NCBI RefSeq assembly: GCF_016735595.1
Contig: NZ_JAERRB010000005.1
Coordinates: 434,001-498,000, forward strand
Length of the DNA: 64,000 nt
From: Chryseolinea lacunae
GTDB lineage: Bacteria; Bacteroidota; Bacteroidia; Cytophagales; Cyclobacteriaceae
Direction: 5' to 3'
Shown: one piece after another, positions 1-64,000 of the stretch
Position numbering within the stretch: the first letter of the stretch is position 1
How the letters are laid out: every line of letters starts with the position of its first letter
The notes under the pieces: model-generated
The model's database searches: none
What the model was told of the DNA's origin: nothing
The model's input: only the letters and a program-made list of their open reading frames with translations
Program-made: the position numbers and the translations under genes

Positions 1-692
1 CGGCACCCCATCAGATTATGGGAAGCAGTCACGAGAACAATAGCGAAACAACACCCTGCTCGATAGATTCGTCGGTCTACACCTTGTTGATCCATCCTGA
101 TTTTTTGCTGAGCTATCCGTTGGCCAAAAAAATCAAACAGTACAATTATTTTTCCTATGCCGTCAACGAGGCACTGCACCTTTCGGAAGCAGAAAAAGAA
201 ACCATCATCTCCGTTTTCAAAATGATTGAAACCGAGCTGAACAGCCGGATCGACGACTTTAGTCAGGATGTGGTTGTTTCGCAGATTGAAGTGCTGCTGA
301 ACTTTGCCAATCGTTTCTACAAACGCCAGTTCATTACACGAAAGGCGGCGAACAACGACCTGCTGCAAAAGCTCGAAGAAATATTGATCGATTACTTTAA
401 CAACGAAACGGCCCTGCGGTCGGGCGTGCCCACGGTTGCCTACCTTGCCGGGCAACTAAACCTGTCACCAAGCTACTTAAGCGATATGCTGCGTTCGCTC
501 ACGGGCCGGAACGCACAACAACACATTCATGACAAAGTGATTGAAAAAGCGAAGGAGATACTGTCGACAACAAATCTATCGGTTGGTGAAGTTGCGTATG
601 CGCTAGGGTTTGAATATTCACAGTCTTTCAGCAAACTGTTTAAGAGCAAGACCAACTTTTCGCCGCTGGAGTTCAGGCAACAGTTTAACTAA
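1..692 (+). CDS. AraC-family transcriptional regulator, 5' end missing
   Basis: The reading frame is open to the left edge, in frame from base 3, so the ATG at 18 is probably internal and the protein starts outside the window. Residues counted from that ATG: 1-130 are a helical regulatory part rich in Leu and charged residues, and about 125-224 are the AraC double helix-turn-helix. The second HTH carries the family hallmark around VGEVAYALGFEYSQSFSKLF and ends near SPLEFRQQFN. Bacteroidota proteins of this shape are usually about 290-300 residues, so roughly 70 residues are absent. It is followed by a convergent receiver-domain gene. It likely activates a target outside the window; the ligand is unknown. 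Confidence 0.85.
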   Translation, partial: APHQIMGSSHENNSETTPCSIDSSVYTLLIHPDFLLSYPLAKKIKQYNYFSYAVNEALHLSEAEKETIISVFKMIETELNSRIDDFSQDVVVSQIEVLLNFANRFYKRQFITRKAANNDLLQKLEEILIDYFNNETALRSGVPTVAYLAGQLNLSPSYLSDMLRSLTGRNAQQHIHDKVIEKAKEILSTTNLSVGEVAYALGFEYSQSFSKLFKSKTNFSPLEFRQQFN

Positions 693-718
693 TCTCCCGA
701 TGACGCGCGGTGAAATTA

Positions 719-1210
719 TTAAACCCGCACACCCAAAGTTTTTTTGTGCTTATGTTCTTCAGGCTCGGCCGGATACAGCAGGATCTGTTTCAACTGGTCA
801 ATTTGCACCGGCTTGATGAATGATCTGATCTTATAGAGTTCATATCCGTCGAGGGGGATAGAATTTGGCGAGGTGCTGACCACAATGATCTGTATTTTTT
901 CCTTGCCTGGGAAAACAAGCGTCCGAAAGGCTTGCAGAAATTCGCGGCCATCCATAGTGGGCATCTCTGCATCCAGGATAATATAGTCTGGGATTTGCTG
1001 CGCGCCCTCAATGCAGGTGTGGATGTCCTGAAGGCCTGCGGCCCCATCTTCAGCCATACGGATTTCCAGTCCCGGGTCTACTGCCAACAACAATCGTTGA
1101 TGCATGAAACGAAAAAATGGATCATCGTCGATCACAAGAATACTCTTTTTCAAATTAGTCGGCGACAGGGTTAGGTTGGGCAAAGGACTCGTCGAAATTC
1201 TAAGGTACAA
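719..1210 (-). CDS. Single-domain response regulator (receiver domain only)
   Basis: A CheY-like receiver with no output domain. Counting from the longest start, the acidic pocket is D28-D30, the phospho-acceptor is D80 in IILDAEMP, the switch Ser is S112 in VVSTS, and the conserved Lys is K133 in FIKP. The first 20 residues look unlike a receiver, and a TTG at 1153 directly before KKSILVIDDD is a plausible alternative start giving about 144 residues. It presumably receives phosphate from a histidine kinase elsewhere; no kinase is adjacent. Its stop lies 26 nt from the stop of the convergent AraC gene. Confidence 0.85.
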   Translation of the reverse strand: MYLRISTSPLPNLTLSPTNLKKSILVIDDDPFFRFMHQRLLLAVDPGLEIRMAEDGAAGLQDIHTCIEGAQQIPDYIILDAEMPTMDGREFLQAFRTLVFPGKEKIQIIVVSTSPNSIPLDGYELYKIRSFIKPVQIDQLKQILLYPAEPEEHKHKKTLGVRV

Positions 1211-1219
1211 CGAATCGAC

Positions 1220-1465
1220 CTATTTTGAAAGCCTGAAGCGCTTTTTCATTTCTGAGCACGTCTTCAAGTCAATTCCATTGCCGGGGCCATGAACAAAGAT
1301 GAAGGATCTTTTCCGTTTCAGCATGCCGATATGCTGGCTGCGGTCATCCTCTTGACACACGACACACCCTACCAACTCGCCTCCTTTGAAATCAACTGCC
1401 TGATGAGACTGGCGACTAACTCCAATAACCGAACACCGCGCGCGTTTTAAGATGACAGAGATCAC
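1220..1465 (-). CDS. Possible small hypothetical protein
   Basis: An 81-codon frame starting with GTG after an AGG/GGTAAGG-like sequence. The protein is basic, with a CVVCQ pair of cysteines in the middle and the segment FVHGPGNGIDL. I do not recognise a family. It lies on the same strand as and just upstream of the receiver gene, so it may be the first gene of that small transcript. It could also be a chance frame; support is limited to position and a plausible ribosome-binding sequence. Confidence 0.3.
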   Translation of the reverse strand: MISVILKRARCSVIGVSRQSHQAVDFKGGELVGCVVCQEDDRSQHIGMLKRKRSFIFVHGPGNGIDLKTCSEMKKRFRLSK

Positions 1466-1495
1466 CTTGCACCTTACCCATCATTCCCTGGCAAT

Positions 1496-1756
1496 TCACA
1501 CGTTCTCATCCGAATCTACAGTTTCTGCTTTTGAGTTCGTTCTGTTCTTTTTCATTCGGCACGACAGGGTGTCCATAAGTTCATCAAACTTCTCATCAAT
1601 TTTATCATTCACAGCATCGGCAAGGTCTTCGCCTTTCCGGACGATGGCTCTTCGTGTACGTGATCCTTTTTCGGGGGCTAATAAAATGCCCAATACGGCA
1701 CCGGCTGCAATACCAGCGACAATGCCCATCAATGCTTTTTTCGAATTCATGCTCAT
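1496..1756 (-). CDS. YtxH domain-containing small membrane protein
   Basis: An 86-residue protein. Residues 8-27 form one Gly/Ala-rich membrane helix (MGIVAGIAAGAVLGILLAPE), followed by the KGSRTRR basic patch typical of YtxH proteins, then an amphipathic acidic helix. YtxH proteins are associated with general stress in many bacteria, without a defined biochemical role. It sits in a group of small stress/envelope genes (BON protein, DUF4136 lipoprotein) and is transcribed away from them. Confidence 0.8.
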   Translation of the reverse strand: MSMNSKKALMGIVAGIAAGAVLGILLAPEKGSRTRRAIVRKGEDLADAVNDKIDEKFDELMDTLSCRMKKNRTNSKAETVDSDENV

Positions 1757-1832
1757 TTATAATTTTAATGTTTCAGATGAGGTTGGTTAACCGAACTGAC
1801 AATACGTTTTGTCAGCGTCTTTTTTGCACGGC

Positions 1833-2330
1833 CTATTTGCCGGATAGCATGTGCATTATCTTTTCCGTTCTGAGGATTTCTTCCGCAATCTGCATAAACG
1901 TTCTTTTCAGTAGCCTGTGACTTTTCAAGAAGGTCATCATCTCATTTTCCAGTTCTTCGTGATTGTGCTTGTAGAGCAGCTCATCTACATATTGAAATGG
2001 ATTTTGAACAATTTTGAGCATTTGACCTCCATGCTCCACAATGCGACCCTGAAGATCAACACGCTGCTTTTCGAGCTTCGCCAGGTCGGCGGTCAGCGTT
2101 CTGCTTTTTTCGGCATGCGCGGTGTCCATAAACCGGGCAAAATGTTCGGAGATGAGTTTCCGAAAGAAGTCGATTTCATCTTTTTCAAATTGCAGGTCGG
2201 ATTTCCATTGTTCAGTGATGACGTGATAAGACTGCCATGTCTGCAACGCGTCGTCACCGATCTTGTCAGAAACCGGCCTTCTGGCCGACGAATCAGCGGG
2301 GGTTTGAGAACCCAATATTTTCTTTTCCAT
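1833..2330 (-). CDS. Hypothetical helical protein
   Basis: About 165 residues from the ATG at 2330; the longer frame begins with TTG and adds only MKKKP. The protein is highly charged and almost wholly helical by composition, with coiled-coil-like heptads around AEKSRTLTADLAKLEKQRVD and at the C-terminal end. No signal peptide, membrane helix or catalytic motif is visible. It precedes the YtxH gene on the same strand with about 75 nt between them, so co-transcription is plausible. I do not recognise the family. Confidence 0.6.
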   Translation of the reverse strand: MEKKILGSQTPADSSARRPVSDKIGDDALQTWQSYHVITEQWKSDLQFEKDEIDFFRKLISEHFARFMDTAHAEKSRTLTADLAKLEKQRVDLQGRIVEHGGQMLKIVQNPFQYVDELLYKHNHEELENEMMTFLKSHRLLKRTFMQIAEEILRTEKIMHMLSGK

Positions 2331-2529
2331 AGGTTTTTTTTTCAAAGATCGGAAGCGAAGATGGCTTGGTTTGCTGAGTCCAATCAGCCTGTCGACTAAT
2401 AAATGTCAGGGTTCGGCACTGCAGATTACCCTTCTTTCCTGACGGAAATCATCGGGGGAGTTGGGTGCGGATCATAAGAAAAATAGTGAAGCACGTGTTC
2501 TTTTGTGATGTCAACAAAACACAACCCTT

Positions 2530-2811
2530 ATGAAAACGAACAAAGACCTCATGGTTGAAATTCATGCGGCACTCGCGGCGGTGCCCGAGCTGACCGACTG
2601 CCTGTCGGACATTTATATTCTTGCTAATGATGGCTCCGTCATTGTTTCCGGTCAGGTTAACAGCCCCAGGCATGGTGACCTCATCAACGAGATCATACGC
2701 GGCGTTGCCGGAGTAAATCAGTTGATTGACGAGATCAAGGTCCAGCAAAATATTAAGCATCGTGTGGGGGTGGAAATCGACTGGAATGCCGGTCACATGG
2801 AAATTCACTAA
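2530..2811 (+). CDS. BON domain protein
   Basis: A 93-residue protein that is essentially one BON domain: helix MVEIHAALAAVPEL, then strands ILANDGSVIVSGQV, then a helix and the conserved Gly-Val turn in IIRGVAGVNQLIDEI. BON domains occur in OsmY-type periplasmic stress proteins and are thought to bind phospholipid. No signal peptide is visible here, so a cytoplasmic place is possible. It is the first of a run of plus-strand envelope/stress genes, including the lipoprotein that starts about 90 nt downstream. Confidence 0.8.
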   Translation: MKTNKDLMVEIHAALAAVPELTDCLSDIYILANDGSVIVSGQVNSPRHGDLINEIIRGVAGVNQLIDEIKVQQNIKHRVGVEIDWNAGHMEIH

Positions 2812-2899
2812 TCGTGCCCTTCCACTATCGGCCGTGGGTTCCGGAGATTTCATCACGTCGCGTTCGACACGCATCAGCAACTTCTTTAACACTTACCAT

Positions 2900-3472
2900 A
2901 TGAAGCCCTACATCATTCCCATGCTGGCAGCGCTGATAGGGTGCAGCCCGCAACTTAAGGTACACACCGATTTTGAATGGGATTATGATCAATGGACCTA
3001 TCGAACATGTGCCTGGGCTTCAAAGACAACCGCCGGGTCTTCACAAAGTCCACTCTACCATGATGAACTCATCGACAGAACGATAAAGCAGGCGGTAGAC
3101 TCACAACTCGCTGCGCATGGCTACGCCATATCAAGCGATGGCCCCGACCTTATGCTGCATTACCAGGTTATTGTGAACGAGGAAGCCACCCTGCCCTCGG
3201 GAGCCTTTGCCTACAGCAACGATCCGTACTGGATCGACATGCCGCGTCAACCTTTCACCTACCGCGAAGGAACATTGATCATTGACCTCACCGATGCCCG
3301 GTCGGGGCATTTAGTGTGGCGTGGCTGGGCCGTTGCACCCGTTGATGAGCGTTACAAAAGCGAAAAGATCAAGGCCCGAATTCATACCGCCGTTGAACAG
3401 ATATTCAAGAACTTTCCCGGCAATGCAAAGGCAATCACTGGTCAGCAAAGAACAGCAACAAAAATTTGGTGA
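2900..3472 (+). CDS. DUF4136-type lipoprotein
   Basis: The start at 2900 places a short signal peptide directly at the N terminus, with a lipobox ending in Cys15 (ALIGC). The frame continues upstream to 2726 but that part overlaps the BON gene and lacks a signal peptide. The mature protein matches the DUF4136 pattern: DFEWDYDQWTYRTCAW near the start, DGPDLMLHYQV in the middle, and TLIIDLTDARSGHLVWRGWA, followed by the C-terminal helix with KARIHTAVEQIFKNFP. These are envelope lipoproteins of unknown function common in Bacteroidota. It ends 3 nt before the next gene, indicating one transcript. Confidence 0.85.
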   Translation: MKPYIIPMLAALIGCSPQLKVHTDFEWDYDQWTYRTCAWASKTTAGSSQSPLYHDELIDRTIKQAVDSQLAAHGYAISSDGPDLMLHYQVIVNEEATLPSGAFAYSNDPYWIDMPRQPFTYREGTLIIDLTDARSGHLVWRGWAVAPVDERYKSEKIKARIHTAVEQIFKNFPGNAKAITGQQRTATKIW

Positions 3473-3475
3473 GCC

Positions 3476-4066
3476 ATGAAAAAGCTCAACGCCGTGCACG
3501 GTGCATTCATCTTTCTGACGATCCTTCTTCCGGCGCTGGTGTCGCAAAATGTTTGTGCACAGATGGACTCCACACAACGCCCACAACCAAACCGATGCAA
3601 CCTGGCTGTTGGTGCAGGACAATTTGGAGACGATTGGGGCATCAGCGCTGAACTAACAACCCCTACGTTTTGGAACAAGGCTCTGGCGCTTCGCTTTAAG
3701 GGAAGCACCTATTGGCTTGAATGTTATAAAGCAAGACAAGACCATTGGGCTCCTTACCGGATGGTGAGCGTTTCGCTTGTCTATAAGTTCCGGATAACAG
3801 CCGATGCGGGGACCTACGTCGCATACGTTGAGGCTGGACCTTTTACCATTCTGCCTGACGAACGCTATTCCACCCAAAAGCATGTCGAGGGATTTTCTGC
3901 CGCAGTGGGTGCGGAGTTGTTCTTTCGGCAATGTCCGCGTGTGCCCGTCTGCTATTTCCTTGCCTTAGGTGCCAGCGCTTGCAAGGCATCGGCCGATACC
4001 CTGGATGGTGAACCACGCTACGGTGAAGGACTGACGTTTGTGAATGGATTCCGGTTTTACTTTTAA
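3476..4066 (+). CDS. Secreted beta-barrel-like protein
   Basis: A 196-residue protein with a clear signal peptide (MKKLNAVHG then a hydrophobic stretch, cleavage near VCAQ). The rest alternates polar and aromatic residues in short strands and ends in FVNGFRFYF, the terminal aromatic typical of outer-membrane barrels. Five cysteines (NRCNL, LECYK, RQCPRVPVCYF, SACKA) are unusual for a small barrel. It follows the DUF4136 lipoprotein with a 3-nt gap, so the two are probably made together. Function unknown. Confidence 0.65.
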   Translation: MKKLNAVHGAFIFLTILLPALVSQNVCAQMDSTQRPQPNRCNLAVGAGQFGDDWGISAELTTPTFWNKALALRFKGSTYWLECYKARQDHWAPYRMVSVSLVYKFRITADAGTYVAYVEAGPFTILPDERYSTQKHVEGFSAAVGAELFFRQCPRVPVCYFLALGASACKASADTLDGEPRYGEGLTFVNGFRFYF

Positions 4067-4121
4067 GTCACTCCCAACGCGCTCTTCAGCTTTCATTGCA
4101 ATTGCCCTCACGACATGAAAT

Positions 4122-4784
4122 ATGAAAACTTCAGCTTTAATTCCTACCGATCATTCAAATCCTGTTTTTGAAAAGATACTGCTTACCTGCGGCATTCTCT
4201 CCTCCTGCTGGTATGTCGCGATCAATATCTATGTGCCCCTACGATACAAGGGTTATAGTCTGTCTTCGCTCACAATAAGCGAGCTCTCTGCGCTGGGCTC
4301 TCCTACACGCACGTTGTGGCTGCTGGCTGTTATTCCCTATCTGATTTTGTTTGCAGCTTTTGGCTGGGGGCTTTTAAAAACTTCGCAGCAAAAATCTCCG
4401 CTGCGCAAGATTGGCGCACTCATCCTGGCCTATTGTTTTTTCAATGGCTATTGGCCTCCGATGCACGCCCGCGGCGAAGAGCCTACATTAACCGATACGC
4501 TCCATATCGTTTGGGCGGCCGTGACGGTTATACTCATGTTGGTTATCATGGCCTTAGGTGCAAAGGCATTCGGAAAAGCGTTCCGATGGTATACCATTTT
4601 GTCGATCCTGTTTTTGATTGTCTTTGGCGCATTAACCAGTCTCGAAGCGCCAAACATTCCCGTGAACAAGCCAACACCGATGATCGGCGTCTGGGAAAGA
4701 ATTAACATCGGCATCTATCTTTGCTGGATAGCCGCGCTTTCGGCAGGGGCTTTGCGAACTGTAAAGAGGCCATCGAGAGACTGA
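4122..4784 (+). CDS. DUF998 family integral membrane protein
   Basis: A 220-residue protein with about six hydrophobic segments. The first, CGILSSCWYVAINIYVPL, is followed by the loop YSLSSLTISELSALGSPTR; such a loop after helix 1 is typical of DUF998 proteins, as are the short loops with PPMHARGEE and the terminal helix with CWIAALSAGAL. No enzymatic function is established for the family. It is transcribed with the neighbouring plus-strand genes and precedes a universal stress protein by about 70 nt. Confidence 0.75.
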   Translation: MKTSALIPTDHSNPVFEKILLTCGILSSCWYVAINIYVPLRYKGYSLSSLTISELSALGSPTRTLWLLAVIPYLILFAAFGWGLLKTSQQKSPLRKIGALILAYCFFNGYWPPMHARGEEPTLTDTLHIVWAAVTVILMLVIMALGAKAFGKAFRWYTILSILFLIVFGALTSLEAPNIPVNKPTPMIGVWERINIGIYLCWIAALSAGALRTVKRPSRD

Positions 4785-4856
4785 CAACAATCATCAAAAG
4801 TTCAAGCATCTGTCACACTCCGCTTCTGTTGGGATATATACTTTTCGAAAAAAAAC

Positions 4857-5699
4857 ATGAAAAAGATACTTGTCCCCTGCGATTTCTCTCAGCCGGCGCG
4901 CAATGCATTGCTGGTGGCTACAGAAATTGCCGCTAAATCAAAAGGAGAGATCATCGTATTGCACGTGATCTATCTTCCGGCATTGACCGACCCCTATTAT
5001 GGAAGCACACCCATCAGTTATAGTAGCGGCCTGATTTCACAAATGGAAGCCGACGCCCAGGCAGGATTTGAACGCTTGACACAAAATATGCCGGCCGGCA
5101 TCCCGGTGAAGTTGCAGATCGAAATGGGCAGTGTGTTGGAAACCATCAAACAAACCATTCACGACCAGTCCATCGACCTGGTAGTGATGGGCACATCGGG
5201 CAGCTCCGGCCTGGCCGAAATGCTGGTGGGCTCCGTCACCGAAAAGGTGGTGCGCCATTCGCCCGTGCCCGTTTTGTGTGTGCCCAAGGCCGTGGCACTG
5301 GCTTCCCTCAAAAACATTCTGGTGCCCACAGCACTGTTGCTGAACGAGAGCGATTTCATTAAAAAACTAAAAGCCCTGCAGAATTTTGTAGGTGCCACGC
5401 TGCACATCCTCTATGTGAACACTCCCGCACACTTCAGACGGGACGCCGAAATCAAAGAAGCGTTGGCCGAGTTTATAAAAAACTATCACCTCGAGAATTG
5501 CAAGACCTACATCAAAAATCATTACACCGAAGAGGAAGGAATTATCGATTTCGCCGAGCGCGAAAAGATGGACCTGGTGGCCATGGCAACGCATGCCCGG
5601 AAAGGATTGTCGCACGTGTTCAACACCAGCATCACAGAGGATGTTGTGAACCATATTGCTTATCCGGTCTGGACCTATACCCTCAAGCCTCAGGCCTAA
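4857..5699 (+). CDS. Universal stress protein, two UspA domains
   Basis: A 280-residue tandem Usp protein. Domain 1 covers about 1-145 (MKKILVPCDFSQPARNALLVA, ending VMGTSGSSGLAEMLVGSVTE, the G-2x-G-9x-G(S/T) ATP-loop type motif). Domain 2 covers about 150-278, with the degenerate loop ATHARKGLSHVFNTSITEDV. Tandem Usp proteins are common in Bacteroidota and are usually induced by stress or growth arrest. Domain 1 keeps the nucleotide-binding loop and domain 2 is more diverged. A strong terminator lies immediately downstream. A second tandem Usp gene lies at 8706. Confidence 0.9.
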   Translation: MKKILVPCDFSQPARNALLVATEIAAKSKGEIIVLHVIYLPALTDPYYGSTPISYSSGLISQMEADAQAGFERLTQNMPAGIPVKLQIEMGSVLETIKQTIHDQSIDLVVMGTSGSSGLAEMLVGSVTEKVVRHSPVPVLCVPKAVALASLKNILVPTALLLNESDFIKKLKALQNFVGATLHILYVNTPAHFRRDAEIKEALAEFIKNYHLENCKTYIKNHYTEEEGIIDFAEREKMDLVAMATHARKGLSHVFNTSITEDVVNHIAYPVWTYTLKPQA

Positions 5700-5715
5700 A
5701 CATAGTATACAACAT

Positions 5716-5764
5716 GAAGCGAACAGCATCGTTTTAAAAACGCGATGCTGTTCGCTTCTTTTGT
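5716..5764 (+). terminator. Rho-independent terminator after the Usp gene
   Basis: A perfect 16-bp stem: left arm 5716-5731 (GAAGCGAACAGCATCG), right arm 5743-5758, with an 11-nt loop, followed by TTCTTTTGT. It lies 17 nt after the stop of the Usp gene. Confidence 0.9.
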
Positions 5765-5838
5765 AACGTTTCGTTTGCGTGCACGTTCCGGATCGTGTTT
5801 ACCCTTGGCCGTTGCCGGGTTGCCCCGTGGAGAGCACC

Positions 5839-6048
5839 TTAAGAATGTTCTCCTGGCCTGGAAGAGATCTTCCTTTTTTTAAGCTCCCGAACAATCGACG
5901 CAGGCATTTCGCGGCACCCGCATGCCTTTACATGTTCGACGTGCCATTTCAGGCGTTGCTCCAGACTGGGGTTCTCTGGCATCGGGTGTTTCTCGTGCCA
6001 GGCTTTGTTTAGTTTCTTGATCGTTGTTGTATTCATAGCTGTGTTCAT
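5839..6048 (-). CDS. Small hypothetical protein with CxCR motif
   Basis: A 69-residue basic protein with the compositionally distinct core AWHEKHPMPENPSLEQRLKW followed by HVEHVKACGCREMP. Short proteins with this W-H-x-x-H-P-M-P and C-x-C-R pattern recur in Bacteroidota as I recall, which is why I prefer this frame over the overlapping frame at 5879-6112. No function is known. It lies 17 nt downstream of phosphoenolpyruvate synthase on the same strand and may be translated from the same message. Confidence 0.65.
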   Translation of the reverse strand: MNTAMNTTTIKKLNKAWHEKHPMPENPSLEQRLKWHVEHVKACGCREMPASIVRELKKRKISSRPGEHS

Positions 6049-6065
6049 TTTGCCTGGTGCCGTTA

Positions 6066-8459
6066 TTAACTTGCCGCCAAATTTGCTTCCACCATTTTTT
6101 CTGCTTCAACAATGTTTTGAATGCCCCGAATTAACGCATCGGGATTGAACGATATGGAGTCGATGCCACATTCAACCAGGAAGCGTGCAAACTGCGGATA
6201 GTCGCTTGGTGCCTGGCCACACAACCCCACACTAACCCCTTCGGCATGGGCCGCCTCAATCAACGTCTTGATTAGGTATTTAACAGCCTCATCATTCTCG
6301 TCAAAAAGATGACTAACAATGGCCGAGTCGCGATCAAGCCCCAGGGTGAGCTGCGTGAGATCGTTGGAGCCAATAGAAAAGCCGTCGAACAGCGCTGCAA
6401 ATTTGCGAGCCAGCAACACGTTGCTGGGAATTTCGGCCATCACATAAACCTGCAGCCCGTTCACGTTTCGCTCAAGTCCAAACTCACGCATCACCGCCAG
6501 CACCTTGCGGGCTTCTTCCAGCGTTCGGCAAAACGGAATCATGATCTTCACATTTTGCAACGCCATTTGTTCGCGCACCTTTTTTAATGCCTGACACTCC
6601 AGGGCAAAACCGGCCCGGTAGCGATCGTCGTAATAACGGCTGGCTCCCCGAAAGCCCAGCATCGGATTTTCTTCGTGAGGCTCAAACACCGCCCCTCCCA
6701 ATAACTTTGCGTATTCATTGGTTTTGAAATCGCTCATGCGCACAATAACATCCTTCGGATAAAATGCAGCGGCAACCAATCCGATGGATTCTGCCAGCCG
6801 GTCCACAAAAAATTGTGTCTTATCCGTGTAGTGCCTGGTGAGCGCATCGATCTGTCGCTTCACCCCGTCCTCGGGCAAACTAGTGTAGTTCACCAGCGCC
6901 ATAGGATGCACCTGTATTGTGTTGTTGATCATGAATTCCATCCGGAGCAATCCAACACCACGGTTGGGATAGGCGGCATACTCCAATGCCTTCAGCGGGT
7001 CGGCCAGGATGAACATGGGGCGCGTGGCGGTTTCTCCCAAAACTTCCATCGGCACTTCTTTCTCCTGCCACGGCAGCCTTCCATCATACACGCAGCCCTG
7101 GTCTCCATCGGCACACGACACGGTTACCGTTTGTCCGTCAACAAGTTTTTCAGTGGCCGTCAGCGTGCCCACCACTGCTGGGATACCCAACTCGCGCGCC
7201 ACAATAGAGGCATGACTGGTGCGACCGCCCTTGTTGGTGACTATACAGATCGCCTTCCGCAACAATGCATTCCAATCGGGATTTGTAATGTCGGCCACAA
7301 TGATGTCTCCGGCCTTCACCTTACCGCTGTCGGCCAGCGACTTCACAATGACCACCCTTCCGCTAACAATGGTGCGCCCCACGGCTTTTCCCACCACCAG
7401 CGGAGTTGCTTTGGTTTCCAGCGAATATTCCGTGAGCGCCACGTTTCTATGCTGCGAATGCACCGTCTCGGGGCGCGCCTGCACAATGAACAACTTGCCC
7501 GTTATACCGTCTTTTGCCCATTCAATATCCATGGGCATTCCATAATGATTCTCAATGGCAAGACACCATTTTCCCAATTGTTCCAGGTCGGCGTTGTTCA
7601 AAACAAACTGGTCTCGCAGGGCAGGCGGCGTATCCTTAAATTCCGTTTTCTTAGCCGGAGCATTGCCATAAACAAGCATCTGCTGTTTGGCCCCCAGCGT
7701 GCGATACACGATCGCCTGTTTCCCTTCGCGCAGCGCGGGTTTAAAAAGATAAAATTCATCGGTGTTCACTGCGCCTTGCACCACGCTCTCACCCAATCCC
7801 CAGGCGCCGGTTACATAGATAAGATTTTCATTCCCCGTTTCGGGCTCTATGGTAAAAATCACCCCGGCACTTCCTACGTCCGAACGAACCATGACCTGAA
7901 CGCCAACACTGAGCGCCACCTGCATGTCGGCAAAGCCGTTGTCGATGCGGTATTTAATGGCTCGGTCGTTGAACAACGAGGCATAACACCGCTTCACCGC
8001 TTCCAGCACATGGTTGGAGCCTGTGACGTTAAGAAACGATTCATGCTGACCTGCAAAACTTGTTGTCGCCGAATCTTCTGCTGTGGCACTGCTTCTCACA
8101 GCAAGTGTCGGGTTAAGCCCAAACTCCATGAGATCGTTGTAGGCGACACGTATCTCCTTTTCGACACGCTCGGGAATATTTCCTTTCATAATCAATTCCC
8201 GGCAAACGCGCCCAACGTCGGCAAGGTTCGTCAGTTCCTTTCTGTCGAGGGTTGCCAGCACGTTTTCCAACGGCTTACTTAAGCTATTAAAAGAAAGATA
8301 TTCATTGTAGGCTTCCACGGTAACGGCAAAGCCTGCCGGAACCTGCACGCCCAGTGGCATCAGTGCCTGAATCATTTCGCCCAGTGATGCATTTTTTCCG
8401 CCCACTTGTGCGAGATCGCGCAGCGACAAACGGCTGAAGGGTATGGTGACGTTTTTCAT
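6066..8459 (-). CDS. ppsA: Phosphoenolpyruvate synthase
   Basis: About 797 residues from the ATG at 8459 (the frame runs 13 codons further up, but MKNVTIPFSRL matches the usual beginning). It converts pyruvate, ATP and water to phosphoenolpyruvate, AMP and phosphate in gluconeogenesis. Domains in order: N-terminal ATP-grasp domain with GGKNASLGEM and SAGVIFTIEPETG; the swivelling phosphohistidine domain with H416 in GGRTSHASIVARELGIPAVV; the C-terminal PEP-binding barrel with GVGLLRMEF and GLCGQAPSDYP, which contains the conserved catalytic Cys. All key residues are present. It lies between two tandem universal stress genes. Confidence 0.96.
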   Translation of the reverse strand: MKNVTIPFSRLSLRDLAQVGGKNASLGEMIQALMPLGVQVPAGFAVTVEAYNEYLSFNSLSKPLENVLATLDRKELTNLADVGRVCRELIMKGNIPERVEKEIRVAYNDLMEFGLNPTLAVRSSATAEDSATTSFAGQHESFLNVTGSNHVLEAVKRCYASLFNDRAIKYRIDNGFADMQVALSVGVQVMVRSDVGSAGVIFTIEPETGNENLIYVTGAWGLGESVVQGAVNTDEFYLFKPALREGKQAIVYRTLGAKQQMLVYGNAPAKKTEFKDTPPALRDQFVLNNADLEQLGKWCLAIENHYGMPMDIEWAKDGITGKLFIVQARPETVHSQHRNVALTEYSLETKATPLVVGKAVGRTIVSGRVVIVKSLADSGKVKAGDIIVADITNPDWNALLRKAICIVTNKGGRTSHASIVARELGIPAVVGTLTATEKLVDGQTVTVSCADGDQGCVYDGRLPWQEKEVPMEVLGETATRPMFILADPLKALEYAAYPNRGVGLLRMEFMINNTIQVHPMALVNYTSLPEDGVKRQIDALTRHYTDKTQFFVDRLAESIGLVAAAFYPKDVIVRMSDFKTNEYAKLLGGAVFEPHEENPMLGFRGASRYYDDRYRAGFALECQALKKVREQMALQNVKIMIPFCRTLEEARKVLAVMREFGLERNVNGLQVYVMAEIPSNVLLARKFAALFDGFSIGSNDLTQLTLGLDRDSAIVSHLFDENDEAVKYLIKTLIEAAHAEGVSVGLCGQAPSDYPQFARFLVECGIDSISFNPDALIRGIQNIVEAEKMVEANLAAS

Positions 8460-8705
8460 AGTGCGCCCGCATTTTGATCGTGTGAAGCGGGTAAACAAAC
8501 CTATCTATGCCGCCGCAAAAACAACCTGACTCAGATCAGCACAGCACCATGATTATCGTCATCACTATGGCCAGCTATATTGCGCCACGCCCATTCGATT
8601 CTATCGCCGGGATTCTCCAAATTTTCCTGACAAAAATCATCACCTCACCCCCACGTTGATCAGCCGCACGACAAGGCCATCCAAGTAGCTTGCTAATAAA
8701 AAAAT

Positions 8706-9530
8706 ATGCAACGCATTCTTGTACCCTGCGACTTTTCACCTTCGGCAGAAGAAGCTTTTTCGTTTGCCGTGAAACTGGCACTGCAAAGCAAAGGCGACCT
8801 TCACGTTCTGCATGTGTTTGACCTCACCTTTCTTCATGGTGTTCCTTCCGTGTCCACCTCCTATATGTTTCAGCCAACTTTTCTGCAACAAATGGAAAAG
8901 GAAGCCCGCGACAAATTTCAAAAGCTCTGGGAAAAACATTCGCCAATGACCCTGGCCGTGAAGTTCAGATATCACCTTGGCTCTGTAGCCCATGAAATAA
9001 AAACATATGTCCACCAGGAAAACATCGATCTGGTGGTGATGGGAACGCAAGGAACAGGAGAAGCCAAATGGGGTTCGAATGTGGAAAAGGTGATTCGATC
9101 GGTCAGTGTGCCGGTAATGGCCCTCCGCAAAGCACCCTCCATGCCCATTCGCAATATCGTCTTTGCCGTGAACCCTGCAAATAAAAACAAGGCCGTGACC
9201 GAGAAAGTAAAAAGTCTGCAGTCATTTTTTGATGCGAGGCTTCATCTGCTCAATGTAAATACGCCCGTGATCTTTACACCCGATCGCACCATGGAAACAG
9301 CGTTGCAGAATTTTGCCAACGAGTCAGAACTCACCAACTATACCCTAAACATCCGTTCCGACTATTCCGTGCAAGAGGGCATTGCGCACTTCGCAAAAGA
9401 AATACAGGCCGATGCGATTGCCCTGGGCACACACGCATGGGCAGGCCTGATCCACACCGTGGTGGGCAGCGTTACCGAAGATGTGGCAAATCAATCAAAA
9501 ATTCTCACGTGGAGTTGCGCGTTGGAATAA
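8706..9530 (+). CDS. Universal stress protein, two UspA domains
   Basis: A 274-residue tandem Usp protein. Domain 1 begins MQRILVPCDFSPSAEEAF and ends with VVMGTQGTGEAKWGSNVEKVI, a variant of the nucleotide loop. Domain 2 ends LGTHAWAGLIHTVVGSVTEDV, with the loop better kept than in the paralogue at 4857, the reverse of that protein. It starts 246 nt from the divergent phosphoenolpyruvate synthase gene and is followed after 59 nt by the lipid-transport operon. Confidence 0.9.
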   Translation: MQRILVPCDFSPSAEEAFSFAVKLALQSKGDLHVLHVFDLTFLHGVPSVSTSYMFQPTFLQQMEKEARDKFQKLWEKHSPMTLAVKFRYHLGSVAHEIKTYVHQENIDLVVMGTQGTGEAKWGSNVEKVIRSVSVPVMALRKAPSMPIRNIVFAVNPANKNKAVTEKVKSLQSFFDARLHLLNVNTPVIFTPDRTMETALQNFANESELTNYTLNIRSDYSVQEGIAHFAKEIQADAIALGTHAWAGLIHTVVGSVTEDVANQSKILTWSCALE

Positions 9531-9589
9531 GCCAAAAAAACTCATCAGGATTGCTTTAGCGGAATTCAACGCTTCATCGCCTCAAGACC

Positions 9590-10366
9590 ATGAAATCGCC
9601 ATTCACGAACATACACTCGACCTTTCTAAAAGAAACCGGTGGCATCGCTTTGTTCACAGCCCGTTTCTTTAAAGAACTTTTCAAACCACGACAGGAGTTC
9701 GAGGAATTTCTTCGTCAGTGCTTTTGGGTGGGCTATAAATCATTGCCCCTGGTGGCGATCACGGCATTTATCATGGGGTTGGTGCTCACCATTCAATCGC
9801 GCCCCACGCTGGTGGAGTTTGGAGCACAATCCTTGTTGCCGGCCATGGTGTCGGTGTCCCTTGTCAGGGAAATCTCGCCCGTCATCACAGCGCTGATCTG
9901 TGCTGGCAAAATCGGCTCCGGAATGGGCGCCGAATTGGGATCGATGCGGGTAACCGAACAGATAGACGCCATGGACGTGTCGGGAACAAACCCGTTTCGC
10001 TACCTGGTTGTTACACGCGTGTTGGCCACCACGTTAATGTTGCCCATCCTTTCCAACATCTCCAATGCCGTTTCATTGTATGGCGGATTTCTCGGCGTGA
10101 ACATTCGCGGGCAGGTGAGCTGGAGTCTGTTTTGGACACAAGTGTTCAACGCGCTCAGCTTTGGCGACGTTGTTCCCGCGATCATTAAAACGTTCTTCTT
10201 CGGTTTTGCCATCGGCGTTGTGGGATGCTACAAAGGCTTCAATTCCACCAAGGGCACCGAGGGTGTCGGGCAGTCAGCCAACTCGGCTGTGGTCGTTGCC
10301 TCGCTACTGGTCTTTATTATAGACCTGGTGGCTGTTCAGATCACAGACCTGTTGGGTTTAACGTAG
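9590..10366 (+). CDS. MlaE-type ABC transporter permease
   Basis: A 258-residue MlaE/YrbE permease of the trans-envelope phospholipid transport system. After an N-terminal amphipathic helix (about 1-40) come five membrane helices. The family signature is complete: QSRPTLVEFGAQ, LVREISPVITALICAGKIGS, MGAELGSMRVTEQIDAMDVSG, and the terminal AVVVASLLVFIIDLVAVQI. It pairs with the ATPase starting 6 nt downstream and the MCE protein after that, making one operon for moving lipids between the membranes. Confidence 0.93.
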   Translation: MKSPFTNIHSTFLKETGGIALFTARFFKELFKPRQEFEEFLRQCFWVGYKSLPLVAITAFIMGLVLTIQSRPTLVEFGAQSLLPAMVSVSLVREISPVITALICAGKIGSGMGAELGSMRVTEQIDAMDVSGTNPFRYLVVTRVLATTLMLPILSNISNAVSLYGGFLGVNIRGQVSWSLFWTQVFNALSFGDVVPAIIKTFFFGFAIGVVGCYKGFNSTKGTEGVGQSANSAVVVASLLVFIIDLVAVQITDLLGLT

Positions 10367-10372
10367 ACAGCC

Positions 10373-11110
10373 ATGGAAAACGCACCTGTCATCGTTGTGA
10401 AGAACCTTCACAAGTCGTTCGGAGAAAATCATGTGCTCCGGAATTTCTCCGTGTCGCTGCATTCGGGTGAAAACCTCGCCATCCTTGGAAAGTCCGGCTC
10501 CGGGAAATCGGTGCTCATCAAATGTATTATCCGCCTGATCGAATCGGACCAGGGCGACATCACCGTTCTCAATCAAAACATCGACACCCTATCGAACGAC
10601 GAATTGGACAACCTTCGCGCCAAGGTTGGATTCCTCTTCCAAAGCAATGCCCTCTACGACTCCATGACAGTGAGAGAAAATCTTGAGTTTCCGCTGCGTC
10701 GACACTGGAGCGATGAGCAACGCCGCAAGGGCACCGAAACCGCTATCCTCGAAGCACTGAACGACGTTGGCCTGGCGCACACCATCGACATGATGCCCTC
10801 CGAACTGTCGGGAGGTATGCGAAAGCGCATTGCCCTTGCCCGCACCCTCATTCTTCGGCCCGCCATTATTCTCTACGACGAACCAACAACAGGACTCGAT
10901 CCGATTACCGCGCGGGAAATAAGCCATCTGATCGTGAACGTGCAACAGAAATACAACGCCTCGTCCATCATCATTTCTCACGACATGCACTGCATCGGCA
11001 TCACCTCGAACCGCGTGGTCATGCTGATTGACGGAATGTGTTACGCCGACAACACCTATGAGGCACTGCGGCAATCAGAAGACGACAGAATTAAAGAATT
11101 TTTCGATTGA
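10373..11110 (+). CDS. MlaF-type ABC transporter ATPase
   Basis: A 245-residue ATPase: Walker A GKSGSGKSVLIK, Q-loop LFQSNALYDSMTV, signature LSGGMRKRIALARTL, Walker B IILYDEPTTGLDP, and H-loop ISHDMH. The GMRKR signature and the Phe-Gln-Ser-Asn-Ala-Leu Q-loop are characteristic of the MlaF subfamily rather than of drug exporters. It lies between the permease and the MCE protein with gaps of 6 and 3 nt, so the three are translated together. Confidence 0.94.
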   Translation: MENAPVIVVKNLHKSFGENHVLRNFSVSLHSGENLAILGKSGSGKSVLIKCIIRLIESDQGDITVLNQNIDTLSNDELDNLRAKVGFLFQSNALYDSMTVRENLEFPLRRHWSDEQRRKGTETAILEALNDVGLAHTIDMMPSELSGGMRKRIALARTLILRPAIILYDEPTTGLDPITAREISHLIVNVQQKYNASSIIISHDMHCIGITSNRVVMLIDGMCYADNTYEALRQSEDDRIKEFFD

Positions 11111-11113
11111 TCT

Positions 11114-12100
11114 ATGAGAAACAAACGTGCAGAAAACACAAAAGTAGGAATGTTGGTGGTGGCAGGACTGGCCTTCCTGATTCTCCTGCTCTACATGATC
11201 GGCAAAAACAGGAATTTGCTTGGATCAACGTTCACCATCACCGCTGTGGTGACCAACGTTAACGGGCTTGTAGCCGGCAACAACGTCAGGTTCAAAGGCA
11301 TGGATGTCGGCACCGTGAAATCCATCACGGTCACAAACGATTCAGACATCTTCATCGTCATGACCATTGACGAAAAAATGAAAGCGTACATAAAACAAAA
11401 TGCCCTGGCCTCCATTGGCACCGACGGCTTAATGGGAAACAAACTTGTGAATATAAATTCCGTGGCCGGAACAGCGCCCCCGGTCATAGAAGGCAGCATT
11501 CTTCAATCGCGACCGCCTGTAGAAACCGACGAAATGCTGCGCACCCTCAACACCACCAACACCAACATCGAAAAAATATCAAAGAACCTCTATGAGATCA
11601 CCGCAAAACTGAACACCAACGAAAATTTATGGAAGCTGCTGTCCGACACGGCCATCACACACGATCTCAAAAAAGCTGTCGCCGGTTTCAGAGATGCCGG
11701 TCACAACACAGCCGACCTCACAGCAACCACAAAACGACTGGCCCTGAAACTAGAGCAAGGAGATGGTCTGGCCAACCGCCTCTTCACCGACACAACACTG
11801 TCAAACCAACTCGCCGCATCGCTCCAGCAGATGCAAGCGGCCAGCAACAAAACTGCCGATATGATGAGCAACTTAAAAACTATTGTAGACCACATGGAAA
11901 ACGGCGAAGGCTCAGCCGGCCTCTTGCTAAGAGACACAGTGTTCCGGAAAAGCCTCATGAACAGTGCCGTTAATCTCGAACAAGGCATTGGCCGGTTCAA
12001 TCAAAACATGGAAGCACTCAAAACCAATTTCCTGTTCCGTAAGTATTTTAAAAAGCTTGAGAAAGAGCAGGCCGAAGACGCCCGGCAAAACAAAAAGTAA
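11114..12100 (+). CDS. MCE/MlaD family substrate-binding protein
   Basis: A 328-residue protein with one N-terminal membrane helix (VGMLVVAGLAFLILLLYMIG) and then an MCE domain at about 35-115 (FTITAVVTNVNGLVAGNNVRFKG, GTVKSITV, IGTDGLMGNKLVNI). A long helical tail of about 200 residues follows, with repeated T/N-rich segments. Single-pass MCE proteins form hexameric rings that carry lipid through the periplasm. The tail is long for MlaD but usual for Bacteroidota and chloroplast-type homologues. It is the last gene of the operon. Confidence 0.92.
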   Translation: MRNKRAENTKVGMLVVAGLAFLILLLYMIGKNRNLLGSTFTITAVVTNVNGLVAGNNVRFKGMDVGTVKSITVTNDSDIFIVMTIDEKMKAYIKQNALASIGTDGLMGNKLVNINSVAGTAPPVIEGSILQSRPPVETDEMLRTLNTTNTNIEKISKNLYEITAKLNTNENLWKLLSDTAITHDLKKAVAGFRDAGHNTADLTATTKRLALKLEQGDGLANRLFTDTTLSNQLAASLQQMQAASNKTADMMSNLKTIVDHMENGEGSAGLLLRDTVFRKSLMNSAVNLEQGIGRFNQNMEALKTNFLFRKYFKKLEKEQAEDARQNKK

Positions 12101-12170
12101 ATAGACCATCCTGACATTTCAAAAAAAGACACACCGCATTCCCGAAATGGAGAGTTGCAGAACTGCGTCT

Positions 12171-12779
12171 TCATTCTACAAAAATGCTATCGGCAATTTG
12201 CACGCCCGCACCAAAGGCTAATGACACGGCTACGTCGACATTAGATTTATCGAGTTGCTGTTCGTCGTTAGGGCGCATCAGCCAATACGTGTTGGATGCC
12301 ACCAGTCTGCCTCCCCTGCCCGTGATGCTGTTCTCCAGCAACTGCTGGGCGCGACGCGTTGAACCGGACCCGACGGTGATGGCCACAATGGGTTTGTCGA
12401 TGAGTGCATCGTGTTTCTTGATAAAATCGGTTACGGCCCAATCGGGTGCCCAGTTGTAGGTGTTTGCGCAGAGCACGTAGGCATCAAAGTCGGCAAGGGT
12501 TGTTTCATCGACGGCCGAAACCGTAGCCACCACAACATCCGTGTTGCGCTGCGCCAGTCCGTTGGCAAATGCCCGGCAAACTTTTTCGTCCAGATTATAG
12601 ATAGGATCGGGATCAAAGATGACGATAACTTTTCGCGAGGCATTCGCCACCGGCTTGTGCCATGTTCGGGCCACTCCGATTCGTTCTACCCAAAGCGTGA
12701 GTATGAGCCACCCCAGTGCGATGAGGCAAACCGTGAGGGCTAACCTGCGGAGCCACAGTCGTTTTTTTGTTTTCAGCAT
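12171..12779 (-). CDS. Membrane-anchored flavodoxin-like protein
   Basis: About 202 residues from the ATG at 12779; nine more codons upstream begin with TTG. A membrane helix (LALTVCLIALGWLILTLWV) is followed by a flavodoxin-type fold: VIVIFDPDPIYNLDEKVCRAF, then DAYVLCANTYNWAPDWAVTDF, then KPIVAITVGSGSTRRAQQLL. The usual phosphate loop (SxTGxT) is not evident, so FMN binding is uncertain. It converges on the MCE gene with 70 nt between stops. Confidence 0.6.
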   Translation of the reverse strand: MLKTKKRLWLRRLALTVCLIALGWLILTLWVERIGVARTWHKPVANASRKVIVIFDPDPIYNLDEKVCRAFANGLAQRNTDVVVATVSAVDETTLADFDAYVLCANTYNWAPDWAVTDFIKKHDALIDKPIVAITVGSGSTRRAQQLLENSITGRGGRLVASNTYWLMRPNDEQQLDKSNVDVAVSLAFGAGVQIADSIFVE

Positions 12780-12933
12780 ACGGTTCAAAGATTTCCTGTA
12801 TGGCAAAGCTCACACCGGTGTCGTGGCGATCGCATGAGAAAACTCACGTCGGGAAATGATTTTTGTGCGAAAATGCGGGACGTCGAAAAAGGCTAGGATT
12901 GGACACAAAGAAATGGCGAATACATTGCCAGAA

Positions 12934-12975
12934 ATAAAAAAGCCGATATCCCCTTCGAGCATATCGGCTTTTATT
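12934..12975 (-). terminator. Terminator behind the SusD remnant
   Basis: A 9-bp stem AGCCGATAT (12941-12949) / ATATCGGCT (12961-12969), loop of 11 nt, flanked by AAAAAA on the left and a T-rich run on the right, so it can act in both directions. It lies 13 nt beyond the stop of the SusD remnant and is best read as that locus's original terminator. Confidence 0.85.
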
Positions 12976-12987
12976 TTCATCAGAGAT

Positions 12988-13243
12988 CTACCATCCCTCG
13001 TTTTGTGTCAATGTTCCTTTGCTCACCGCGATTTCATCCGGGGGGATCGGCCACACGTGGTGCACCGCCGGGTTGAATGCCCGGCCGGCATAAATTTGTT
13101 TGGGCTGACCGTTGTCCAGTGTAAATGCGTGGTAGAGCGGTTTGGCATACGTCGCTTCTGCATCGCCCCAACGCACGAGGTCAAAGTGGAGGTCTGTCCA
13201 CTCGCCAGCCAACTCGCAACGTCTTTCGTGCTTGAGGTCTGTA
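12988..13243 (-). pseudogene. C-terminal remnant of a SusD-family lipoprotein gene
   Basis: The translated frame ends with the standard SusD C terminus: LKHERRCELAGEW, then FDLVRWGD, then VWPIPPDEIAVSKGTLTQNEGW and a stop. The rest of SusD (about 450 residues, including signal peptide and TPR part) is missing. Immediately upstream the DNA becomes the 5' half of an ECF sigma gene. The intact SusD at 25887 ends in the same way (ERRVELAGENLRFFDLVRQG, SLISQNPGY), which supports the assignment. Confidence 0.8.
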
Positions 13244-13513
13244 GTCCAGCACAGCATATTTAATCGCCGTGCAGAGATAGGACGAGACGTTGTTCCGCAC
13301 ATGCAGGGTCTCGCGTTTTTGCCAGATGTCGGCGAACACATCCTGCACAATCTCCTCGGCAGTTTCCTTTGACTTCAATCGGTTGTAGGCCACAGAAAGA
13401 AGTTTGTTACGGTAACGGAAATACAGGTGATCAAACGCTTCTTCGTGCCCATCTTTCAACAGGGCCAGAAGTCTTTCGTCGCTAAGATCAGTGTATCCTG
13501 TTTCGGAAATCAT
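13235..13513 (-). pseudogene. N-terminal remnant of an ECF sigma factor gene
   Basis: From the ATG at 13513 about 90 residues of sigma region 2 are clear: LLALLKDGHEEAFDHLYFRY, then AEEIVQDVFADIWQKRETL, then VSSYLCTAIKYAVLDY. After that the frame runs into a nonsense tail ending at 13181, because the DNA has become SusD sequence in another frame. Region 4, needed for -35 recognition, is gone. Typical loci run sigma, FecR, SusC, SusD, so a deletion joining the first and last genes explains the structure. Confidence 0.8.
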
Positions 13514-13693
13514 GCGCGTCTGAGATTGTCGCTCAAAAATAGAGCAGCCGACGGTGAGTGAAAATGATTGTCCATTAAGGCTATGTTAAAAAAATAGCCG
13601 CGTTGTTACGGACATAGTTCCATGAAGGGGAGCAATAAACACCAGGCAACCGTGGCTTTTGCAGCAATGCCTGGCCATTTCATTCTATGAAAA

Positions 13694-13701
13694 TAGTTTT
13701 G
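13694..13701 (+). promoter_or_regulatory. Candidate Bacteroidota -7 box (TAGTTTTG)
   Basis: TAGTTTTG matches the Bacteroidota -7 consensus TAnnTTTG exactly and ends 31 nt before the ATG of the AraC regulator gene. No clear TTG -33 element occurs at the usual 19-21 nt spacing, so the call rests on the -7 box and its position. Confidence 0.4.
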
Positions 13702-13703
13702 AT

Positions 13704-13717
13704 ATCTGCACGCAGAT
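13704..13717. promoter_or_regulatory. Palindrome near the start of the AraC transcript
   Basis: ATCTGC-AC-GCAGAT, a perfect 6-bp dyad directly after the candidate -7 box, so at or near the expected transcript start. It is a candidate operator for repression of this gene. Confidence 0.35.
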
Positions 13718-13732
13718 GCTTTAATTGATAGC

Positions 13733-14875
13733 ATGAGTCTTGCATCTTTCCTGAACTCAATTGTGCTATTAGGTTCCGTTCAGGGCTTTATAGTGGGTAC
13801 GATACTTTATTTTTCGTCAAAGGAAAAACCATCCGGAAAACTGCTTGCGTGGCTTCTTCTACTCATGGCCCTCGCCTGTCTGAAAATCTATCTAAACAAC
13901 ATTGGTTTCACATACACTTCGGTGGGCGCACTTGTCGACGCATTCGTTCCCTTCATGATCATCATGCCCATTGGCCCATTGATTTATCTATATGCCAAAG
14001 CCGAACTATTCCCCAATTTCAAAATTGACCGCACGGCTCGCAAGCATTTTTACTCAGCCATTGTCGATTTGTTTCACCACGCCTGTGCTTTGGTTTTTTT
14101 GTTCGTCCTGCTTTTGGGTTGGGTCAATCCACATAAAAATAACTTTGGCGCTTGGTTCGATGCCTACAATGTATACTCAGACATCCCCCGCTGGATTTCG
14201 CTAACGGTATATTTGTTGCTCGCACTCCGGTTGGTGAATAACGTTGTGAAGGAGGCCAGGCTTAAAAATGAAATCGTGCCGGCGCTACCGTGGCTGAGAG
14301 AATTTCTGTGGGTCTTTCTTGCGTTTGATTTCCTTTGGCTCCTTTACCTCATTCCTTATGTCATTCCACAATACACGGACCTTATTCTTAGCTCCGTCGA
14401 TTGGTTTCCGGTATATGTTCCCCTGGTGGCGATCATATACTGGTTAGGCGTGCGTGGATTTCTGATTGGACGACAAGACAATAATCTCCTGCCAAAGCCA
14501 CCTCAGCTGCAACTCTCTGCCGAGATGATCGACCAGACACTGAAAAGCCTTCACAGGTCCATGACAGAAAACAATCTATATCTGGATGCCGAATTGAATC
14601 TGGCAAAGCTTTCAAAACATGTGGGAATGCATCCTAAAATCGTTTCGGCCGTGCTCAATCAAAAGCTTGGGAAAAGTTTCAACGAGTATGTCAATCAATT
14701 CCGTGTGGAAGAGGTTAAGAAGCGTCTGGTAAAGGAGGAGAACAAAAAATATACGATTGCTTCCCTCGCCTACGAATGTGGCTTCAATTCACAACCTACT
14801 TTTCAACGCGCATTCAAAACCGTGGTTGGACTAACGCCCCGCGAATTCCTCCAACGCAACGGCGATGCAGCGTGA
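13733..14875 (+). CDS. Membrane-bound AraC-family transcriptional regulator
   Basis: A 380-residue protein. Residues 1-245 carry about seven hydrophobic segments (for example VQGFIVGTILYFS, LLAWLLLLMALACL, ALVFLFVLLLGWV). Residues about 265-378 are the AraC DNA-binding domain, with LAKLSKHVGMHPKIVSAVLN and the second HTH IASLAYECGFNSQPTFQRAF ending in GLTPREFLQRN. This arrangement is a common Bacteroidota one-component regulator that senses a signal in the membrane. A 22-nt palindrome follows, then the M1 peptidase gene on the same strand, which is its most likely target. Confidence 0.88.
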   Translation: MSLASFLNSIVLLGSVQGFIVGTILYFSSKEKPSGKLLAWLLLLMALACLKIYLNNIGFTYTSVGALVDAFVPFMIIMPIGPLIYLYAKAELFPNFKIDRTARKHFYSAIVDLFHHACALVFLFVLLLGWVNPHKNNFGAWFDAYNVYSDIPRWISLTVYLLLALRLVNNVVKEARLKNEIVPALPWLREFLWVFLAFDFLWLLYLIPYVIPQYTDLILSSVDWFPVYVPLVAIIYWLGVRGFLIGRQDNNLLPKPPQLQLSAEMIDQTLKSLHRSMTENNLYLDAELNLAKLSKHVGMHPKIVSAVLNQKLGKSFNEYVNQFRVEEVKKRLVKEENKKYTIASLAYECGFNSQPTFQRAFKTVVGLTPREFLQRNGDAA

Positions 14876-14902
14876 GCTTTAATTCAAAATAGGCCTGAAT
14901 AG

Positions 14903-14924
14903 TATTCAAATCACGATTTGAATA
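14903..14924. promoter_or_regulatory. Candidate operator palindrome upstream of the M1 peptidase
   Basis: A perfect 10-bp inverted repeat TATTCAAATC-AC-GATTTGAATA centred 58 nt before the peptidase ATG. Its symmetry and AT-rich arms fit a protein-binding site. No T-run follows, so it is not a terminator for the AraC gene. Confidence 0.5.
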
Positions 14925-14971
14925 GGTTTCACCGCGTTCCAGCCGGTGTTTTGCCTGAAATGTAAAAACAT

Positions 14972-17227
14972 ATGAAACATTTCGGCCTCGTCTTTCTCCT
15001 TTCAGCATTAACGCTAAATCACGCATTGGCTCAAGCGCACTCCGGTGAAGATTACACCGGAGTTTATGTCTTCAGAATGGATTCCACGTCCCCGCTCACC
15101 ATTCAGAAAGGAAAAAATAGCCTTCTCACTGTAGAATTTGCAGGGCAATGGCGCACCTCATTGTCCTATATCGGAAAAGACCGGTTTAGGCTCGAAGGGG
15201 TAAGGCCAAAAGCAATTCTGGCGTTCAACAGAGATAGTCTGGGCAGCATCACCGGCTTCAACTGGGTGCAGGCTATCCCGAAATTTACATACCAGCGAAT
15301 ATTTACCCTAAGCAAAGACAGCCTGCTGATTCACCCAAGCGGACGCCTTTCCCGGTATGTTGGAAATTACCGACTCGGCAACAACCCACAAAGGTTCTTG
15401 AAGGTGAGAATCGAAAATGATCGCCTTACGGCACAGCACACTGGCGAAGGCAAATTGACTTTAAAACAAATTTCAGAAAATCAATTCATGCTCTTCGATA
15501 AGGATTTAAAACTGGTGTACAACTTTATTCCCGACAACCATGGCAACATAACAACCATCGCATTTTCCAGGATTGGCGCACCGGAATTTGTGAAGACGAA
15601 TGCAGATCCCGCCTTGCATAAAGTGTATGGATTCAACCGGTCCAATGGCTTTACACGCGCCGATACGCTAAGGGGCAAGCTGACGCCCTTGCGGGCCTGC
15701 TATGATGTTTTGTTCTATGACCTGAATGTTACTGTAGACCCAGCATCCAAATCCATACGTGGCAACAACACGATAAGATTCAAGGCGGTGAACACGTTCG
15801 ATCGGGTGCAGGTCGATTTGTTCGAGAACATGAACATCGAAAAAATTCTCTACCGAGGCACTTCACTTTCCTTCAGGCGCGAATTCAACGCCGTTTTTAT
15901 TGAATTCCCAACACCGATACAAGAAGGAACGGTGGATGAAATCATTGTCCTTTATTCCGGCAGACCTCAAACTCCCGACGGAGCAAGTTTAGCCGGAGGA
16001 ATTTTCTGGCTTTGGGATAAGGAGGGAGAATACTGGATCGAGACCGTAACCCAGGGATCGGGCGCAAGCTTATGGTGGCCATGCAAAGATCATCTTTCAG
16101 ACAAACCCGACAGCATGAAAATAAACGTGACCGTGCCACGAGGATTGTCGGACATTTCGAACGGAAGGCTGTTAAGAAAAACAGAAGTGCCCGGCAATCA
16201 AACACGCTTTGAGTGGCATGTGAGCTATCCCATCACACCCTATGGTGTGGTTATGAATATTGGAAACTATACGCACTTTTCAGACAAATACATTTCCGGA
16301 AACGACACGTTGGTTTTGAACTACTACTGCATGCCGCACGATCAAAACGTGGCCAAGGCCATTTTCAAGCATACCAAACCTATGTTGGCCCTCTTCGAAA
16401 AAAGCTTCGGCCGATATCCATTTTGGCGCGATGGTTTTACGGTGATGCAGTCGATCTATCCTATGGAGCACCAGAGCGCAGTGAGCGTTGGATCGATTTT
16501 CAACCCTTTTAACAGCGACAGGTTCGATTCGCTCGACGTCATTCGCACAATGTGGCATGAGTGTGCCCATGAATGGTGGGGAAATCACGTAACGGTCAAA
16601 GACATGGCCGACCTTTGGCTACATGAATCGTTCGCCACATACGCCGAGGCGCTAGCCTATGAGAAGTTACAGAACAGGGCAGCGATGATGAAATATCTAA
16701 AAGATCAAAAACCCGGAAACAACGGGCCGATGCTTGGCAAAATCGATGTCAACGATTTTCGTCTGGGCGACATCTATTCGAAAGGCCTGCTTATGCTGCA
16801 TACACTAAGAAACCTGATCGACAACGATTCGGTTTGGTTCGATCTTCTTCGCGGCATGCAAGCACATTTTGCTTTTCAAACGGTCACTACGCACGATATT
16901 GTCAGTTACATCAACAACAAAACAGGCACAGACTACACCTATTTTTTTGAACAATATCTCACAAAAGCCTCCATTCCAAAATTGCAGTTGGCGTTTACAG
17001 AGCAAGGCAGTGTCACACATGTTAAATACCGATGGGATGTTGAAGTAGAGAAATTCGACATGCCTATAAAAGTAACGGCCACCAAAAACATTTACACCTT
17101 TATTTATCCCACCAGGAATTGGAAGGATCTTGATCTGGGGCAGATGAAGACCAAAGAATTCAAAGTCGATACGGACAACTTTTACATCGATGTTCAGAAT
17201 ATCAACGCAGCTTCACAACAAAATTAG
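14972..17227 (+). CDS. M1 family zinc metallopeptidase
   Basis: A 751-residue exported protein; the signal peptide ends near ALAQAH. Residues about 30-220 are an extra N-terminal region resembling beta-lactamase-associated or DUF3471-like repeats. An M1 N-terminal beta domain follows (CYDVLFYDLNVTVDPASKSI) and then the catalytic domain. Zinc ligands are H529 and H533 in HECAH and E552 in LHESFA, the exact HExxH-18-E spacing. The exopeptidase motif usually GAMEN reads PMEHQ here, so substrate choice may differ from classical aminopeptidases. It probably cleaves peptides in the periplasm or at the cell surface. Confidence 0.92.
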   Translation: MKHFGLVFLLSALTLNHALAQAHSGEDYTGVYVFRMDSTSPLTIQKGKNSLLTVEFAGQWRTSLSYIGKDRFRLEGVRPKAILAFNRDSLGSITGFNWVQAIPKFTYQRIFTLSKDSLLIHPSGRLSRYVGNYRLGNNPQRFLKVRIENDRLTAQHTGEGKLTLKQISENQFMLFDKDLKLVYNFIPDNHGNITTIAFSRIGAPEFVKTNADPALHKVYGFNRSNGFTRADTLRGKLTPLRACYDVLFYDLNVTVDPASKSIRGNNTIRFKAVNTFDRVQVDLFENMNIEKILYRGTSLSFRREFNAVFIEFPTPIQEGTVDEIIVLYSGRPQTPDGASLAGGIFWLWDKEGEYWIETVTQGSGASLWWPCKDHLSDKPDSMKINVTVPRGLSDISNGRLLRKTEVPGNQTRFEWHVSYPITPYGVVMNIGNYTHFSDKYISGNDTLVLNYYCMPHDQNVAKAIFKHTKPMLALFEKSFGRYPFWRDGFTVMQSIYPMEHQSAVSVGSIFNPFNSDRFDSLDVIRTMWHECAHEWWGNHVTVKDMADLWLHESFATYAEALAYEKLQNRAAMMKYLKDQKPGNNGPMLGKIDVNDFRLGDIYSKGLLMLHTLRNLIDNDSVWFDLLRGMQAHFAFQTVTTHDIVSYINNKTGTDYTYFFEQYLTKASIPKLQLAFTEQGSVTHVKYRWDVEVEKFDMPIKVTATKNIYTFIYPTRNWKDLDLGQMKTKEFKVDTDNFYIDVQNINAASQQN

Positions 17228-17269
17228 ATACGCCATACATTCTGTTTACCGTGTGAGCGCCAACTTTAT

Positions 17270-17794
17270 CTAACGTTCGGAAAACGAAAGAAACATTCGA
17301 TGGCTCACATCAAAGTGCGTTTCCGTGACATAATAGTTGTGACTACCAATCACCATAAACCCCGCCTTCCGATAAAAATCAATCGCCCTGTTGTTGCCAA
17401 TCCAGGCATACAACCACATGCCCGATTGGCCATTATCTTTTGCCAGGTTGATATTAAAATTCAGAAGCTGCAGACCGAGCTTCTGTCCATAAAATTCTTT
17501 CCGCAGATAGATCCGGTCGAGCTTGGTCACATTCGCGACACCAATATCCGGATGACTGTCGTTTAAGACAATTTTGGAAAATCCAGCCGACTCACCATTG
17601 TACTGAATGATGTAGTAAATGTTATGGCTATCATGGAGTTCCTCCCGAATCGCCTCGGGGTTATAATTCCTTTCGAGAAACTCAGTCATGACTTCCACCG
17701 AAGAGCTGCCCCGATGAGATTCTTCCACCGCCGTTTTGCCAATGTCGGCAATGGATTGGCAGTCTCTTTCTGTTGCCTGTACAATTGAAATCAT
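17270..17794 (-). CDS. GNAT-family N-acetyltransferase
   Basis: A 174-residue GNAT protein. The acetyl-CoA loop is in LDRIYLRKEFYGQKLGLQLL (motif A, R/Q-x-x-G-x-G/A type), and the C-terminal part WLYAWIGNNRAIDFYRKAGF is the standard motif B with the N-x-x-A-x-x-F-Y-x-x-x-G-F signature. It transfers acetyl from acetyl-CoA to an amine, substrate unknown. It lies downstream of the histidine kinase on the same strand with a gap of about 145 nt. Confidence 0.9.
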   Translation of the reverse strand: MISIVQATERDCQSIADIGKTAVEESHRGSSSVEVMTEFLERNYNPEAIREELHDSHNIYYIIQYNGESAGFSKIVLNDSHPDIGVANVTKLDRIYLRKEFYGQKLGLQLLNFNINLAKDNGQSGMWLYAWIGNNRAIDFYRKAGFMVIGSHNYYVTETHFDVSHRMFLSFSER

Positions 17795-17838
17795 CCGTAG
17801 AATTTTATTAAATGCCTTAACCTATCAAATCACTGAAT

Positions 17839-17879
17839 AACAAACCTACGGTCTAAGATATGAATGGTAAGGGTTTGTT
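17839..17879. repeat. Inverted repeat between kinase and acetyltransferase genes
   Basis: AACAAACC (17839-17846) and GGTTTGTT (17872-17879) with a 25-nt spacer. It could end the kinase message or be a regulatory site for the acetyltransferase; no T-run supports a terminator. Confidence 0.3.
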
Positions 17880-17938
17880 GCGGCAATATTGGGGTTGATC
17901 GCGACAAAGTTCCGAACGTTTTCGATGACATGCCATGC

Positions 17939-20386
17939 TCACACCTGAACAAGCTTCTGGCTTTCCCTGCCAACACCGGTCGTAGCCGACAAGGGATAGT
18001 CTGCACCAAAAACAATTCGCACAATCACCCCGCCATCCGAATGAATGGAAAACTGTCCTTCAATGTCTTCGGTCAGGCCGCGCATCAGTTTGATGCCCAG
18101 GCCTGCCTGGCGGTGGCTCTGAAAATCAGCGGGTAGCCCCATACCATTGTCGGAGATGGTTAACGACACTTTTTTGTGTTCGTCGGCGGTGAGCGATAGC
18201 GAAATGATGTTGCCTTCCAGGGAGCGGGCAAAGGCATACTTTATGGCGTTGGTCACCGCCTCGTTCACAATAAGCCCCAACGGAATCACCTTCGACACAT
18301 CGAGGTATATTTCATTCACATGAATCTGGAAATGAATGTAGCGCCCCAAGTCAAAACTTTTGTCGAGATAGCGAACCAGCTCGGGCAAGTATTCGGCCAT
18401 GTTGATGGTGGTCATGTTGTCGGAGCGATAGAGCTTCTGGTGAATCAGCGACATGGCGTGCACACGATGCTGACTGTCCTGGATGGCCGACAAGGCCTCG
18501 CTGTTTTTCAAAAAGGCCGACTGCGATTCCAGTAAGCTCACAATGGTTTGAAGATTGTTCTTGACCCGGTGATGCATTTCTTTTAGCAACCAGTTTTTTT
18601 CGTCCACCAGGTGTTGCAAGAGCGTGTTCTTTTGTGCGATCAGTTTCTCGGAATTCTGCTTTGCTTTGAACTGCCTGAACAGCAACACGGCGATGGTGGT
18701 CACCAGCACAATGAACACCACAATGATGTTTCGAATCACACCTTGCTGCGCCAGTTCCGCTTCCTGAAGCTTGGCTTGCTCGTTCAGAAACTGAATGTTC
18801 TGATCTTTCAGTTCCAGGTCGGCTTCCTTTTTCTGTGCCGCCAGCCGGGCGCCGTCCAGTTCAATTTCCTTTAGCTTCGATTCTTGTTCAGACACGATCA
18901 CACGCTGATGCAGCAGATCTGCATTTTGGTTGAGCAACTGAATGTCTTTTTCACGCAACAACAAGGCGGCCTCCTTTTTTTCGGTCTGGTATTTCACTTC
19001 CAGGTTTCGGTATTCTGCCATTTTGCTTTTGGCCTCCAGCGAATCTTCGATGTGCTTGCCACGCAGATAGTTTCGCATGGCAGGCAAGAAGGCACCTTTT
19101 GCAGAGTCGATCTTATACTCCAGCAAGTGAATGCCCGACCAATATTCGGTGGGCTCATAGCGATGAATTTTTCGGAGTCTGCTCACATACTCACCGGCCT
19201 TGTCAAATTTCTCCCATTCAACATAGAACCGGATAATGTTAAGATACATCTCCCCTTCTGCCAACACCGTGTTGTAGTAGGGCGGAATGAGTTCGATGGC
19301 CCTGAGCAAATAATTCTCGGCCTGCGCATAGTCTTTGTCGGCCCGGAGGTTCTCGCCCAACGTGGCAAAGTAATACATCGAATCCTGGCGGGCTTCTCGC
19401 GGAAACGCCTGAGCACATTGGCGAAAGTAGGCGTCGCTCTCTTTGTTTCTCCCCAACACATTCTGATAGCGGATGATGCGATTAATGATCGTCCAGTTGT
19501 CGGATTCTTTTTTGGTGTAAGCCTTGCTCAGATTGGCCAGGGCCGATTTGTAGGCATCGATGCTTTTTTCCCATTCCTTCACCGCACCATACATCTGGCC
19601 CAGTTGCAAAAAAGTTCTGTAGCGATCGTAGGGCGAGTCGGTCAGGTTTTGCTGCGCCTGGATGCAATAGGCAATGGCTTCGCCAAAGTCGGAACGCGAA
19701 CGTGCATTGGCAGCCAATTCCATATACATGGCCGCTCTTGAATAGCCGGGGGCACTCCCATGATTTTTCAAAAAGTCGTTAAACACCTGCTGCGCGCGAT
19801 CAAGTTTTCCAAACTTGGTGTAGAGATAAGAGATATACCATATGCGTTCGGCGGCCTGTTGCGTTTTGTCGGGTTGGCGATGAAGCACGCTCATGTTAAA
19901 AGCCCATTCGCAATATTTCAGCGCAGAGTCCAGCAAGGGCAAATCCTGCGGGCTGTTGCGATAGGCCACGGGCGACCAATAATAGTCGCCAATGCGCATC
20001 ACCAGTTTGATCTTTGCCGTGTCGGAGGTGAGGGCGATTAGTTTTTTGGGTTTCTCAAATTCCTTCCGCTCAAAGTGAACGTTGGCACGAAGCAACACCT
20101 GCTCCTGAAAACCTTCCTTATCTTTTAGCCTCTGCGCCAGCACACCGGCCTGGTCAAGAAAATAAAGGGTGCTGTCGAAATGTGGTTTTGTTCGATACAA
20201 ATAGAGGCTGGCAACCTGCAACAACGTTTGCACCCTGTGCTTGGTGGGCGGGGCGGTCTTCAATTCGGCAAGCAAGCCTGGCAACAACTTCTGGTCGAGG
20301 GGAGATGCTCCGGGAAAATATTGCCCGGCGGCCGAAGCACAAATCATCCAGAGAAGCACAAATAGGCTTGGTCGCAGGTTTGCCAT
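17939..20386 (-). CDS. TPR-repeat sensor histidine kinase (HisKA_2 type)
   Basis: An 815-residue protein. It has a signal peptide (cleavage near ASAAGQ), then about 400 residues of tetratricopeptide repeats in the periplasm, a long coiled-coil (LLLREKDIQLLNQNADLLHQ onward), a membrane helix (IIVVFIVLVTTIAVLLF) near residue 565, and a kinase core. The phospho-acceptor His lies in LLKEMHHRVKNNLQTIVSLL, typical of HisKA_2. The ATPase has LGLIVNEAVTNAIKYAF (N box) and ISDNGMGLPADF (G1). No response-regulator gene is adjacent, so its partner is elsewhere. Confidence 0.93.
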   Translation of the reverse strand: MANLRPSLFVLLWMICASAAGQYFPGASPLDQKLLPGLLAELKTAPPTKHRVQTLLQVASLYLYRTKPHFDSTLYFLDQAGVLAQRLKDKEGFQEQVLLRANVHFERKEFEKPKKLIALTSDTAKIKLVMRIGDYYWSPVAYRNSPQDLPLLDSALKYCEWAFNMSVLHRQPDKTQQAAERIWYISYLYTKFGKLDRAQQVFNDFLKNHGSAPGYSRAAMYMELAANARSRSDFGEAIAYCIQAQQNLTDSPYDRYRTFLQLGQMYGAVKEWEKSIDAYKSALANLSKAYTKKESDNWTIINRIIRYQNVLGRNKESDAYFRQCAQAFPREARQDSMYYFATLGENLRADKDYAQAENYLLRAIELIPPYYNTVLAEGEMYLNIIRFYVEWEKFDKAGEYVSRLRKIHRYEPTEYWSGIHLLEYKIDSAKGAFLPAMRNYLRGKHIEDSLEAKSKMAEYRNLEVKYQTEKKEAALLLREKDIQLLNQNADLLHQRVIVSEQESKLKEIELDGARLAAQKKEADLELKDQNIQFLNEQAKLQEAELAQQGVIRNIIVVFIVLVTTIAVLLFRQFKAKQNSEKLIAQKNTLLQHLVDEKNWLLKEMHHRVKNNLQTIVSLLESQSAFLKNSEALSAIQDSQHRVHAMSLIHQKLYRSDNMTTINMAEYLPELVRYLDKSFDLGRYIHFQIHVNEIYLDVSKVIPLGLIVNEAVTNAIKYAFARSLEGNIISLSLTADEHKKVSLTISDNGMGLPADFQSHRQAGLGIKLMRGLTEDIEGQFSIHSDGGVIVRIVFGADYPLSATTGVGRESQKLVQV

Positions 20387-20727
20387 GGCACAGAGAGGGG
20401 TTAGGTATGGTTCGCCGTCAGAAGGCGAAAATAAATTATCCCCCGCTAATTTTCAATGACAGAACCGGCCGTGTGTTGGCTGTTTAAGAGAAATTGCTTG
20501 TGCATGGCGGCAAGGACTAAACTAATTTTCCTTCCGAAGACGTTGCATTGTCACCATTATTTTCCAAACCAACGCGAAGCTTTTTTCCAAAAAGGTGGAC
20601 ATAAAAGAAAGTGCTGCAGATAGCCAGCAGGTGAAATTCATATATTGCGTTGACAAAAGGAAACCCACACTTTGGCACGGACTATACGCCGTTCATCCTT
20701 AGTGTTAAACAATTGACTACAATACGC
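20387..20727. other. Intergenic region without a supported gene
   Basis: About 340 nt upstream of both the divergent kinase gene and the Cys-rich hypothetical. No convincing frame, strong hairpin or consensus promoter was found. It must hold the promoters of both flanking genes. Confidence 0.5.
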
Positions 20728-21207
20728 ATGGCATGTAAGTGCTCGACATATCCAGATTTAGAGTTGATTCGAGAATCAATTGATAAGAGAATTGCCATCA
20801 CAAAGGGCATCAAGAAACAACTGCAATTCCTTTCAGAATCTCCCTCGGGCGATAGCCTTTATAAATGCGCGGTATGCCAGCAGTTGTGGCAAAACAGCCG
20901 TGCCTGGAATTGGGGAAATAAGGAATATGTATTTAAAGTGCCAAACATTGATGTTGCCGATTGGATGATCGAATCCTTTGCCCTCCCTGATCAAATGTTA
21001 ATCTATTCCGCGACAATGAACGACTACTTTAAAAAGAACACACTGGTCGAGTCCGACAAAGGATGTCAAAAGAATGGTTGTGGCAATAACGCCCTCTTGA
21101 ACAATGTCCTTTGCCGTGAACATTTCATTCAAAATCTTCAACAATTCGGACTGCTCACGAAATTTCCCCGGGGCAGAATGTTTAGTCCTTATCTAGTGGG
21201 CTCGTGA
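20728..21207 (+). CDS. Hypothetical Cys-rich protein, possibly zinc-binding
   Basis: About 159 residues from the ATG at 20728 (MACKCSTYPDLELI); the frame extends upstream to 20650 but without typical protein composition. Cysteines occur as CKC near the start, CAVC at about 50-53, and a C-x4-C pair (CQKNGC) followed by C-R-E-H. This pattern suits one or two zinc sites. No family is recognised. It precedes a small membrane protein gene on the opposite strand. Confidence 0.55.
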   Translation: MACKCSTYPDLELIRESIDKRIAITKGIKKQLQFLSESPSGDSLYKCAVCQQLWQNSRAWNWGNKEYVFKVPNIDVADWMIESFALPDQMLIYSATMNDYFKKNTLVESDKGCQKNGCGNNALLNNVLCREHFIQNLQQFGLLTKFPRGRMFSPYLVGS

Positions 21208-21219
21208 AATTTCATTATT

Positions 21220-21402
21220 TTATATTCCCAGGAAATATTCAACGACCGATATGGCTACGATTATCCCCACCGTGGCCAAACAAACCACCCAGCCGGTCCT
21301 GACGTATGACGGGCTGCGATTCACCAATCCGATAACCAAAAAGAAGATCCCAGATGATAGGCCCACGAGTGCTATCAGGACTTTTATAATAATAGAAATC
21401 AT
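21220..21402 (-). CDS. Small two-helix membrane protein
   Basis: A 60-residue protein made of two hydrophobic helices (MISIIIKVLIALVGLSSGIF... and WVVCLATVGIIVAISVVEYF) joined by a short polar loop NRSPSYVRTG. Small hairpin membrane proteins of this kind are frequent in Bacteroidota; no function is known. The composition is strongly membrane-like, which favours a real gene over chance. Confidence 0.6.
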   Translation of the reverse strand: MISIIIKVLIALVGLSSGIFFLVIGLVNRSPSYVRTGWVVCLATVGIIVAISVVEYFLGI

Positions 21403-21720
21403 CTGGCGTGAGAAGTTGATCGCATGATGTACAGGATAAAGTATGGCAATGTAGGATCAACTCAAAAAACTTCCAAATCATTCAGTTCAGCCCTGCCCTA
21501 TTCTTCCATTCCAAATTACGTTCTCAGCATAGCATTCCATCCATTCAACAATGGACAATGTCCACCCCGGAACAACTACTACATTTTTATACTACCGGCC
21601 TCAGTATATTTCAACACGGAACAAACTGCGATCACAGGATCTATCTCCTGTTTTTTTGATGCATACCCCTACCGGTGGAACCGCATTACTTTGCTATTTT
21701 TACTCCCAACTCATAAAACG

Positions 21721-22350
21721 ATGGACAGCCAGCAAATAAAAAATCTAGTCAAAAGGGCATCGAACGATGTTTTGTTTGATGCCATTTATTACAAGCAGTT
21801 CTCTGACGAGGAATTGGTATTTTTTAAAGAAGAAATAAAGTCCAGACGGATTGAACCTGAATTCCTTGCTGAGATCAACAGAAAGGAGTCTCAAAAATCC
21901 AAGATAAAAGAGAACGCTAAAACGCTGCCCAAGGATGATCTGCTGGCGATCGTTGCCTATAACATTCATCAATTCACAGCGGAAGATCTTGCCCTGTTAA
22001 AAAATCACGTGAAAGAAAGAGGATGGGAGAAAGAACTATCGGATCTCATGAAAAAGAAAGAGGCGGATTCAAGGGCGTTCAAAGAGCAGGTAGAGAATGC
22101 CTCGAATGACGTCGAGGACTTAATGGCAAATTTTAACTCTTTTAATGAGAAGCAGTTTCCGGAAATGGCAGCGCGGATTAAAAAAGAGAAGAGAAAGAAG
22201 TCAATCGTCAGCGTTATTGCAGGCACCGTGTTTATCCTGATCGGGGCTGGGCTCACGGCCTGGTCAGAGGGCGGAGTTATTTTCTATGGAGCCATTGTCG
22301 TGGGCATTTTCATGATCATACGGGGTGTGTCCAGCATCTATAAAGAATAG
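21721..22350 (+). CDS. Hypothetical helical protein with C-terminal membrane hairpin
   Basis: About 209 residues from the ATG at 21721 (MDSQQIKNLVKRASND). The frame continues 99 codons upstream but that part is not protein-like. Residues 1-155 are charged helices containing an internal duplication: SNDVLFDAIYYKQFSDEELV and, further on, KDDLLAIVAYNIHQFTAEDL have matching hydrophobic spacing, and a third weaker copy reads SNDVEDLMANFNSFNEKQFP. Two membrane helices follow near the end (IVSVIAGTVFILIGAGLTAW and VIFYGAIVVGIFMIIRGV). Function unknown. Confidence 0.65.
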   Translation: MDSQQIKNLVKRASNDVLFDAIYYKQFSDEELVFFKEEIKSRRIEPEFLAEINRKESQKSKIKENAKTLPKDDLLAIVAYNIHQFTAEDLALLKNHVKERGWEKELSDLMKKKEADSRAFKEQVENASNDVEDLMANFNSFNEKQFPEMAARIKKEKRKKSIVSVIAGTVFILIGAGLTAWSEGGVIFYGAIVVGIFMIIRGVSSIYKE

Positions 22351-22401
22351 CGCCGCGCTTTTAAACATAACTTTCCACACATAACCTTCCACATATTTTT
22401 T

Positions 22402-23796
22402 ATGTCGACCTATACAATTCGGAAGCCTTCATCAAGCGACCAACCTTCATCACAGTTGTTTACAGACCTCTGCACCTTTGTGGGCTCCAGGGCACACGGA
22501 TCGCTGGGTTGGTTTGATACATTCGGCCCTGAACCTGTTCCCGCCGAATGGGACGCCGCCGTGGCAGCACGGGTCAACGCCCACGGTTTCGCCTTCATGC
22601 AACTGCCCGACGGTTCGTTTCTGGTGTTGCTAGATACCGGTGTAACCGCTGCACCACATGCTGTAGCACTTCTTGGTTCGGAAGGAGAAATTCGTACCGT
22701 GGCAAACAGTCCCGAAGAATTTATTTTGCTGTGGTCGTCGGGCGAGACTGGCATTGGCGAACTCGACGACGAAGAAATCAGCGACAGAGCATCACTCCAT
22801 GCCTGGGCAAAAGCGCGCAATGTGCAATTGCCATCCGCAACAGAGTTTGATTTTGGTGCATGGCTGGAGGGAAACCAAACAACAAGCACAACAACAGCCT
22901 CTCCGTCACAGCGCATGCCCACGGCAGATTACCACAAGCTGGGACCGAAAATGCGCGAGCTTGCCGACATGATGGGACGCCGCGCCGACGACGAAGGCCT
23001 GATTGCCTGGATAACGCAAACGCTCGGAAAAAAAATGCCACGCTACACCGCCGACAGCGTAAATGTAGTAGCGCCCAAGGCAGGCCTGGAGCTGGTGTTC
23101 TCGCACAACGTGCTGAATGAAAAGTATCCCTTGCTAAAACGGAGCGCGCGGTCATTCATCCCCTACTTGTCTTATGCGTGGGTGCGGGAGAAAGTCGGTG
23201 AGCCTGTGTTTGGCATCGACCTGAAGAAAGGCACCGAAGCAGATGCCATACAATCGTTGGGACAACCGGATGGCCGCAGGCCACAGTTTATGAATGATGC
23301 AGAGGAAACCATTGCCTACTGGCACCGCGTTGTTGATGCCGCGGCCGAGGTTGTGTTTATCGTGGAATCGGATGACGGCATCGACGTGAAAGTCACGATA
23401 GAATCATCGCGCGCGCTGGAGGAATTTCCGGATATGAGCACAAGTTTGTTCGTGGCGTGGGCCGCCGAAAATAATCTTCTCAATGAAGCAGCGTTTTCGC
23501 AGCACGCTGCGTTGCTGGCCAAAGTGAAAGCACGGCAGGCATCAGGATCTGATCTGGTGAAGGCAGCGCTGCCCCGTGGACTGTGGGATAGTCATTTGGT
23601 GGACAAGCCCGGCCTTCATCGCAAAGCTTATCAATGGTTTCACAACATGGCTGGCCTATGGATAACCGCCGACCTGAAGAAGATATTTGGATCCCGCAAA
23701 GGACCCTATGGCCATGACGAACCTGTGCTTGACGACGACGGTTGGGACAAGGTGGATGCCGCCGCTCCCGCATTTCGAAAACTAGTAGAGAAATGA
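22402..23796 (+). CDS. Hypothetical protein with SUKH-like N-terminal part
   Basis: A 464-residue soluble protein. The first 160 residues resemble the SMI1/KNR4 (SUKH) pattern: GFAFMQLPDGSFLVLLDTG, then PEEFILLWSSGETGI. A Ser/Thr/Gln linker (TTSTTTASPSQ) leads to a second domain at about 175-345 with LGPKMRELADMMGRRADDEG and PDGRRPQF. A third helical part contains KAYQWFHNMAGLWITADLKK. SUKH domains often act as immunity proteins against secreted toxins, but no toxin is adjacent and the match is by eye only. Confidence 0.5.
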   Translation: MSTYTIRKPSSSDQPSSQLFTDLCTFVGSRAHGSLGWFDTFGPEPVPAEWDAAVAARVNAHGFAFMQLPDGSFLVLLDTGVTAAPHAVALLGSEGEIRTVANSPEEFILLWSSGETGIGELDDEEISDRASLHAWAKARNVQLPSATEFDFGAWLEGNQTTSTTTASPSQRMPTADYHKLGPKMRELADMMGRRADDEGLIAWITQTLGKKMPRYTADSVNVVAPKAGLELVFSHNVLNEKYPLLKRSARSFIPYLSYAWVREKVGEPVFGIDLKKGTEADAIQSLGQPDGRRPQFMNDAEETIAYWHRVVDAAAEVVFIVESDDGIDVKVTIESSRALEEFPDMSTSLFVAWAAENNLLNEAAFSQHAALLAKVKARQASGSDLVKAALPRGLWDSHLVDKPGLHRKAYQWFHNMAGLWITADLKKIFGSRKGPYGHDEPVLDDDGWDKVDAAAPAFRKLVEK

Positions 23797-24075
23797 TACA
23801 ACGTGGCCTTCGTTCGAGATTTATCACTCGGTTTTTTTATTCGCTAACGTGCAGACAAAATGAAAGAAGCAAACGAAAAATCCAGGAGTTCACAGAACGA
23901 CAAGTTGAAGATTAAAATTAACTCAAATGACAACCCCTATCCTTCTGCGGATACCCAGCAAAAACTGCTTCAACCTCGCAGGTTGGCTTCCTATTTCATT
24001 GTGCTGATTGACAGCGGCTCCATCACTTACACGACCCAGACTATTTTTCAAGGCTATTCACATGGTGGGCCATCA
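23797..24075. other. Intergenic region with no convincing gene
   Basis: An open frame from 23860 runs on into the antisense of the FecR gene, is low in typical protein character and has no recognisable feature, so I do not call it. Confidence 0.4.
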
Positions 24076-25140
24076 TCATTCGCAACCCGGACCGGTAACA
24101 ACGATTTGAGAATCCATAATTTCATACTTCGCTTCCAGCGTTTTGCAGATCAATCGCATTTTTTCATACAGGGGCATGTCTGCCAGTGAAACGTTCAGCA
24201 CACAATTCTTCATAATTTCTTCGTCATAAACAATGGTCACCCCATAGGCCTCCTCCAGTGATTCAAACACTTCTTTCACCGGCGCATCCTCAAACAAAAA
24301 CTTTCTTTTCACGGCAGAGTTAATCAATGCAGGATTCTCAATCAAAGATTTTGAAAGCGTCGATTCTTCCCTGGAGTAAATAACTTGCTGATTTGGAATC
24401 AACACAACCGTGCTATTGGGATGAGCTTTTTTCGATTTCATTTCTTTCACCGTTTGAACAGAAACCTTGCCGGTCTTGACCTGCACCAGTATGTCGGGTT
24501 CATTTTTGAATGCCCGCACGATAAAACTTGTACCCAGAACGCGGGCCACAACTTTGTCGGCATACACATAGAAAGGTCGTGTTGGTTCCTTTGCTATCTC
24601 AAAAAATCCTTCTCCGTTCAGGGTCACTTCCCTGGCGCTTTCAGAAAACACCCGGGGATATTGCAACGAACTATTGGGCTGAAGCACTACCGAACTACCA
24701 TCCAAAAACATCACTGTTTTTGGTGTCACTCCATTGTTTATCACCGAAATCAAGTCTTGATCATCTTGTGTTGTTTGACCGGATTCGCGAAAAAAGACGA
24801 CCAAACTCAGAACGGCTATTGTCAACACGGCTACGCTTGCTGCCATCCATTTTTTTGAAACAAAAGGCAGCTTCGCTTTTGGCTTTGTGTTCAGTGAATG
24901 GTCAAGTCTGTTCCAAACTTCATCTTCTTCCTTTCTAAGCTGCAAACTTTCGCCTTCACCGTGGATGGCCCCAATGAGACGCTTCGCTTCCATTACCTCC
25001 TCTAGCTTGTCGGGATACTGCATAGTCCACGCACGCCAAAACTGGTCCAATTCCGGATACATGCCTGGATGCCTGGCCCACTTTTCAAATCGCTCATCAA
25101 GGACAAGATCAATTGCTGTATAAGTATTATAGTCTTTCAT
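24076..25140 (-). CDS. FecR-family anti-sigma factor
   Basis: A 354-residue FecR protein: N-terminal cytoplasmic helical part with the W-x-x-W like FEKWARHPGMYPELDQFWRA, one membrane helix (WMAASVAVLTIAVLSLVVFF, about 108-127), then the periplasmic FecR domain (VINNGVTPKTVMFLDGSSVV, VTLNGEGFFEIAKEPTRPFY) and a C-terminal STN-like lobe (FEDAPVKEVFESLEEAYGV). It holds the sigma factor inactive until the SusC receptor signals. It follows the sigma gene by about 65 nt. Confidence 0.93.
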   Translation of the reverse strand: MKDYNTYTAIDLVLDERFEKWARHPGMYPELDQFWRAWTMQYPDKLEEVMEAKRLIGAIHGEGESLQLRKEEDEVWNRLDHSLNTKPKAKLPFVSKKWMAASVAVLTIAVLSLVVFFRESGQTTQDDQDLISVINNGVTPKTVMFLDGSSVVLQPNSSLQYPRVFSESAREVTLNGEGFFEIAKEPTRPFYVYADKVVARVLGTSFIVRAFKNEPDILVQVKTGKVSVQTVKEMKSKKAHPNSTVVLIPNQQVIYSREESTLSKSLIENPALINSAVKRKFLFEDAPVKEVFESLEEAYGVTIVYDEEIMKNCVLNVSLADMPLYEKMRLICKTLEAKYEIMDSQIVVTGPGCE

Positions 25141-25205
25141 TTTATTTTAAAAACGGTCAATATAAAATTGTATCAAATCTTCAACCCACTTCCCAACGCC
25201 GAACA

Positions 25206-25808
25206 TCACCACACCTTGTCTATTGTCCGGCATAGCAGAATCAACCCGAGCAGCGTTATCTGAGAATACTTTCTCAACAATTCAAGCCCGCGCTGAACCA
25301 GATTTCGAGCGGATTGTTCATTCACGTCCAGCTTATCTGCAATTTCACGGTAAGACAATTTATTGTAGAACTTCATCAACAAGGCTTCGTACTGGCGTGG
25401 TGGGAGGTCCTGCATATATTTTCTCAGTTTACGTGTTCGGGCATCATCACACTCGCTCTCAATTATTATTTCTTCATGCGAACTGTCGGCCGCCACACTT
25501 ATCCAATCCGATTTATAGTTAAAGGTGGAGAACCGACGGTGGTTTTGATTATTCAATACGATTCTCCTTTTCAGGGTAGTAAACAAATAGTACCGGACGG
25601 AAGTCGTTGGCTGGAGTTTTTCTCTATAGTTCCAGATATCCAGGAACATATCATGTATGGCATCTTTCACCAATTTTGAACTGGTGAACTTGGTTCCATA
25701 GCGATAGAGCATACCAAAAAGTTTTCGATAGAGCATTTCCAACGACTCTCGATCACCGCTTTTTATTTTGAGCCAAAGACTCTCGTCTTCATCAAACATT
25801 GAATGCAT
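25206..25808 (-). CDS. ECF RNA polymerase sigma factor
   Basis: About 200 residues (ATG at 25808; a GTG at 25817 adds three residues). Region 2 is LWLKIKSGDRESLEMLYRKL through VKDAIHDMFLDIWNYREKL. Region 4 is MQDLPPRQYEALLMKFYNKL followed by SYREIADKLDVNEQSARNLV. It belongs to the FecI-like ECF group paired with FecR and a TonB receptor. Unusually for this type of locus, it lies downstream of SusC/SusD rather than upstream. Confidence 0.93.
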   Translation of the reverse strand: MHSMFDEDESLWLKIKSGDRESLEMLYRKLFGMLYRYGTKFTSSKLVKDAIHDMFLDIWNYREKLQPTTSVRYYLFTTLKRRIVLNNQNHRRFSTFNYKSDWISVAADSSHEEIIIESECDDARTRKLRKYMQDLPPRQYEALLMKFYNKLSYREIADKLDVNEQSARNLVQRGLELLRKYSQITLLGLILLCRTIDKVW

Positions 25809-25886
25809 AGTAGCCACTGTTAACCTGAAATAAGGAAGCCCCGGCAGGTTTGCCGAGACTTCCTTGTTATCAGGTTTGTCTTTTGT

Positions 25887-27491
25887 TTAGTATCCAGGAT
25901 TTTGTGATATCAGAGAATTGGACAAGGCCACTTCATCCTGCGGGATGGGAAAACTCTCATGCTTTCCGTCTTGAAATGCCTTGCCCTTCAACGTCGAATA
26001 CTTGGCGGCAAAAGATCTCAACACACTGCCGGCGCGCCCCTGCCGAACCAGGTCGAAAAATCTGAGATTCTCTCCGGCAAGCTCAACCCGGCGTTCGTGC
26101 CAAATCGCATTGCGCAGGGAGGTTTTGTCTCCCGCGGTCACATCCGGCACACGATCTTCCGCATCCATTGCCTCATCAAATTCATATCCTTTCACGTTGC
26201 GATATGGATCTGTAAAGCTCGACTCACGCGCACGCTTCCTCACGGTGTTTAGCGCATCCTGAGCCTGAGCAATTTTTCCATTCTCGTTGGCTGCCTCGGC
26301 ATACATCAGCAACACGTCGGCATAGCGAATAACCGTGTAGTTATAATCTGTCTGACCTACCGGCAGCAGAAAGTTCAAAGGGTCCCAAAGCTTCCGAAGA
26401 TGCATTTTGTCCGGATTCAGTCCGCCTGAAAACGACACAACCGAGGCGTTTCCTTTGCTCACATCTTCGTCGCCTTCAAATAAAAATGTCCATACAATTC
26501 TCGGGTCTCCGGGATTCTGCTCAAACTCCGTCAACAGGTCTTTAGACAATCCACTCAATCCCCATCCGCCATAAGCGCCTCTGGGTTGTTGAGCCGAGGC
26601 CCACCAGGAGGCGTGCGAAAAATCGTAGCCCGTGCCAAAATACTTATCGATTGTGTAGCCGAGTTCAAAGATCGATTCCACACCGTGCTCTTTGTCCTTG
26701 CTAAAAACGTCCTTGAACTCCGGCGCGAGCCGATACTCCTTTGAATCAATAACCTTTGATGCATAGGCTTCACAGTTCACCCAGTCTTTTGTGTAAAGAT
26801 AAGAGCGTGTCAACAAAGCCTGGGCCGCTCCCTTGGTGGCACGTCCCACCTGGTCAACCGGATAGGAAGACTTAACCGGGAGCCGTGCTTCGGCATCTTT
26901 CAGTTCGTTAATAATAAAATTCCAGGTATCCATAAAATTAGATCGCGGCACCTTGCCCATTTCACTTTGCAGCAACACATGGTCAATGATGGGAAGGCCC
27001 TTGTCTTTGGATTCACTACCATACGCCATCATTATTCGCATGTAGGCGTAGGCACGCAGAAATTTAACTTCGCCAATATAGCGGTCGCGAATTGATTCAC
27101 TCACGTCGGTTGCCTTTGAAAGACCCTCGAGTGCCGTATTGAAGAAAAAGATGTAGTGGTAGTTTAGTCTGTAAACGCTTCTGATCGCCGGATTGCTGGG
27201 CAGCGTTTCGAAACGCTCCATGATCCCCAGATCGGGTTGGTCTCCATCGTTCTGACCGCCCTTGTAGGCATCGTCCGAAAGAATGTTGCCCATGGCATAG
27301 ATGTGCCATGCTTCCCATATTTGCCAGTCTTTGTCGTTGCTATAGAAAGCGGCATAACATCCGGTCACCGCTTGTTCCGAAGCAAAAACATCGGTGGATA
27401 TATTTCCCTTCAAAGGAACATCCAGAAAATCATTGCAGGAGACAACCCCAAGCAGCATGATCATGAAAAGTGATGTTGTAATTTTTTTCAT
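25887..27491 (-). CDS. RagB/SusD-family nutrient-binding outer-membrane lipoprotein
   Basis: A 534-residue protein with signal peptide and lipobox ending in Cys19 (GVVSCNDFLDVP). The family features are present: RFLRAYAY-like VKFLRAYAYMRIMMAYG, APEFKDVF, YTVIRYADVLLMYAEAANE, and the end HERRVELAGENLRFFDLVRQ. It sits on the cell surface as a lid on the SusC channel and binds the substrate, probably a glycan. It follows SusC by 23 nt and forms one transcript with it. Confidence 0.95.
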   Translation of the reverse strand: MKKITTSLFMIMLLGVVSCNDFLDVPLKGNISTDVFASEQAVTGCYAAFYSNDKDWQIWEAWHIYAMGNILSDDAYKGGQNDGDQPDLGIMERFETLPSNPAIRSVYRLNYHYIFFFNTALEGLSKATDVSESIRDRYIGEVKFLRAYAYMRIMMAYGSESKDKGLPIIDHVLLQSEMGKVPRSNFMDTWNFIINELKDAEARLPVKSSYPVDQVGRATKGAAQALLTRSYLYTKDWVNCEAYASKVIDSKEYRLAPEFKDVFSKDKEHGVESIFELGYTIDKYFGTGYDFSHASWWASAQQPRGAYGGWGLSGLSKDLLTEFEQNPGDPRIVWTFLFEGDEDVSKGNASVVSFSGGLNPDKMHLRKLWDPLNFLLPVGQTDYNYTVIRYADVLLMYAEAANENGKIAQAQDALNTVRKRARESSFTDPYRNVKGYEFDEAMDAEDRVPDVTAGDKTSLRNAIWHERRVELAGENLRFFDLVRQGRAGSVLRSFAAKYSTLKGKAFQDGKHESFPIPQDEVALSNSLISQNPGY

Positions 27492-27514
27492 ACTCGTAAT
27501 TTTTTTCAGGTCTT

Positions 27515-30500
27515 TTAGAAATTTGCAACTATCCCAGCGCGATACGTCTTCGGTTGTGCATACTCATACGAACTCACACCGGTTTGCTGAAATCCTTTCA
27601 CCCCAAGCTCAGGCTCAATGCCCGGGTAGCTTGTGAACGTCAAAAGATTTTCTCCACTCACGTATACCTTCAAGTTCGACATCTTGATGCTGGATGTTAC
27701 AGCAGACGGGAAATTGTAGCCCAGCTGCAGACTTTTTAAGCGCATATAGGAGCCGTTCTCCAGGTAATAATCCGACATCCTGAAATTGTCGTTCGGATCA
27801 TTGGCCGAAATTCTGGGCTGCGCATTGGATGTGCCGGGTCCATGCCATGAAGACGCCACCAGGCCTTCAACAATGTTATTGGTGCCTTGGCCCCTGTAGC
27901 TAAAAAACTTCTCATACATCAGGATCTTGTTGCCGTATTGTCCTTGAAAAAACATACTCAACTCTATGCCCTTATATTCCAGGTTGAGACTGTATCCATA
28001 CGAAAATTTAGGAAGCGCCGAACCGATCACAACCCGGTCGTCATCGTTCAGCACGCCGTCTGCATTCACATCTTTAAATCTAAAATCTCCGGGTCTTGCG
28101 TTGGGTTGCATAAGAACGCCATCGCTTGATTTGTGCGCATCCACTTCCTCTTGCGTCTGGAAGATGCCATCCGTTTTAAAGCCTATAAATTCACCTATCG
28201 AACGTCCCGCTTCGGTCACGGTCGGGATGCCACTGAACCGGTAGCTATACCCCAAAATCTTATTATCTTCTTCTCCCAGGCTTATCACTTTATTCTTATT
28301 CACCCCCAGATTTCCGCTGAGGCTATAGGTGAGTCCACCGACTTTATTGGTGTAGGATGCGTAGAATTCAACACCCCGGTTTTCTATTTTCCCCAAGTTA
28401 GACCAGGGTTGCAAGTCGCCATAGCCGGCGTTCAATGGGGTGGTTACGCGAAGCAGGTTGTCTTTTGAAGTGCGGATATAATAATCAGCCGTTAGTTTAA
28501 ACCTGTCCTGGAACAAAGCAAGGTCAATTCCGAAGTTCGTTTGCTCCTGGGTTTCCCAGGTCAAATCCGGTGTGCCAATGGTTCCGGGTAGTATGCCTTG
28601 CCAAAGTGTTTGATAGGGATATCCTGACGGATCGCCACCGGGAAACGGACCCGAGGCCGAAAACGGATAGGTGATGTGCCGCGAGCTGTTATACAATGAT
28701 TGAGTTATGTAGGCCGGCACGGCCGAGTTTCCAAGTTGTCCCCAACCCGCACGTATCTTCAGGTCGCTGATCACCGACACGTCGCGAAAGAAGCTCTCTT
28801 CCGAAATTCTGTAGGCTGCAGAGAACGACGAAAAAGTGCCCCACCGGTAGTCTCGTGTAAATTTAGACGACCCGTCGCGGCGGATACTGGCTGTCAGTAA
28901 ATATTTGTCTGCATAGTTATAGTTCAGTCGTCCAACATAAGAAAGAAGTTTGCTTTCATAATATTGTTCACCCACCGCCGGGCCAGAGGTGGCCAGGTTC
29001 AAAAATTGCACGTTCGCATTGTTAGACGGCAATCCCTGAGCGGAAGCCAGAACTGTTTCCGCCTGATTGTGCAAGGCATCAATGGCACCGACCAGGCTCA
29101 CAGCATGTTTCCCAAAATTCTTTGAGTAGGTGAGTTGATTGATCCAGTTCCAGGTGTTTGATGCATCGTTCGAACGCGATGTCGAGTTTACCTGCCTTCT
29201 GTCCTGACCGGAAATGAAATAGTTTGGTAAGGAATTTTTTTCAAGACCGCGTGTCATGTTGATGCCGATGTTGGTTTTAAACACCAGGTCCTTCAGGATC
29301 GAGTATTCTATGAAGCCATTGCCGAACAACTGAAATTGGGAGTATTTCAGATTGGTTCGGGCGAGCCCTGCAACAGGATTGGGTGTGCCGGTGAAAAGGG
29401 AGGGCGAATATAAATCGTAAGGATTTCCCGGATTGCCGCCCGCCAGCTCAGTGTCCTGTGGCGTTCGTGTCACCGTTGTGAGCGGGTCGATTTGAAAAGC
29501 CTGCGACAACAATGAGTTGTCTGACGAAAAATTTAACCCACCGGTTGTTGTTGCATCATACAACGGGTTTATGCCTTTACGCGTAGAGTTAACCAAATTT
29601 AGATTGACTCCGACTTTGATCTTATCACTCACCTTATAGTCGGTGTTGTATCGGAACGAGAGTCTGTCAAAATCAGTCGCCCGCACGATGCCCGATTCGT
29701 TGTAGTAGCTCACACTGGTCAGGTATTTAAAGGAATCGTTACCGCCTGAAATTGAGACGTTATAGTTTTGAACAACGCCTTTCTGATAGAGTTTGTCGGC
29801 CCATTTCGTGGAGTTTGGATTTGCCTTCTGCAGTTGGTTATATATATTGTCCTGAACCGCAGAATAGTCTTTCGTCAGATCAACACCGTCAAGAAGGGGA
29901 TAGTAAGGCTTGTAGTAGTCAACGATGTCGTTGACCGTTGCACCCGCAGCTTTTTTCGACAGCAGATACGTTGTGCCGAATTCCGCCGAACCCGCGGGCT
30001 GGATAGATTCACGCAACATTTTCACGCCAACAAACGAATCAAACGTGACGCGCGGGGCACCTGTTTTGCCGCGCTTGGTTGTTATCATAACAACACCGTT
30101 TGCTCCTTGTGCGCCATAGATTGCCGCGGCCGAAGCATCTTTCAGCACTTCAATTCTTTCGATGTCCGAGGGATTCAAAAACGTGATCGCATTCGGCCCT
30201 GCTCCCAACTGAATTCCATCAACCACATACAACGGGTCATTGCCGCTATTGATTGATCCGGTCCCTCTGATTCGGACCGTGACTCCCCCACCCGGCACGC
30301 CCGAATTGGAAGTAACATTGACGCCGGCCGCTCTTCCCTGCAACGCCAATCCCACGTTCGACACACCGGTGGCCACAATTTCTTTTGACTTCACAGAACT
30401 CACCGCGCCGGTTAAGTCTCTTTGTTTAACATCGCCGTACCCAACCACAACCACTTCGTTCAGCGTCTGCGAATCCGGTTCGAGCGCTACGTTGATTTGC

Positions 30501-31120
30501 AATTGGCTTCCTACGCGTATTTCCTTTGGTGAGTAGCCAATAAATGAAAAGACGAGAACAGCATCTTCATCTTTTACATTAATTGAATATTTTCCCTCAT
30601 TATCCGATGTGGTTCCGTTTGTCGTTCCCTTTTCAATGACATTCACACCGGGCAATGCAAGGCCGGTTTCGTCGGCAATAGCGCCTTGAATTTGCAGCGA
30701 ATAGGTTGCCGCATACAGATCAGGTTCAGCATCCGGCAAAGTCCTGTTGGATGCCGTTGCCTTCTTGGTGAGAATGATGTGGTCACCATCCACATCGTAT
30801 TTGATGTTTTTCGAAATAAGAATGGTGTTCAGCACGTCGCCTAGCTTTTCCTGACTGGCTTGAATGGTGACCTTTTCGGTGGCCGCAATTAAGTGCGATT
30901 GGAACAGAAACGTGACGTTTGCAGCTTCACCGATTTGATTAAGGGCCTTGCGCAGCGTGGTGTTCTCGATCTTCACAGAAATTTTCTTCTCTAGCACACC
31001 CTGCCCAATCACCGAACCCGCATAGGCAAAGCTTAAACAACCTGTTAGCAGCAGGCCGTGGATAAGTGTGACTCTCATAAGGAACAAGACTTTTTCATGA
31101 ACTTGTAATCGTTTTTTCAT
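27515..31120 (-). CDS. SusC/RagA-family TonB-dependent receptor with STN domain
   Basis: About 1,201 residues from the ATG at 31120; the frame upstream is not needed for the signal peptide. Domains in order: signal sequence; STN domain at about 40-115 (TLRKALNQIGEAANVTFLFQ); carboxypeptidase-regulatory-like domain (VNVIEKGTTNGTTSDNEGKY); plug with VKQRDLTGAVSSVKSKEIV and VRIRGTGSINSGNDPLYVVD; then the large barrel ending TYRAGIVANF. The STN domain allows signalling to the FecR anti-sigma factor, consistent with the sigma/FecR pair downstream. Confidence 0.96.
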   Translation of the reverse strand: MKKRLQVHEKVLFLMRVTLIHGLLLTGCLSFAYAGSVIGQGVLEKKISVKIENTTLRKALNQIGEAANVTFLFQSHLIAATEKVTIQASQEKLGDVLNTILISKNIKYDVDGDHIILTKKATASNRTLPDAEPDLYAATYSLQIQGAIADETGLALPGVNVIEKGTTNGTTSDNEGKYSINVKDEDAVLVFSFIGYSPKEIRVGSQLQINVALEPDSQTLNEVVVVGYGDVKQRDLTGAVSSVKSKEIVATGVSNVGLALQGRAAGVNVTSNSGVPGGGVTVRIRGTGSINSGNDPLYVVDGIQLGAGPNAITFLNPSDIERIEVLKDASAAAIYGAQGANGVVMITTKRGKTGAPRVTFDSFVGVKMLRESIQPAGSAEFGTTYLLSKKAAGATVNDIVDYYKPYYPLLDGVDLTKDYSAVQDNIYNQLQKANPNSTKWADKLYQKGVVQNYNVSISGGNDSFKYLTSVSYYNESGIVRATDFDRLSFRYNTDYKVSDKIKVGVNLNLVNSTRKGINPLYDATTTGGLNFSSDNSLLSQAFQIDPLTTVTRTPQDTELAGGNPGNPYDLYSPSLFTGTPNPVAGLARTNLKYSQFQLFGNGFIEYSILKDLVFKTNIGINMTRGLEKNSLPNYFISGQDRRQVNSTSRSNDASNTWNWINQLTYSKNFGKHAVSLVGAIDALHNQAETVLASAQGLPSNNANVQFLNLATSGPAVGEQYYESKLLSYVGRLNYNYADKYLLTASIRRDGSSKFTRDYRWGTFSSFSAAYRISEESFFRDVSVISDLKIRAGWGQLGNSAVPAYITQSLYNSSRHITYPFSASGPFPGGDPSGYPYQTLWQGILPGTIGTPDLTWETQEQTNFGIDLALFQDRFKLTADYYIRTSKDNLLRVTTPLNAGYGDLQPWSNLGKIENRGVEFYASYTNKVGGLTYSLSGNLGVNKNKVISLGEEDNKILGYSYRFSGIPTVTEAGRSIGEFIGFKTDGIFQTQEEVDAHKSSDGVLMQPNARPGDFRFKDVNADGVLNDDDRVVIGSALPKFSYGYSLNLEYKGIELSMFFQGQYGNKILMYEKFFSYRGQGTNNIVEGLVASSWHGPGTSNAQPRISANDPNDNFRMSDYYLENGSYMRLKSLQLGYNFPSAVTSSIKMSNLKVYVSGENLLTFTSYPGIEPELGVKGFQQTGVSSYEYAQPKTYRAGIVANF

Positions 31121-31196
31121 AATTTTAAATGTTTGTCTGAAGTATAAAAGGGACAAATGGTAGCCGGCCCCCAAAAGGGAGCAAGCCGGGTACTTG

Positions 31197-31232
31197 AAAA
31201 AACCGGTGATGCTCGTAACATCCCGGTTTTTT
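31197..31232 (-). terminator. Terminator-like hairpin upstream of susC
   Basis: AAAAAACCGG-T-GATG / CATC-CCGGTTTTTT: 14 pairs with one bulged T and a 7-nt loop, with U-runs in both directions. It lies 77 nt upstream of the susC ATG with no intact gene directly before it on that strand. It could terminate a transcript from the repeat region or act as a leader attenuator for susC. Confidence 0.7.
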
Positions 31233-31524
31233 AATGTTCAAAAGCTATTGGTTAGCCATAGGGTAAGGGTTTAGGTGGTTGGTAAGGTTGGGGTTGTTTA
31301 AAATGATGCATTCGTTTGTTTACGATAAAGAGAGCTGTTTTTCGATTCAACTCGTCTATGACCGATAATTTTTTTTGAAGCATTAACAAAATGAGCCTGA
31401 ATGACTCAAATTCACACCGATTCTCCCACAGTCAACCGTAGGGGTATTTTCGAAATATCCCGGAGCAGAGCGTTAAACCAGCGCCATGCGCTGTTCCTTT
31501 ATTCGGCAATCAAATGAAACGCAT

Positions 31525-31650
31525 TTTTTTACGGTGGTCATCGGCACGGCAACCTCTTTTAAAGGCAGAGATGAGGGCGGGACAGGATCACCGGATTTAT
31601 CACCTCGGCTAAAGGAAAAAACTCCTTTTGAATTTAATGTTCTTCTGACT
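31525..31650. repeat. Intergenic repeat, copy A
   Basis: Shares ordered blocks with copy B near 34.35 kb: TTTTTTACG; ACCTC-n-TTTTA; GAGGGCGGGACAG (13 nt identical); and GATCAnCGnATnTATCACCTC followed by an A-rich stretch. Copy B carries about 60 nt more between the third and fourth blocks. The order and orientation agree, so chance is unlikely. Nature unknown. Confidence 0.55.
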
Positions 31651-31810
31651 GCAAACGCAATCTGACTCATGAGACTTCCCCGAAACTATAGCCCCGCTAT
31701 GACGTTGTTGAAAACTGCACACCAGTTGACTATGAACCAATATCCACGCTAAGAAATACATTTAACAAGTTGTAGATTAACTAACTTAAATACTCAATCA
31801 CCATAGATTC

Positions 31811-32818
31811 ATGAGAGCAACTTTCATTGCCACCCTTGTCCTCGCCTTCCTAGCATTGTCCTGCAAGGAGGATAATGAGAAATCAGGGCTTTCTTTTAAA
31901 AAGGTATCCAATCCTGTCTGGGAAGGAACGTTGACTGCTGCTGATCCGGACGTGGTGAGGGACGGCGATACACTGAGAATGTACTACTCAAGCCTTGTCA
32001 TTGATGGCCATGAGAAACTGGTTATCGCCGGCGCCAAATCTATCGATGGAAAGCAGTGGATACCTTCAGACAATAATAAGGCAGGAGACGAAAGCATTTC
32101 GCTTGACGCAAATCCCGGCAAATGGGACAATCATCTTGAAGCCAATGCCGTGATGCGTGAGGGTGATAAAGTGATGATGTTTTATTGTGGCTATGAAAAA
32201 GAGGCCGACGCTGCCGGAACCATTGTAGCAAAAGGACAAATTGGGCTGGCTACCTCAGCGGACAAAATCAACTTCACCCGAATTTCATCGGACCCGATAT
32301 TGGCGATCGGAGCAAACAACGCAAAGGATGCAAACGCCTTGTTCTCTCCAACCCTATTGAAAGAGGGCGATACCTACTACATGCTCTATGTAGGCTATTG
32401 CATCGAGAATTGTTCGCCGGCATTTATCGGGATTCTCGGAGCGACTTCTCCCGACGGCATAAACTGGACAAAGCTCCCCAACCCTGTATTGACGGGAGCC
32501 GACAAAAATCTACCCTGGGCCGAAGTCATTAAAGAACCGGACTTGGTGAAAGGGCCCGATGGCCTATTCTACTTGTTCATTTCCGGCGATCACAGCATTG
32601 GTGTTGCCCGAAGTGAAAACATACTGGGCCCTTACGAGGTGTATCCTGATCCGATCATTCAACCCACCTTGGATTGGGAAGGCAGCGACGTAATAGCCCC
32701 CTCCGTAATCATCGAAAATAATAAAGTCCGCATTTGGTATATGGGCGTAACCGTCAAGGGCAGTGGTGCAGACTTCTCCATTGGGTATGCCGAATCTGAT
32801 TTTCCTTTGGATTGGTGA
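31811..32818 (+). CDS. Five-bladed beta-propeller lipoprotein, glycosidase-like (GH43/GH130-type)
   Basis: A 335-residue lipoprotein: signal peptide with lipobox to Cys18 (FLALSCKEDNE); the acidic residues after Cys resemble the Bacteroidota surface-export signal. The propeller pattern is clear: NPVWEGTLTAADPDVVRDGD, TLRMYYSS, SKSIDGKQW-type blades, ANALFSPTLLKEGDTYYMLY, VIKEPDLVKGPDGLFYLFIS, and DWEGSDVIAPSVIIENNKVR. Acidic residues at blade starts (ADPDVV, EPDLVK) fit the catalytic pocket of glycosidases or glycoside phosphorylases. It is divergent from the SusC/SusD locus and probably belongs to the same polysaccharide-use function. Confidence 0.75.
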   Translation: MRATFIATLVLAFLALSCKEDNEKSGLSFKKVSNPVWEGTLTAADPDVVRDGDTLRMYYSSLVIDGHEKLVIAGAKSIDGKQWIPSDNNKAGDESISLDANPGKWDNHLEANAVMREGDKVMMFYCGYEKEADAAGTIVAKGQIGLATSADKINFTRISSDPILAIGANNAKDANALFSPTLLKEGDTYYMLYVGYCIENCSPAFIGILGATSPDGINWTKLPNPVLTGADKNLPWAEVIKEPDLVKGPDGLFYLFISGDHSIGVARSENILGPYEVYPDPIIQPTLDWEGSDVIAPSVIIENNKVRIWYMGVTVKGSGADFSIGYAESDFPLDW

Positions 32819-33207
32819 TTTTATGGGCACTCCCATGCTCCTACAACTATTTGTCGGGATAAAAATACTAAGAGATCATCGACATAATCATAACAATTTC
32901 CCGTCCCGCCGCATGTCTTATTCTACTTGCGAAATTTTTCAAATCCCTTAGAAGGTCGGATAAATTTTAGTGAGCAGGAAGTAGAACAATTAGATTGAAG
33001 ATAAAAAATTATCCCCAGCCCTTGCTTGACTAAAGACCTTGGAGAAGTTCCAATCAGGCAAGTCATCACTTTTATTGATAAATCGTCACCTGTTCCCTTG
33101 CCGCGGATGTTGTTATTGGGATTTGGGAAACTTTTTCGAGTGTCTAGGAAAATCAATTATCTATTGCTCTAAGTTCAAGATAGTTTCGCTGACTAAATCC
33201 AATAACT
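32819..33207. other. Intergenic region without a supported gene
   Basis: About 390 nt, AT-rich. A minus-strand frame of 77 codons (32923-33156) has no recognisable character and I do not call it. No clear hairpin or promoter found. Confidence 0.45.
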
Positions 33208-33465
33208 ATGGAAAATCCAAAATTTCGAATCAAGCCCTCGATCAACAATCAATTCTATTTTGTGTTGCGCGCTAGGAATGGAGAAATTGTATTAGCGGCT
33301 AGCGAGAACTACACGACAAAACAATCGTGCAAAGTGGGAATTGCTTCGGTGAAAGAAAATGCCCCCTACAATGACCGCTACGAGAAGAAAAACACATCGA
33401 GCAATTATAGCTTCCTATTAAAGGCTTCAAATGGAAAAGTCCTTGGCAAAAGCGAAACCTATTAA
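33208..33465 (+). CDS. YegP-family protein (DUF1508), two repeats
   Basis: An 85-residue protein made of two copies of the DUF1508 unit: QFYFVLRARNGEIVLAASEN with TTKQSCKVGIASVKENAP, and NYSFLLKASNGKVLGKSETY. Each copy carries the family's F-x-L-x-A-x-N-G-x-V/I-(L/I)-x-S-E pattern. YegP proteins are small and of unknown function. It precedes an exported hypothetical by 13 nt. Confidence 0.9.
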   Translation: MENPKFRIKPSINNQFYFVLRARNGEIVLAASENYTTKQSCKVGIASVKENAPYNDRYEKKNTSSNYSFLLKASNGKVLGKSETY

Positions 33466-33478
33466 CACCAACAAGAAA

Positions 33479-34087
33479 ATGACAAACCCTTTAAATATTC
33501 ATTTTTTCAAAGCCGTGCATTCGTGCTTGACAATTGTCTGCTTTATACTTTTGTTTCACATATGCGCGCCATCAAATGCGCAGGATCAAAAGACTCAAGA
33601 GAAGCAACTGACTACTAAATTTGAAGAATTTAGCTCAAAGGTAGGTTCCATGCTTAAATTTGAAGACTATCCGCTGTCCCCTCTAAAAATCAAATTAGGC
33701 GGATCAGTTGAAACGCGAATCAGAAAATTGTCAAGCGGCGGAGTCACCATGCATTTCTATCAAATTCAAAAGCGAGCGCAATACAGTACCTCTTCCGCAT
33801 CCATCGAATATTCCGACCTATTGGAAATCCTAAGATCTCTTGCTACTTTGAAGCAAGCGTCCGGAGCAGACCAAAGCCGCAATCCTTACTACCTGGAAAA
33901 TAAGTTTATCACCACCGATGGATTTCAGGTTGGTTATTTTGTAAGCGACGGAAAACTGAGCTGGTATATTAAACTTGAGCAATACGGATCCGACAATACT
34001 CTTTTTATCAGTGACCCTGAATTTCTCGCCTCGTCCTTTAATGAGGCTAAAGCCAAAATTGACGATTTAACCAAAAACAACCGTTAG
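33479..34087 (+). CDS. Exported hypothetical protein
   Basis: About 202 residues from the ATG at 33479; the frame starts 16 codons earlier inside the YegP gene but without a signal sequence there. The signal peptide spans FKAVHSCLTIVCFILLFHIC and cleaves near SNAQD. The mature part has FEEFSSKVGSMLKFEDYPLS and a strand-rich second half (VTMHFYQIQKRAQYSTSSAS, GFQVGYFVSDGKLSWYIKLE). No family recognised. It is translated with the YegP gene. Confidence 0.65.
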   Translation: MTNPLNIHFFKAVHSCLTIVCFILLFHICAPSNAQDQKTQEKQLTTKFEEFSSKVGSMLKFEDYPLSPLKIKLGGSVETRIRKLSSGGVTMHFYQIQKRAQYSTSSASIEYSDLLEILRSLATLKQASGADQSRNPYYLENKFITTDGFQVGYFVSDGKLSWYIKLEQYGSDNTLFISDPEFLASSFNEAKAKIDDLTKNNR

Positions 34088-34166
34088 GTGTAAATTCATC
34101 GGCACTGGACAGGGCTGGCATACAGGCTCCTCTAAGGCTTGCTTTGCCCCTGGAGATACAACTTTA

Positions 34167-34203
34167 TATTCCACACATGCACCTGATTGTCATGTGTGGA
34201 ATA
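34167..34203. repeat. 13-bp inverted repeat
   Basis: TATTCCACACATG (34167-34179) and CATGTGTGGAATA (34191-34203), perfect arms with an 11-nt loop. It lies 80 nt after the exported hypothetical gene and lacks a strong T-run. It may be that gene's terminator, or the 3' end of a transcript across the adjacent repeat. Confidence 0.6.
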
Positions 34204-34269
34204 ATTTAAACAGTACATCCAAACAACCTTTGTCAAATCGACTTAGTCTGACGTAAAACTTCACCCCTT

Positions 34270-34445
34270 TTTTACGAGATAATCACCTCCGTTTTAGAGG
34301 GACCAAGTCCAGTGCACTTACGCGGAGAGGGCGGGACAGCCACCTACGTTGCAATGAATTGATCCTCACTTAGCAGAGCTCATTCCTTAAGATCAACGAA
34401 TCTATCACCTCAGGGAGAAGAAAAATTCAAGATTCACATTAAGCA
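34270..34445. repeat. Intergenic repeat, copy B
   Basis: Matches copy A (31525-31650) in the same orientation through GAGGGCGGGACAG and a GATCAnCGnATnTATCACCTC block. It differs by an extra stretch of about 60 nt between these blocks. Stop codons interrupt every frame, so it is not a live gene. Confidence 0.5.
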
Positions 34446-34591
34446 ATTAGAGGGATAAATTACTATTAGCCAATAGGGAGATCTTAACCATGATATACCA
34501 ACAAGTTTATGCTCATGTTAGGTAACATCAGCGGCCTCCTTTCGTGGCACATGGAGCGGTGAAGTTTTCCAGGAGACCAGTTTCTATTTGC

Positions 34592-34632
34592 AAAAAAAGC
34601 AACAAAGATGAATTCCCTTTGTTGCTTTTTTT
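34592..34632 (-). terminator. Terminator at the end of the biosynthetic cluster
   Basis: AAAAAAAGCAACAAAG (34592-34607) pairs with CTTTGTTGCTTTTTT (from 34617), a 15-bp stem with a 9-nt loop and U-runs in both directions. It lies about 40 nt beyond the last minus-strand gene of the cluster. Confidence 0.9.
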
Positions 34633-34671
34633 CGTGGATATAGAGGATGTTAGCGCTCTATGAAAATCCAA

Positions 34672-35487
34672 TTACACTTTTTCCAAAGGCATGTCGACAT
34701 TTCTTTCAACGTTGTGCAACGCAAACTTGTGTGAGCCGGGGATTTTGGAAAACAACATGTTCTGAACTTCATTGTTAATGAGGCATTTTGATTTGCCATT
34801 AAAGTGAACGTTGCAGGGAAATGTGCGCGATATCTTGCTGTATAGCCTGCCGCGGCTCACCATAAAGTTTTTTGTAAACCACTCCTGCTTGCTGTCCTTG
34901 TATTGCTGATAGCTGACCTTGTCGCCTTCCACAAGTCTGTCTTCTCCTATCTCGGGTGAGAACGTGCAGAATATCTCGCAGGCAGAGTCGAGCGATATCA
35001 AGTCCTGGTTGTTCAGATAACGGATCGTCCAGAGATATTGATTGCTGAATTGAAAGTTGTCTTCGTGATCGGCCAGGTTGTCCGACAGAAAATCCTTTAT
35101 TAGTCCGGCTCGTCCGATAAATCCGCCACTGTTCAGATAGCGATAGGGCGTTTCCGTTTTCGGGTATTGCTGCGCTAGGCTTTTGTCGGGATAACAAAAG
35201 CTCTCTGCGCTAAACAACAGATCTGTTTTTGCCTGTTTGAACTTGTACATGATTTCGTACTCGTCGCTCATGAGCAGGGAGTCGTAGCCATCGGTGAATA
35301 AGACAATTTCGTCGCTGTTCACATCTTCCAAGTAGTCGCGCAGCAATGAATCCTTCATGCGATTGCCCGAGAATTCATCATCGTTGCAGTGGATGGTCAC
35401 AAATTCCAAACTGTTGAGCGCGCAAGACAATTTCAACAACACGAAACCGTGTGAGTTCTGATCGGAAATAACTGTTATGACTTTCAT
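34672..35487 (-). CDS. Glycosyltransferase related to the PLOD (lysyl hydroxylase) GT domain
   Basis: A 271-residue protein. The pattern follows the N-terminal glycosyltransferase domain of animal procollagen lysyl hydroxylases: IVLFTDGYDSLLM (acidic D-G-Y-D in the metal/sugar-nucleotide position), LLFSAESFCYPDKSLAQQYP, then RYLNSGGFIGRAG, then an acidic segment and FPCNVHFNGKSK. No hydroxylase domain is attached. In animals this domain puts glucose or galactose on hydroxylysine. Here it is the last gene of an NRPS/PKS cluster, 4 nt after a GT2 gene, so it probably glycosylates the product, perhaps at a hydroxyl introduced by the CmlA-type enzyme. Donor and acceptor are inferred only. Confidence 0.75.
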   Translation of the reverse strand: MKVITVISDQNSHGFVLLKLSCALNSLEFVTIHCNDDEFSGNRMKDSLLRDYLEDVNSDEIVLFTDGYDSLLMSDEYEIMYKFKQAKTDLLFSAESFCYPDKSLAQQYPKTETPYRYLNSGGFIGRAGLIKDFLSDNLADHEDNFQFSNQYLWTIRYLNNQDLISLDSACEIFCTFSPEIGEDRLVEGDKVSYQQYKDSKQEWFTKNFMVSRGRLYSKISRTFPCNVHFNGKSKCLINNEVQNMLFSKIPGSHKFALHNVERNVDMPLEKV

Positions 35488-35491
35488 AGTT

Positions 35492-36397
35492 TCAAGAGGT
35501 TATGCGTGAAGGCTCCGACTGGAGGGCCAGAATTTTGTCGTTCAATTCAACAAACGTGCAGTCCATGAACAGCCGCGTTGCAAGGGTGTTGTACTTTCCG
35601 TTGAAGTATTTCTTGTTAGCCACTTCCTCTCCAAATTTTTCTTTCATTGTTGCTTCGCGGTCGTGTGGAAAGTGGATCGACTCGGCAGCGGCGTTCACCA
35701 CAAACGATACATCGTTGGCATGCAGCCTGTACCCCAGGTCGAGATCTTCAACACCCCAGTTGTAGTCGTAGTTTTCATCAAACATTCCCACTTCCACCAG
35801 GCTCGCTTTTGTGGCCGACACGTTGCAGGTAACAAAAAATATCCACGGCGCGGGCAGTCCGGCAAGGCTGTAGTTGACGCTTTTGTAGAAGTCGTGTCGC
35901 ATGTCCAGAAACTCACCGCGTTCGCGCAGCAAGCCGATGGTGCGGTCGGGGTCGAGAATGTCGATCGCGTCGCGAAACGTGTCAACATTTTTGATGTATT
36001 GGTCGTAGCCATACACATAGCCGATAACGGCCTGTGGCACCTCTTTCGCCCGGTGTGTTTGAATGTGCTCGCGTATGCAACCCGATGCCAGCAAAACACC
36101 ACTGTCTACAAAAATCAAAATCTCTCCCTGTGCATTTCGAATGCCCATGTTTCGTGCCGACGCCACACGATAACCTTTGTCGTCCTGAAAAAAATAACGA
36201 AGGCGCATCAGCGGTTCATACTTCCGAACAATTTCGCGCGTGTTGTCGTCCGAGCCATCGTCGGCCACAATCACTTCGATGGTTTGGTGGCCAAGGTCCT
36301 GGTTCAGGATCGAATGAAGGGTGTAGTCCAGCAACGTGCTCCTGTTGTAGGTCGGAACAATCACCGTAGCATCAATCTTTGTCTCTTTGTTGTTCAT
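35492..36397 (-). CDS. Family 2 glycosyltransferase
   Basis: About 301 residues from the ATG at 36397 (MNNKETKIDATVIVPTYNRS). GT2 fold: VIVPTYNRSTLLDYTLHSIL, EVIVADDGSDDNTREIVRKY, ILIFVDSGVLLASGCI (DxD equivalent DSG), and the C-terminal block NWGVEDLDLGYRLHANDVSF seen in polypeptide-GalNAc-transferase and chondroitin-polymerase-type enzymes. It acts in the cytoplasm on a nucleotide sugar. Start 28 nt after the docking-C gene and 4 nt before the PLOD-like gene: one operon. Confidence 0.9.
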   Translation of the reverse strand: MNNKETKIDATVIVPTYNRSTLLDYTLHSILNQDLGHQTIEVIVADDGSDDNTREIVRKYEPLMRLRYFFQDDKGYRVASARNMGIRNAQGEILIFVDSGVLLASGCIREHIQTHRAKEVPQAVIGYVYGYDQYIKNVDTFRDAIDILDPDRTIGLLRERGEFLDMRHDFYKSVNYSLAGLPAPWIFFVTCNVSATKASLVEVGMFDENYDYNWGVEDLDLGYRLHANDVSFVVNAAAESIHFPHDREATMKEKFGEEVANKKYFNGKYNTLATRLFMDCTFVELNDKILALQSEPSRITS

Positions 36398-36425
36398 AGC
36401 TTTTCTTTGGATCGTTTTGAAAATA

Positions 36426-37967
36426 TTAAACCAGCAGGTCAATGATTCTCGTGGTTGGGTTCCGTGTTGTTGCGTGCAGAAATTTGATGTATTGCTCAAA
36501 CAGCGCCTCGATCATACCGGGTGCATAATAGTATTGATAGCTGCGACACTCCAGCGAAAGACCGTTTGCATATTCCTTTATTTCCAGGTATGAGTTGGCC
36601 AACATCCGCTCGGGTGAAGACACCTGGCTGACGTGCCGTGGCGTGAAATCAAGGATGTGGTTTTGTTTTGATGCTTCGGTGGCCAGGTAGTTGATCTTGA
36701 ATATGTTCTTGTTGCAGAAGGGCCAACTGCCGTCGGCTTCCCACGGGTATTTGAATTTGGTTGATTCCAGAAAATTATGGCAGAGCCCCACCACCGCGTC
36801 GGTCACCGAATTATCAGGATCGATCCTGTTGAACAGAAAGATATATTCCGTGCAATTTCCCACCATGTTCTCCAGCTCCAGGCGGTCGCGGTCCATAAAC
36901 AAAATGGAGGTGAGCACATTTCGTTGCTCAAATATTCTCGAAAGAAAAATTATAAACGTAGACGTTACCAAACCAAAAAGACTGACGTGACGTTGCACAG
37001 CCAGCACGCGCAGTTTCGCGATCAAGTCTTCGCCTACAAAAAATGTATGGAAATGTTTGTGCGCCAATTTCTCGACGTGACGTTCAGAAAATCGGGCGTA
37101 GAGTTTGTTAAAATCAAATTCAAAAGAATTGTCCAAATGGCGTTCCTCCCAATAGGCTTTGTGGTCGTAGTGTGCCATGGCGTCGTTTTTCCAGGCCACA
37201 AAATCTTTCAGCTGAATTTGCTCACGCGTCGTAGGCACGTCGCTCCAAGCCACAAATGCGTTGTAGATCTCAAAAAATTCATTCATTAGAAAATCGATCG
37301 ACGCAAGGTCGAACACAATGTGCTCGGCGAAGACCGCGATCAGGCACGACTCGTCGTCAACGTGGTGGACCTGCATCTTGAAGAGGCATTCTTTTTCAAG
37401 ATCAATCATACGCGCAGTTTCCTTATCAATACATTCTTTTGCAGCGCCGCCGGGGTCATTTTGTTGTCGCCAGTCAAACACTTCCACCCCATAGCGTTGT
37501 GCATCGTAGTCGTGAATTTTGAGTTTCAGTTCGCCATCGAGCGTAAAGAAATTTGTGCGCAAGGCTTCATGGCTTTTGATGATATGGATGAACACGCGTT
37601 TCAATACATCGATGTCGACGGAAACGTTTTTGACAATTGTCATCTTGAACAGATCTTCGCCACGGCCTCGTTTGGTAGCAAAATTCCAGTCGACGCGCTG
37701 GTGGTTCGAGGTGTTGTAGTATTCCTGATCTTCTATGGGTTGAATGGTCTGCGGGGTGGTGTGGCGTTCTGAAAAATACGTGACCATGGCGGCCTTATTT
37801 GCTTTCAGCAGGTGCATCAGTTCGGGTGTGAGATTCTCTTTGGCGCCCGAGATTACGAGCTGACCATCCTTCACGCGAATGCTCACATTTATGGCCTTCA
37901 AATTTTCCAGCAGGGCCGTTCGAACATCGTTTTCAACATCCATTGTTTCGTTTGTTTCTGCGTGCAT
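36426..37967 (-). CDS. Stand-alone NRPS condensation-domain protein with TubC docking domain
   Basis: A 513-residue protein (an ATG at 37943 is an alternative start). Residues about 10-68 form a TubC-type N-terminal docking domain (ALLENLKAINVSIRVKDGQL, ELMHLLKANKAAMVTYF). The remainder is a condensation domain whose HHxxxDG motif reads EHIVFDL at 215-221: the catalytic second His (H216) and Asp (D220) remain, but the first His is Glu and the Gly is Leu. No carrier or adenylation domain is attached. It probably joins or releases the finished chain, receiving it from a partner that carries the matching tail. It opens the second cluster operon, after a terminator. Confidence 0.82.
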   Translation of the reverse strand: MHAETNETMDVENDVRTALLENLKAINVSIRVKDGQLVISGAKENLTPELMHLLKANKAAMVTYFSERHTTPQTIQPIEDQEYYNTSNHQRVDWNFATKRGRGEDLFKMTIVKNVSVDIDVLKRVFIHIIKSHEALRTNFFTLDGELKLKIHDYDAQRYGVEVFDWRQQNDPGGAAKECIDKETARMIDLEKECLFKMQVHHVDDESCLIAVFAEHIVFDLASIDFLMNEFFEIYNAFVAWSDVPTTREQIQLKDFVAWKNDAMAHYDHKAYWEERHLDNSFEFDFNKLYARFSERHVEKLAHKHFHTFFVGEDLIAKLRVLAVQRHVSLFGLVTSTFIIFLSRIFEQRNVLTSILFMDRDRLELENMVGNCTEYIFLFNRIDPDNSVTDAVVGLCHNFLESTKFKYPWEADGSWPFCNKNIFKINYLATEASKQNHILDFTPRHVSQVSSPERMLANSYLEIKEYANGLSLECRSYQYYYAPGMIEALFEQYIKFLHATTRNPTTRIIDLLV

Positions 37968-38274
37968 GACAGGCTTCAGTTTTTATGCCGTGAGGTAGCG
38001 TTTTGCCGGTGTCGGGCTGTCGCCAACCGCTGACCGTACTAAATACGCGATCCTGTTTCGCGACATAAAAAATTTTAGACAAACGTTGCTCTGGTGTAGA
38101 CGTAATTGGATTTCGGGCTGTCTCGTTTAAAAACCGGCATGCGAGAATCCCGACGCGCTCACCCACCATCGTCGCAAAAACATCACCATGGATTTTTCTT
38201 TTTTAGCAATGTCTACAAACAAAAAAAGCCCCGACAAGTCGGAGCTTTTTTTGCGCTACAGGTGAGCTGGGTTT
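37968..38274. other. Intergenic region between the two cluster operons
   Basis: 307 nt holding a terminator at 38221-38252 and presumably the promoter for the docking-C operon. No consensus TAnnTTTG box was found by eye on the minus strand. Confidence 0.5.
38221..38252 (-). terminator. Terminator ending the main cluster operon
   Basis: AAAAAAAGC-CCCGAC-AA-GTCGG-AGCTTTTTTT: GTCGG pairs with CCGAC, and the outer GCT/AGC and A/T runs extend the stem. A U-run follows in either direction. It lies 22 nt beyond the stop of the GIY-YIG-like gene. Confidence 0.85.
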
Positions 38275-38658
38275 TTAGTGAATCTTGTCTATCGCTTCAT
38301 CATGAACGGGTTTATAGTGATCGTGCCATTGCATTTTCTTTTTCATTCGTTGTGCTTCAGTCAATTCCGGAACAAGCTCATAGACCAGTTCTTTCATTTT
38401 AATGGACTGCATAAAAATTCGAACGTCGTCCGAAGGTGATTCAAAACACGCCATGATCGACCGGCGCAAATTAGACGTCTCGCCGACCATGCGGGGGTTA
38501 GCCGCTTTGCCACCGATGCGCCCGCAAATCAAGTAGACGGCCGGAGCCTCCGGTATCGTCTGCAGGTTGTCGCGACCGTCGAGATTGTTGGCGTGGTGAT
38601 ATAGTGTTGTGCTGAGGTAGCCGGCGTGTTTTTCGAGCGGAACATAGAAGTGGGGCAT
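38275..38658 (-). CDS. GIY-YIG-like protein in the biosynthetic cluster
   Basis: A 127-residue protein. The central block APAVYLICGRIGGKAANPRM followed by VGETSNLRRSI has the shape of a GIY-YIG domain: (G)VY(L)I, then Y/M-V-G-E-T and N-L-R-R. The first Tyr is kept and the second (YIG) is Met. The C-terminal part is helical and charged (TEAQRMKKKMQWHDHYKP). Such domains are normally nucleases; here, next to biosynthetic genes and ending an operon, its role is unclear. It could be a degenerate domain used for binding. Homology is judged by eye. Confidence 0.5.
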   Translation of the reverse strand: MPHFYVPLEKHAGYLSTTLYHHANNLDGRDNLQTIPEAPAVYLICGRIGGKAANPRMVGETSNLRRSIMACFESPSDDVRIFMQSIKMKELVYELVPELTEAQRMKKKMQWHDHYKPVHDEAIDKIH

Positions 38659-38668
38659 ACGCTACTTT

Positions 38669-39376
38669 TTAAAACGGATCGATATTGAAGCTGTGGCCTT
38701 TCACAAAATAGCCGAGTGAGCCATTTCTTATCTTAAACGAAATACCAAATTCATCTTCCCAATGATGAAGTATGGATTGCTCGCCCGGGCGATCGGCATC
38801 GTCCAGAAACACGATGGCATTGGGGGCCAGTTTAGTCATAACAAACTGCATCGCCGGGTAGCGTGCCTGGCCCTTGGTTTCCTCCCATGCCGGTGGTCCG
38901 TCAATCACCACCATGTCCCACGGGCCGGCAAACAAATTCAATACGTTCAAGTCGTACCACACGTTGGATTGCAAGGCCAGGGGGCATGGTTTGAGCGGTG
39001 CATAAATAACGGAAAGCACATCGTCGAGCCGCTCGTTTTTTATGAGGGTTTCCATCACCTTCACCCATTTCAGATCATGCTCTACGGTAGTGACCGTTGC
39101 CGTCAGTTTATTCTTCCGAATCAGACGCCCCATCAAAATGGTCGACATACCAGCTCCGAATTCCAGGATATTTTGCCGGCCGTTCACAACGATGTCGTTG
39201 AGCAGATACGTCAGGTCTACGGGGCCCATGGCCGAATTAGACATCGGCAAGTAGGGACCCTCAAGCAGTGTCTGGAGAATGTTGAATGCATATACGTCTT
39301 TCAGTTTCCGCTTGACATCGTGAACATGTTCGTCAAGGTCTATTTCTTTTAGTTCCAGATATTCGTTCATTGTCAT
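38669..39376 (-). CDS. Class I SAM methyltransferase-like protein
   Basis: A 235-residue protein with the Rossmann-type start NILEFGAGMSTILMGRLIRK (motif I E-F-G-A-G-M-S-T), then VTTVEHDLKWVKVMETLIKN (acidic motif II), then GPWDMVVIDGPPAWEETKGQ and VFLDDADRPGEQSILHHW. This is the Methyltransf_24 type of fold, often found with glycan or natural-product genes. It may methylate the product or a sugar; binding of S-adenosylmethionine is inferred from motif I. It lies between the heptose genes and the GIY-YIG-like gene in the same operon. Confidence 0.7.
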   Translation of the reverse strand: MTMNEYLELKEIDLDEHVHDVKRKLKDVYAFNILQTLLEGPYLPMSNSAMGPVDLTYLLNDIVVNGRQNILEFGAGMSTILMGRLIRKNKLTATVTTVEHDLKWVKVMETLIKNERLDDVLSVIYAPLKPCPLALQSNVWYDLNVLNLFAGPWDMVVIDGPPAWEETKGQARYPAMQFVMTKLAPNAIVFLDDADRPGEQSILHHWEDEFGISFKIRNGSLGYFVKGHSFNIDPF

Positions 39377-39412
39377 GTTTCAGGTTACGTTGAATCGATT
39401 TTGCTTTGATTG

Positions 39413-40885
39413 TCAATTGACCGCCACCATTTCCGGCGCAAACCGCGGCACTTTCACAGACTGCATTTTTGATATAATGCCCGTGGTGCTGGAGTTTTTG
39501 ATGTAAGGCGCCAGTACGACATGACCACCATAGGATTGGATAAAATCAAATCCCACAACGTCTTCACGTTTATAGTCGGCGCCCTTAATGAGAACATCGG
39601 GTTTCAATGTGCGGATCAAATGCTCCGGCGTGTCGTCTTCAAAGAGCACGATGGCGTCGACGCTGGAGAATTCCGACATCACGATGCAACGTTCTTTCTC
39701 ATTGTGAATAGGACGCGTGGCGCCCTTGAGCCGCTTCACAGAACAGTCGCTGTTAACAGCCACGATGAGGCGGTCGCAATTCTTTTTGGCAAACAGTAAC
39801 GTCTGGATGTGGCCGACGTGAATGAGATCAAAACAACCGTTGGTGAACCCGACGGTCAATCCTTCTTTACGCCAGCGCTGCACCAGCAGCGACAGTTCTT
39901 TCATCTTACTGACCTTGCTGTCGGCACGTACTTCTCTTTCTATCTCCGCTGCGGTGGTAGTGGACGTTCCCGTTTTTCCCACCACAATGCCCGCCGCAAT
40001 ATTCGACAGCGCGCAGGCATCGTCCATTTGCGCGCCGGTGGCATAGGCCGCTGCCAGCGAGGCGATGACCGTGTCGCCTGCCCCCGACACATCGTATACA
40101 TCGCGCTTGCATGCGGCAAACCACGTGCTGTTTTCGGGAGTAATCAACATCATGCCCTCCTTGCCCAGTGTGAGCAGACAATACTGCACGCCCAGGCTGG
40201 CGATCAGTTCCCTTGCATAGAATTCTTCCTTGCCAACAATGTTCGCGTTGGGAAAGGCTTGCCGCAGTTCTTTTTCATTTGGCTTTATGAGTGTGGCATT
40301 TCTGTAGAGCGAGTAGTCGCTTCCTTTGGGATCGACAAACACCGGAATGTTTTTTGACGTTGCCAGTTTGATGATGCCCTCGCACAACCGGCTTGACAAC
40401 ACACCCTTCTTGTAGTCCGACAACACAATGATGTCGGTGGTGGCCAACTGGAGGTTCACCAGTTCGATAATCTGGTTCTCGACGGCCACAGAATGAACGG
40501 GCGCGCCCTCCACATCGGTTCTCAAAATCTGTTGATATCCTGACACGTATCGTGTTTTAGTGACGGTGGGTGTTGCCTTGCATTTCAGCAAGTATGACGT
40601 CACGTTCTCGATCGCGTTCAGCAGGTCGGTCACCTTTCCGCCATTTTCGTCGGTTCCGATAATACTGATCAGACAGGACCTGGCGCCCAGTGAACTCAGA
40701 TTTGAAATTACGTTGCCGGCGCCGCCCAACATGGCCTTCTGTTCCTGAATTTTCAAGACGGGGATCGGCGCTTCCGGAGAAATGCGATCGACCGAACCGT
40801 AGACATATGTGTCGAGCATAACGTCACCTATAACAAGGACGGATGCATTCTGGAGGTTTCTAGTAATGGAGTGTATAGTGTTCAT
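39413..40885 (-). CDS. hldE: Bifunctional heptose-7-phosphate kinase / heptose-1-phosphate adenylyltransferase
   Basis: About 490 residues from the ATG at 40885 (MNTIHSITRNLQ). Residues 1-315 are a PfkB-type kinase (VIGDVMLDTYVYGSVDRISP, then DVSGAGDTVIASLAAAYATG with the catalytic Asp). Residues about 340-470 are a nucleotidyltransferase with the HxGH motif at 356-359 (FDLIHVGHIQTLLFAKK). Both halves are complete. The enzyme makes D-glycero-D-manno-heptose 1,7-bisphosphate and, after a phosphatase step, ADP-heptose. Its start overlaps the gmhA stop by 26 nt. Its place inside an NRPS/PKS cluster suggests the sugar is for the product. Confidence 0.95.
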   Translation of the reverse strand: MNTIHSITRNLQNASVLVIGDVMLDTYVYGSVDRISPEAPIPVLKIQEQKAMLGGAGNVISNLSSLGARSCLISIIGTDENGGKVTDLLNAIENVTSYLLKCKATPTVTKTRYVSGYQQILRTDVEGAPVHSVAVENQIIELVNLQLATTDIIVLSDYKKGVLSSRLCEGIIKLATSKNIPVFVDPKGSDYSLYRNATLIKPNEKELRQAFPNANIVGKEEFYARELIASLGVQYCLLTLGKEGMMLITPENSTWFAACKRDVYDVSGAGDTVIASLAAAYATGAQMDDACALSNIAAGIVVGKTGTSTTTAAEIEREVRADSKVSKMKELSLLVQRWRKEGLTVGFTNGCFDLIHVGHIQTLLFAKKNCDRLIVAVNSDCSVKRLKGATRPIHNEKERCIVMSEFSSVDAIVLFEDDTPEHLIRTLKPDVLIKGADYKREDVVGFDFIQSYGGHVVLAPYIKNSSTTGIISKMQSVKVPRFAPEMVAVN

Positions 40886-41483
40886 CGCAAAATTCACATA
40901 AGAGGTGACCAATTAAAATATGTGCTTCCTGTATTCTCGCCGTGTCGTTGGCGGCCACGATGATCGGCAGGTCCACGAGGTTGCCGGCCACGCCACCATC
41001 TTTGCCCAGCAAACCGATGGTGAACACGCCGCGTGTTTTTGCCGCTTCAATGGCCTTCACAAGACACGGGCTGTTTCCTGAAGTGGATATTGCCACCAAC
41101 ACATCGCCTGGATTGCAGAGGCTGCTGACCTGACGTTCGAATATGTATTCATAACCAAAGTCGTTGGCCACGGCGGTGATGATGGAAGTGTCGGTGGTGA
41201 GGGCCATGGCCGGCAGCGGCTTTCGGTTGGTTTTGAAACGACCCACAAATTCTGCGGCCAGGTGCTGGCTGTCGGCGGCCGATCCGCCGTTGCCCATAAA
41301 ACAAATCTTGCCACCGCTGTTGAAGCATTTTAATGTGGCCCTGCAAAGTTCCTTTATGCCGTGCATATTGAACAGCAGCAGAGATTCGATCACGTTGGTG
41401 TGTGACTGAATGATTTCTTCAATCTTTGTGTCCGCTTCAGAATCAATCGCGCTGTCGTGGAGTGTGACATCATATGTATCCAT
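40860..41483 (-). CDS. gmhA: Sedoheptulose-7-phosphate isomerase
   Basis: About 207 residues from the ATG at 41483. A SIS-domain protein with CFMGNGGSAADSQHLAAEFV and VLVAISTSGNSPCLVKAIEA, then the C-terminal EAHILIGHLLCEFCDEHY with the metal/catalytic His and Glu. It converts sedoheptulose 7-phosphate to D-glycero-D-manno-heptose 7-phosphate, the first step of ADP-heptose synthesis. Gene order is hldD, gmhA, hldE in the direction of transcription, tightly packed. The phosphatase of the pathway (gmhB) is not in the window. Confidence 0.95.
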   Translation of the reverse strand: MDTYDVTLHDSAIDSEADTKIEEIIQSHTNVIESLLLFNMHGIKELCRATLKCFNSGGKICFMGNGGSAADSQHLAAEFVGRFKTNRKPLPAMALTTDTSIITAVANDFGYEYIFERQVSSLCNPGDVLVAISTSGNSPCLVKAIEAAKTRGVFTIGLLGKDGGVAGNLVDLPIIVAANDTARIQEAHILIGHLLCEFCDEHYTLHY

Positions 41484-41523
41484 AAAGTAAAAGGTTATAG
41501 GATGAAATTGTACAGGAGGAAAA

Positions 41524-42489
41524 TCAGTTATTGCCATACGCCCTGTTGTGCTTCAGATAGTTGTCGACATAGTCGGCGATGCCGTCTTCGAGCGTATAAA
41601 ACTCTCGTGTGTATCCTGCGTTTCGCAGCTTGTCGACATTTGCGCGGGTGAAATATTGGTAGGTGTGCCGCATCTTCTCCGGCATGTCTATGAATTCGAT
41701 GGCTTCGGGTTTGCCGCATACGCGGAAGAGTGCTTGTGCCAGGTCGCAAAAACTTCGGGCCTTTCCGGAACCGACGTTGTAGATTCCAGACGCGGGGCGA
41801 TGGTGCGCCATGTGCAGGCATACATCAACAATATCTTCGACATAGATAAAGTCGCGTTCCTGCCGGCCGTTTTCGAATTGCGAATTGTAGGATCGAAAGA
41901 GTTGAATCTTATGCGTGGTGTTGATTTGATGATAGGCATGCCAGATGACCGATGCCATCCTGCCTTTGTGATTTTCGTTGGGGCCAAACACATTGAAGAA
42001 TTTCAGACCCGCCCAAAACGGCGGTCGCTGTTCCTGCTTCAATGCCCACGTGTCGAAGTGATGTTTTGAGTCGCCATAAGGGTTGAGGGGTGTGAGGCTG
42101 TCGAGGTGATCTTCGTCGTCGTTGAAGCCCAGCGTTCCCGCGCCGTAGGTGGCGGCCGAAGAAGCATAAACCAACGGGAGGTCATAGCGCACACAGCGTT
42201 GCCAAATGGCTTTTGTGTAGTCGGTGTTGAGTGCTCGCAGCAGTTCACGATCAAACTCAATGGTGTCGGTTCGTGCACCGAGGTGAAAAATAAAATCGAC
42301 AGCGGCGTGATGCTTGTCGAGCCACGCCAGAAAGTGACGGCGGTCAACGCGCGTCAGGTTTGGCACATCGCGCAGACGGTTCTTGCGTTCCTCGTCGTGG
42401 AAGTTGTCTACCGCCACAATTTCGGCACCACGCAATTTTCTGGCAAGCACACTGCCGATAAAGCCCAGCGCACCGGTGACTACGATCAT
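41524..42489 (-). CDS. hldD: ADP-glyceromanno-heptose 6-epimerase
   Basis: A 321-residue short-chain dehydrogenase-type epimerase. NADP-binding start MIVVTGALGFIGSVLARKLR; the HldD-specific block ATYGAGTLGFNDDEDHLDSL; catalytic Tyr/Lys in NPYGDSKHHFDTW; FNVFGPNENHKGRMASVIWH; and QERDFIYVEDIVDVCL. It turns ADP-D-glycero into ADP-L-glycero-D-manno-heptose, the donor used by GT9 heptosyltransferases. Such an enzyme is encoded in the same cluster at 57024. Confidence 0.95.
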   Translation of the reverse strand: MIVVTGALGFIGSVLARKLRGAEIVAVDNFHDEERKNRLRDVPNLTRVDRRHFLAWLDKHHAAVDFIFHLGARTDTIEFDRELLRALNTDYTKAIWQRCVRYDLPLVYASSAATYGAGTLGFNDDEDHLDSLTPLNPYGDSKHHFDTWALKQEQRPPFWAGLKFFNVFGPNENHKGRMASVIWHAYHQINTTHKIQLFRSYNSQFENGRQERDFIYVEDIVDVCLHMAHHRPASGIYNVGSGKARSFCDLAQALFRVCGKPEAIEFIDMPEKMRHTYQYFTRANVDKLRNAGYTREFYTLEDGIADYVDNYLKHNRAYGNN

Positions 42490-42569
42490 ATTGATTTGGG
42501 TAAATGTTTTTTTTAAACAAGACTATTCCCTTGTGCGGGAAGCTGTGCCGGCACGAGAGGCCGATGTGT

Positions 42570-43286
42570 TTAGTCCACGGCTACGAGCGACTCGGTGGCT
42601 ACGGTGTTCTCGATGATACGAACGATCTCCTTGACGTGATCGAAAATAAAAAAATGGTTTCCTGGAAATTGCCGGGCCACAATGGGCCGTGTTGTTTCGC
42701 GCTGCCAGGCCACAACCTGTTCGTAAGAAACCTGCTCGTCGGCGCCGGTCATTACGGTGATGGGCACATCAAATGCTTCCGACGGTTCGTATTCATAGGT
42801 GTCGAGCGCCTGAAAATCGGCTCTGAAAATGGGTTCGAAAAAACTCATGATGTCTTCGTCGTCCAGCACTTCGGCGGGGCTGCCGCCCAGCTCTTTAATG
42901 GCTTGGATAAATTTATCTTTGCTCAACAGATAGCGCGCCGGTTTCACATCGTCGCTGATGGATGGCCCGCCCCTGCCGGTCACAAAGAGGTGCAGGGGTT
43001 TTGGCAAATTGTCTCTGACGATGCGCTTAGTGACGAGGTAGGCCACCACGGTGCCCATGCTGTGTCCGTAGAGCGCATAGTTTTCGCCGGCGTGTTTCTT
43101 CACAAACTCGTAGGCGTCGTCAACGATGCGGCTCATCTCCGTCAACAGCGATTCCTTGAATCGTGCTCCCCTACCGGGATAGTCCAGCGGAACGATGTGA
43201 AGATGCCTGGGGGCAATCTTCGAGAACGTGTTGTAGGAATATTTACTGCCTCCCGCAAACGGGAAACACAAAAGATTAATTTTCAT
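42570..43286 (-). CDS. Type II thioesterase
   Basis: About 238 residues from the ATG at 43286 (MKINLLCFPFAGGSKYSYNT). Alpha/beta hydrolase of the external NRPS/PKS editing type: start FPFAGGS, DYPGRGARF, nucleophile S76 in YGHSMGT, acid in TGADEQV, and His in FPGNHFFIFDHV. It removes wrong or stalled acyl groups from carrier domains. No thioesterase is fused to the synthases here, so it may also release product. It lies between the heptose genes and the small unknown protein. Confidence 0.93.
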   Translation of the reverse strand: MKINLLCFPFAGGSKYSYNTFSKIAPRHLHIVPLDYPGRGARFKESLLTEMSRIVDDAYEFVKKHAGENYALYGHSMGTVVAYLVTKRIVRDNLPKPLHLFVTGRGGPSISDDVKPARYLLSKDKFIQAIKELGGSPAEVLDDEDIMSFFEPIFRADFQALDTYEYEPSEAFDVPITVMTGADEQVSYEQVVAWQRETTRPIVARQFPGNHFFIFDHVKEIVRIIENTVATESLVAVD

Positions 43287-43344
43287 AGTTTTCGTGTTTA
43301 ATGGCGCGGTGCAAAAACATCGTCGCCTTGAAATTCGGGAATTT

Positions 43345-43375
43345 GGTAACGATGATCTAACCAACCATCGTTACC
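43345..43375 (-). other. Intra-operon RNA hairpin upstream of the thioesterase
   Basis: GGTAACGATG (43345-43354) pairs with CATCGTTACC (43366-43375) across an 11-nt loop; TTTGG/CCAAA on the flanks can extend it with a small bulge. No U-run follows, so a processing or stability element is more likely than a terminator. A second short hairpin (CCCGAC/GTCGGG, 43436-43454) overlaps the stop of the small unknown gene. Confidence 0.5.
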
Positions 43376-43442
43376 CCAAACCATAACTAAACTATCAACG
43401 TCCGCACAGCGCCCTGGGCGGGTGCGAACCTTGTGCCCGACG

Positions 43443-43709
43443 TCATGTGTCGGGTCTGGCAAATGTGATACGGTATTCCAGCTGCGAGAGCGTTTTCTCT
43501 TCGTTCGGCCGATAGCTAAAATTGTCGTATCGTTTCAGTTCGTTGCTGATCGCATCGAGCTTGGCATCTTTCTCCGGTGTCAGAAAGAAGATGGCAGCAC
43601 TCAAGCGCGTGAGGATGTTCTCATAGGGAAGTTCCCATGATTTTACAAGCCCTTGGCTTCGTAATTCATCGAGGTGCGTTTTCACTTCTATTATAGCGGG
43701 TATGTACAT
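43443..43709 (-). CDS. Small hypothetical protein in the biosynthetic cluster
   Basis: An 88-residue soluble, mostly helical protein (IIEVKTHLDELRSQGLVKSW, LPYENILTRLSAAIFFLTPE, KLDAISNELKRYDNFSYRPN). No family recognised; it is too short for a catalytic domain of the usual kinds and has no carrier Ser motif. It starts 11 nt after the ABC transporter stop, so it is translated with it. It could be an accessory factor of the transporter or synthase. Confidence 0.6.
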   Translation of the reverse strand: MYIPAIIEVKTHLDELRSQGLVKSWELPYENILTRLSAAIFFLTPEKDAKLDAISNELKRYDNFSYRPNEEKTLSQLEYRITFARPDT

Positions 43710-43719
43710 TGTTTTGTTT

Positions 43720-45411
43720 TTACGTTAAAAATGGAATTAGCAATTCTGATCCCTCGGCAACGACGATGTCGCCGTTTGTTTGCCGATCGTAGCATATGTT
43801 ACCGTAGTCGAATTTGAGAATCCGATCGGCGCACGAAAAGTAGGCATCATCATGTGTTACGGCGATGATCGTTTTTCCCATGGCTCTTAGCTTTTTGAGA
43901 AACACCTTGTAGAAGTAGGCTCTGAAAACAGGATCCTGCTCAGCCGCCCACTCGTCCAACACCAGCACATCTCTTTCCTCCATCAACGCGTATACCATGG
44001 CTAGCCGCTTTTGCTGACCCTTTGATAGCTCGTGATGGATCCGGTTGTTGTCGTCATCGAATACGACAATCTTTGATAGCTGCATCTCGCCAATGTGGGC
44101 GCGTAGCGTCGGGTTGCTGCTCGACAAATTAAACTCATCATAGTTTTCATTAAACAGGTGGTTTTGAGTGAATATTACGGATAGTTTATTGCTGTAATAA
44201 GGATAGTTCTCCAGCAGAATTTTGTTTTCGTTGTAGTAGATATGACCGGCAACAGGCTTGTAGAGACCTGTGAGCAAATGAATGAAAGTGCTTTTTCCAC
44301 TTCCATTTCCACCTACAATAAAGATCACTTCGCCCTTTCGTATCTCCAGGTTGATCGGCCCCACAACAAAAGGCTTCTCGCTTTCCTTCGCGGCATATTC
44401 ATAGGTCAGCTGTTCGAAGCGCAGGCTTTGAAAATCGCCATTGAAGTCGAGCGCCGAATTGTAGGAGATGTCGCGTTCGGTGATGGTGCTCATGGTGTCT
44501 TCGTATTTCTTTAGTCGCTCCATGGCAATTTTCACACTGGTGTAGAACGGAACAAGCGTTATCAGCGTGCCCACCGGCCCGATGAGATAAAGTATGGTGA
44601 CAATGAAGGTCGACACCATGCCCGTTTTCACATCGGTAATCACGGGAAGCAAATACATGACAAGTCCGAGAATGATGTACCAGCTGTAGCGGCCCATCAA
44701 TTCGTTGTCGAGATATTTTATCGCTGTGGTTTCACCGAGACGTTTGCCGGTTACCCGGTTCGTGCGCAAACAGGTGTTAAAAATATTCTCGCTGCGCTTG
44801 AGACCCATTTTGATTTCCTTAAACCCCTGCAACATGTCGTTGAGGTAGCGGTAGTAGTCGTTTTGCAGGTCGCGGAGTTTATTCAGCTCCGTTTCAATGC
44901 CTTTGTTCCGCTTCAGGTATACCAACAGCAAGAACACGATCACACCCAGAATAAACACGCCGCCTATAGGGGAATTTATGAACATATAGCCCATACAGCA
45001 CAGCACGATGATGGCCGAGTTGAATGCATTGATAAAGGTTTCCGGAATCTTGCCCAGCACACGTGTGTCTGAGATTGCCGTGAACACTTTCTCCACGCCC
45101 AGTTGCTCGAAGGCCTCGAATTCAGCATGTCGCAGTTTTTCGAGTACTTCCATCTCGAATTTGAACAGGATGTCGTTGGTTAGCTTCACCACATAGTATT
45201 GAAATATTTTGCTGCAAATGGCGGAGATCACAATGACACCAAAAAACAATGGCGCATTATATTTCGCATTGTCAAACAATGTGTGGTTCGAAATAGAATT
45301 GTTAATCAGTATCAGTAATCCGGTATAGGTAATGCTGTTCACTATCCCTAACAGTACCAAGAACGAGTAAAATATTTTTGATTTGCTCTTGAAGACATTG
45401 TAGATGTTCAT
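43720..45411 (-). CDS. Cyclic-peptide-export type ABC transporter (membrane and ATPase fused)
   Basis: About 563 residues from the ATG at 45411. N-terminal six-helix membrane domain (about 10-300) and C-terminal ATPase: Walker A with K373 in GGNGSGKSTFIHLL, signature LSKGQQKRLAMVYAL, Walker B DVLVLDEWAAEQDP, and H-loop AVTHDDAYF. The WAAEQDP after Walker B and the KGQQKRLA signature are typical of SyrD/PvdE-like exporters of nonribosomal peptides. It would move the product or a precursor across the inner membrane. It follows the PKS gene by about 40 nt. Confidence 0.92.
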   Translation of the reverse strand: MNIYNVFKSKSKIFYSFLVLLGIVNSITYTGLLILINNSISNHTLFDNAKYNAPLFFGVIVISAICSKIFQYYVVKLTNDILFKFEMEVLEKLRHAEFEAFEQLGVEKVFTAISDTRVLGKIPETFINAFNSAIIVLCCMGYMFINSPIGGVFILGVIVFLLLVYLKRNKGIETELNKLRDLQNDYYRYLNDMLQGFKEIKMGLKRSENIFNTCLRTNRVTGKRLGETTAIKYLDNELMGRYSWYIILGLVMYLLPVITDVKTGMVSTFIVTILYLIGPVGTLITLVPFYTSVKIAMERLKKYEDTMSTITERDISYNSALDFNGDFQSLRFEQLTYEYAAKESEKPFVVGPINLEIRKGEVIFIVGGNGSGKSTFIHLLTGLYKPVAGHIYYNENKILLENYPYYSNKLSVIFTQNHLFNENYDEFNLSSSNPTLRAHIGEMQLSKIVVFDDDNNRIHHELSKGQQKRLAMVYALMEERDVLVLDEWAAEQDPVFRAYFYKVFLKKLRAMGKTIIAVTHDDAYFSCADRILKFDYGNICYDRQTNGDIVVAEGSELLIPFLT

Positions 45412-45452
45412 ATGCACTAAAAGTTAGGGTTAGAAAAAGAAGAAAGGCTGCA

Positions 45453-48400
45453 CTAGTTGATGTTCACAGAAATATTTTCCAACACTTGCGCGGGAAACAT
45501 CTTTTCGAAAATGGCGTTTGTCAACTCGCGTAGGGTTGAGCGGGTGTAGACGATACTTGTTTCCATTTTGACTTGAAACTTTTCCTGCACCATTTTTATA
45601 AATTCAATGGCCATGAGCGAATCCATGCCCGTGTCCAGGAGGTTCCTGTCGATGTCGAGCGCACAAATGCCGAGCACGCTTTCTGTAATCAACTGAAGGT
45701 TGTGAACGATGAGTGCGCGTGATTTATCTTCCGGCAAAATCCGGATCTGTTGCGACAGTGGTGTAACGTCTTCTTCGGCATCGGCCGCCTGAGGTGCGGG
45801 AAAGTCGTTGAACATGGCAGTCGTCTGACTAAACACCTGAAAGAGTTTTCGCACATCGCAGTCCATAGCCACAGCCTGACGCGCACGTTGCACCGCCAGC
45901 CGATCGAGAATTTGCGGAATGGCGGCAACGTCCAGCAGCCTGAGTCCTACTTTTGCCATAAAACTTTCGTCGAACACGTCTTTCAATTTTGCCACCATGC
46001 CCAGTTTGCCCACAGGCCCCCAGTTAATGCACAGGCACGGCAGGCCACACGATTTGCGATAGTGTGCAAAGCCGTCGAGAAATGCATTTGCCGCTGCATA
46101 GCCACTCATTTGTTTTGATCCGGTGAGCGAAGAGATCGACGAAAAACAGATGAAAAATTCAAGACGCATCTCTTTCGTGAGTTGGTGAAGATTCCAGGTG
46201 CCCACCGTTTTGGGAAGCAGCATGGCGCTGAATTCGTCCTCACTTTGGTCTTGCGCCATTTTTAGCTGGGCCGTTCCGGCAGCGTGGACAACACCGCCCA
46301 CTTCGCGATCTAAGGTGTTGAACACGGCTTCGATCTCATGACGTTTGGCAACATCGGCCTTTCGCACCTGAATGTTCACCGTGTGACTGACCAAACGACT
46401 AAACGATTCCTGATCGCCGATGACACCGCTCTTGGTGACCAGCACCAGGTGCCGGGCTCCCTTGCGTATCAGCCACTCTGCTGTTTGCAATCCCAGACCG
46501 CCAAGCCCCCCCACCACGACATAGGCCTTTTGTGCATCGCACACCAGGCCAGACGTTATGCTGGCAGGTGCGGCACTCTTGACCATGCGCATCACAAAGC
46601 GTTCGCTGTTGCGATAGGCAATCCGGTCCTCCTTGCTCACGTGGCATAGTTCGTCGCGCAAACGGACAACGTTCGTTTCGTCGTTGTCCACATCGAGGTC
46701 AATGTTTTTGAATTTGATCCTGGGATTTTCAAGGCCCAGGGTGCGGCCGAGTCCCCACAGGGTGGCGTGTTGCACGCGAAGATTTTGTTCTGTGTCGACT
46801 ACATGTTGGGTGGCCCGTGAAATGATAAAGAAATGAAGATCGTTTTTGCGATACGTCGAAAAGGCATTGAAAAGATGAATCACCGATTGGCATGTGCGCA
46901 TGTATTCACTACACAGCTCGTCGCCCGAAAAATCGCCGGGAAGAGACGTGCCGTCGAGGCACCAGAGGTTCACCAATCCTTTCACCACCATAGACGGATG
47001 ACGGATTATATCGGTTGCCAGTTTTTCACAGTGACTCGCGTTGGCGGGGTCGATCCGGTAGTGAAACGGATCAACCTGCTGATAGCGATCGTTCTGCTCC
47101 ACCAGAATGTAGGGGCGATCGTGTTGCGCGAGTTGCTGCATCAGCCGGTCGGCAAAGCCCGACCGATCGGCAAGCAAAATCCAGGGTTGATCTTTTGTGA
47201 GGTCCGTTTCCGGCAGCGCAGCGTCGTCGTCATTGATTTTCCAGAACACATCGTAAAGAAGATTGTCTACCGTTTTGTCGGGCAGCTGTTTGGTGCTGGG
47301 GGTTTCCGGTTGGGGCGTGGTGGTGCTCCGATTGTTGTCGGTGAGCCAGTAGCGTTTCCGTTGAAATGGAAATTTCGGCAGGTCGCAACGGTGCGCGCCT
47401 TGCGGATAGAGGTTTTCCCAGTTCACATCAAACCCGATGGCATATAGCTTTGCCAGTGCGGTGTACATTGTCTTATGGGCGCTTTCGTCGCGCTTCAGGG
47501 ACGTGAGCACCACGGCTTCTTTTCCGCTTGCTTCCAGCACCTGGGTGATCGGCGACGACAACACGGGGTGAGGCCCTATTTCGAGAAACACGTTGAATTG
47601 GTCGCGCAGCAAACTTTCCATAGCCGCGGCAAACCGCACAGGGCTCACCACATTTTGAACCCAATAGTCAGCACCGAACTCCAGACCGTCGCGAACATCG
47701 CCGGTGAGGGTAGAATAAATCGGAACGGCATGCATGTGAGATTCAACGCTACCCATATGTGCCTCCATGGTTTCGCTGCAAGCTTGCATGAGCGGGCTAT
47801 GAAAGGCGTAGTCTCTCGAAAAATCTTTCACGGCAAGACCCTTGCTTTTTAGTCGCGCCACGGCCATTGCCAGCCGATCGTGTTTTCCGGAAATCAAGGT
47901 GTTTGCATGGCTATTGTAGGCAGCAATGCTAACGTCGCTTCCAAATTCCGATGCAGGCAAATTTCCGTTCACCGTGGCCGGATCGTGATAGACGATGGCC
48001 ATGGCGCCGTGACCTTTGATTTCCTGCATGGTCTTGCCACGATGATATATAATTTTTATGGCGTCGTTCAGGGTAAGAACGCCGGCCACACAGGCTGCTG
48101 CCACTTCGCCCATGCTGTGGCCCACCACGGCGCTGGGCACGATGCCCCAACTCTTCCAAAGTTCGGCCAGCGCTATCTGAATGCTGAAGATGATGGGCTG
48201 GGCAAACTCTGTTTCATTATGGTCTACCCATTGACGGTCTTCTGTTATTTTGTTTATGAGCGACCAACCGGCCGACTCTGCTTTTAGCAGCCGTTCGCAT
48301 TGTTTGATGACGTTGCGAAAAACTTCTTCCTGCGCAAACAATTCGCGCGCCATTCCCAGCCATTGTGCTCCTTGTCCGGAGAAAACAAACACCAGGTTTT

Positions 48401-51400
48401 GCTGTTGGTGCGTTTTGGTTCTGCCGGGCATTGCAAAGGCATTGACCCGTTTTTGAACACTGTCGCCCAACACCTGCAACAGGTGGACCGGCGAATCAGA
48501 CACCACCCCAAGCCTGCAGGGATGATGCATGCGTTTCACTCCTGCTGCATGCGCCGCGTCGGTCATGTTGAATGCCCCGTGTGCCGCTTGCTTCTGAAAT
48601 GTTTTCGTATAGTCTATCAACGCCTCGGGCGTGTGGGCCGACAGTGGAAAAATGTTCCAGCGCGATGGCTTGCCTGATGCCGGCGGTATTGCCAGCCAGG
48701 GTTCCAGGCTCGATGGTGCTTCGTGTCGCGAAGTTCGCGCATAGATCGTGTTCCAATCGACATCGTGGCCTGCTTCGCAGGCGGCCGAGAGGGTGGCGAG
48801 CATCGTCTTTCGCGCATCCTCGTTTCGTTCGAGCGTGCTTTTTATCCACGCATTTTTCTCCTTGTTGTCAAGTGTTTCGCTAATGGATTTGCTGAGGATC
48901 GGATGCGGACTCAGTTCGATAAACAAATGATCCTGTTCACCCGCCAACACACCAATGCCCTGAAAGAAGCGGACCGGCTTTCTCAAGTTGTGAACCCAGT
49001 AGGTGCTGTTGAACTGTTCATAGCCGAGGCGTTTCCCATGAACGGTTGAAACGATGGGGATATGCGCCGGCAAGGGCGTGATGTCGGACAGGGCCTCCAG
49101 AAGTTCTTTGCGCAGGCTGTCCATCTGTGCACTGTGCGACGCCACATCCACGTTGATTTGTTTGCAATAGATGTTGGCCGTGTTCAATTGATCTACGATT
49201 GCGGCCACTGCGGTGGTGTCGCCCGAAAGAACGGTGGATACGGGACTGTTGTAGGCTGCAATGGAAACGCTGTCGCCATACGGTGCCAGTATCGGGGCAA
49301 GGGCATCGCTGTTCAGTTCTACTACGGCCATGCTTCCCTTTCCGGCCACGTTCGACAAGAGTCTGCTTCTGACGCAAATGATTTTCATGGCATCGCGCAA
49401 GGTCAACACTCCGGCGATGTGCGCCGCGGCCACCTCTCCCATGCTGTGACCGATCACCACGTTGGGCCGGATGCCCCACGATTCCCACAATGCCGCCAAT
49501 CCCACCTGAATGGAAAAGATGAGCGGCTGAATGATTTCTATCGGAGTTTGTTTTGCACTGGCGCCGGCGGTGAGTTCTTCAAGAACCGAAACACCATAAA
49601 ATGTTTTACCAAGGGCATCGCATTGTTTGATTTTGCTTCTAAACACAGGTTCGTGTTGAAGCAACGACAAGCCCATGCCAATCCATTGCGACCCCTGACC
49701 GGAGCACACAAACGCGATTGGCGGCACAGTGCTGTTGATATCTGTTTTTTCGGCAAAAGGTTCACCGCCCAGCGCGGTCGTTAGTTGCATGGCAAGGTCT
49801 TCGAACGTGTCGGCCGTGAATGCGCGGCGATGTGCGGCAAGCGAAACTCTGCTATTGATGGCAAAGCAAAACTCGCTCAGTGTAAGTGTCTTTTCTGCCT
49901 GGACCAGTGTTAACGTGGCCTTCATCAGATTCTGTAATTCCTCGTGCGTGGTCGACGACAAGGTTAACAGGGCTTGGAGCCGCGATTGCGCTTCGCCTTG
50001 CAACACCACGTGACAGTTGGTGCCTCCAAAACCAAATGAACTAACCCCCGCGAGTGCAGGCTTGCCCAGTTCGGGCCATGGCGTCAGCGTTTTGGGAACG
50101 CTCAGCTTCAACTCGTTGAACGAGATGTTGGGGTTGGGACTTTCGAAATTAAGATTCTGCGGAATTTGTCTGTGTTCTATGGCCAGCGCTACTTTGATGA
50201 GGCCTGCAATTCCGGCAGCGCCTTCGAGGTGACCAATGTTTGTTTTGACAGAGCCCAACAACAGTGCGTTGTCGTCATTTCGATTTGCCGATAAGATCTT
50301 GCCAAGGGCTTTTGCTTCGATGGGATCGCCCAGGATGGTGCCCGTCCCGTGAGTTTCTACGAAGTGAACTTTGTGCGGTTCCACCCCTGCGCGTTCGTAG
50401 GCTTCGCTCAGGGCTTCTTCCTGGGCCTTGGGATTTGGTGCGGTCAGGCCGTTGCTAAAGCCGTCGTTGTTCACGGCGCTCTCCAGCACGGTGGCATAGA
50501 TGCGGTCGCCATCGCGCAATGCTTTCGACAATGGTTTCAGGACCACCACGCCGCCGCCTTCTCCACGTACATAACCGTTTGCGCGCGAATCAAACGCCTT
50601 CGATTGTCCGTCGGGCGCCATGGCTCCGAATTTGGCCATGGCGATTGTGCTTTCGGGTGTCAATATCAGGTTCACGCCGCCGGCCAGTGCCATATCGCAT
50701 TCGCCTCTGCGAATGCTTTGCATGGCCAGGTGCACGGTGACGAGACCGGAAGAACACGCGGTGTCGATGGTGAGGCTGGGGCCGCGAAGTCCAAACGTGT
50801 AGGACACGCGGTTAGCAATGATGCTGTGGTGCAGCCCTGTGGCTGTGTGCTGAACAATGTTGTTTGGACCATTGCGGCTGTTCAAGATGAGGTAGTCGTT
50901 CCAGATGGCGCTGTAAAACACACCGGTCTTACTGTCTTTCAATGACGCCGGAACAACGCCCAGGTCTTCAAACGCCTCCCACGAAAGTTCGAGCATGAGC
51001 CGCTGTTGCGGATCTATCTGAACGGCCTCCTTGGGTGTGATGCCAAAAAATTCGGGATCAAATTTATCTACCTGTTCCAGAAACCCTCCCCATCGTGTGT
51101 TCATCTTTCCCGCCTGGGTATTGTCGCTGTCATAAAACTCGTCAGCGTCCCATCGATCGGCGGGCACATTCACAATGCCGCTGAGGCCATTCTTCAACAA
51201 CTCCCAGTAGGCATTCTTATCGGCCGCATTTGGAAAACGGCAAGCCATGCCCACGATGGCGATCGGCTCGTGTGTTACGGGTGTGTAGTCGCGCGGGCGG
51301 GTCTGCGTTGATGGTGCCGGGCCCGATTTTTTTGATATCAGGTGGGCGATCAGTTCCTGAAGGGTTGGATAATCCCAAACCAACGTCTGCTCCAGTGGCC

Positions 51401-51563
51401 TTGAAAGCCAGGCGGATAATTTATGTATAAGTAATGTCGCATTTTTCGAATCCAGTCCATATTCTTTGAAGCGCTTGTGGATGCTGATTTGATTTCTGTC
51501 AATGCCCAGTATATCGGACAATTTCTCCAGCAACCATGAACGTATTTCATGTTCCTCTTTCAT
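45453..51563 (-). CDS. Type I polyketide synthase ACP-KS-AT-AT-KR-ACP
   Basis: A 2,036-residue PKS. ACP1 about 5-78 (carrier S39 in GLDSKNA). KS 99-525 with C270 (DTACSSG), H405 (HGTGT) and H445 (NIGHLEG). AT1 about 613-905, S707 in GHSMGE, specificity motif VASH at 807-810. AT2 about 970-1345 with its own linker, S1150 in GHSMGE, motif YAFH at 1252-1255. KR about 1430-1900 (GGLGGLG at 1685-1691, active Tyr in GYAAAN at 1822). ACP2 with S1982 (GMDSLMA). No dehydratase, enoyl reductase or thioesterase. The N-terminal ACP plus two ATs matches myxobacterial first modules (for example MtaB of myxothiazol), where AT1 loads the starter and AT2 the extender. KR would leave a 3-hydroxyl. The gene directly follows the serine A-domain gene. 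Confidence 0.95.
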   Translation of the reverse strand: MKEEHEIRSWLLEKLSDILGIDRNQISIHKRFKEYGLDSKNATLLIHKLSAWLSRPLEQTLVWDYPTLQELIAHLISKKSGPAPSTQTRPRDYTPVTHEPIAIVGMACRFPNAADKNAYWELLKNGLSGIVNVPADRWDADEFYDSDNTQAGKMNTRWGGFLEQVDKFDPEFFGITPKEAVQIDPQQRLMLELSWEAFEDLGVVPASLKDSKTGVFYSAIWNDYLILNSRNGPNNIVQHTATGLHHSIIANRVSYTFGLRGPSLTIDTACSSGLVTVHLAMQSIRRGECDMALAGGVNLILTPESTIAMAKFGAMAPDGQSKAFDSRANGYVRGEGGGVVVLKPLSKALRDGDRIYATVLESAVNNDGFSNGLTAPNPKAQEEALSEAYERAGVEPHKVHFVETHGTGTILGDPIEAKALGKILSANRNDDNALLLGSVKTNIGHLEGAAGIAGLIKVALAIEHRQIPQNLNFESPNPNISFNELKLSVPKTLTPWPELGKPALAGVSSFGFGGTNCHVVLQGEAQSRLQALLTLSSTTHEELQNLMKATLTLVQAEKTLTLSEFCFAINSRVSLAAHRRAFTADTFEDLAMQLTTALGGEPFAEKTDINSTVPPIAFVCSGQGSQWIGMGLSLLQHEPVFRSKIKQCDALGKTFYGVSVLEELTAGASAKQTPIEIIQPLIFSIQVGLAALWESWGIRPNVVIGHSMGEVAAAHIAGVLTLRDAMKIICVRSRLLSNVAGKGSMAVVELNSDALAPILAPYGDSVSIAAYNSPVSTVLSGDTTAVAAIVDQLNTANIYCKQINVDVASHSAQMDSLRKELLEALSDITPLPAHIPIVSTVHGKRLGYEQFNSTYWVHNLRKPVRFFQGIGVLAGEQDHLFIELSPHPILSKSISETLDNKEKNAWIKSTLERNEDARKTMLATLSAACEAGHDVDWNTIYARTSRHEAPSSLEPWLAIPPASGKPSRWNIFPLSAHTPEALIDYTKTFQKQAAHGAFNMTDAAHAAGVKRMHHPCRLGVVSDSPVHLLQVLGDSVQKRVNAFAMPGRTKTHQQQNLVFVFSGQGAQWLGMARELFAQEEVFRNVIKQCERLLKAESAGWSLINKITEDRQWVDHNETEFAQPIIFSIQIALAELWKSWGIVPSAVVGHSMGEVAAACVAGVLTLNDAIKIIYHRGKTMQEIKGHGAMAIVYHDPATVNGNLPASEFGSDVSIAAYNSHANTLISGKHDRLAMAVARLKSKGLAVKDFSRDYAFHSPLMQACSETMEAHMGSVESHMHAVPIYSTLTGDVRDGLEFGADYWVQNVVSPVRFAAAMESLLRDQFNVFLEIGPHPVLSSPITQVLEASGKEAVVLTSLKRDESAHKTMYTALAKLYAIGFDVNWENLYPQGAHRCDLPKFPFQRKRYWLTDNNRSTTTPQPETPSTKQLPDKTVDNLLYDVFWKINDDDAALPETDLTKDQPWILLADRSGFADRLMQQLAQHDRPYILVEQNDRYQQVDPFHYRIDPANASHCEKLATDIIRHPSMVVKGLVNLWCLDGTSLPGDFSGDELCSEYMRTCQSVIHLFNAFSTYRKNDLHFFIISRATQHVVDTEQNLRVQHATLWGLGRTLGLENPRIKFKNIDLDVDNDETNVVRLRDELCHVSKEDRIAYRNSERFVMRMVKSAAPASITSGLVCDAQKAYVVVGGLGGLGLQTAEWLIRKGARHLVLVTKSGVIGDQESFSRLVSHTVNIQVRKADVAKRHEIEAVFNTLDREVGGVVHAAGTAQLKMAQDQSEDEFSAMLLPKTVGTWNLHQLTKEMRLEFFICFSSISSLTGSKQMSGYAAANAFLDGFAHYRKSCGLPCLCINWGPVGKLGMVAKLKDVFDESFMAKVGLRLLDVAAIPQILDRLAVQRARQAVAMDCDVRKLFQVFSQTTAMFNDFPAPQAADAEEDVTPLSQQIRILPEDKSRALIVHNLQLITESVLGICALDIDRNLLDTGMDSLMAIEFIKMVQEKFQVKMETSIVYTRSTLRELTNAIFEKMFPAQVLENISVNIN

Positions 51564-51639
51564 AAAAACGATGGTTAAGATAAAGGTTAAGCAAAGGCTG
51601 CCGCGATGGGCATGGTCTTAACACAAAAGCGGGCGCTCG

Positions 51640-53244
51640 TTAAACGGAGCGTGGGTCCGGCAATGCTTTCCGATCGGCCTTGCCGTTTGGCGTCAAGGGG
51701 ATGGCATCAAGCTTTATGAACCGCGAAGGGATCATATAGTCGGGCAAGTTGCCTGCCAGGAAGTTTTTCAATTCTTTGGGTGCTATTTCGGTCGTCGCGG
51801 TGTAGTAGGCCACAATCACGACGACGCTTTCGGAGTATTGTCTGGTATGGACAATGCACTCGTCAATTTGTTCGTGCTTCAGCAACCGGGCTTCAATTTC
51901 TCCCAGTTCAATGCGCAGTCCGCGAATTTTCACCTGGTTGTCGATGCGGTTGATGTAGTCGATGTTGCCATCGGGAAACCAACGGGCCAGATCGCCCGTC
52001 CTGTACATTTGTTCGCCTTCAGCAAAAGGATTTTTTACAAATTTTTGTGCCGTCAGTTCCACGCGATTCAAATACCCTCTCGCCACGCCTACGCCGGCAA
52101 TGATGAGCTCGCCTTCTTCGCCCACCGACAAAACATTGTGTTCGTGGCCGGCAATATAGATCTGCGTATTGCTGATGGGTTTTCCGATCGGAATTTTTCC
52201 TTCCACCTCGCCGTTTGCACAATCATAGTGCGTTACGTCGACCGTGGCTTCCGTGGGACCGTAGAGGTTGATTAGCGATTTGTTGCCGTCTACATTAAAC
52301 AATGTATTGAACTGACTGACGTGTTTGGTGCTGAGCTTTTCTCCGCTGGCAAAAACCAGTCGCACGCTTGCCAGTTTGTTTGTGCTGTCGTAGGCCTGGA
52401 TGTATTCCAGAAACACACCGAGCATAGACGGCACAAAATGCATAACGGAAACGCTATGCTGTTCGATGGTGTCGATAATCGTGGCCGGATTTTTTTCACC
52501 GTTTGGTGCCAGAAGACACATTTGCGCGCCTTCTATGGCCCACCAGAACAACTCCCACACCGACACATCAAAATTGTAGGGTGTCTTTTGCAGCAGCACA
52601 TCGTCTGGCTGAATGGGATAGGCATGTTGCATCCACTTCAACCGATTCACTACCGATCGATGTTCGATGAGCACACCCTTGGGCATGCCGGTTGAGCCCG
52701 AGGTGTAGATGACATAGAGCAGGTCGCGACTGGTGTTGATGCACGGCAGCGGCTGGTCGTCTACAGGCACGTTAAAATTTTCAAGCGCCACCACGGCGCC
52801 GGTGAAGTCCTTCACCTTGTCGCGCCACTCTTCCTGTACAAGCAGGATGCCCGCCTGACTGTCGTCGAGCAGCAGCAGCACTCTGGCAAAGGGATCGTAG
52901 GGAGAAAGGGGAAGGTATGCGCCACCGGCTTTCATGATACCAAAGATTCCGATTATCATTTCGAGCGATCGCGTGCACAGGATGCCCACAATCTGTTCGC
53001 GGCAAACACCTTCCTTGCGGAGGTGGCGTGCCAACGCATTGGCGCGGGCATTCAGTTCGCCGTAGGTCAGCGTTTCATTTTTATATTTCACGGCGATGCG
53101 GCCGGGATCGCGCGCCACATGGCGTTCGAATAATTCCTGCACGGTCACGTCTTCTTCGAACGGAAAATCGGTGTCGTTGAAGTCGATCAACACGTCGGCT
53201 TCGTTCGCAGCCCATGCGGTGGTTTTTGGATACGTGGTGTTCAT
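51640..53244 (-). CDS. Free-standing adenylation domain, serine code
   Basis: About 534 residues from the ATG at 53244 (MNTTYPKTTAW); longer readings overlap the next gene and are not protein-like. A-domain cores: LLYVIYTSGSTGMPKG (A3), NFDVSVWELF (A4), NLYGPTEATVDV (A5), YRTGDLARW (A7), DNQVKIRGLRIELGEIE (A8) and NGKADRKAL (A10). By alignment to GrsA the pocket reads D-V-W-H-F-S-L-V-D-K, the serine code of EntF. No carrier is attached. With the ACP, acyl dehydrogenase and hydroxyacyl dehydrogenase upstream it forms the gene set that makes aminomalonyl-ACP in zwittermicin (ZmaJ, H, I, G). Alternatively it loads Ser onto the C-T protein. Confidence 0.92.
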   Translation of the reverse strand: MNTTYPKTTAWAANEADVLIDFNDTDFPFEEDVTVQELFERHVARDPGRIAVKYKNETLTYGELNARANALARHLRKEGVCREQIVGILCTRSLEMIIGIFGIMKAGGAYLPLSPYDPFARVLLLLDDSQAGILLVQEEWRDKVKDFTGAVVALENFNVPVDDQPLPCINTSRDLLYVIYTSGSTGMPKGVLIEHRSVVNRLKWMQHAYPIQPDDVLLQKTPYNFDVSVWELFWWAIEGAQMCLLAPNGEKNPATIIDTIEQHSVSVMHFVPSMLGVFLEYIQAYDSTNKLASVRLVFASGEKLSTKHVSQFNTLFNVDGNKSLINLYGPTEATVDVTHYDCANGEVEGKIPIGKPISNTQIYIAGHEHNVLSVGEEGELIIAGVGVARGYLNRVELTAQKFVKNPFAEGEQMYRTGDLARWFPDGNIDYINRIDNQVKIRGLRIELGEIEARLLKHEQIDECIVHTRQYSESVVVIVAYYTATTEIAPKELKNFLAGNLPDYMIPSRFIKLDAIPLTPNGKADRKALPDPRSV

Positions 53245-53261
53245 GGTGCGTTCAGTTTTTA

Positions 53262-54410
53262 TCAATTGAGCACGAGCGGTTCGGCACGGTTCACATAATA
53301 GTTTCCCAGAACATTTTGCAACACCTGTGTGGTGCCCTCTATGATTTCCATGATTTTTGCGTCGCGATAGAAGCGCGCGGTTGGCGACGACTCTTCGTGG
53401 CATCCGTGTGCACCCGAGATGACCACCGCCTGCGATGCTGCGCTGACGGCATTTCGGGACGCGACATATTTCGCAAGAATTGTTTTTTCTATGGCCTGAA
53501 GCGAACGATTGTCTTCTGCGGTGGCGGCATTCAAACACATCATCAAGCTGGTGTCGTAGCTGATCCCCATTTCGGTGATGACGGCCCGGATGGAACTGAT
53601 GTTGTTCAAGGTGGCATGCGACACCACGCGCGTCGACGCCCGCTTGATGCTCGTTTCCATGGCGGCGCGAATGAGCCCCACCGACGAAAACGCTGTGCTC
53701 AGTCGGCCATAGTGCAGCCCCAAGGGCGCGATGTGCGAGAGCGCAAATCCTGCTTTGCCAATGACGTTGGCGGCGGGAATCTGCACGTCGTGAAAATCGA
53801 GCTGTGCCAGGTGACACGCCTTGAATCCGAGCATGTCGCGAATGGGTGTGACTTCCACACCCGGCATATCTTTTTCAACCACACAGGCTATGGGACGACC
53901 GTTGAGCTTACCAAACACCAGGTAGATGTCTGCTATTCCCGCAAAGGTGATCCATCGTTTTGTGCCGTTGAGCACGAGCATGTCGCCGTGTGACTCGAAC
54001 TGTGTGCCGATGGACTGTATGTCGCTGCCAACGTTGGGTTCGGTCAGCGCAAAGGATGCAACGATATCGCCCTTTGCCATGGGGGGAATCCATTTGGCAA
54101 CCTGCTTTGCGCTTGCCCATTTGAGCAAACACGTGGCCACCATGTTTTGCACCGTAAACAAAACGGTTAGCGATGAGCTGCCGCGTCCAAACGCTTCGTT
54201 CAGCAAGCCGAACGTCACAAAGTCCCACGCCTTTCCGCCCAGTGCCTCGGGCACAATAGCCCCGAAATAGCCTTCGCGCCCGATGGCCCGAATGACGTCG
54301 CGCGGCATTTGCTGGTGGAGGTCCCAGTCGCCGGCATAGGGCGTGACGTTGTCGTTTACAAAATCGCTAAACTCCCGGTAGCGATCTCGTTGGGCTTGGT
54401 CGAGGTTCAT
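53262..54410 (-). CDS. FkbI/ZmaI-type acyl-CoA dehydrogenase
   Basis: About 382 residues from ATG 54410. Flavoprotein of the acyl-CoA dehydrogenase fold acting on ACP-bound substrates: FGAIVPEALGGKAWDFVTFG, SFALTEPNVGSDIQSIGT, GTKRWITFAGIADIYLVFGK, MPGVEVTPIRDMLGFKACHL, and FYRDAKIMEIIEGTTQVLQN at the C-terminal end. The whole pattern follows FkbI of methoxymalonyl-ACP and its aminomalonyl counterpart. It would oxidise the 3-hydroxy-derived aldehyde or acyl to the malonyl acid level. It starts directly after the ACP stop (2 nt) and ends 17 nt before the serine A-domain gene. Confidence 0.9.
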   Translation of the reverse strand: MNLDQAQRDRYREFSDFVNDNVTPYAGDWDLHQQMPRDVIRAIGREGYFGAIVPEALGGKAWDFVTFGLLNEAFGRGSSSLTVLFTVQNMVATCLLKWASAKQVAKWIPPMAKGDIVASFALTEPNVGSDIQSIGTQFESHGDMLVLNGTKRWITFAGIADIYLVFGKLNGRPIACVVEKDMPGVEVTPIRDMLGFKACHLAQLDFHDVQIPAANVIGKAGFALSHIAPLGLHYGRLSTAFSSVGLIRAAMETSIKRASTRVVSHATLNNISSIRAVITEMGISYDTSLMMCLNAATAEDNRSLQAIEKTILAKYVASRNAVSAASQAVVISGAHGCHEESSPTARFYRDAKIMEIIEGTTQVLQNVLGNYYVNRAEPLVLN

Positions 54411-54412
54411 CA

Positions 54413-54667
54413 CTACTTTCCTTGTTTACGTCTCACAAAATTGCACACTGCGTCAACGGACTTAAAGTTATCCATGTCTAGGTCGTCCTGCGTAATTTCC
54501 AAACCAAACGATTTTTCAATAAACGTGACGAGCTGTATAGAAAAAAGCGAATTCACAATTCCCGAATCAAACAGATCTTCATCGTCGCGAATGTCGCCGA
54601 TGCCAATGCTCTTTGTGATGAATTTCCGAACGGACGTTTTCACGTCGAAGTCTGCCAATGTTTCCAT
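54413..54667 (-). CDS. Free acyl carrier protein (FkbJ/ZmaH type)
   Basis: An 84-residue carrier protein. The phosphopantetheine Ser is S40 in FDSGIVNSLFSIQLV; the residue before it is Asn where Asp is usual. Helices FDVKTSVRKFITKSIG and FSIQLVTFIEKSFG and the acidic helix ITQDDLDMDNFKSVDAVCNF fit the fold. Its place between the two dehydrogenases shows that the extender unit is made on this carrier rather than on coenzyme A. Its stop abuts the acyl dehydrogenase start. Confidence 0.92.
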   Translation of the reverse strand: METLADFDVKTSVRKFITKSIGIGDIRDDEDLFDSGIVNSLFSIQLVTFIEKSFGLEITQDDLDMDNFKSVDAVCNFVRRKQGK

Positions 54668-54687
54668 ATGTTGTTTAGTTATGTTGG

Positions 54688-55554
54688 TTAGTTTGCTTGG
54701 TGAGCGTAGTCATAAAATCCCTTTCCCGATTTTCGACCCAGGTTTCCGGCGAGCACCATCTTGCGCAGCAGCGGGCAACACCTGAATTTGCTGTCGTGAT
54801 AACTTTCGTATAGCACATCGATGGATCGCATCACCGTGTCGAGCCCGATGAGGTCGGCGGTTTCGAGAGGCCCCATGGTGTGGCCATAGCATTTCTTGAA
54901 GATGGCATCGATCTGCTGCGGGTTGGCCACCTGGTCTTGCACCACGTAGGCCGCCTCGTTCATGAAGAGGTGCGAAATCCTGTTGGACACAAAGCCCGGA
55001 TAGTCGTTTACCACAATAGACTCCTTGCCCATCTGGCGGAGCAGTGTTTCCAATGCCTGCAGTGTTTCGTTGGAGGTATGAAATCCGCGAATGACTTCTA
55101 CGGTGGGTTTCAGAAATACCGGGTTCATGAAGTGCACGCCCACAATTCGTTCGGGTCGCGAAACAACGCTGCCCGCCTGTGTTATGGATGTGCACGATGT
55201 GTTCATGCCAAAGCAGATGTCGCTGTCGCATATCAGGTCCAGGGCTTTGTATACGTGTTCCTTTATCGTCCACTCTTCTGTCACGTTCTCGACGATGAAC
55301 TCGCAGTTCCTAACGTCGTCGAGGTGTGTAGAGAAAGTTACGCGCTCCAGCACGGTCACTTCCGAAACTGCCTTCACATGCTTTGCGAGCATCGGTGCAA
55401 ATCGAAGGGTTTTTATGATTTCCGCCCGGGCTTCCTTCAGCCGATCTTCGGAGACATCGATCAGCACAACATCCATGTCGTGCAACAACAAATCTGCAGT
55501 CACGCTGACACCCATCGTTCCTGCACCAATAACACCTATAGTTGAAAATTTCAC
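54688..55554 (-). CDS. FkbK/ZmaG-type 3-hydroxyacyl-ACP dehydrogenase
   Basis: A 288-residue NAD-dependent dehydrogenase starting with GTG at 55554. NAD loop GVIGAGTMGVSVTADLLLHD (GxGxMG at 8-14); ENVTEEWTIKEHVYKALDLI (E-N-x-x-E active loop); HFMNPVFLKPTVEVIRGFHT with the catalytic His; and the C-terminal LMRSIDVLY-like TVMRSIDVLYESY and GRKSGKGFYDYA. It oxidises the 3-hydroxyl of the ACP-bound serine or glyceryl group. Only the FkbH (glyceryl-loading) partner of the methoxymalonyl route is missing from the window, while a serine A domain is present, which points to aminomalonyl. Confidence 0.92.
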   Translation of the reverse strand: MKFSTIGVIGAGTMGVSVTADLLLHDMDVVLIDVSEDRLKEARAEIIKTLRFAPMLAKHVKAVSEVTVLERVTFSTHLDDVRNCEFIVENVTEEWTIKEHVYKALDLICDSDICFGMNTSCTSITQAGSVVSRPERIVGVHFMNPVFLKPTVEVIRGFHTSNETLQALETLLRQMGKESIVVNDYPGFVSNRISHLFMNEAAYVVQDQVANPQQIDAIFKKCYGHTMGPLETADLIGLDTVMRSIDVLYESYHDSKFRCCPLLRKMVLAGNLGRKSGKGFYDYAHQAN

Positions 55555-55633
55555 GTTTAAAAAGATTTAGTTTATGGATACAATTTTTTATTGACCACAC
55601 ACGCCGTCGATTCGGGCGTGGCGTCTTGCTGTG

Positions 55634-56995
55634 TCAGGAAACAAGATAGGACTCGATAATATCAACCACTTCGGTAGACTTTTCGTAGCTGCGATAGACC
55701 TCGCGCATCTTCTCCACGTTTCTTTTGTAGGACGGGTCGTTCAACACACGATCGATCTTTGCCATGATGCTTGTGCCGTTTTCGCTGTTGATATCGCCCC
55801 GCAGACCCAGTTGCCGATAGGCGACGCGCGCGGCATTGCCATGCTGATCGATGTTGGCACTTAGCGGGTATACAATCATGGGCACCCCGGCAAAAATGCA
55901 TTCGTTGATGGAATTGATGCCGCCGTGTGTAATCATGACACTCGCGTTTTCGAGGATATCGATCTGGGGCACGTATTTAAAAATGTGCACGTTGTCCGGC
56001 ACGTTAACAAATTTGTTCAAGGGAATCTCCGAGCCCACGGCCACGAATAAATCATATTCAGGTCGGGTGGCAAACGCTTCCATCAACATCTGGAAAAACT
56101 GACTGCTGTGTTTGTACCAGTTGATGTTGATGGTGCCGAGCGAACAATAAATGAGTGGCCTGTTTTTTTCGGGGTCGGCTTGCAACTCGCGTTCAAGGGC
56201 AACCTCGAGATAGCGTTCGTCATACAACACGTCGTTGCGATTGAACTCCACCATCGGGCCCACAAAATGCTGTCGCGTTTGCGATGGCCGAGGAAAGTCG
56301 AATTCTTTTGCGCACAACACCAGCTCGGGCACGCTGCTGATGCCCGCGTGAAAAACCCGTTTGTTATTGATGTGATGCGCCGGAAAATTGCATGTGCGCA
56401 CCAGGCTGTTGAAAATACTGTTGCGATCGAGGCCCAGAAACACGACGCGGTTCCAGAGGTTTCTCAAAAAGCGTCGGGCAAAATACGTTCGCCACGCCAC
56501 CTCAATGCGCACCCGGCTCCAAAATGTGTGGTCGGGTATGTGTTTTGAATTCAGCGGCGGAACATTGTCGGCTTTATCGGTGGCCACATAGGTTTGCAGC
56601 AGCACGGTTTTAACATTGTGCCGATAGATGAGGATGGCGTGCAGGATGTGAAACACGTCGACCACAAAAAGATCGGGCTTCACGCGTTCGATGAGCTTCG
56701 CCATTTCGTCGCCGTGCATCAACGCTTGTTTGTAGCGCTTCAGGTGTTTGATGTAGTTTCGGAGCGTCTTGATTTTCCCCAACACACCTTTTTCTTTTGC
56801 GTCGTTGAAGCTTTCAAAAAAATCGTGGTAAATGGTTTCAAACCGAAATCCCTGCCCCACCACTTCCTTCTCACGCTTCCGGCTGTCGCCGATGTAGACA
56901 ATGGTATGTCCCTCCTTCTTTAGCCGATTCGCGATTTTATAGGACGCGTTGTGATGACTAATGGAATCTGCCATCGCAAAGACAATTGTAGACAT
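55634..56995 (-). CDS. UDP-glycosyltransferase family (GT1) protein
   Basis: A 453-residue GT-B enzyme. N-terminal acceptor domain: VFAMADSISHHNASYKIANR, then DLFVVDVFHILHAILIYRHN. C-terminal donor domain: LIYCSLGTININWYKHSSQF and the GT1 block ASVMITHGGINSINECIFAG followed by PMIVYPLSANIDQHGNAARV (H-G-G, D-Q-x-x-N). This is the macrolide/flavonoid-type family that decorates secondary metabolites. It acts in the cytoplasm. The gene sits between GT9 and the dehydrogenase genes on the same message. Confidence 0.93.
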   Translation of the reverse strand: MSTIVFAMADSISHHNASYKIANRLKKEGHTIVYIGDSRKREKEVVGQGFRFETIYHDFFESFNDAKEKGVLGKIKTLRNYIKHLKRYKQALMHGDEMAKLIERVKPDLFVVDVFHILHAILIYRHNVKTVLLQTYVATDKADNVPPLNSKHIPDHTFWSRVRIEVAWRTYFARRFLRNLWNRVVFLGLDRNSIFNSLVRTCNFPAHHINNKRVFHAGISSVPELVLCAKEFDFPRPSQTRQHFVGPMVEFNRNDVLYDERYLEVALERELQADPEKNRPLIYCSLGTININWYKHSSQFFQMLMEAFATRPEYDLFVAVGSEIPLNKFVNVPDNVHIFKYVPQIDILENASVMITHGGINSINECIFAGVPMIVYPLSANIDQHGNAARVAYRQLGLRGDINSENGTSIMAKIDRVLNDPSYKRNVEKMREVYRSYEKSTEVVDIIESYLVS

Positions 56996-57023
56996 GTGCT
57001 GAAGTTGTTTAGACTATTTTTTT

Positions 57024-58181
57024 CTAGAATGTTTCGCTGATGGCAAACGACAGCTCGCAGGTGAGCTTGCATGTTTCCATCTTCTTCAAGATTTCCTTCT
57101 TCACATCGTTCACCTGAATCTTGCGCATGCACTCGTGGTTGTAGGGACATTGCGATTGATTGATCAGACCCGAGCACGGTGAACACGACGTTCGCCTGAT
57201 GACGTTGGTGTTGCTGGCCTGGGCAAACATATGAAAGGGCGATGGCCCGAACAGCACCACGCCCGGAACGTTGACCGCGGCAGCGGCGTGCCCCAGAAAC
57301 GAGTCGACACCCACATAGCATAGTGTATGTTTCAGGATGGCAACCGATTTTCGGACGGGCTGGCCGCGAAAATCTATGGCCCCTTTCAGCAAGGGATCGT
57401 TCTTGCCACCCAACTGCACAAACGAATAGGAGGGCATCGCTTTGATCAGGTCCTCCCACCGCTCCAGAATCCACTGCTTGTTTTTGAACGACACGGTGCT
57501 TGGACAAACCGCTATCGGTTTTTTGAATGATGCAATCGCTTCCTTGCCTTCGCTGTCTTCGCGCTCGGTGAGAAACAGTTGCACCTGTGTGTCGGTCAAT
57601 GTCAGACCAAGGCCTTCGGCAATCACATCGCTCATTTTTGTTGCGCCAGGTTCCTTTGGCAAGGTGTAGCTATAGTTCAACGATTCCAGTGTTCTTATTC
57701 CCAGCTTGAAGGCCAGCCACGCCAACGGATATTTCCAGAAAGAAGCTTCCCGCAGTTTGTCGATGTATGGATTGTTTAACAGGATGTCGCGGTGCCATCG
57801 TTGATGATAGACCGTGACCACGCTGTGGGGATAGGTCTCCTTCAACGCCTTCAGTGCCGGTGTGGCCAGCAACGCATCGCCGAGGCCGCCCCAGGTAATG
57901 AGGTTGATGTTCTTTTTGTGGTGCACCGGCGGCGGCAGCGCCTTGTGAAAGTCATGTTCTACCGGCTCGGTTTCCGACTCCAGCAACGGATCGTTTGTGA
58001 ACCAGGCGATTTGCTTCAGGGCGTAGCTATACACGCTCTGCTCTTTCCATATGAAATTCAAAAGTCTGCTATCTCGTTTGTCCATGGGCTTATCCATCTG
58101 TTCCTTTTTTAATTTCTTTAGTATTTCAAGTTTCTCCTTCAGATAGGAGGTCTGCTCGAAAATTTCCCTATGCTGTTTCAT
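57024..58181 (-). CDS. Family 9 glycosyltransferase (heptosyltransferase type)
   Basis: A 385-residue GT-B protein. An N-terminal helical extension of about 80 residues comes first, then NLITWGGLGDALLATPALKA (the GT9 start with acceptor Asp), SVVTVYHQRWHRDILLNNPY, FVQLGGKNDPLLKGAIDFRG, CYVGVDSFLGHAAAAVNVPG, VLFGPSPFHMFAQAS, and the Cys-rich end SCSPCSGLINQSQCPYNHECM typical of heptosyltransferases. The family transfers L-glycero-D-manno-heptose from ADP-heptose. The same operon carries the genes for making that donor. LPS assembly is the usual role, but the cluster contains no LPS genes. Confidence 0.9.
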   Translation of the reverse strand: MKQHREIFEQTSYLKEKLEILKKLKKEQMDKPMDKRDSRLLNFIWKEQSVYSYALKQIAWFTNDPLLESETEPVEHDFHKALPPPVHHKKNINLITWGGLGDALLATPALKALKETYPHSVVTVYHQRWHRDILLNNPYIDKLREASFWKYPLAWLAFKLGIRTLESLNYSYTLPKEPGATKMSDVIAEGLGLTLTDTQVQLFLTEREDSEGKEAIASFKKPIAVCPSTVSFKNKQWILERWEDLIKAMPSYSFVQLGGKNDPLLKGAIDFRGQPVRKSVAILKHTLCYVGVDSFLGHAAAAVNVPGVVLFGPSPFHMFAQASNTNVIRRTSCSPCSGLINQSQCPYNHECMRKIQVNDVKKEILKKMETCKLTCELSFAISETF

Positions 58182-58229
58182 AAAATGTATCAGTAACGTC
58201 TGGGCTTCAGAATTTTTGGCTCGGTTTCG

Positions 58230-59891
58230 TTAAACGGTTTCGAGCAGCTCGGCCGTCTCCGCTTCCTGTAGCGACAGGGTTTGCTGGCCGGCTGTATAGT
58301 GATAGAGCAACTCCTTCTCTCCGAACAAGCGCTCCGACACGATGCCGCGGCTCAAACATTCGTTCACAAGTTTGTCTGATGCCACAATGGGGTTAGACTC
58401 GGGTGTGTATTTCAGGCTGCTTATAAATTCCAGCCAAGGTTCCTGACCCATGGCATAGACATACACTTCCTTCGGTTTGAAAACATTCACCAGCGCTATT
58501 CCCTTTTCGTAGTTAGACCCTGCCAGGCGTCGCGAGTTGTCCATGTCGCGGGGAAGATCTTCCGACAGCAGCGGGCCGTATAGCCATGTCAACGGCGCAC
58601 CGTCGCATTCCATGCCCAGGAAGATGATATCGACATCGCCCATCTGGCGATGCACATGTTCATATAACTGAGGGGTGACGTTGCACGAGTCTGCAACAAA
58701 CAACATGGTGAAGTCGCCCACCCGCGCATGATGACAGACTTTTGAATGAATATTCAGATCGCTGTGTTCGCCGATAAACGGAATGCCCGTTAAGGTGCAA
58801 TCCGGAAACTCCATCGGTTCCATCTCATCGATCTCCACCACATTTTTGAATCCCAAGCTTTTGAACATGAGCTTCAGGTTGGGGTCCTGCAAGGCACCGC
58901 TGGTGCTTTTGGGAATCACCAGGTTTTTGATTTTATGACGCAACGGAAGCAGTGTCTCGAAAAGGATATGATCCTGGTGGTTGTGTGTTATCAGCACATA
59001 GTCGATAACGTCGGGAAGATCCATGTCCGAAAACCTCGACACATCCGAATAGTAGCCATAGTAGCTGATGATGGGATCGATAAGGATGTTCACGTCTTTT
59101 GTTTCCACGAGTATGCAGGCATGGCCGAAGTAGCGCATCCGCAGCTTGTCGCCCTCATATTTTTTATAGGCCGGTGGTGCCTCGTCTGTAAAGAATGTCT
59201 CAAACAATTTTTCTTGTTCGGGCGTCAGCGTCACCTGTGCTTTCAGGTCGGTCAGTGCTTTGGGGGTTCGTCTCATTTCGCTCAACGCATCGATGAAGGT
59301 GCTGTTGAAGGGTATGTTCAAATGCAACACATCGTTGCTGTCTACACGAGGGGTGCTGAGCACAAACGGCCGCTGATCGTTGTTTGTTATCCAAAACGAA
59401 AAGCTTTGCATCGACGGCTTGTAGAACTCGCTGGCGTAAAGCAGATGTTCAAAAAAACGAAACGACGGATTGTTGTTGAGATCGTATACCAGCTCCACAT
59501 ATCCCTTGAGAATTTCCGGAACTTTATCATAGAGCGGCTCCAGCGAATAGCCCTTCACATGACTCTTCAACAATTTTTCGAGCGCTGTGATGGCGTCCGA
59601 AAATTCCAGCAGGTCTTTGTGATTGGTTTGCGTTTGCTCCCTCAGGTTCTTTACTTCCTGCATGCTTCCCTGGGGCAAGTCCATGAACGGACCGCCCAAC
59701 AATTTAGGATTCTTCACAGCCGCAGCATGCACATGAGGTGCCTGAATGTAGGAGTTCATAATCTTGAGATGTCTGCCCGAGATGTTGCGGGCTGCGGTTG
59801 CGGGAGAAATCAAATGGGGCCACGCATACCAGCGATCGACCAGCGGCTCGATCACCACATTGGGTTTCAGGTAGAATAATTTTTCACTCAT
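58230..59891 (-). CDS. CmlA-type di-iron beta-hydroxylase
   Basis: About 553 residues from the ATG at 59891 (MSEKLFYLKPNVVIEPLVDR). An N-terminal arm of about 230 residues precedes a metallo-beta-lactamase fold. Metal ligands by position: H303, H305, D307 and H308 in THNHQDH, E375 in PFIGEHSDL, and D401 in VADSC. These correspond with a constant shift of two to the CmlA ligands H305, H307, D309, H310, E377 and D403. CmlA-type enzymes hydroxylate the beta carbon of an amino acid bound to a carrier domain. The gene follows the C-T protein (68-nt gap), and its likely substrate is a residue on that carrier or the Asn-type one. Confidence 0.92.
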   Translation of the reverse strand: MSEKLFYLKPNVVIEPLVDRWYAWPHLISPATAARNISGRHLKIMNSYIQAPHVHAAAVKNPKLLGGPFMDLPQGSMQEVKNLREQTQTNHKDLLEFSDAITALEKLLKSHVKGYSLEPLYDKVPEILKGYVELVYDLNNNPSFRFFEHLLYASEFYKPSMQSFSFWITNNDQRPFVLSTPRVDSNDVLHLNIPFNSTFIDALSEMRRTPKALTDLKAQVTLTPEQEKLFETFFTDEAPPAYKKYEGDKLRMRYFGHACILVETKDVNILIDPIISYYGYYSDVSRFSDMDLPDVIDYVLITHNHQDHILFETLLPLRHKIKNLVIPKSTSGALQDPNLKLMFKSLGFKNVVEIDEMEPMEFPDCTLTGIPFIGEHSDLNIHSKVCHHARVGDFTMLFVADSCNVTPQLYEHVHRQMGDVDIIFLGMECDGAPLTWLYGPLLSEDLPRDMDNSRRLAGSNYEKGIALVNVFKPKEVYVYAMGQEPWLEFISSLKYTPESNPIVASDKLVNECLSRGIVSERLFGEKELLYHYTAGQQTLSLQEAETAELLETV

Positions 59892-59959
59892 AGTAGTAAT
59901 AGAAAGAAGTAAAAAAAACTTATGAACGCGATGCGACAAACGTCGTCTTTGGTTTTAGT

Positions 59960-61846
59960 TCAAGATCGCGCAACCGCGGGCAACTGTTGTTGCAGAAATC
60001 CGGCGATCGTTGCTATTGTAGGACAGCAGTATGCTGTGCGGGCATGAAATACAACCCCCGTGCTTTTCTGAATGATGTCTGCCGCGGCAACAACTTCCAT
60101 GGATGTTGCGCCAAGCAAGAAGATATTGTCGTGAATGCTCATGCCAGCGGTGTTCAGAATGTCTTGCCAAACCTGCGCCAGCATGGCTTCAAGCTGGTTT
60201 CGGGGTGCGGTGAAAACGGCATCAGATTGCACCGGCTTTGCTGTTTCGGCCTGCGTTGCATGGCGTGTAGTCATGGCGAACTCGCGATCATGGTCCGACA
60301 CCACGTGCAGCGCGTTCAGCCTTACCGTGCTGTCTGCCACAACAAATTCCAATATTTTTAAAAAATGCCACCACACCAAATTCACATAGGCATAGTCATA
60401 AACATCGGTGTTGTATTGCAGCGAAAGGCTGAGGCCGTATTCTTTCTCATAGAACGTGAAGGCCAAATCAAACTTGCTGGTATTTCTTTTGCATTCATAG
60501 GGTTGAATTGTTACTTCGGATGCGGGTTGTGCCGACAGCGCGTTGGCGAACCCGGCCGGCGCATTCAAGTCGATGTTCTGCAGGGCCACGATCACATCAA
60601 ACACGGGCGACCGTGTTGTGTCGCGCGCCAGAGGCAACGCTTCCACAAGTTTGTCGAGTGGGTAGCGTTGATGCTCGAACGCTTCCAGCGCGGTGGCTTT
60701 GACACGATGCACCAATTGAGCAAACGAGTCGTCGTGGCGGAAGCGTGTGCGCAATGGCAACATGCTGGTGTAGAGACCAACCTGATCTTCGAGGTCGGCA
60801 TGGTCGCGACCCGCCGTGGGTGTTCCCACAATCACATCGGTTTGGCCGGTGTGTGTATAGAGCACTGTTATGATGCCGGCCAGAATCGTCATAAACAAAC
60901 TGGCCTGCTCTTCGCGCGCAATCCGTTTCAATCCCAGCATAATGTTTTTGGGAACAACGTAGTCAATGGCATCACCGCGAAAGGTTTGAATGCCCGGTCG
61001 TGTTTTCATGCCCGGCAGGCTGAGCACGGGAATGTTGCCCCGAAGTTTTTGAAGCCAATAGGCTTTTTCAGCGCCCTGGCCAGACAACAGCTGGTTGTTT
61101 TTCCAGGCCACATAGTCTTTGTATTGTATTTTCAGGGGTGTCCATGTGCGTGTTTCGTTGGCAACGTGCGCAGCATAGCGGCGCATCAATTCGGAGTAGA
61201 GCACTTTGTTTGACCACCCATCGCTAACGATGTGATGTGTGGTCATTAAAAGGATGACTGTTTCACCGTCCATGCGAAGCACCTTCACTTTAAACAAAGG
61301 GCCCGTGGCCAGGTCGAACACCGTGAGCGACTCTTCCTGTGCGATTGCCTTTGCCTTCTGTTCCCTGTCGGGGCATTCGCGAAAATCCTCTACGCACACC
61401 GAAAAATTCACTTCGGCAACGCTGTGTATTTTTTGCTTCACGGCATCGCCCACGCGATGAAATGTTGTTCGCAGAATTTCATGCCGCGCGGCAAGATCGG
61501 CAAACGCTGCAGCCAGTGCGTTGACATCGAGGCCGCGTATGCGATAGGACGCGGGCATGTTGTAGGCTACCGGCGCTTCGGCCAACTGATGCCACAACCA
61601 CATGCGCCGCTGTGCGGGCGACACGTCGTAGTATTCCTGTTTGGCGGCGAGGGGTATGTTTTGAAAATCGTCGTTGTGCGAACCGGCATTCAAATAGGCC
61701 ACGATCTCGAATTTTCTGGCGCGCAAATCGGCGAGCAAGGTTTCGGGAACTTTCCCTCCCAACGCCGTAACGTTCAGGTTGTTGTCAACACATCGCACGA
61801 CAACCTGCGACTCGCGGCATCGTAGCAGTAGGTCTGTTACGCTCAT
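59960..61846 (-). CDS. NRPS protein: TubC docking, condensation, carrier; no adenylation domain
   Basis: A 628-residue protein. TubC docking domain about 1-52 (VTDLLLRCRESQVVVRCVDN). Condensation domain about 70-500, active motif HHIVSDGW (H204, H205, D209, G210), with VGTPTAGRDHADLEDQVGLY typical of LCL type. Carrier about 552-622 with S582 in FLLGATSMEVV. Its carrier must be charged in trans, for example by the free serine A domain, or receive an intermediate. It starts 19 nt after the upstream NRPS, whose acidic tail (GEREEIII) is a plausible partner for the docking domain. The CmlA-type hydroxylase follows. Confidence 0.93.
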   Translation of the reverse strand: MSVTDLLLRCRESQVVVRCVDNNLNVTALGGKVPETLLADLRARKFEIVAYLNAGSHNDDFQNIPLAAKQEYYDVSPAQRRMWLWHQLAEAPVAYNMPASYRIRGLDVNALAAAFADLAARHEILRTTFHRVGDAVKQKIHSVAEVNFSVCVEDFRECPDREQKAKAIAQEESLTVFDLATGPLFKVKVLRMDGETVILLMTTHHIVSDGWSNKVLYSELMRRYAAHVANETRTWTPLKIQYKDYVAWKNNQLLSGQGAEKAYWLQKLRGNIPVLSLPGMKTRPGIQTFRGDAIDYVVPKNIMLGLKRIAREEQASLFMTILAGIITVLYTHTGQTDVIVGTPTAGRDHADLEDQVGLYTSMLPLRTRFRHDDSFAQLVHRVKATALEAFEHQRYPLDKLVEALPLARDTTRSPVFDVIVALQNIDLNAPAGFANALSAQPASEVTIQPYECKRNTSKFDLAFTFYEKEYGLSLSLQYNTDVYDYAYVNLVWWHFLKILEFVVADSTVRLNALHVVSDHDREFAMTTRHATQAETAKPVQSDAVFTAPRNQLEAMLAQVWQDILNTAGMSIHDNIFLLGATSMEVVAAADIIQKSTGVVFHARTAYCCPTIATIAGFLQQQLPAVARS

Positions 61847-61864
61847 GGTTTACCGGCCGGTGTG

Positions 61865-64000
61865 TTAGATAATGATTTCTTCCCGTTCGCCCACCAGGCT
61901 TTCTTCTGCATAAAGCTCAGGGCTCAACAGGTCGTTCGATACAATTTCCCGTGCCAGGCTTCGTATGGTCGGCTGATTGGTGAACAGACTTCTCAGCGAC
62001 AGGCGCACGTTTAGTTCTTTATAAATTTTTGAAATGATTCGCATTGCTTTTAGCGAGTGTCCGCCCAGTTCAAAGAAACTATCCTCTACACTGACCGGGC
62101 TAACGTTCAAGACATCTTCCCAAATTGCCGCGAGCTTTCTTTCCACATTGTTGGACGGCGCAACATATTTCACGGTTGCGTTTGTCTTTTCGGGGAGCGG
62201 CAATTTTTCGGCATGCACTTTGGCATTGGCCGTCAGCGGGAATTTTTCCAGGCTCACGATATAGGCCGGAACCATGTAGTCGGGAATAGTTTTCCGCAAC
62301 GCGTTCTTGATTTCGGTCGACGGAATGGGCTGTCCTGTTGTGTAAGCCAGGAGTTGAGCGTCGCCGGTTTCATCTTGCCAGACTCTGGCAAAGGCGCCGG
62401 TGATGCCCTGTATTTTCAGGAGATGTGATTCTATTTCGTCGAGCTCGATGCGATGTCCTCTGATTTTCACCTGGCGGTCTTTGCGACCAAACAGTTCGAG
62501 GGTTCCATCCACATTCCACCGACCGATGTCTGCGGTGTGATACATTCTTTCTGCAGCAGCAAAAGGATTGTCCACAAACCTGGATGCCGTCAGCGTGGCG
62601 TCGTTGTGATAACCGCGCGCCAGCACAATGCCGCCGATGCAAATTTCCCCTTTCACCCCGATGGGTTGCACGTTCCGGAATTCGTCTACGATATAGATCT
62701 TGCTATCGGCCACCGGCACGCCAATGGTATACACGTCGTCGAGGTTGATGATCTCCTGAACCACGCATCCCACCGTGGCCTCCGTGGGTCCGTATTCGTT
62801 GTAAATTCGGATGAGGGGATTGATGGCCCACACCGTGGAAACGTGTTCTTCGCGCAACACTTCACCTCCCAAAATCACTTTGGTGATATTCGTCTCTTTG
62901 ATGTCGAGTGTTCCCAACACACTCACGTGCGATGGTGTGAGTTTCACAACGCTTGCCTGTCCGCTGGGCTGAAATATTTCATACAGCATGTCGGAGGTCT
63001 GGTCGTGCGTATAGTTATAGATCACAATGCTGTCGCCGCGCAACAGTGTTGTGAAAAGGCTGGTGATGGTGAGGTCGAATGCAATGGACGTGTGCAGCGC
63101 AAAGGCATGACCCGACTCGTTGTTGAAATAATACTGATTTGCCCAGCGCACATAGTTCACAACACTGGCATGCTCAACGGCCACGCCTTTTGGCGCGCCG
63201 GTCGATCCCGATGTGTAGATTATATAGGCGAGGTTTGACGCTTGCGTTGTGCGCACAGGGTTGGTTGCAGGGAAGCTTGAAATTTCCTCCGCTGCTTTTG
63301 AAATCAGAATCTTCTTGAACTGATCGCCGACCAGACCGCTGAATTTTGTGTCGAGGATTATTCCCTTCACACCCGAATGGGTCAGTATCTGTTCGATGCG
63401 TTGGGTGGGATAGGCCACGTCGATAGGCACATAGGCCGCGCCGGCCTTCAATATGCCCAGAATGCCTACTACCAGATTTATTGACCGGTCGAGGGCAATG
63501 GCAACGCGATCGTCGGGTTTCACCTGCCAGGTTTGCCGGAGATAATGTGCCAATGCATTTGCACGGGCATTGAGTTGTTTGTAAGTAAGGCTATCGCCTT
63601 CGCAAACCAACGCAACAGCGTTTGGTGTGCGTTCGGTCTGTTGTTCAATCAGTTCGTGAAGCGTTGCGGGCTTGCTTGATGTTGCCACCGTTTCGTTGAA
63701 CTCGTGCAAGAGTCTGTGACGCTCTGCAGCGGGCACATATTCCAGCGCATGCACCGGTGTGCTTCCTGAGGCCACAATGGATTGCAACAAGGTGGTGTAT
63801 TGCAGCGACAGCGCATTGATGAACGGCGCAGAAAAGACGTCGCTATTGTATTCGATGATGAGGTTCAATCCCGCTGTTTGATTCTCAGCAAAGTTGAGGT
63901 TGAGGTCGAACTTGGTAGATCTCGGCTTACTGTAGTAGTTTCCGATTTCAACATTCGACAAGGCCTGGGGTTGCTTTGCTTCGGTCTTGGTGTCGTGAAA
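61865..64000 (-). CDS. NRPS, cut at the right edge: C (end only)-A-T, Asn-like code
   Basis: The frame is open to 64000 with no start in view (the TTG at 63961 is inside the C domain), so the gene continues outside. The first 100 residues seen are the end of a condensation domain (KFDLNLNFAENQTAGLNLII). The A domain has cores AYIIYTSGSTGAPKG (A3), IAFDLTITSLF (A4), NEYGPTEATVGCV (A5), YHTADIGRW (A7) and RQVKIRGHRIELDEIE (A8). The pocket reads D-L-T-K-I-G-E-V-G-K, one residue from the known Asn code DLTKLGEVGK. The carrier has FELGGHSLKAM. The protein ends in a short acidic tail GEREEIII. Confidence 0.94.
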   Translation of the reverse strand, partial: FHDTKTEAKQPQALSNVEIGNYYSKPRSTKFDLNLNFAENQTAGLNLIIEYNSDVFSAPFINALSLQYTTLLQSIVASGSTPVHALEYVPAAERHRLLHEFNETVATSSKPATLHELIEQQTERTPNAVALVCEGDSLTYKQLNARANALAHYLRQTWQVKPDDRVAIALDRSINLVVGILGILKAGAAYVPIDVAYPTQRIEQILTHSGVKGIILDTKFSGLVGDQFKKILISKAAEEISSFPATNPVRTTQASNLAYIIYTSGSTGAPKGVAVEHASVVNYVRWANQYYFNNESGHAFALHTSIAFDLTITSLFTTLLRGDSIVIYNYTHDQTSDMLYEIFQPSGQASVVKLTPSHVSVLGTLDIKETNITKVILGGEVLREEHVSTVWAINPLIRIYNEYGPTEATVGCVVQEIINLDDVYTIGVPVADSKIYIVDEFRNVQPIGVKGEICIGGIVLARGYHNDATLTASRFVDNPFAAAERMYHTADIGRWNVDGTLELFGRKDRQVKIRGHRIELDEIESHLLKIQGITGAFARVWQDETGDAQLLAYTTGQPIPSTEIKNALRKTIPDYMVPAYIVSLEKFPLTANAKVHAEKLPLPEKTNATVKYVAPSNNVERKLAAIWEDVLNVSPVSVEDSFFELGGHSLKAMRIISKIYKELNVRLSLRSLFTNQPTIRSLAREIVSNDLLSPELYAEESLVGEREEIII

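What the first reader, a model, noticed from the sequence alone, without database searches (positions are those of the whole stretch)
51640..55554. Serine-derived aminomalonyl-ACP extender cassette beside its PKS
Seen: four consecutive tightly spaced genes encode 3-hydroxyacyl dehydrogenase, free ACP, FkbI-type acyl dehydrogenase and a free A domain whose pocket reads DVWHFSLVDK, identical to the EntF serine code. Known: ZmaG, ZmaH, ZmaI and ZmaJ make aminomalonyl-ACP from serine with exactly these four activities. Inferred: this cassette does the same and feeds the PKS that starts directly downstream. Such extenders are rare, and I know of none described in a Bacteroidota cluster.
Basis: partly seen in the sequence, partly recalled or inferred. 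Interest (0 to 1): 0.86.

Follow-up and report, generated by a model that had tools for sequence, protein, structure and literature searches.

The report
Serine-to-aminomalonyl gene cassette beside polyketide synthase
Four neighbouring genes in a bacterial genome look like the known toolkit that turns the amino acid serine into a rare, nitrogen-bearing building block for polyketide assembly lines; the toolkit is known, but it sits here in a bacterial group where I found no published case.

Summary
On the minus strand, 55554 to 51640, lie a 3-hydroxyacyl dehydrogenase, a free ACP, an acyl-CoA dehydrogenase (ACAD) and a free A domain, nearly touching; a PKS starts 76 nt on. The pocket, DVWHFSLVD, equals EntF at nine aligned positions. 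The cassette reading is well supported: all 9 free A domains beside related ACADs carry a serine code; the ACAD lies in a clade of all 10 serine-cassette ACADs plus one intruder (94/92); in three same-family genomes with both cassette types the two ACADs split as predicted; FkbH was not found in this genome (controls 3 of 3). Very probably an aminomalonyl-ACP cassette of the zwittermicin/colibactin kind. Two qualifications. "Feeds the adjacent PKS" is likely but unproven: that PKS has two tandem ATs, and a discrete AT and two AT-less KS proteins lie upstream in the cluster; AT motifs do not decide. And Aquimarina agarivorans and three same-family genomes carry cassettes too. No paper in the open library holds "aminomalonyl" with "Bacteroidetes" or "Bacteroidota". 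New member of a known kind.

The parts
54688..55554 (-). 3-hydroxyacyl-CoA dehydrogenase-type enzyme (HCDH; ZmaG-like role inferred): oxidises the serine hydroxyl on the ACP
   Evidence: 3HCDH_N, 3HCDH; one search shared residues; tree
54413..54667 (-). free acyl carrier protein, 84 aa, motif DSGIVNSL
   Evidence: PP-binding 1.6e-06
53262..54410 (-). acyl-CoA dehydrogenase-type flavoenzyme (ACAD; FkbI/ZmaI-like role inferred)
51640..53244 (-). free-standing adenylation domain, serine code DVWHFSLVD(K)
45453..51563 (-). type I PKS: ACP-KS-AT-AT-KR-ACP, the likeliest consumer of the unit (inferred)
   Evidence: two PP-binding stretches, N-terminal one at residues 10-75; the C-terminal one placed by reading the sequence
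48780..49712 (-). AT1 of the PKS: GHSMG, VASH
47550..48395 (-). AT2 of the PKS: GHSMG, YAFH
43720..45417 (-). ABC transporter downstream of the PKS, possible exporter (context)
58230..59939 (-). CmlA-type diiron beta-hydroxylase of the same cluster (context)
59960..64000 (-). NRPS genes (C-T; then an A-T-C-A-T gene running out of the window) of the same cluster (context)

Best explanation
The four genes make (2S)-aminomalonyl-ACP from L-serine. The free A domain forms seryl-AMP and loads serine on the free ACP (its pocket is shown; the loading is inferred). The 3-hydroxyacyl dehydrogenase oxidises CH2OH to the aldehyde, and the FkbI-like flavin dehydrogenase takes the aldehyde to the carboxylate (both inferred from family). 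An acyltransferase then moves the aminomalonyl unit to a PKS ACP; the KS condenses it with loss of CO2, leaving an alpha-amino group, and a KR would make an alpha-amino-beta-hydroxy unit. The likeliest receiver is the adjacent ACP-KS-AT-AT-KR-ACP protein through one of its two ATs (inferred, about 0.6). The product belongs to a large NRPS-PKS cluster that runs to the contig end. The confidence given is for the cassette making aminomalonyl-ACP.
For: All four parts, in the order HCDH-ACP-ACAD-A and nearly touching. Pocket equal to EntF at nine of nine positions. Of 87 loci with a related ACAD, the script's thresholds find FkbH near the ACAD in 71, a free A domain in 9 and neither in 7; three of those 7 have FkbH matches that the thresholds left out. 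All 9 A domains read DVWHFS[LF][VI]D; with the query they are one side of a branch, SH-aLRT 100, against 38 NRPS A domains. Three NRPS A domains with a DVWHISL code come from ORFs on the NRPS side, so the group is not serine specificity alone. ACAD tree: query with L039/L040/L041/L086 at 100/96; all 10 serine-cassette ACADs in a clade of 11 at 94/92. In three genomes with both cassettes the two ACADs separate by cassette. No FkbH found in the own genome by a protein query or by TIGR01686; the same profile finds 1 in each of 3 relatives. Passages of PMC6395733 describe ZmaJ loading serine on ZmaH, with dehydrogenases of the same two kinds. In four sister loci a KS-AT PKS follows the A domain directly.
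Against: No biochemistry. One locus with FkbH and no A domain or ACP detected (L114, long branch, ACAD seemingly frameshifted) sits inside the serine clade, and the AU test rejects an exclusive serine clade (p 0.0006). The HCDH tree puts L113 and L117 away from the other serine cassettes. The four nearest serine loci also have a diverged FkbH-like stretch (29-32%, 123-137 bits) inside a large upstream protein; its role was not worked out. The ATs of the adjacent PKS lack ZmaF's GYSLG, and both keep a lysine in the carrier motif. A discrete AT and two AT-less KS proteins elsewhere in the cluster give another route.
Confidence: 0.82

Rival explanations
1. The cassette makes aminomalonyl-ACP, but the discrete AT (C25:519397-520653, outside the window) delivers it to the two AT-less KS proteins, as ZmaF and ClbG are discrete; the adjacent PKS uses only CoA units.
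For: The aminomalonyl ATs named in passages I read, ZmaF and ClbG, are separate proteins (ClbG's being free-standing is recalled). The discrete AT has APFH and no basic residue at the first carrier position (EAV), near ZmaF's GPFH/IAI. In the AT tree it joins the AT lying inside the Paenibacillus serine cassette, SH-aLRT 95.
Against: It is 40.6% identical to a Paenibacillus AT beside a gene annotated as class III aminotransferase with an adenylation-domain gene further on, and 34.7% to BamD, the malonyl-CoA transacylase of bacillomycin D; this cluster has a KS-aminotransferase protein without an AT. It passes the FabD cut-off, but so does the adjacent PKS, so that alone says little. Both branches are long, and the Paenibacillus AT keeps a basic KVT. 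GHSLG, not GYSLG.
Confidence: 0.3
2. A hydroxy- or methoxymalonyl cassette in which the A domain is incidental.
For: At least 71 of 87 related loci are FkbH cassettes; the ACAD is FkbI-like.
Against: No FkbH found in a genome listed as 100% complete; the ACAD groups with serine cassettes.
Confidence: 0.03
3. Serine is loaded and only partly oxidised (aldehyde stage), or used as a seryl donor for tailoring, not as a PKS extender.
For: Nothing here shows the second oxidation; the A domain and ACP alone would suffice for seryl transfer.
Against: An ACAD (the search query) and an HCDH are both found in 8 of the 9 other A-domain cassettes (no HCDH detected in L041), and a KS match lies in the held stretch of all 9, directly downstream of the A domain in 4.
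Confidence: 0.08
4. A silent or decayed cassette.
For: The query ACAD has a long branch (0.87).
Against: All four frames are open with shared active-site motifs and tight spacing.
Confidence: 0.04

Closest known systems
Zwittermicin A aminomalonyl-ACP genes (ZmaH, ZmaI, ZmaJ and a 3-hydroxyacyl-type dehydrogenase, ZmaG; AT ZmaF)
   Same: HCDH, ACP, ACAD and a serine-loading A domain (passages of PMC6395733; the name ZmaG is recalled)
   Different: Zwittermicin also has ZmaN and ZmaD/ZmaE for hydroxymalonyl and uses ZmaF as the aminomalonyl AT; here no FkbH was found and no AT lies inside the cassette
Colibactin aminomalonyl genes (ClbD-ClbF, AT ClbG; the serine A domain in ClbH is recalled)
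   Same: Same kind of extender (passages of PMC10924459)
   Different: ClbG passes the unit to ClbK; different host group and product. I did not fetch these genes
FkbG-K-type hydroxy/methoxymalonyl-ACP cassettes
   Same: HCDH, ACP and ACAD are homologous (at least 71 of 87 relatives)
   Different: FkbH loads a glycolytic unit (recalled; ZmaN as glyceryl-ZmaD synthase); here a serine A domain stands in its place
MAG cassettes L039, L040, L041, L086 (Verrucomicrobia and Acidobacteria by record title; soil origin guessed from the names)
   Same: Nearest relatives: ACAD 51-53%, A domain 51-52%, same order, PKS directly downstream
   Different: Their adjacent PKS shows one AT, in another clade of the AT tree, and its KS is only 40-43% identical; they also have an FkbH-like stretch in a large upstream protein

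Membership tests
aminomalonyl-ACP extender cassette (ZmaG-J / ClbD-F,H type) | A domain specific for serine | tested here: met
   Pocket DVWHFSLVD, same as EntF; groups with other cassette A domains. Sequence only
aminomalonyl-ACP extender cassette (ZmaG-J / ClbD-F,H type) | free ACP | tested here: met
   84 aa, DSGIVNSL
aminomalonyl-ACP extender cassette (ZmaG-J / ClbD-F,H type) | 3-hydroxyacyl dehydrogenase and FkbI-like acyl dehydrogenase with the usual active-site residues | tested here: met
   (residue roles recalled)
aminomalonyl-ACP extender cassette (ZmaG-J / ClbD-F,H type) | acyl dehydrogenase belongs with serine, not FkbH, cassettes | tested here: met
   one intruder (L114), so an exclusive clade is rejected
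aminomalonyl-ACP extender cassette (ZmaG-J / ClbD-F,H type) | an AT that takes aminomalonyl-ACP | tested here: inconclusive
   motifs and tree do not decide among AT1, AT2 and the discrete AT
aminomalonyl-ACP extender cassette (ZmaG-J / ClbD-F,H type) | aminomalonyl-ACP formed in vitro | not testable with these tools
   needs mass spectrometry
hydroxy/methoxymalonyl-ACP cassette (FkbG-K type) | FkbH-type glyceryl transferase/phosphatase | tested here: not met
   0 in the own genome; 1 in each of 3 control genomes

The most novel reading that the evidence does not exclude
A lineage of aminomalonyl cassettes (Bacteroidota side, Verrucomicrobia, Acidobacteria) hands the unit to an AT built into the adjacent PKS, here one of a tandem pair, instead of to a separate ZmaF/ClbG-type AT; the tandem AT module could choose between a CoA unit and an ACP-bound amino unit.
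Probability: 0.4. Interest if true: 0.6.

Novelty: new member of a known kind. Interest (0 to 1): 0.42.

Why it matters
Aminomalonyl is a rare extender that puts a free amine on a polyketide backbone. The characterised cases that I met in passages are zwittermicin (Bacillus), colibactin (E. coli) and a Xenorhabdus product. A cassette in a large cluster of a Bacteroidota-type genome, with its nearest kin in Verrucomicrobia and Acidobacteria MAGs, widens the known range and gives new ACP/AT pairs, perhaps a cis-AT, for studying how ATs choose ACP-bound units.

Tried and rejected
Rejected: FkbH outside the window (positive control). Rejected as decisive: the AT motif rules of PMC4207774 (passages), because the AT inside the Paenibacillus serine cassette keeps a basic KVT and the sister serine PKSs read ICR or ISR. 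Led nowhere: a tandem-AT search in the family (12 of 295 genomes including the own; the other 11 match only residues up to about 435 of a 667-residue query that held all of AT1 and only part of AT2). The plasmid search with both ATs (790 records matched, 10 listed) had two rows, Streptomyces NBC_00162 and NBC_01546, spanning both ATs; I looked at NBC_00162 alone, an ACP-KS-AT-AT protein. A PKS of the same KS family on contig C1 of the own genome has one AT region, and the genome has no second ACAD of this clade (1 match at E 1e-65). The best solved match of the A-domain pocket, 8xjz chain C 'Peptide synthetase', could not be identified from papers. Papers on zwittermicin AT recognition and on colibactin's aminomalonyl were not held.

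Rows dropped. ACAD matches of 100 bits or less, pieces under 300 aa and a second ACAD of L088 were left out; 96 rows; 42 more dropped (34 FkbH, 7 unclassed, and outgroup L020 with an artefact branch of 10); 54 rows; for each ORF the best A domain over 330 bits; 48 rows; 37 loci picked by hand plus the query; about every second FkbH-locus AT; 52 rows.

Literature: 'aminomalonyl' alone 23 papers (listing); with 'Bacteroidetes' 0; with 'Bacteroidota' 0; zwittermicin with Bacteroidetes 16 papers, with Chitinophaga 2 (listings). 'aminomalon' does not occur in PMC10734526 or PMC9248904 (passages); the former notes flavobacterial clusters sharing 7-22% of genes with zwittermicin A. Only this open library was searched.
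Full report
What is there. The window is contig C25:434001-498000 of a 7.9 Mb genome. On the minus strand, HCDH (55554-54688), ACP (54667-54413), ACAD (54410-53262) and a free A domain (53244-51640) follow each other with gaps of 20, 2 and 17 nt, and a 2036-residue PKS starts 76 nt on. Pfam agrees with all five.

Serine pocket. Aligned to EntF (5ja1), the A domain has the same residue at nine of nine pocket positions, DVWHFSLVD; the numbering of the positions is recalled. I compared 87 loci with a related ACAD: 80 kept of 123 confirmed in the genome scan, 4 from plasmids and 3 from same-family genomes. By the script's thresholds 71 have an FkbH gene near the ACAD, 9 a free A domain and 7 neither. 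Of those 7, L087, L110 and L118 have FkbH matches left out by the length or score limits; and three of the 9 (L036-L038) have an FkbH gene further off in the same stretch. All 9 A domains have a serine code, DVWHFS[LF][VI]D. With the query they are one side of a branch against 38 NRPS A domains, SH-aLRT 100. Of 96 A-domain matches over 200 bits in these loci, 12 start DVWH: the 9 cassettes and 3 NRPS domains reading DVWHISL. Those three come from ORFs on the NRPS side of the tree, so the grouping is more than shared specificity.

Dehydrogenase phylogeny. In the careful ACAD tree (54 rows: 10 serine, 40 FkbH, 4 outgroup) the serine rows lie in a clade of 11 with support 94/92, the eleventh being L114. 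The query is with the four MAG loci at 100/96. The serine label needs 2 changes, against 9.4 in shuffles, as low in 0 of 500. Against this, the AU test rejects the serine rows as an exclusive clade (p 0.0006), because of L114: a long-branched MAG locus with FkbH, HCDH and an ACAD that looks frameshifted, with no ACP or A domain detected. Three same-family genomes (G529, G638, G654) hold a serine cassette and an FkbH-ACP-ACAD set within 20 kb, with one detected HCDH, an arrangement like the zwittermicin one described. Their two ACADs fall on opposite sides as predicted. The HCDH tree (38 rows) shows serine cassettes in two separate places: query with L036-L040, L086 and L114, and L113 with L117. 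In zwittermicin one such enzyme is said to serve both routes, so HCDH need not follow the cassette type.

No FkbH. A cyanobacterial FkbH protein and TIGR01686 find nothing in the own genome. The same profile finds one copy in each of G529, G638 and G654, so the empty answer counts. The four nearest serine loci (L039, L040, L041, L086) do have a diverged FkbH-like stretch (29-32%, 123-137 bits) inside a large protein upstream; in L040 that protein has dehydratase, FkbM methyltransferase and carrier domains by Pfam. I did not work out its role, and I saw no such match in the own genome.

How common. In a phylum sample of 395 genomes including the own one, the best match in the 394 others is 187.5 bits, against 288-308 bits for the same-family cassette members, so by score none belongs to this clade; at most 4 candidates per genome were scored there. 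In a family sample of 295 including the own, 3 of 294 others pass E 1e-65, all in one other genus, and none of the 5 other same-genus genomes does (up to 6 candidates scored). Aquimarina agarivorans also has a cassette (L117). So it is rare and scattered, not unique.

Who uses the unit. The adjacent PKS is ACP-KS-AT-AT-KR-ACP (C-terminal ACP placed by reading the sequence); AT1 and AT2 are 40% identical. Motifs: AT1 GHSMG/YCK/VASH, AT2 GHSMG/AVK/YAFH, discrete AT GHSLG/EAV/APFH. Passages of PMC4207774 give ZmaF, the aminomalonyl AT, as GYSLG/IAI/GPFH, and malonyl-CoA ATs with a basic first carrier residue. No AT here matches ZmaF fully. The discrete AT, 34 kb upstream of the PKS start on the contig, resembles FabD and BamD and an AT beside an aminotransferase gene in Paenibacillus. 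This cluster has a KS-aminotransferase protein without an AT and a second KS-KR protein without one, so a malonyl role for the discrete AT is the simplest reading. In the four nearest sister loci a PKS directly follows the A domain (KS-AT-KR in three; in L039 the contig ends after the AT), and no discrete AT was detected in the 9.8-21 kb held.

The cluster. It runs at least from about 34.7 kb in the window to the contig end at C25:570132, with NRPS modules whose pockets read as Asp/Asn types (DLTKVGHIG, DLTKIGEV) and one as Gln (these readings are recalled; codes), TauD and CmlA-type hydroxylases, a MutE-type mutase, a carbamoyltransferase, sugar genes that look like a heptose set, and glycosyltransferases. 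I did not search for a known product.

Verdict. By the sequence tests available, a well-formed aminomalonyl-ACP cassette; a new member of a known kind in a group where the library searched has no paper naming it. The open and more interesting point is the AT that takes the unit.

Noticed in passing
L036, L037, L038 (G654, G638, G529; same family): Aminomalonyl and FkbH cassettes within 20 kb with one detected HCDH; in L037, the one scanned with Pfam, two sulfotransferase genes lie between them and a MacB/FtsX permease nearby. A zwittermicin-like double extender set in relatives of this genome.
   Followed up: partly
window 45453-51563; L132:14838-20216: Tandem cis ATs behind an N-terminal ACP and KS, also seen in a Streptomyces plasmid PKS (KS 56% identical); one AT of each pair has VASH, the other differs.
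   Followed up: partly
window 39413-42489, 57024-58181: SIS-domain, PfkB-cytidylyltransferase and epimerase genes that look like GmhA, HldE and HldD, and a weakly heptosyltransferase-like gene, inside the NRPS-PKS cluster: perhaps a heptose on the product.
   Followed up: no
L012:12929-14872 and L011:3-1661 (outside the window, same cluster): Methylaspartate mutase E-type gene and a carbamoyltransferase, with Asp/Asn-type A domains: perhaps 3-methylaspartate and a carbamoyl group in the product.
   Followed up: no
FkbH loci such as L030, L043, L048 versus L029, L044, L046: ATs in FkbH loci fall mostly into GYSIG/[AV]CR and GHSIG/[ED]CR types, perhaps ACP-unit versus CoA-unit ATs.
   Followed up: no
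L039:1-1719, L040:4739-8686, L041:4434-8618, L086:1200-5576: A large protein upstream of each of the four nearest serine cassettes has a diverged FkbH-like stretch; in L040 it also has dehydratase, FkbM methyltransferase and carrier domains.
   Followed up: partly
L114:942-4120: Verrucomicrobia MAG locus with FkbH, HCDH and an ACAD split over two frames, no ACP or PKS detected and a gene that reads like an Sfp-type transferase (by eye) next door; it branches inside the serine-cassette clade.
   Followed up: partly
L119:4290-10607 (own genome, contig C1): A second large PKS of the same KS family with one AT region (VASH); no second ACAD of the cassette clade is in this genome.
   Followed up: partly
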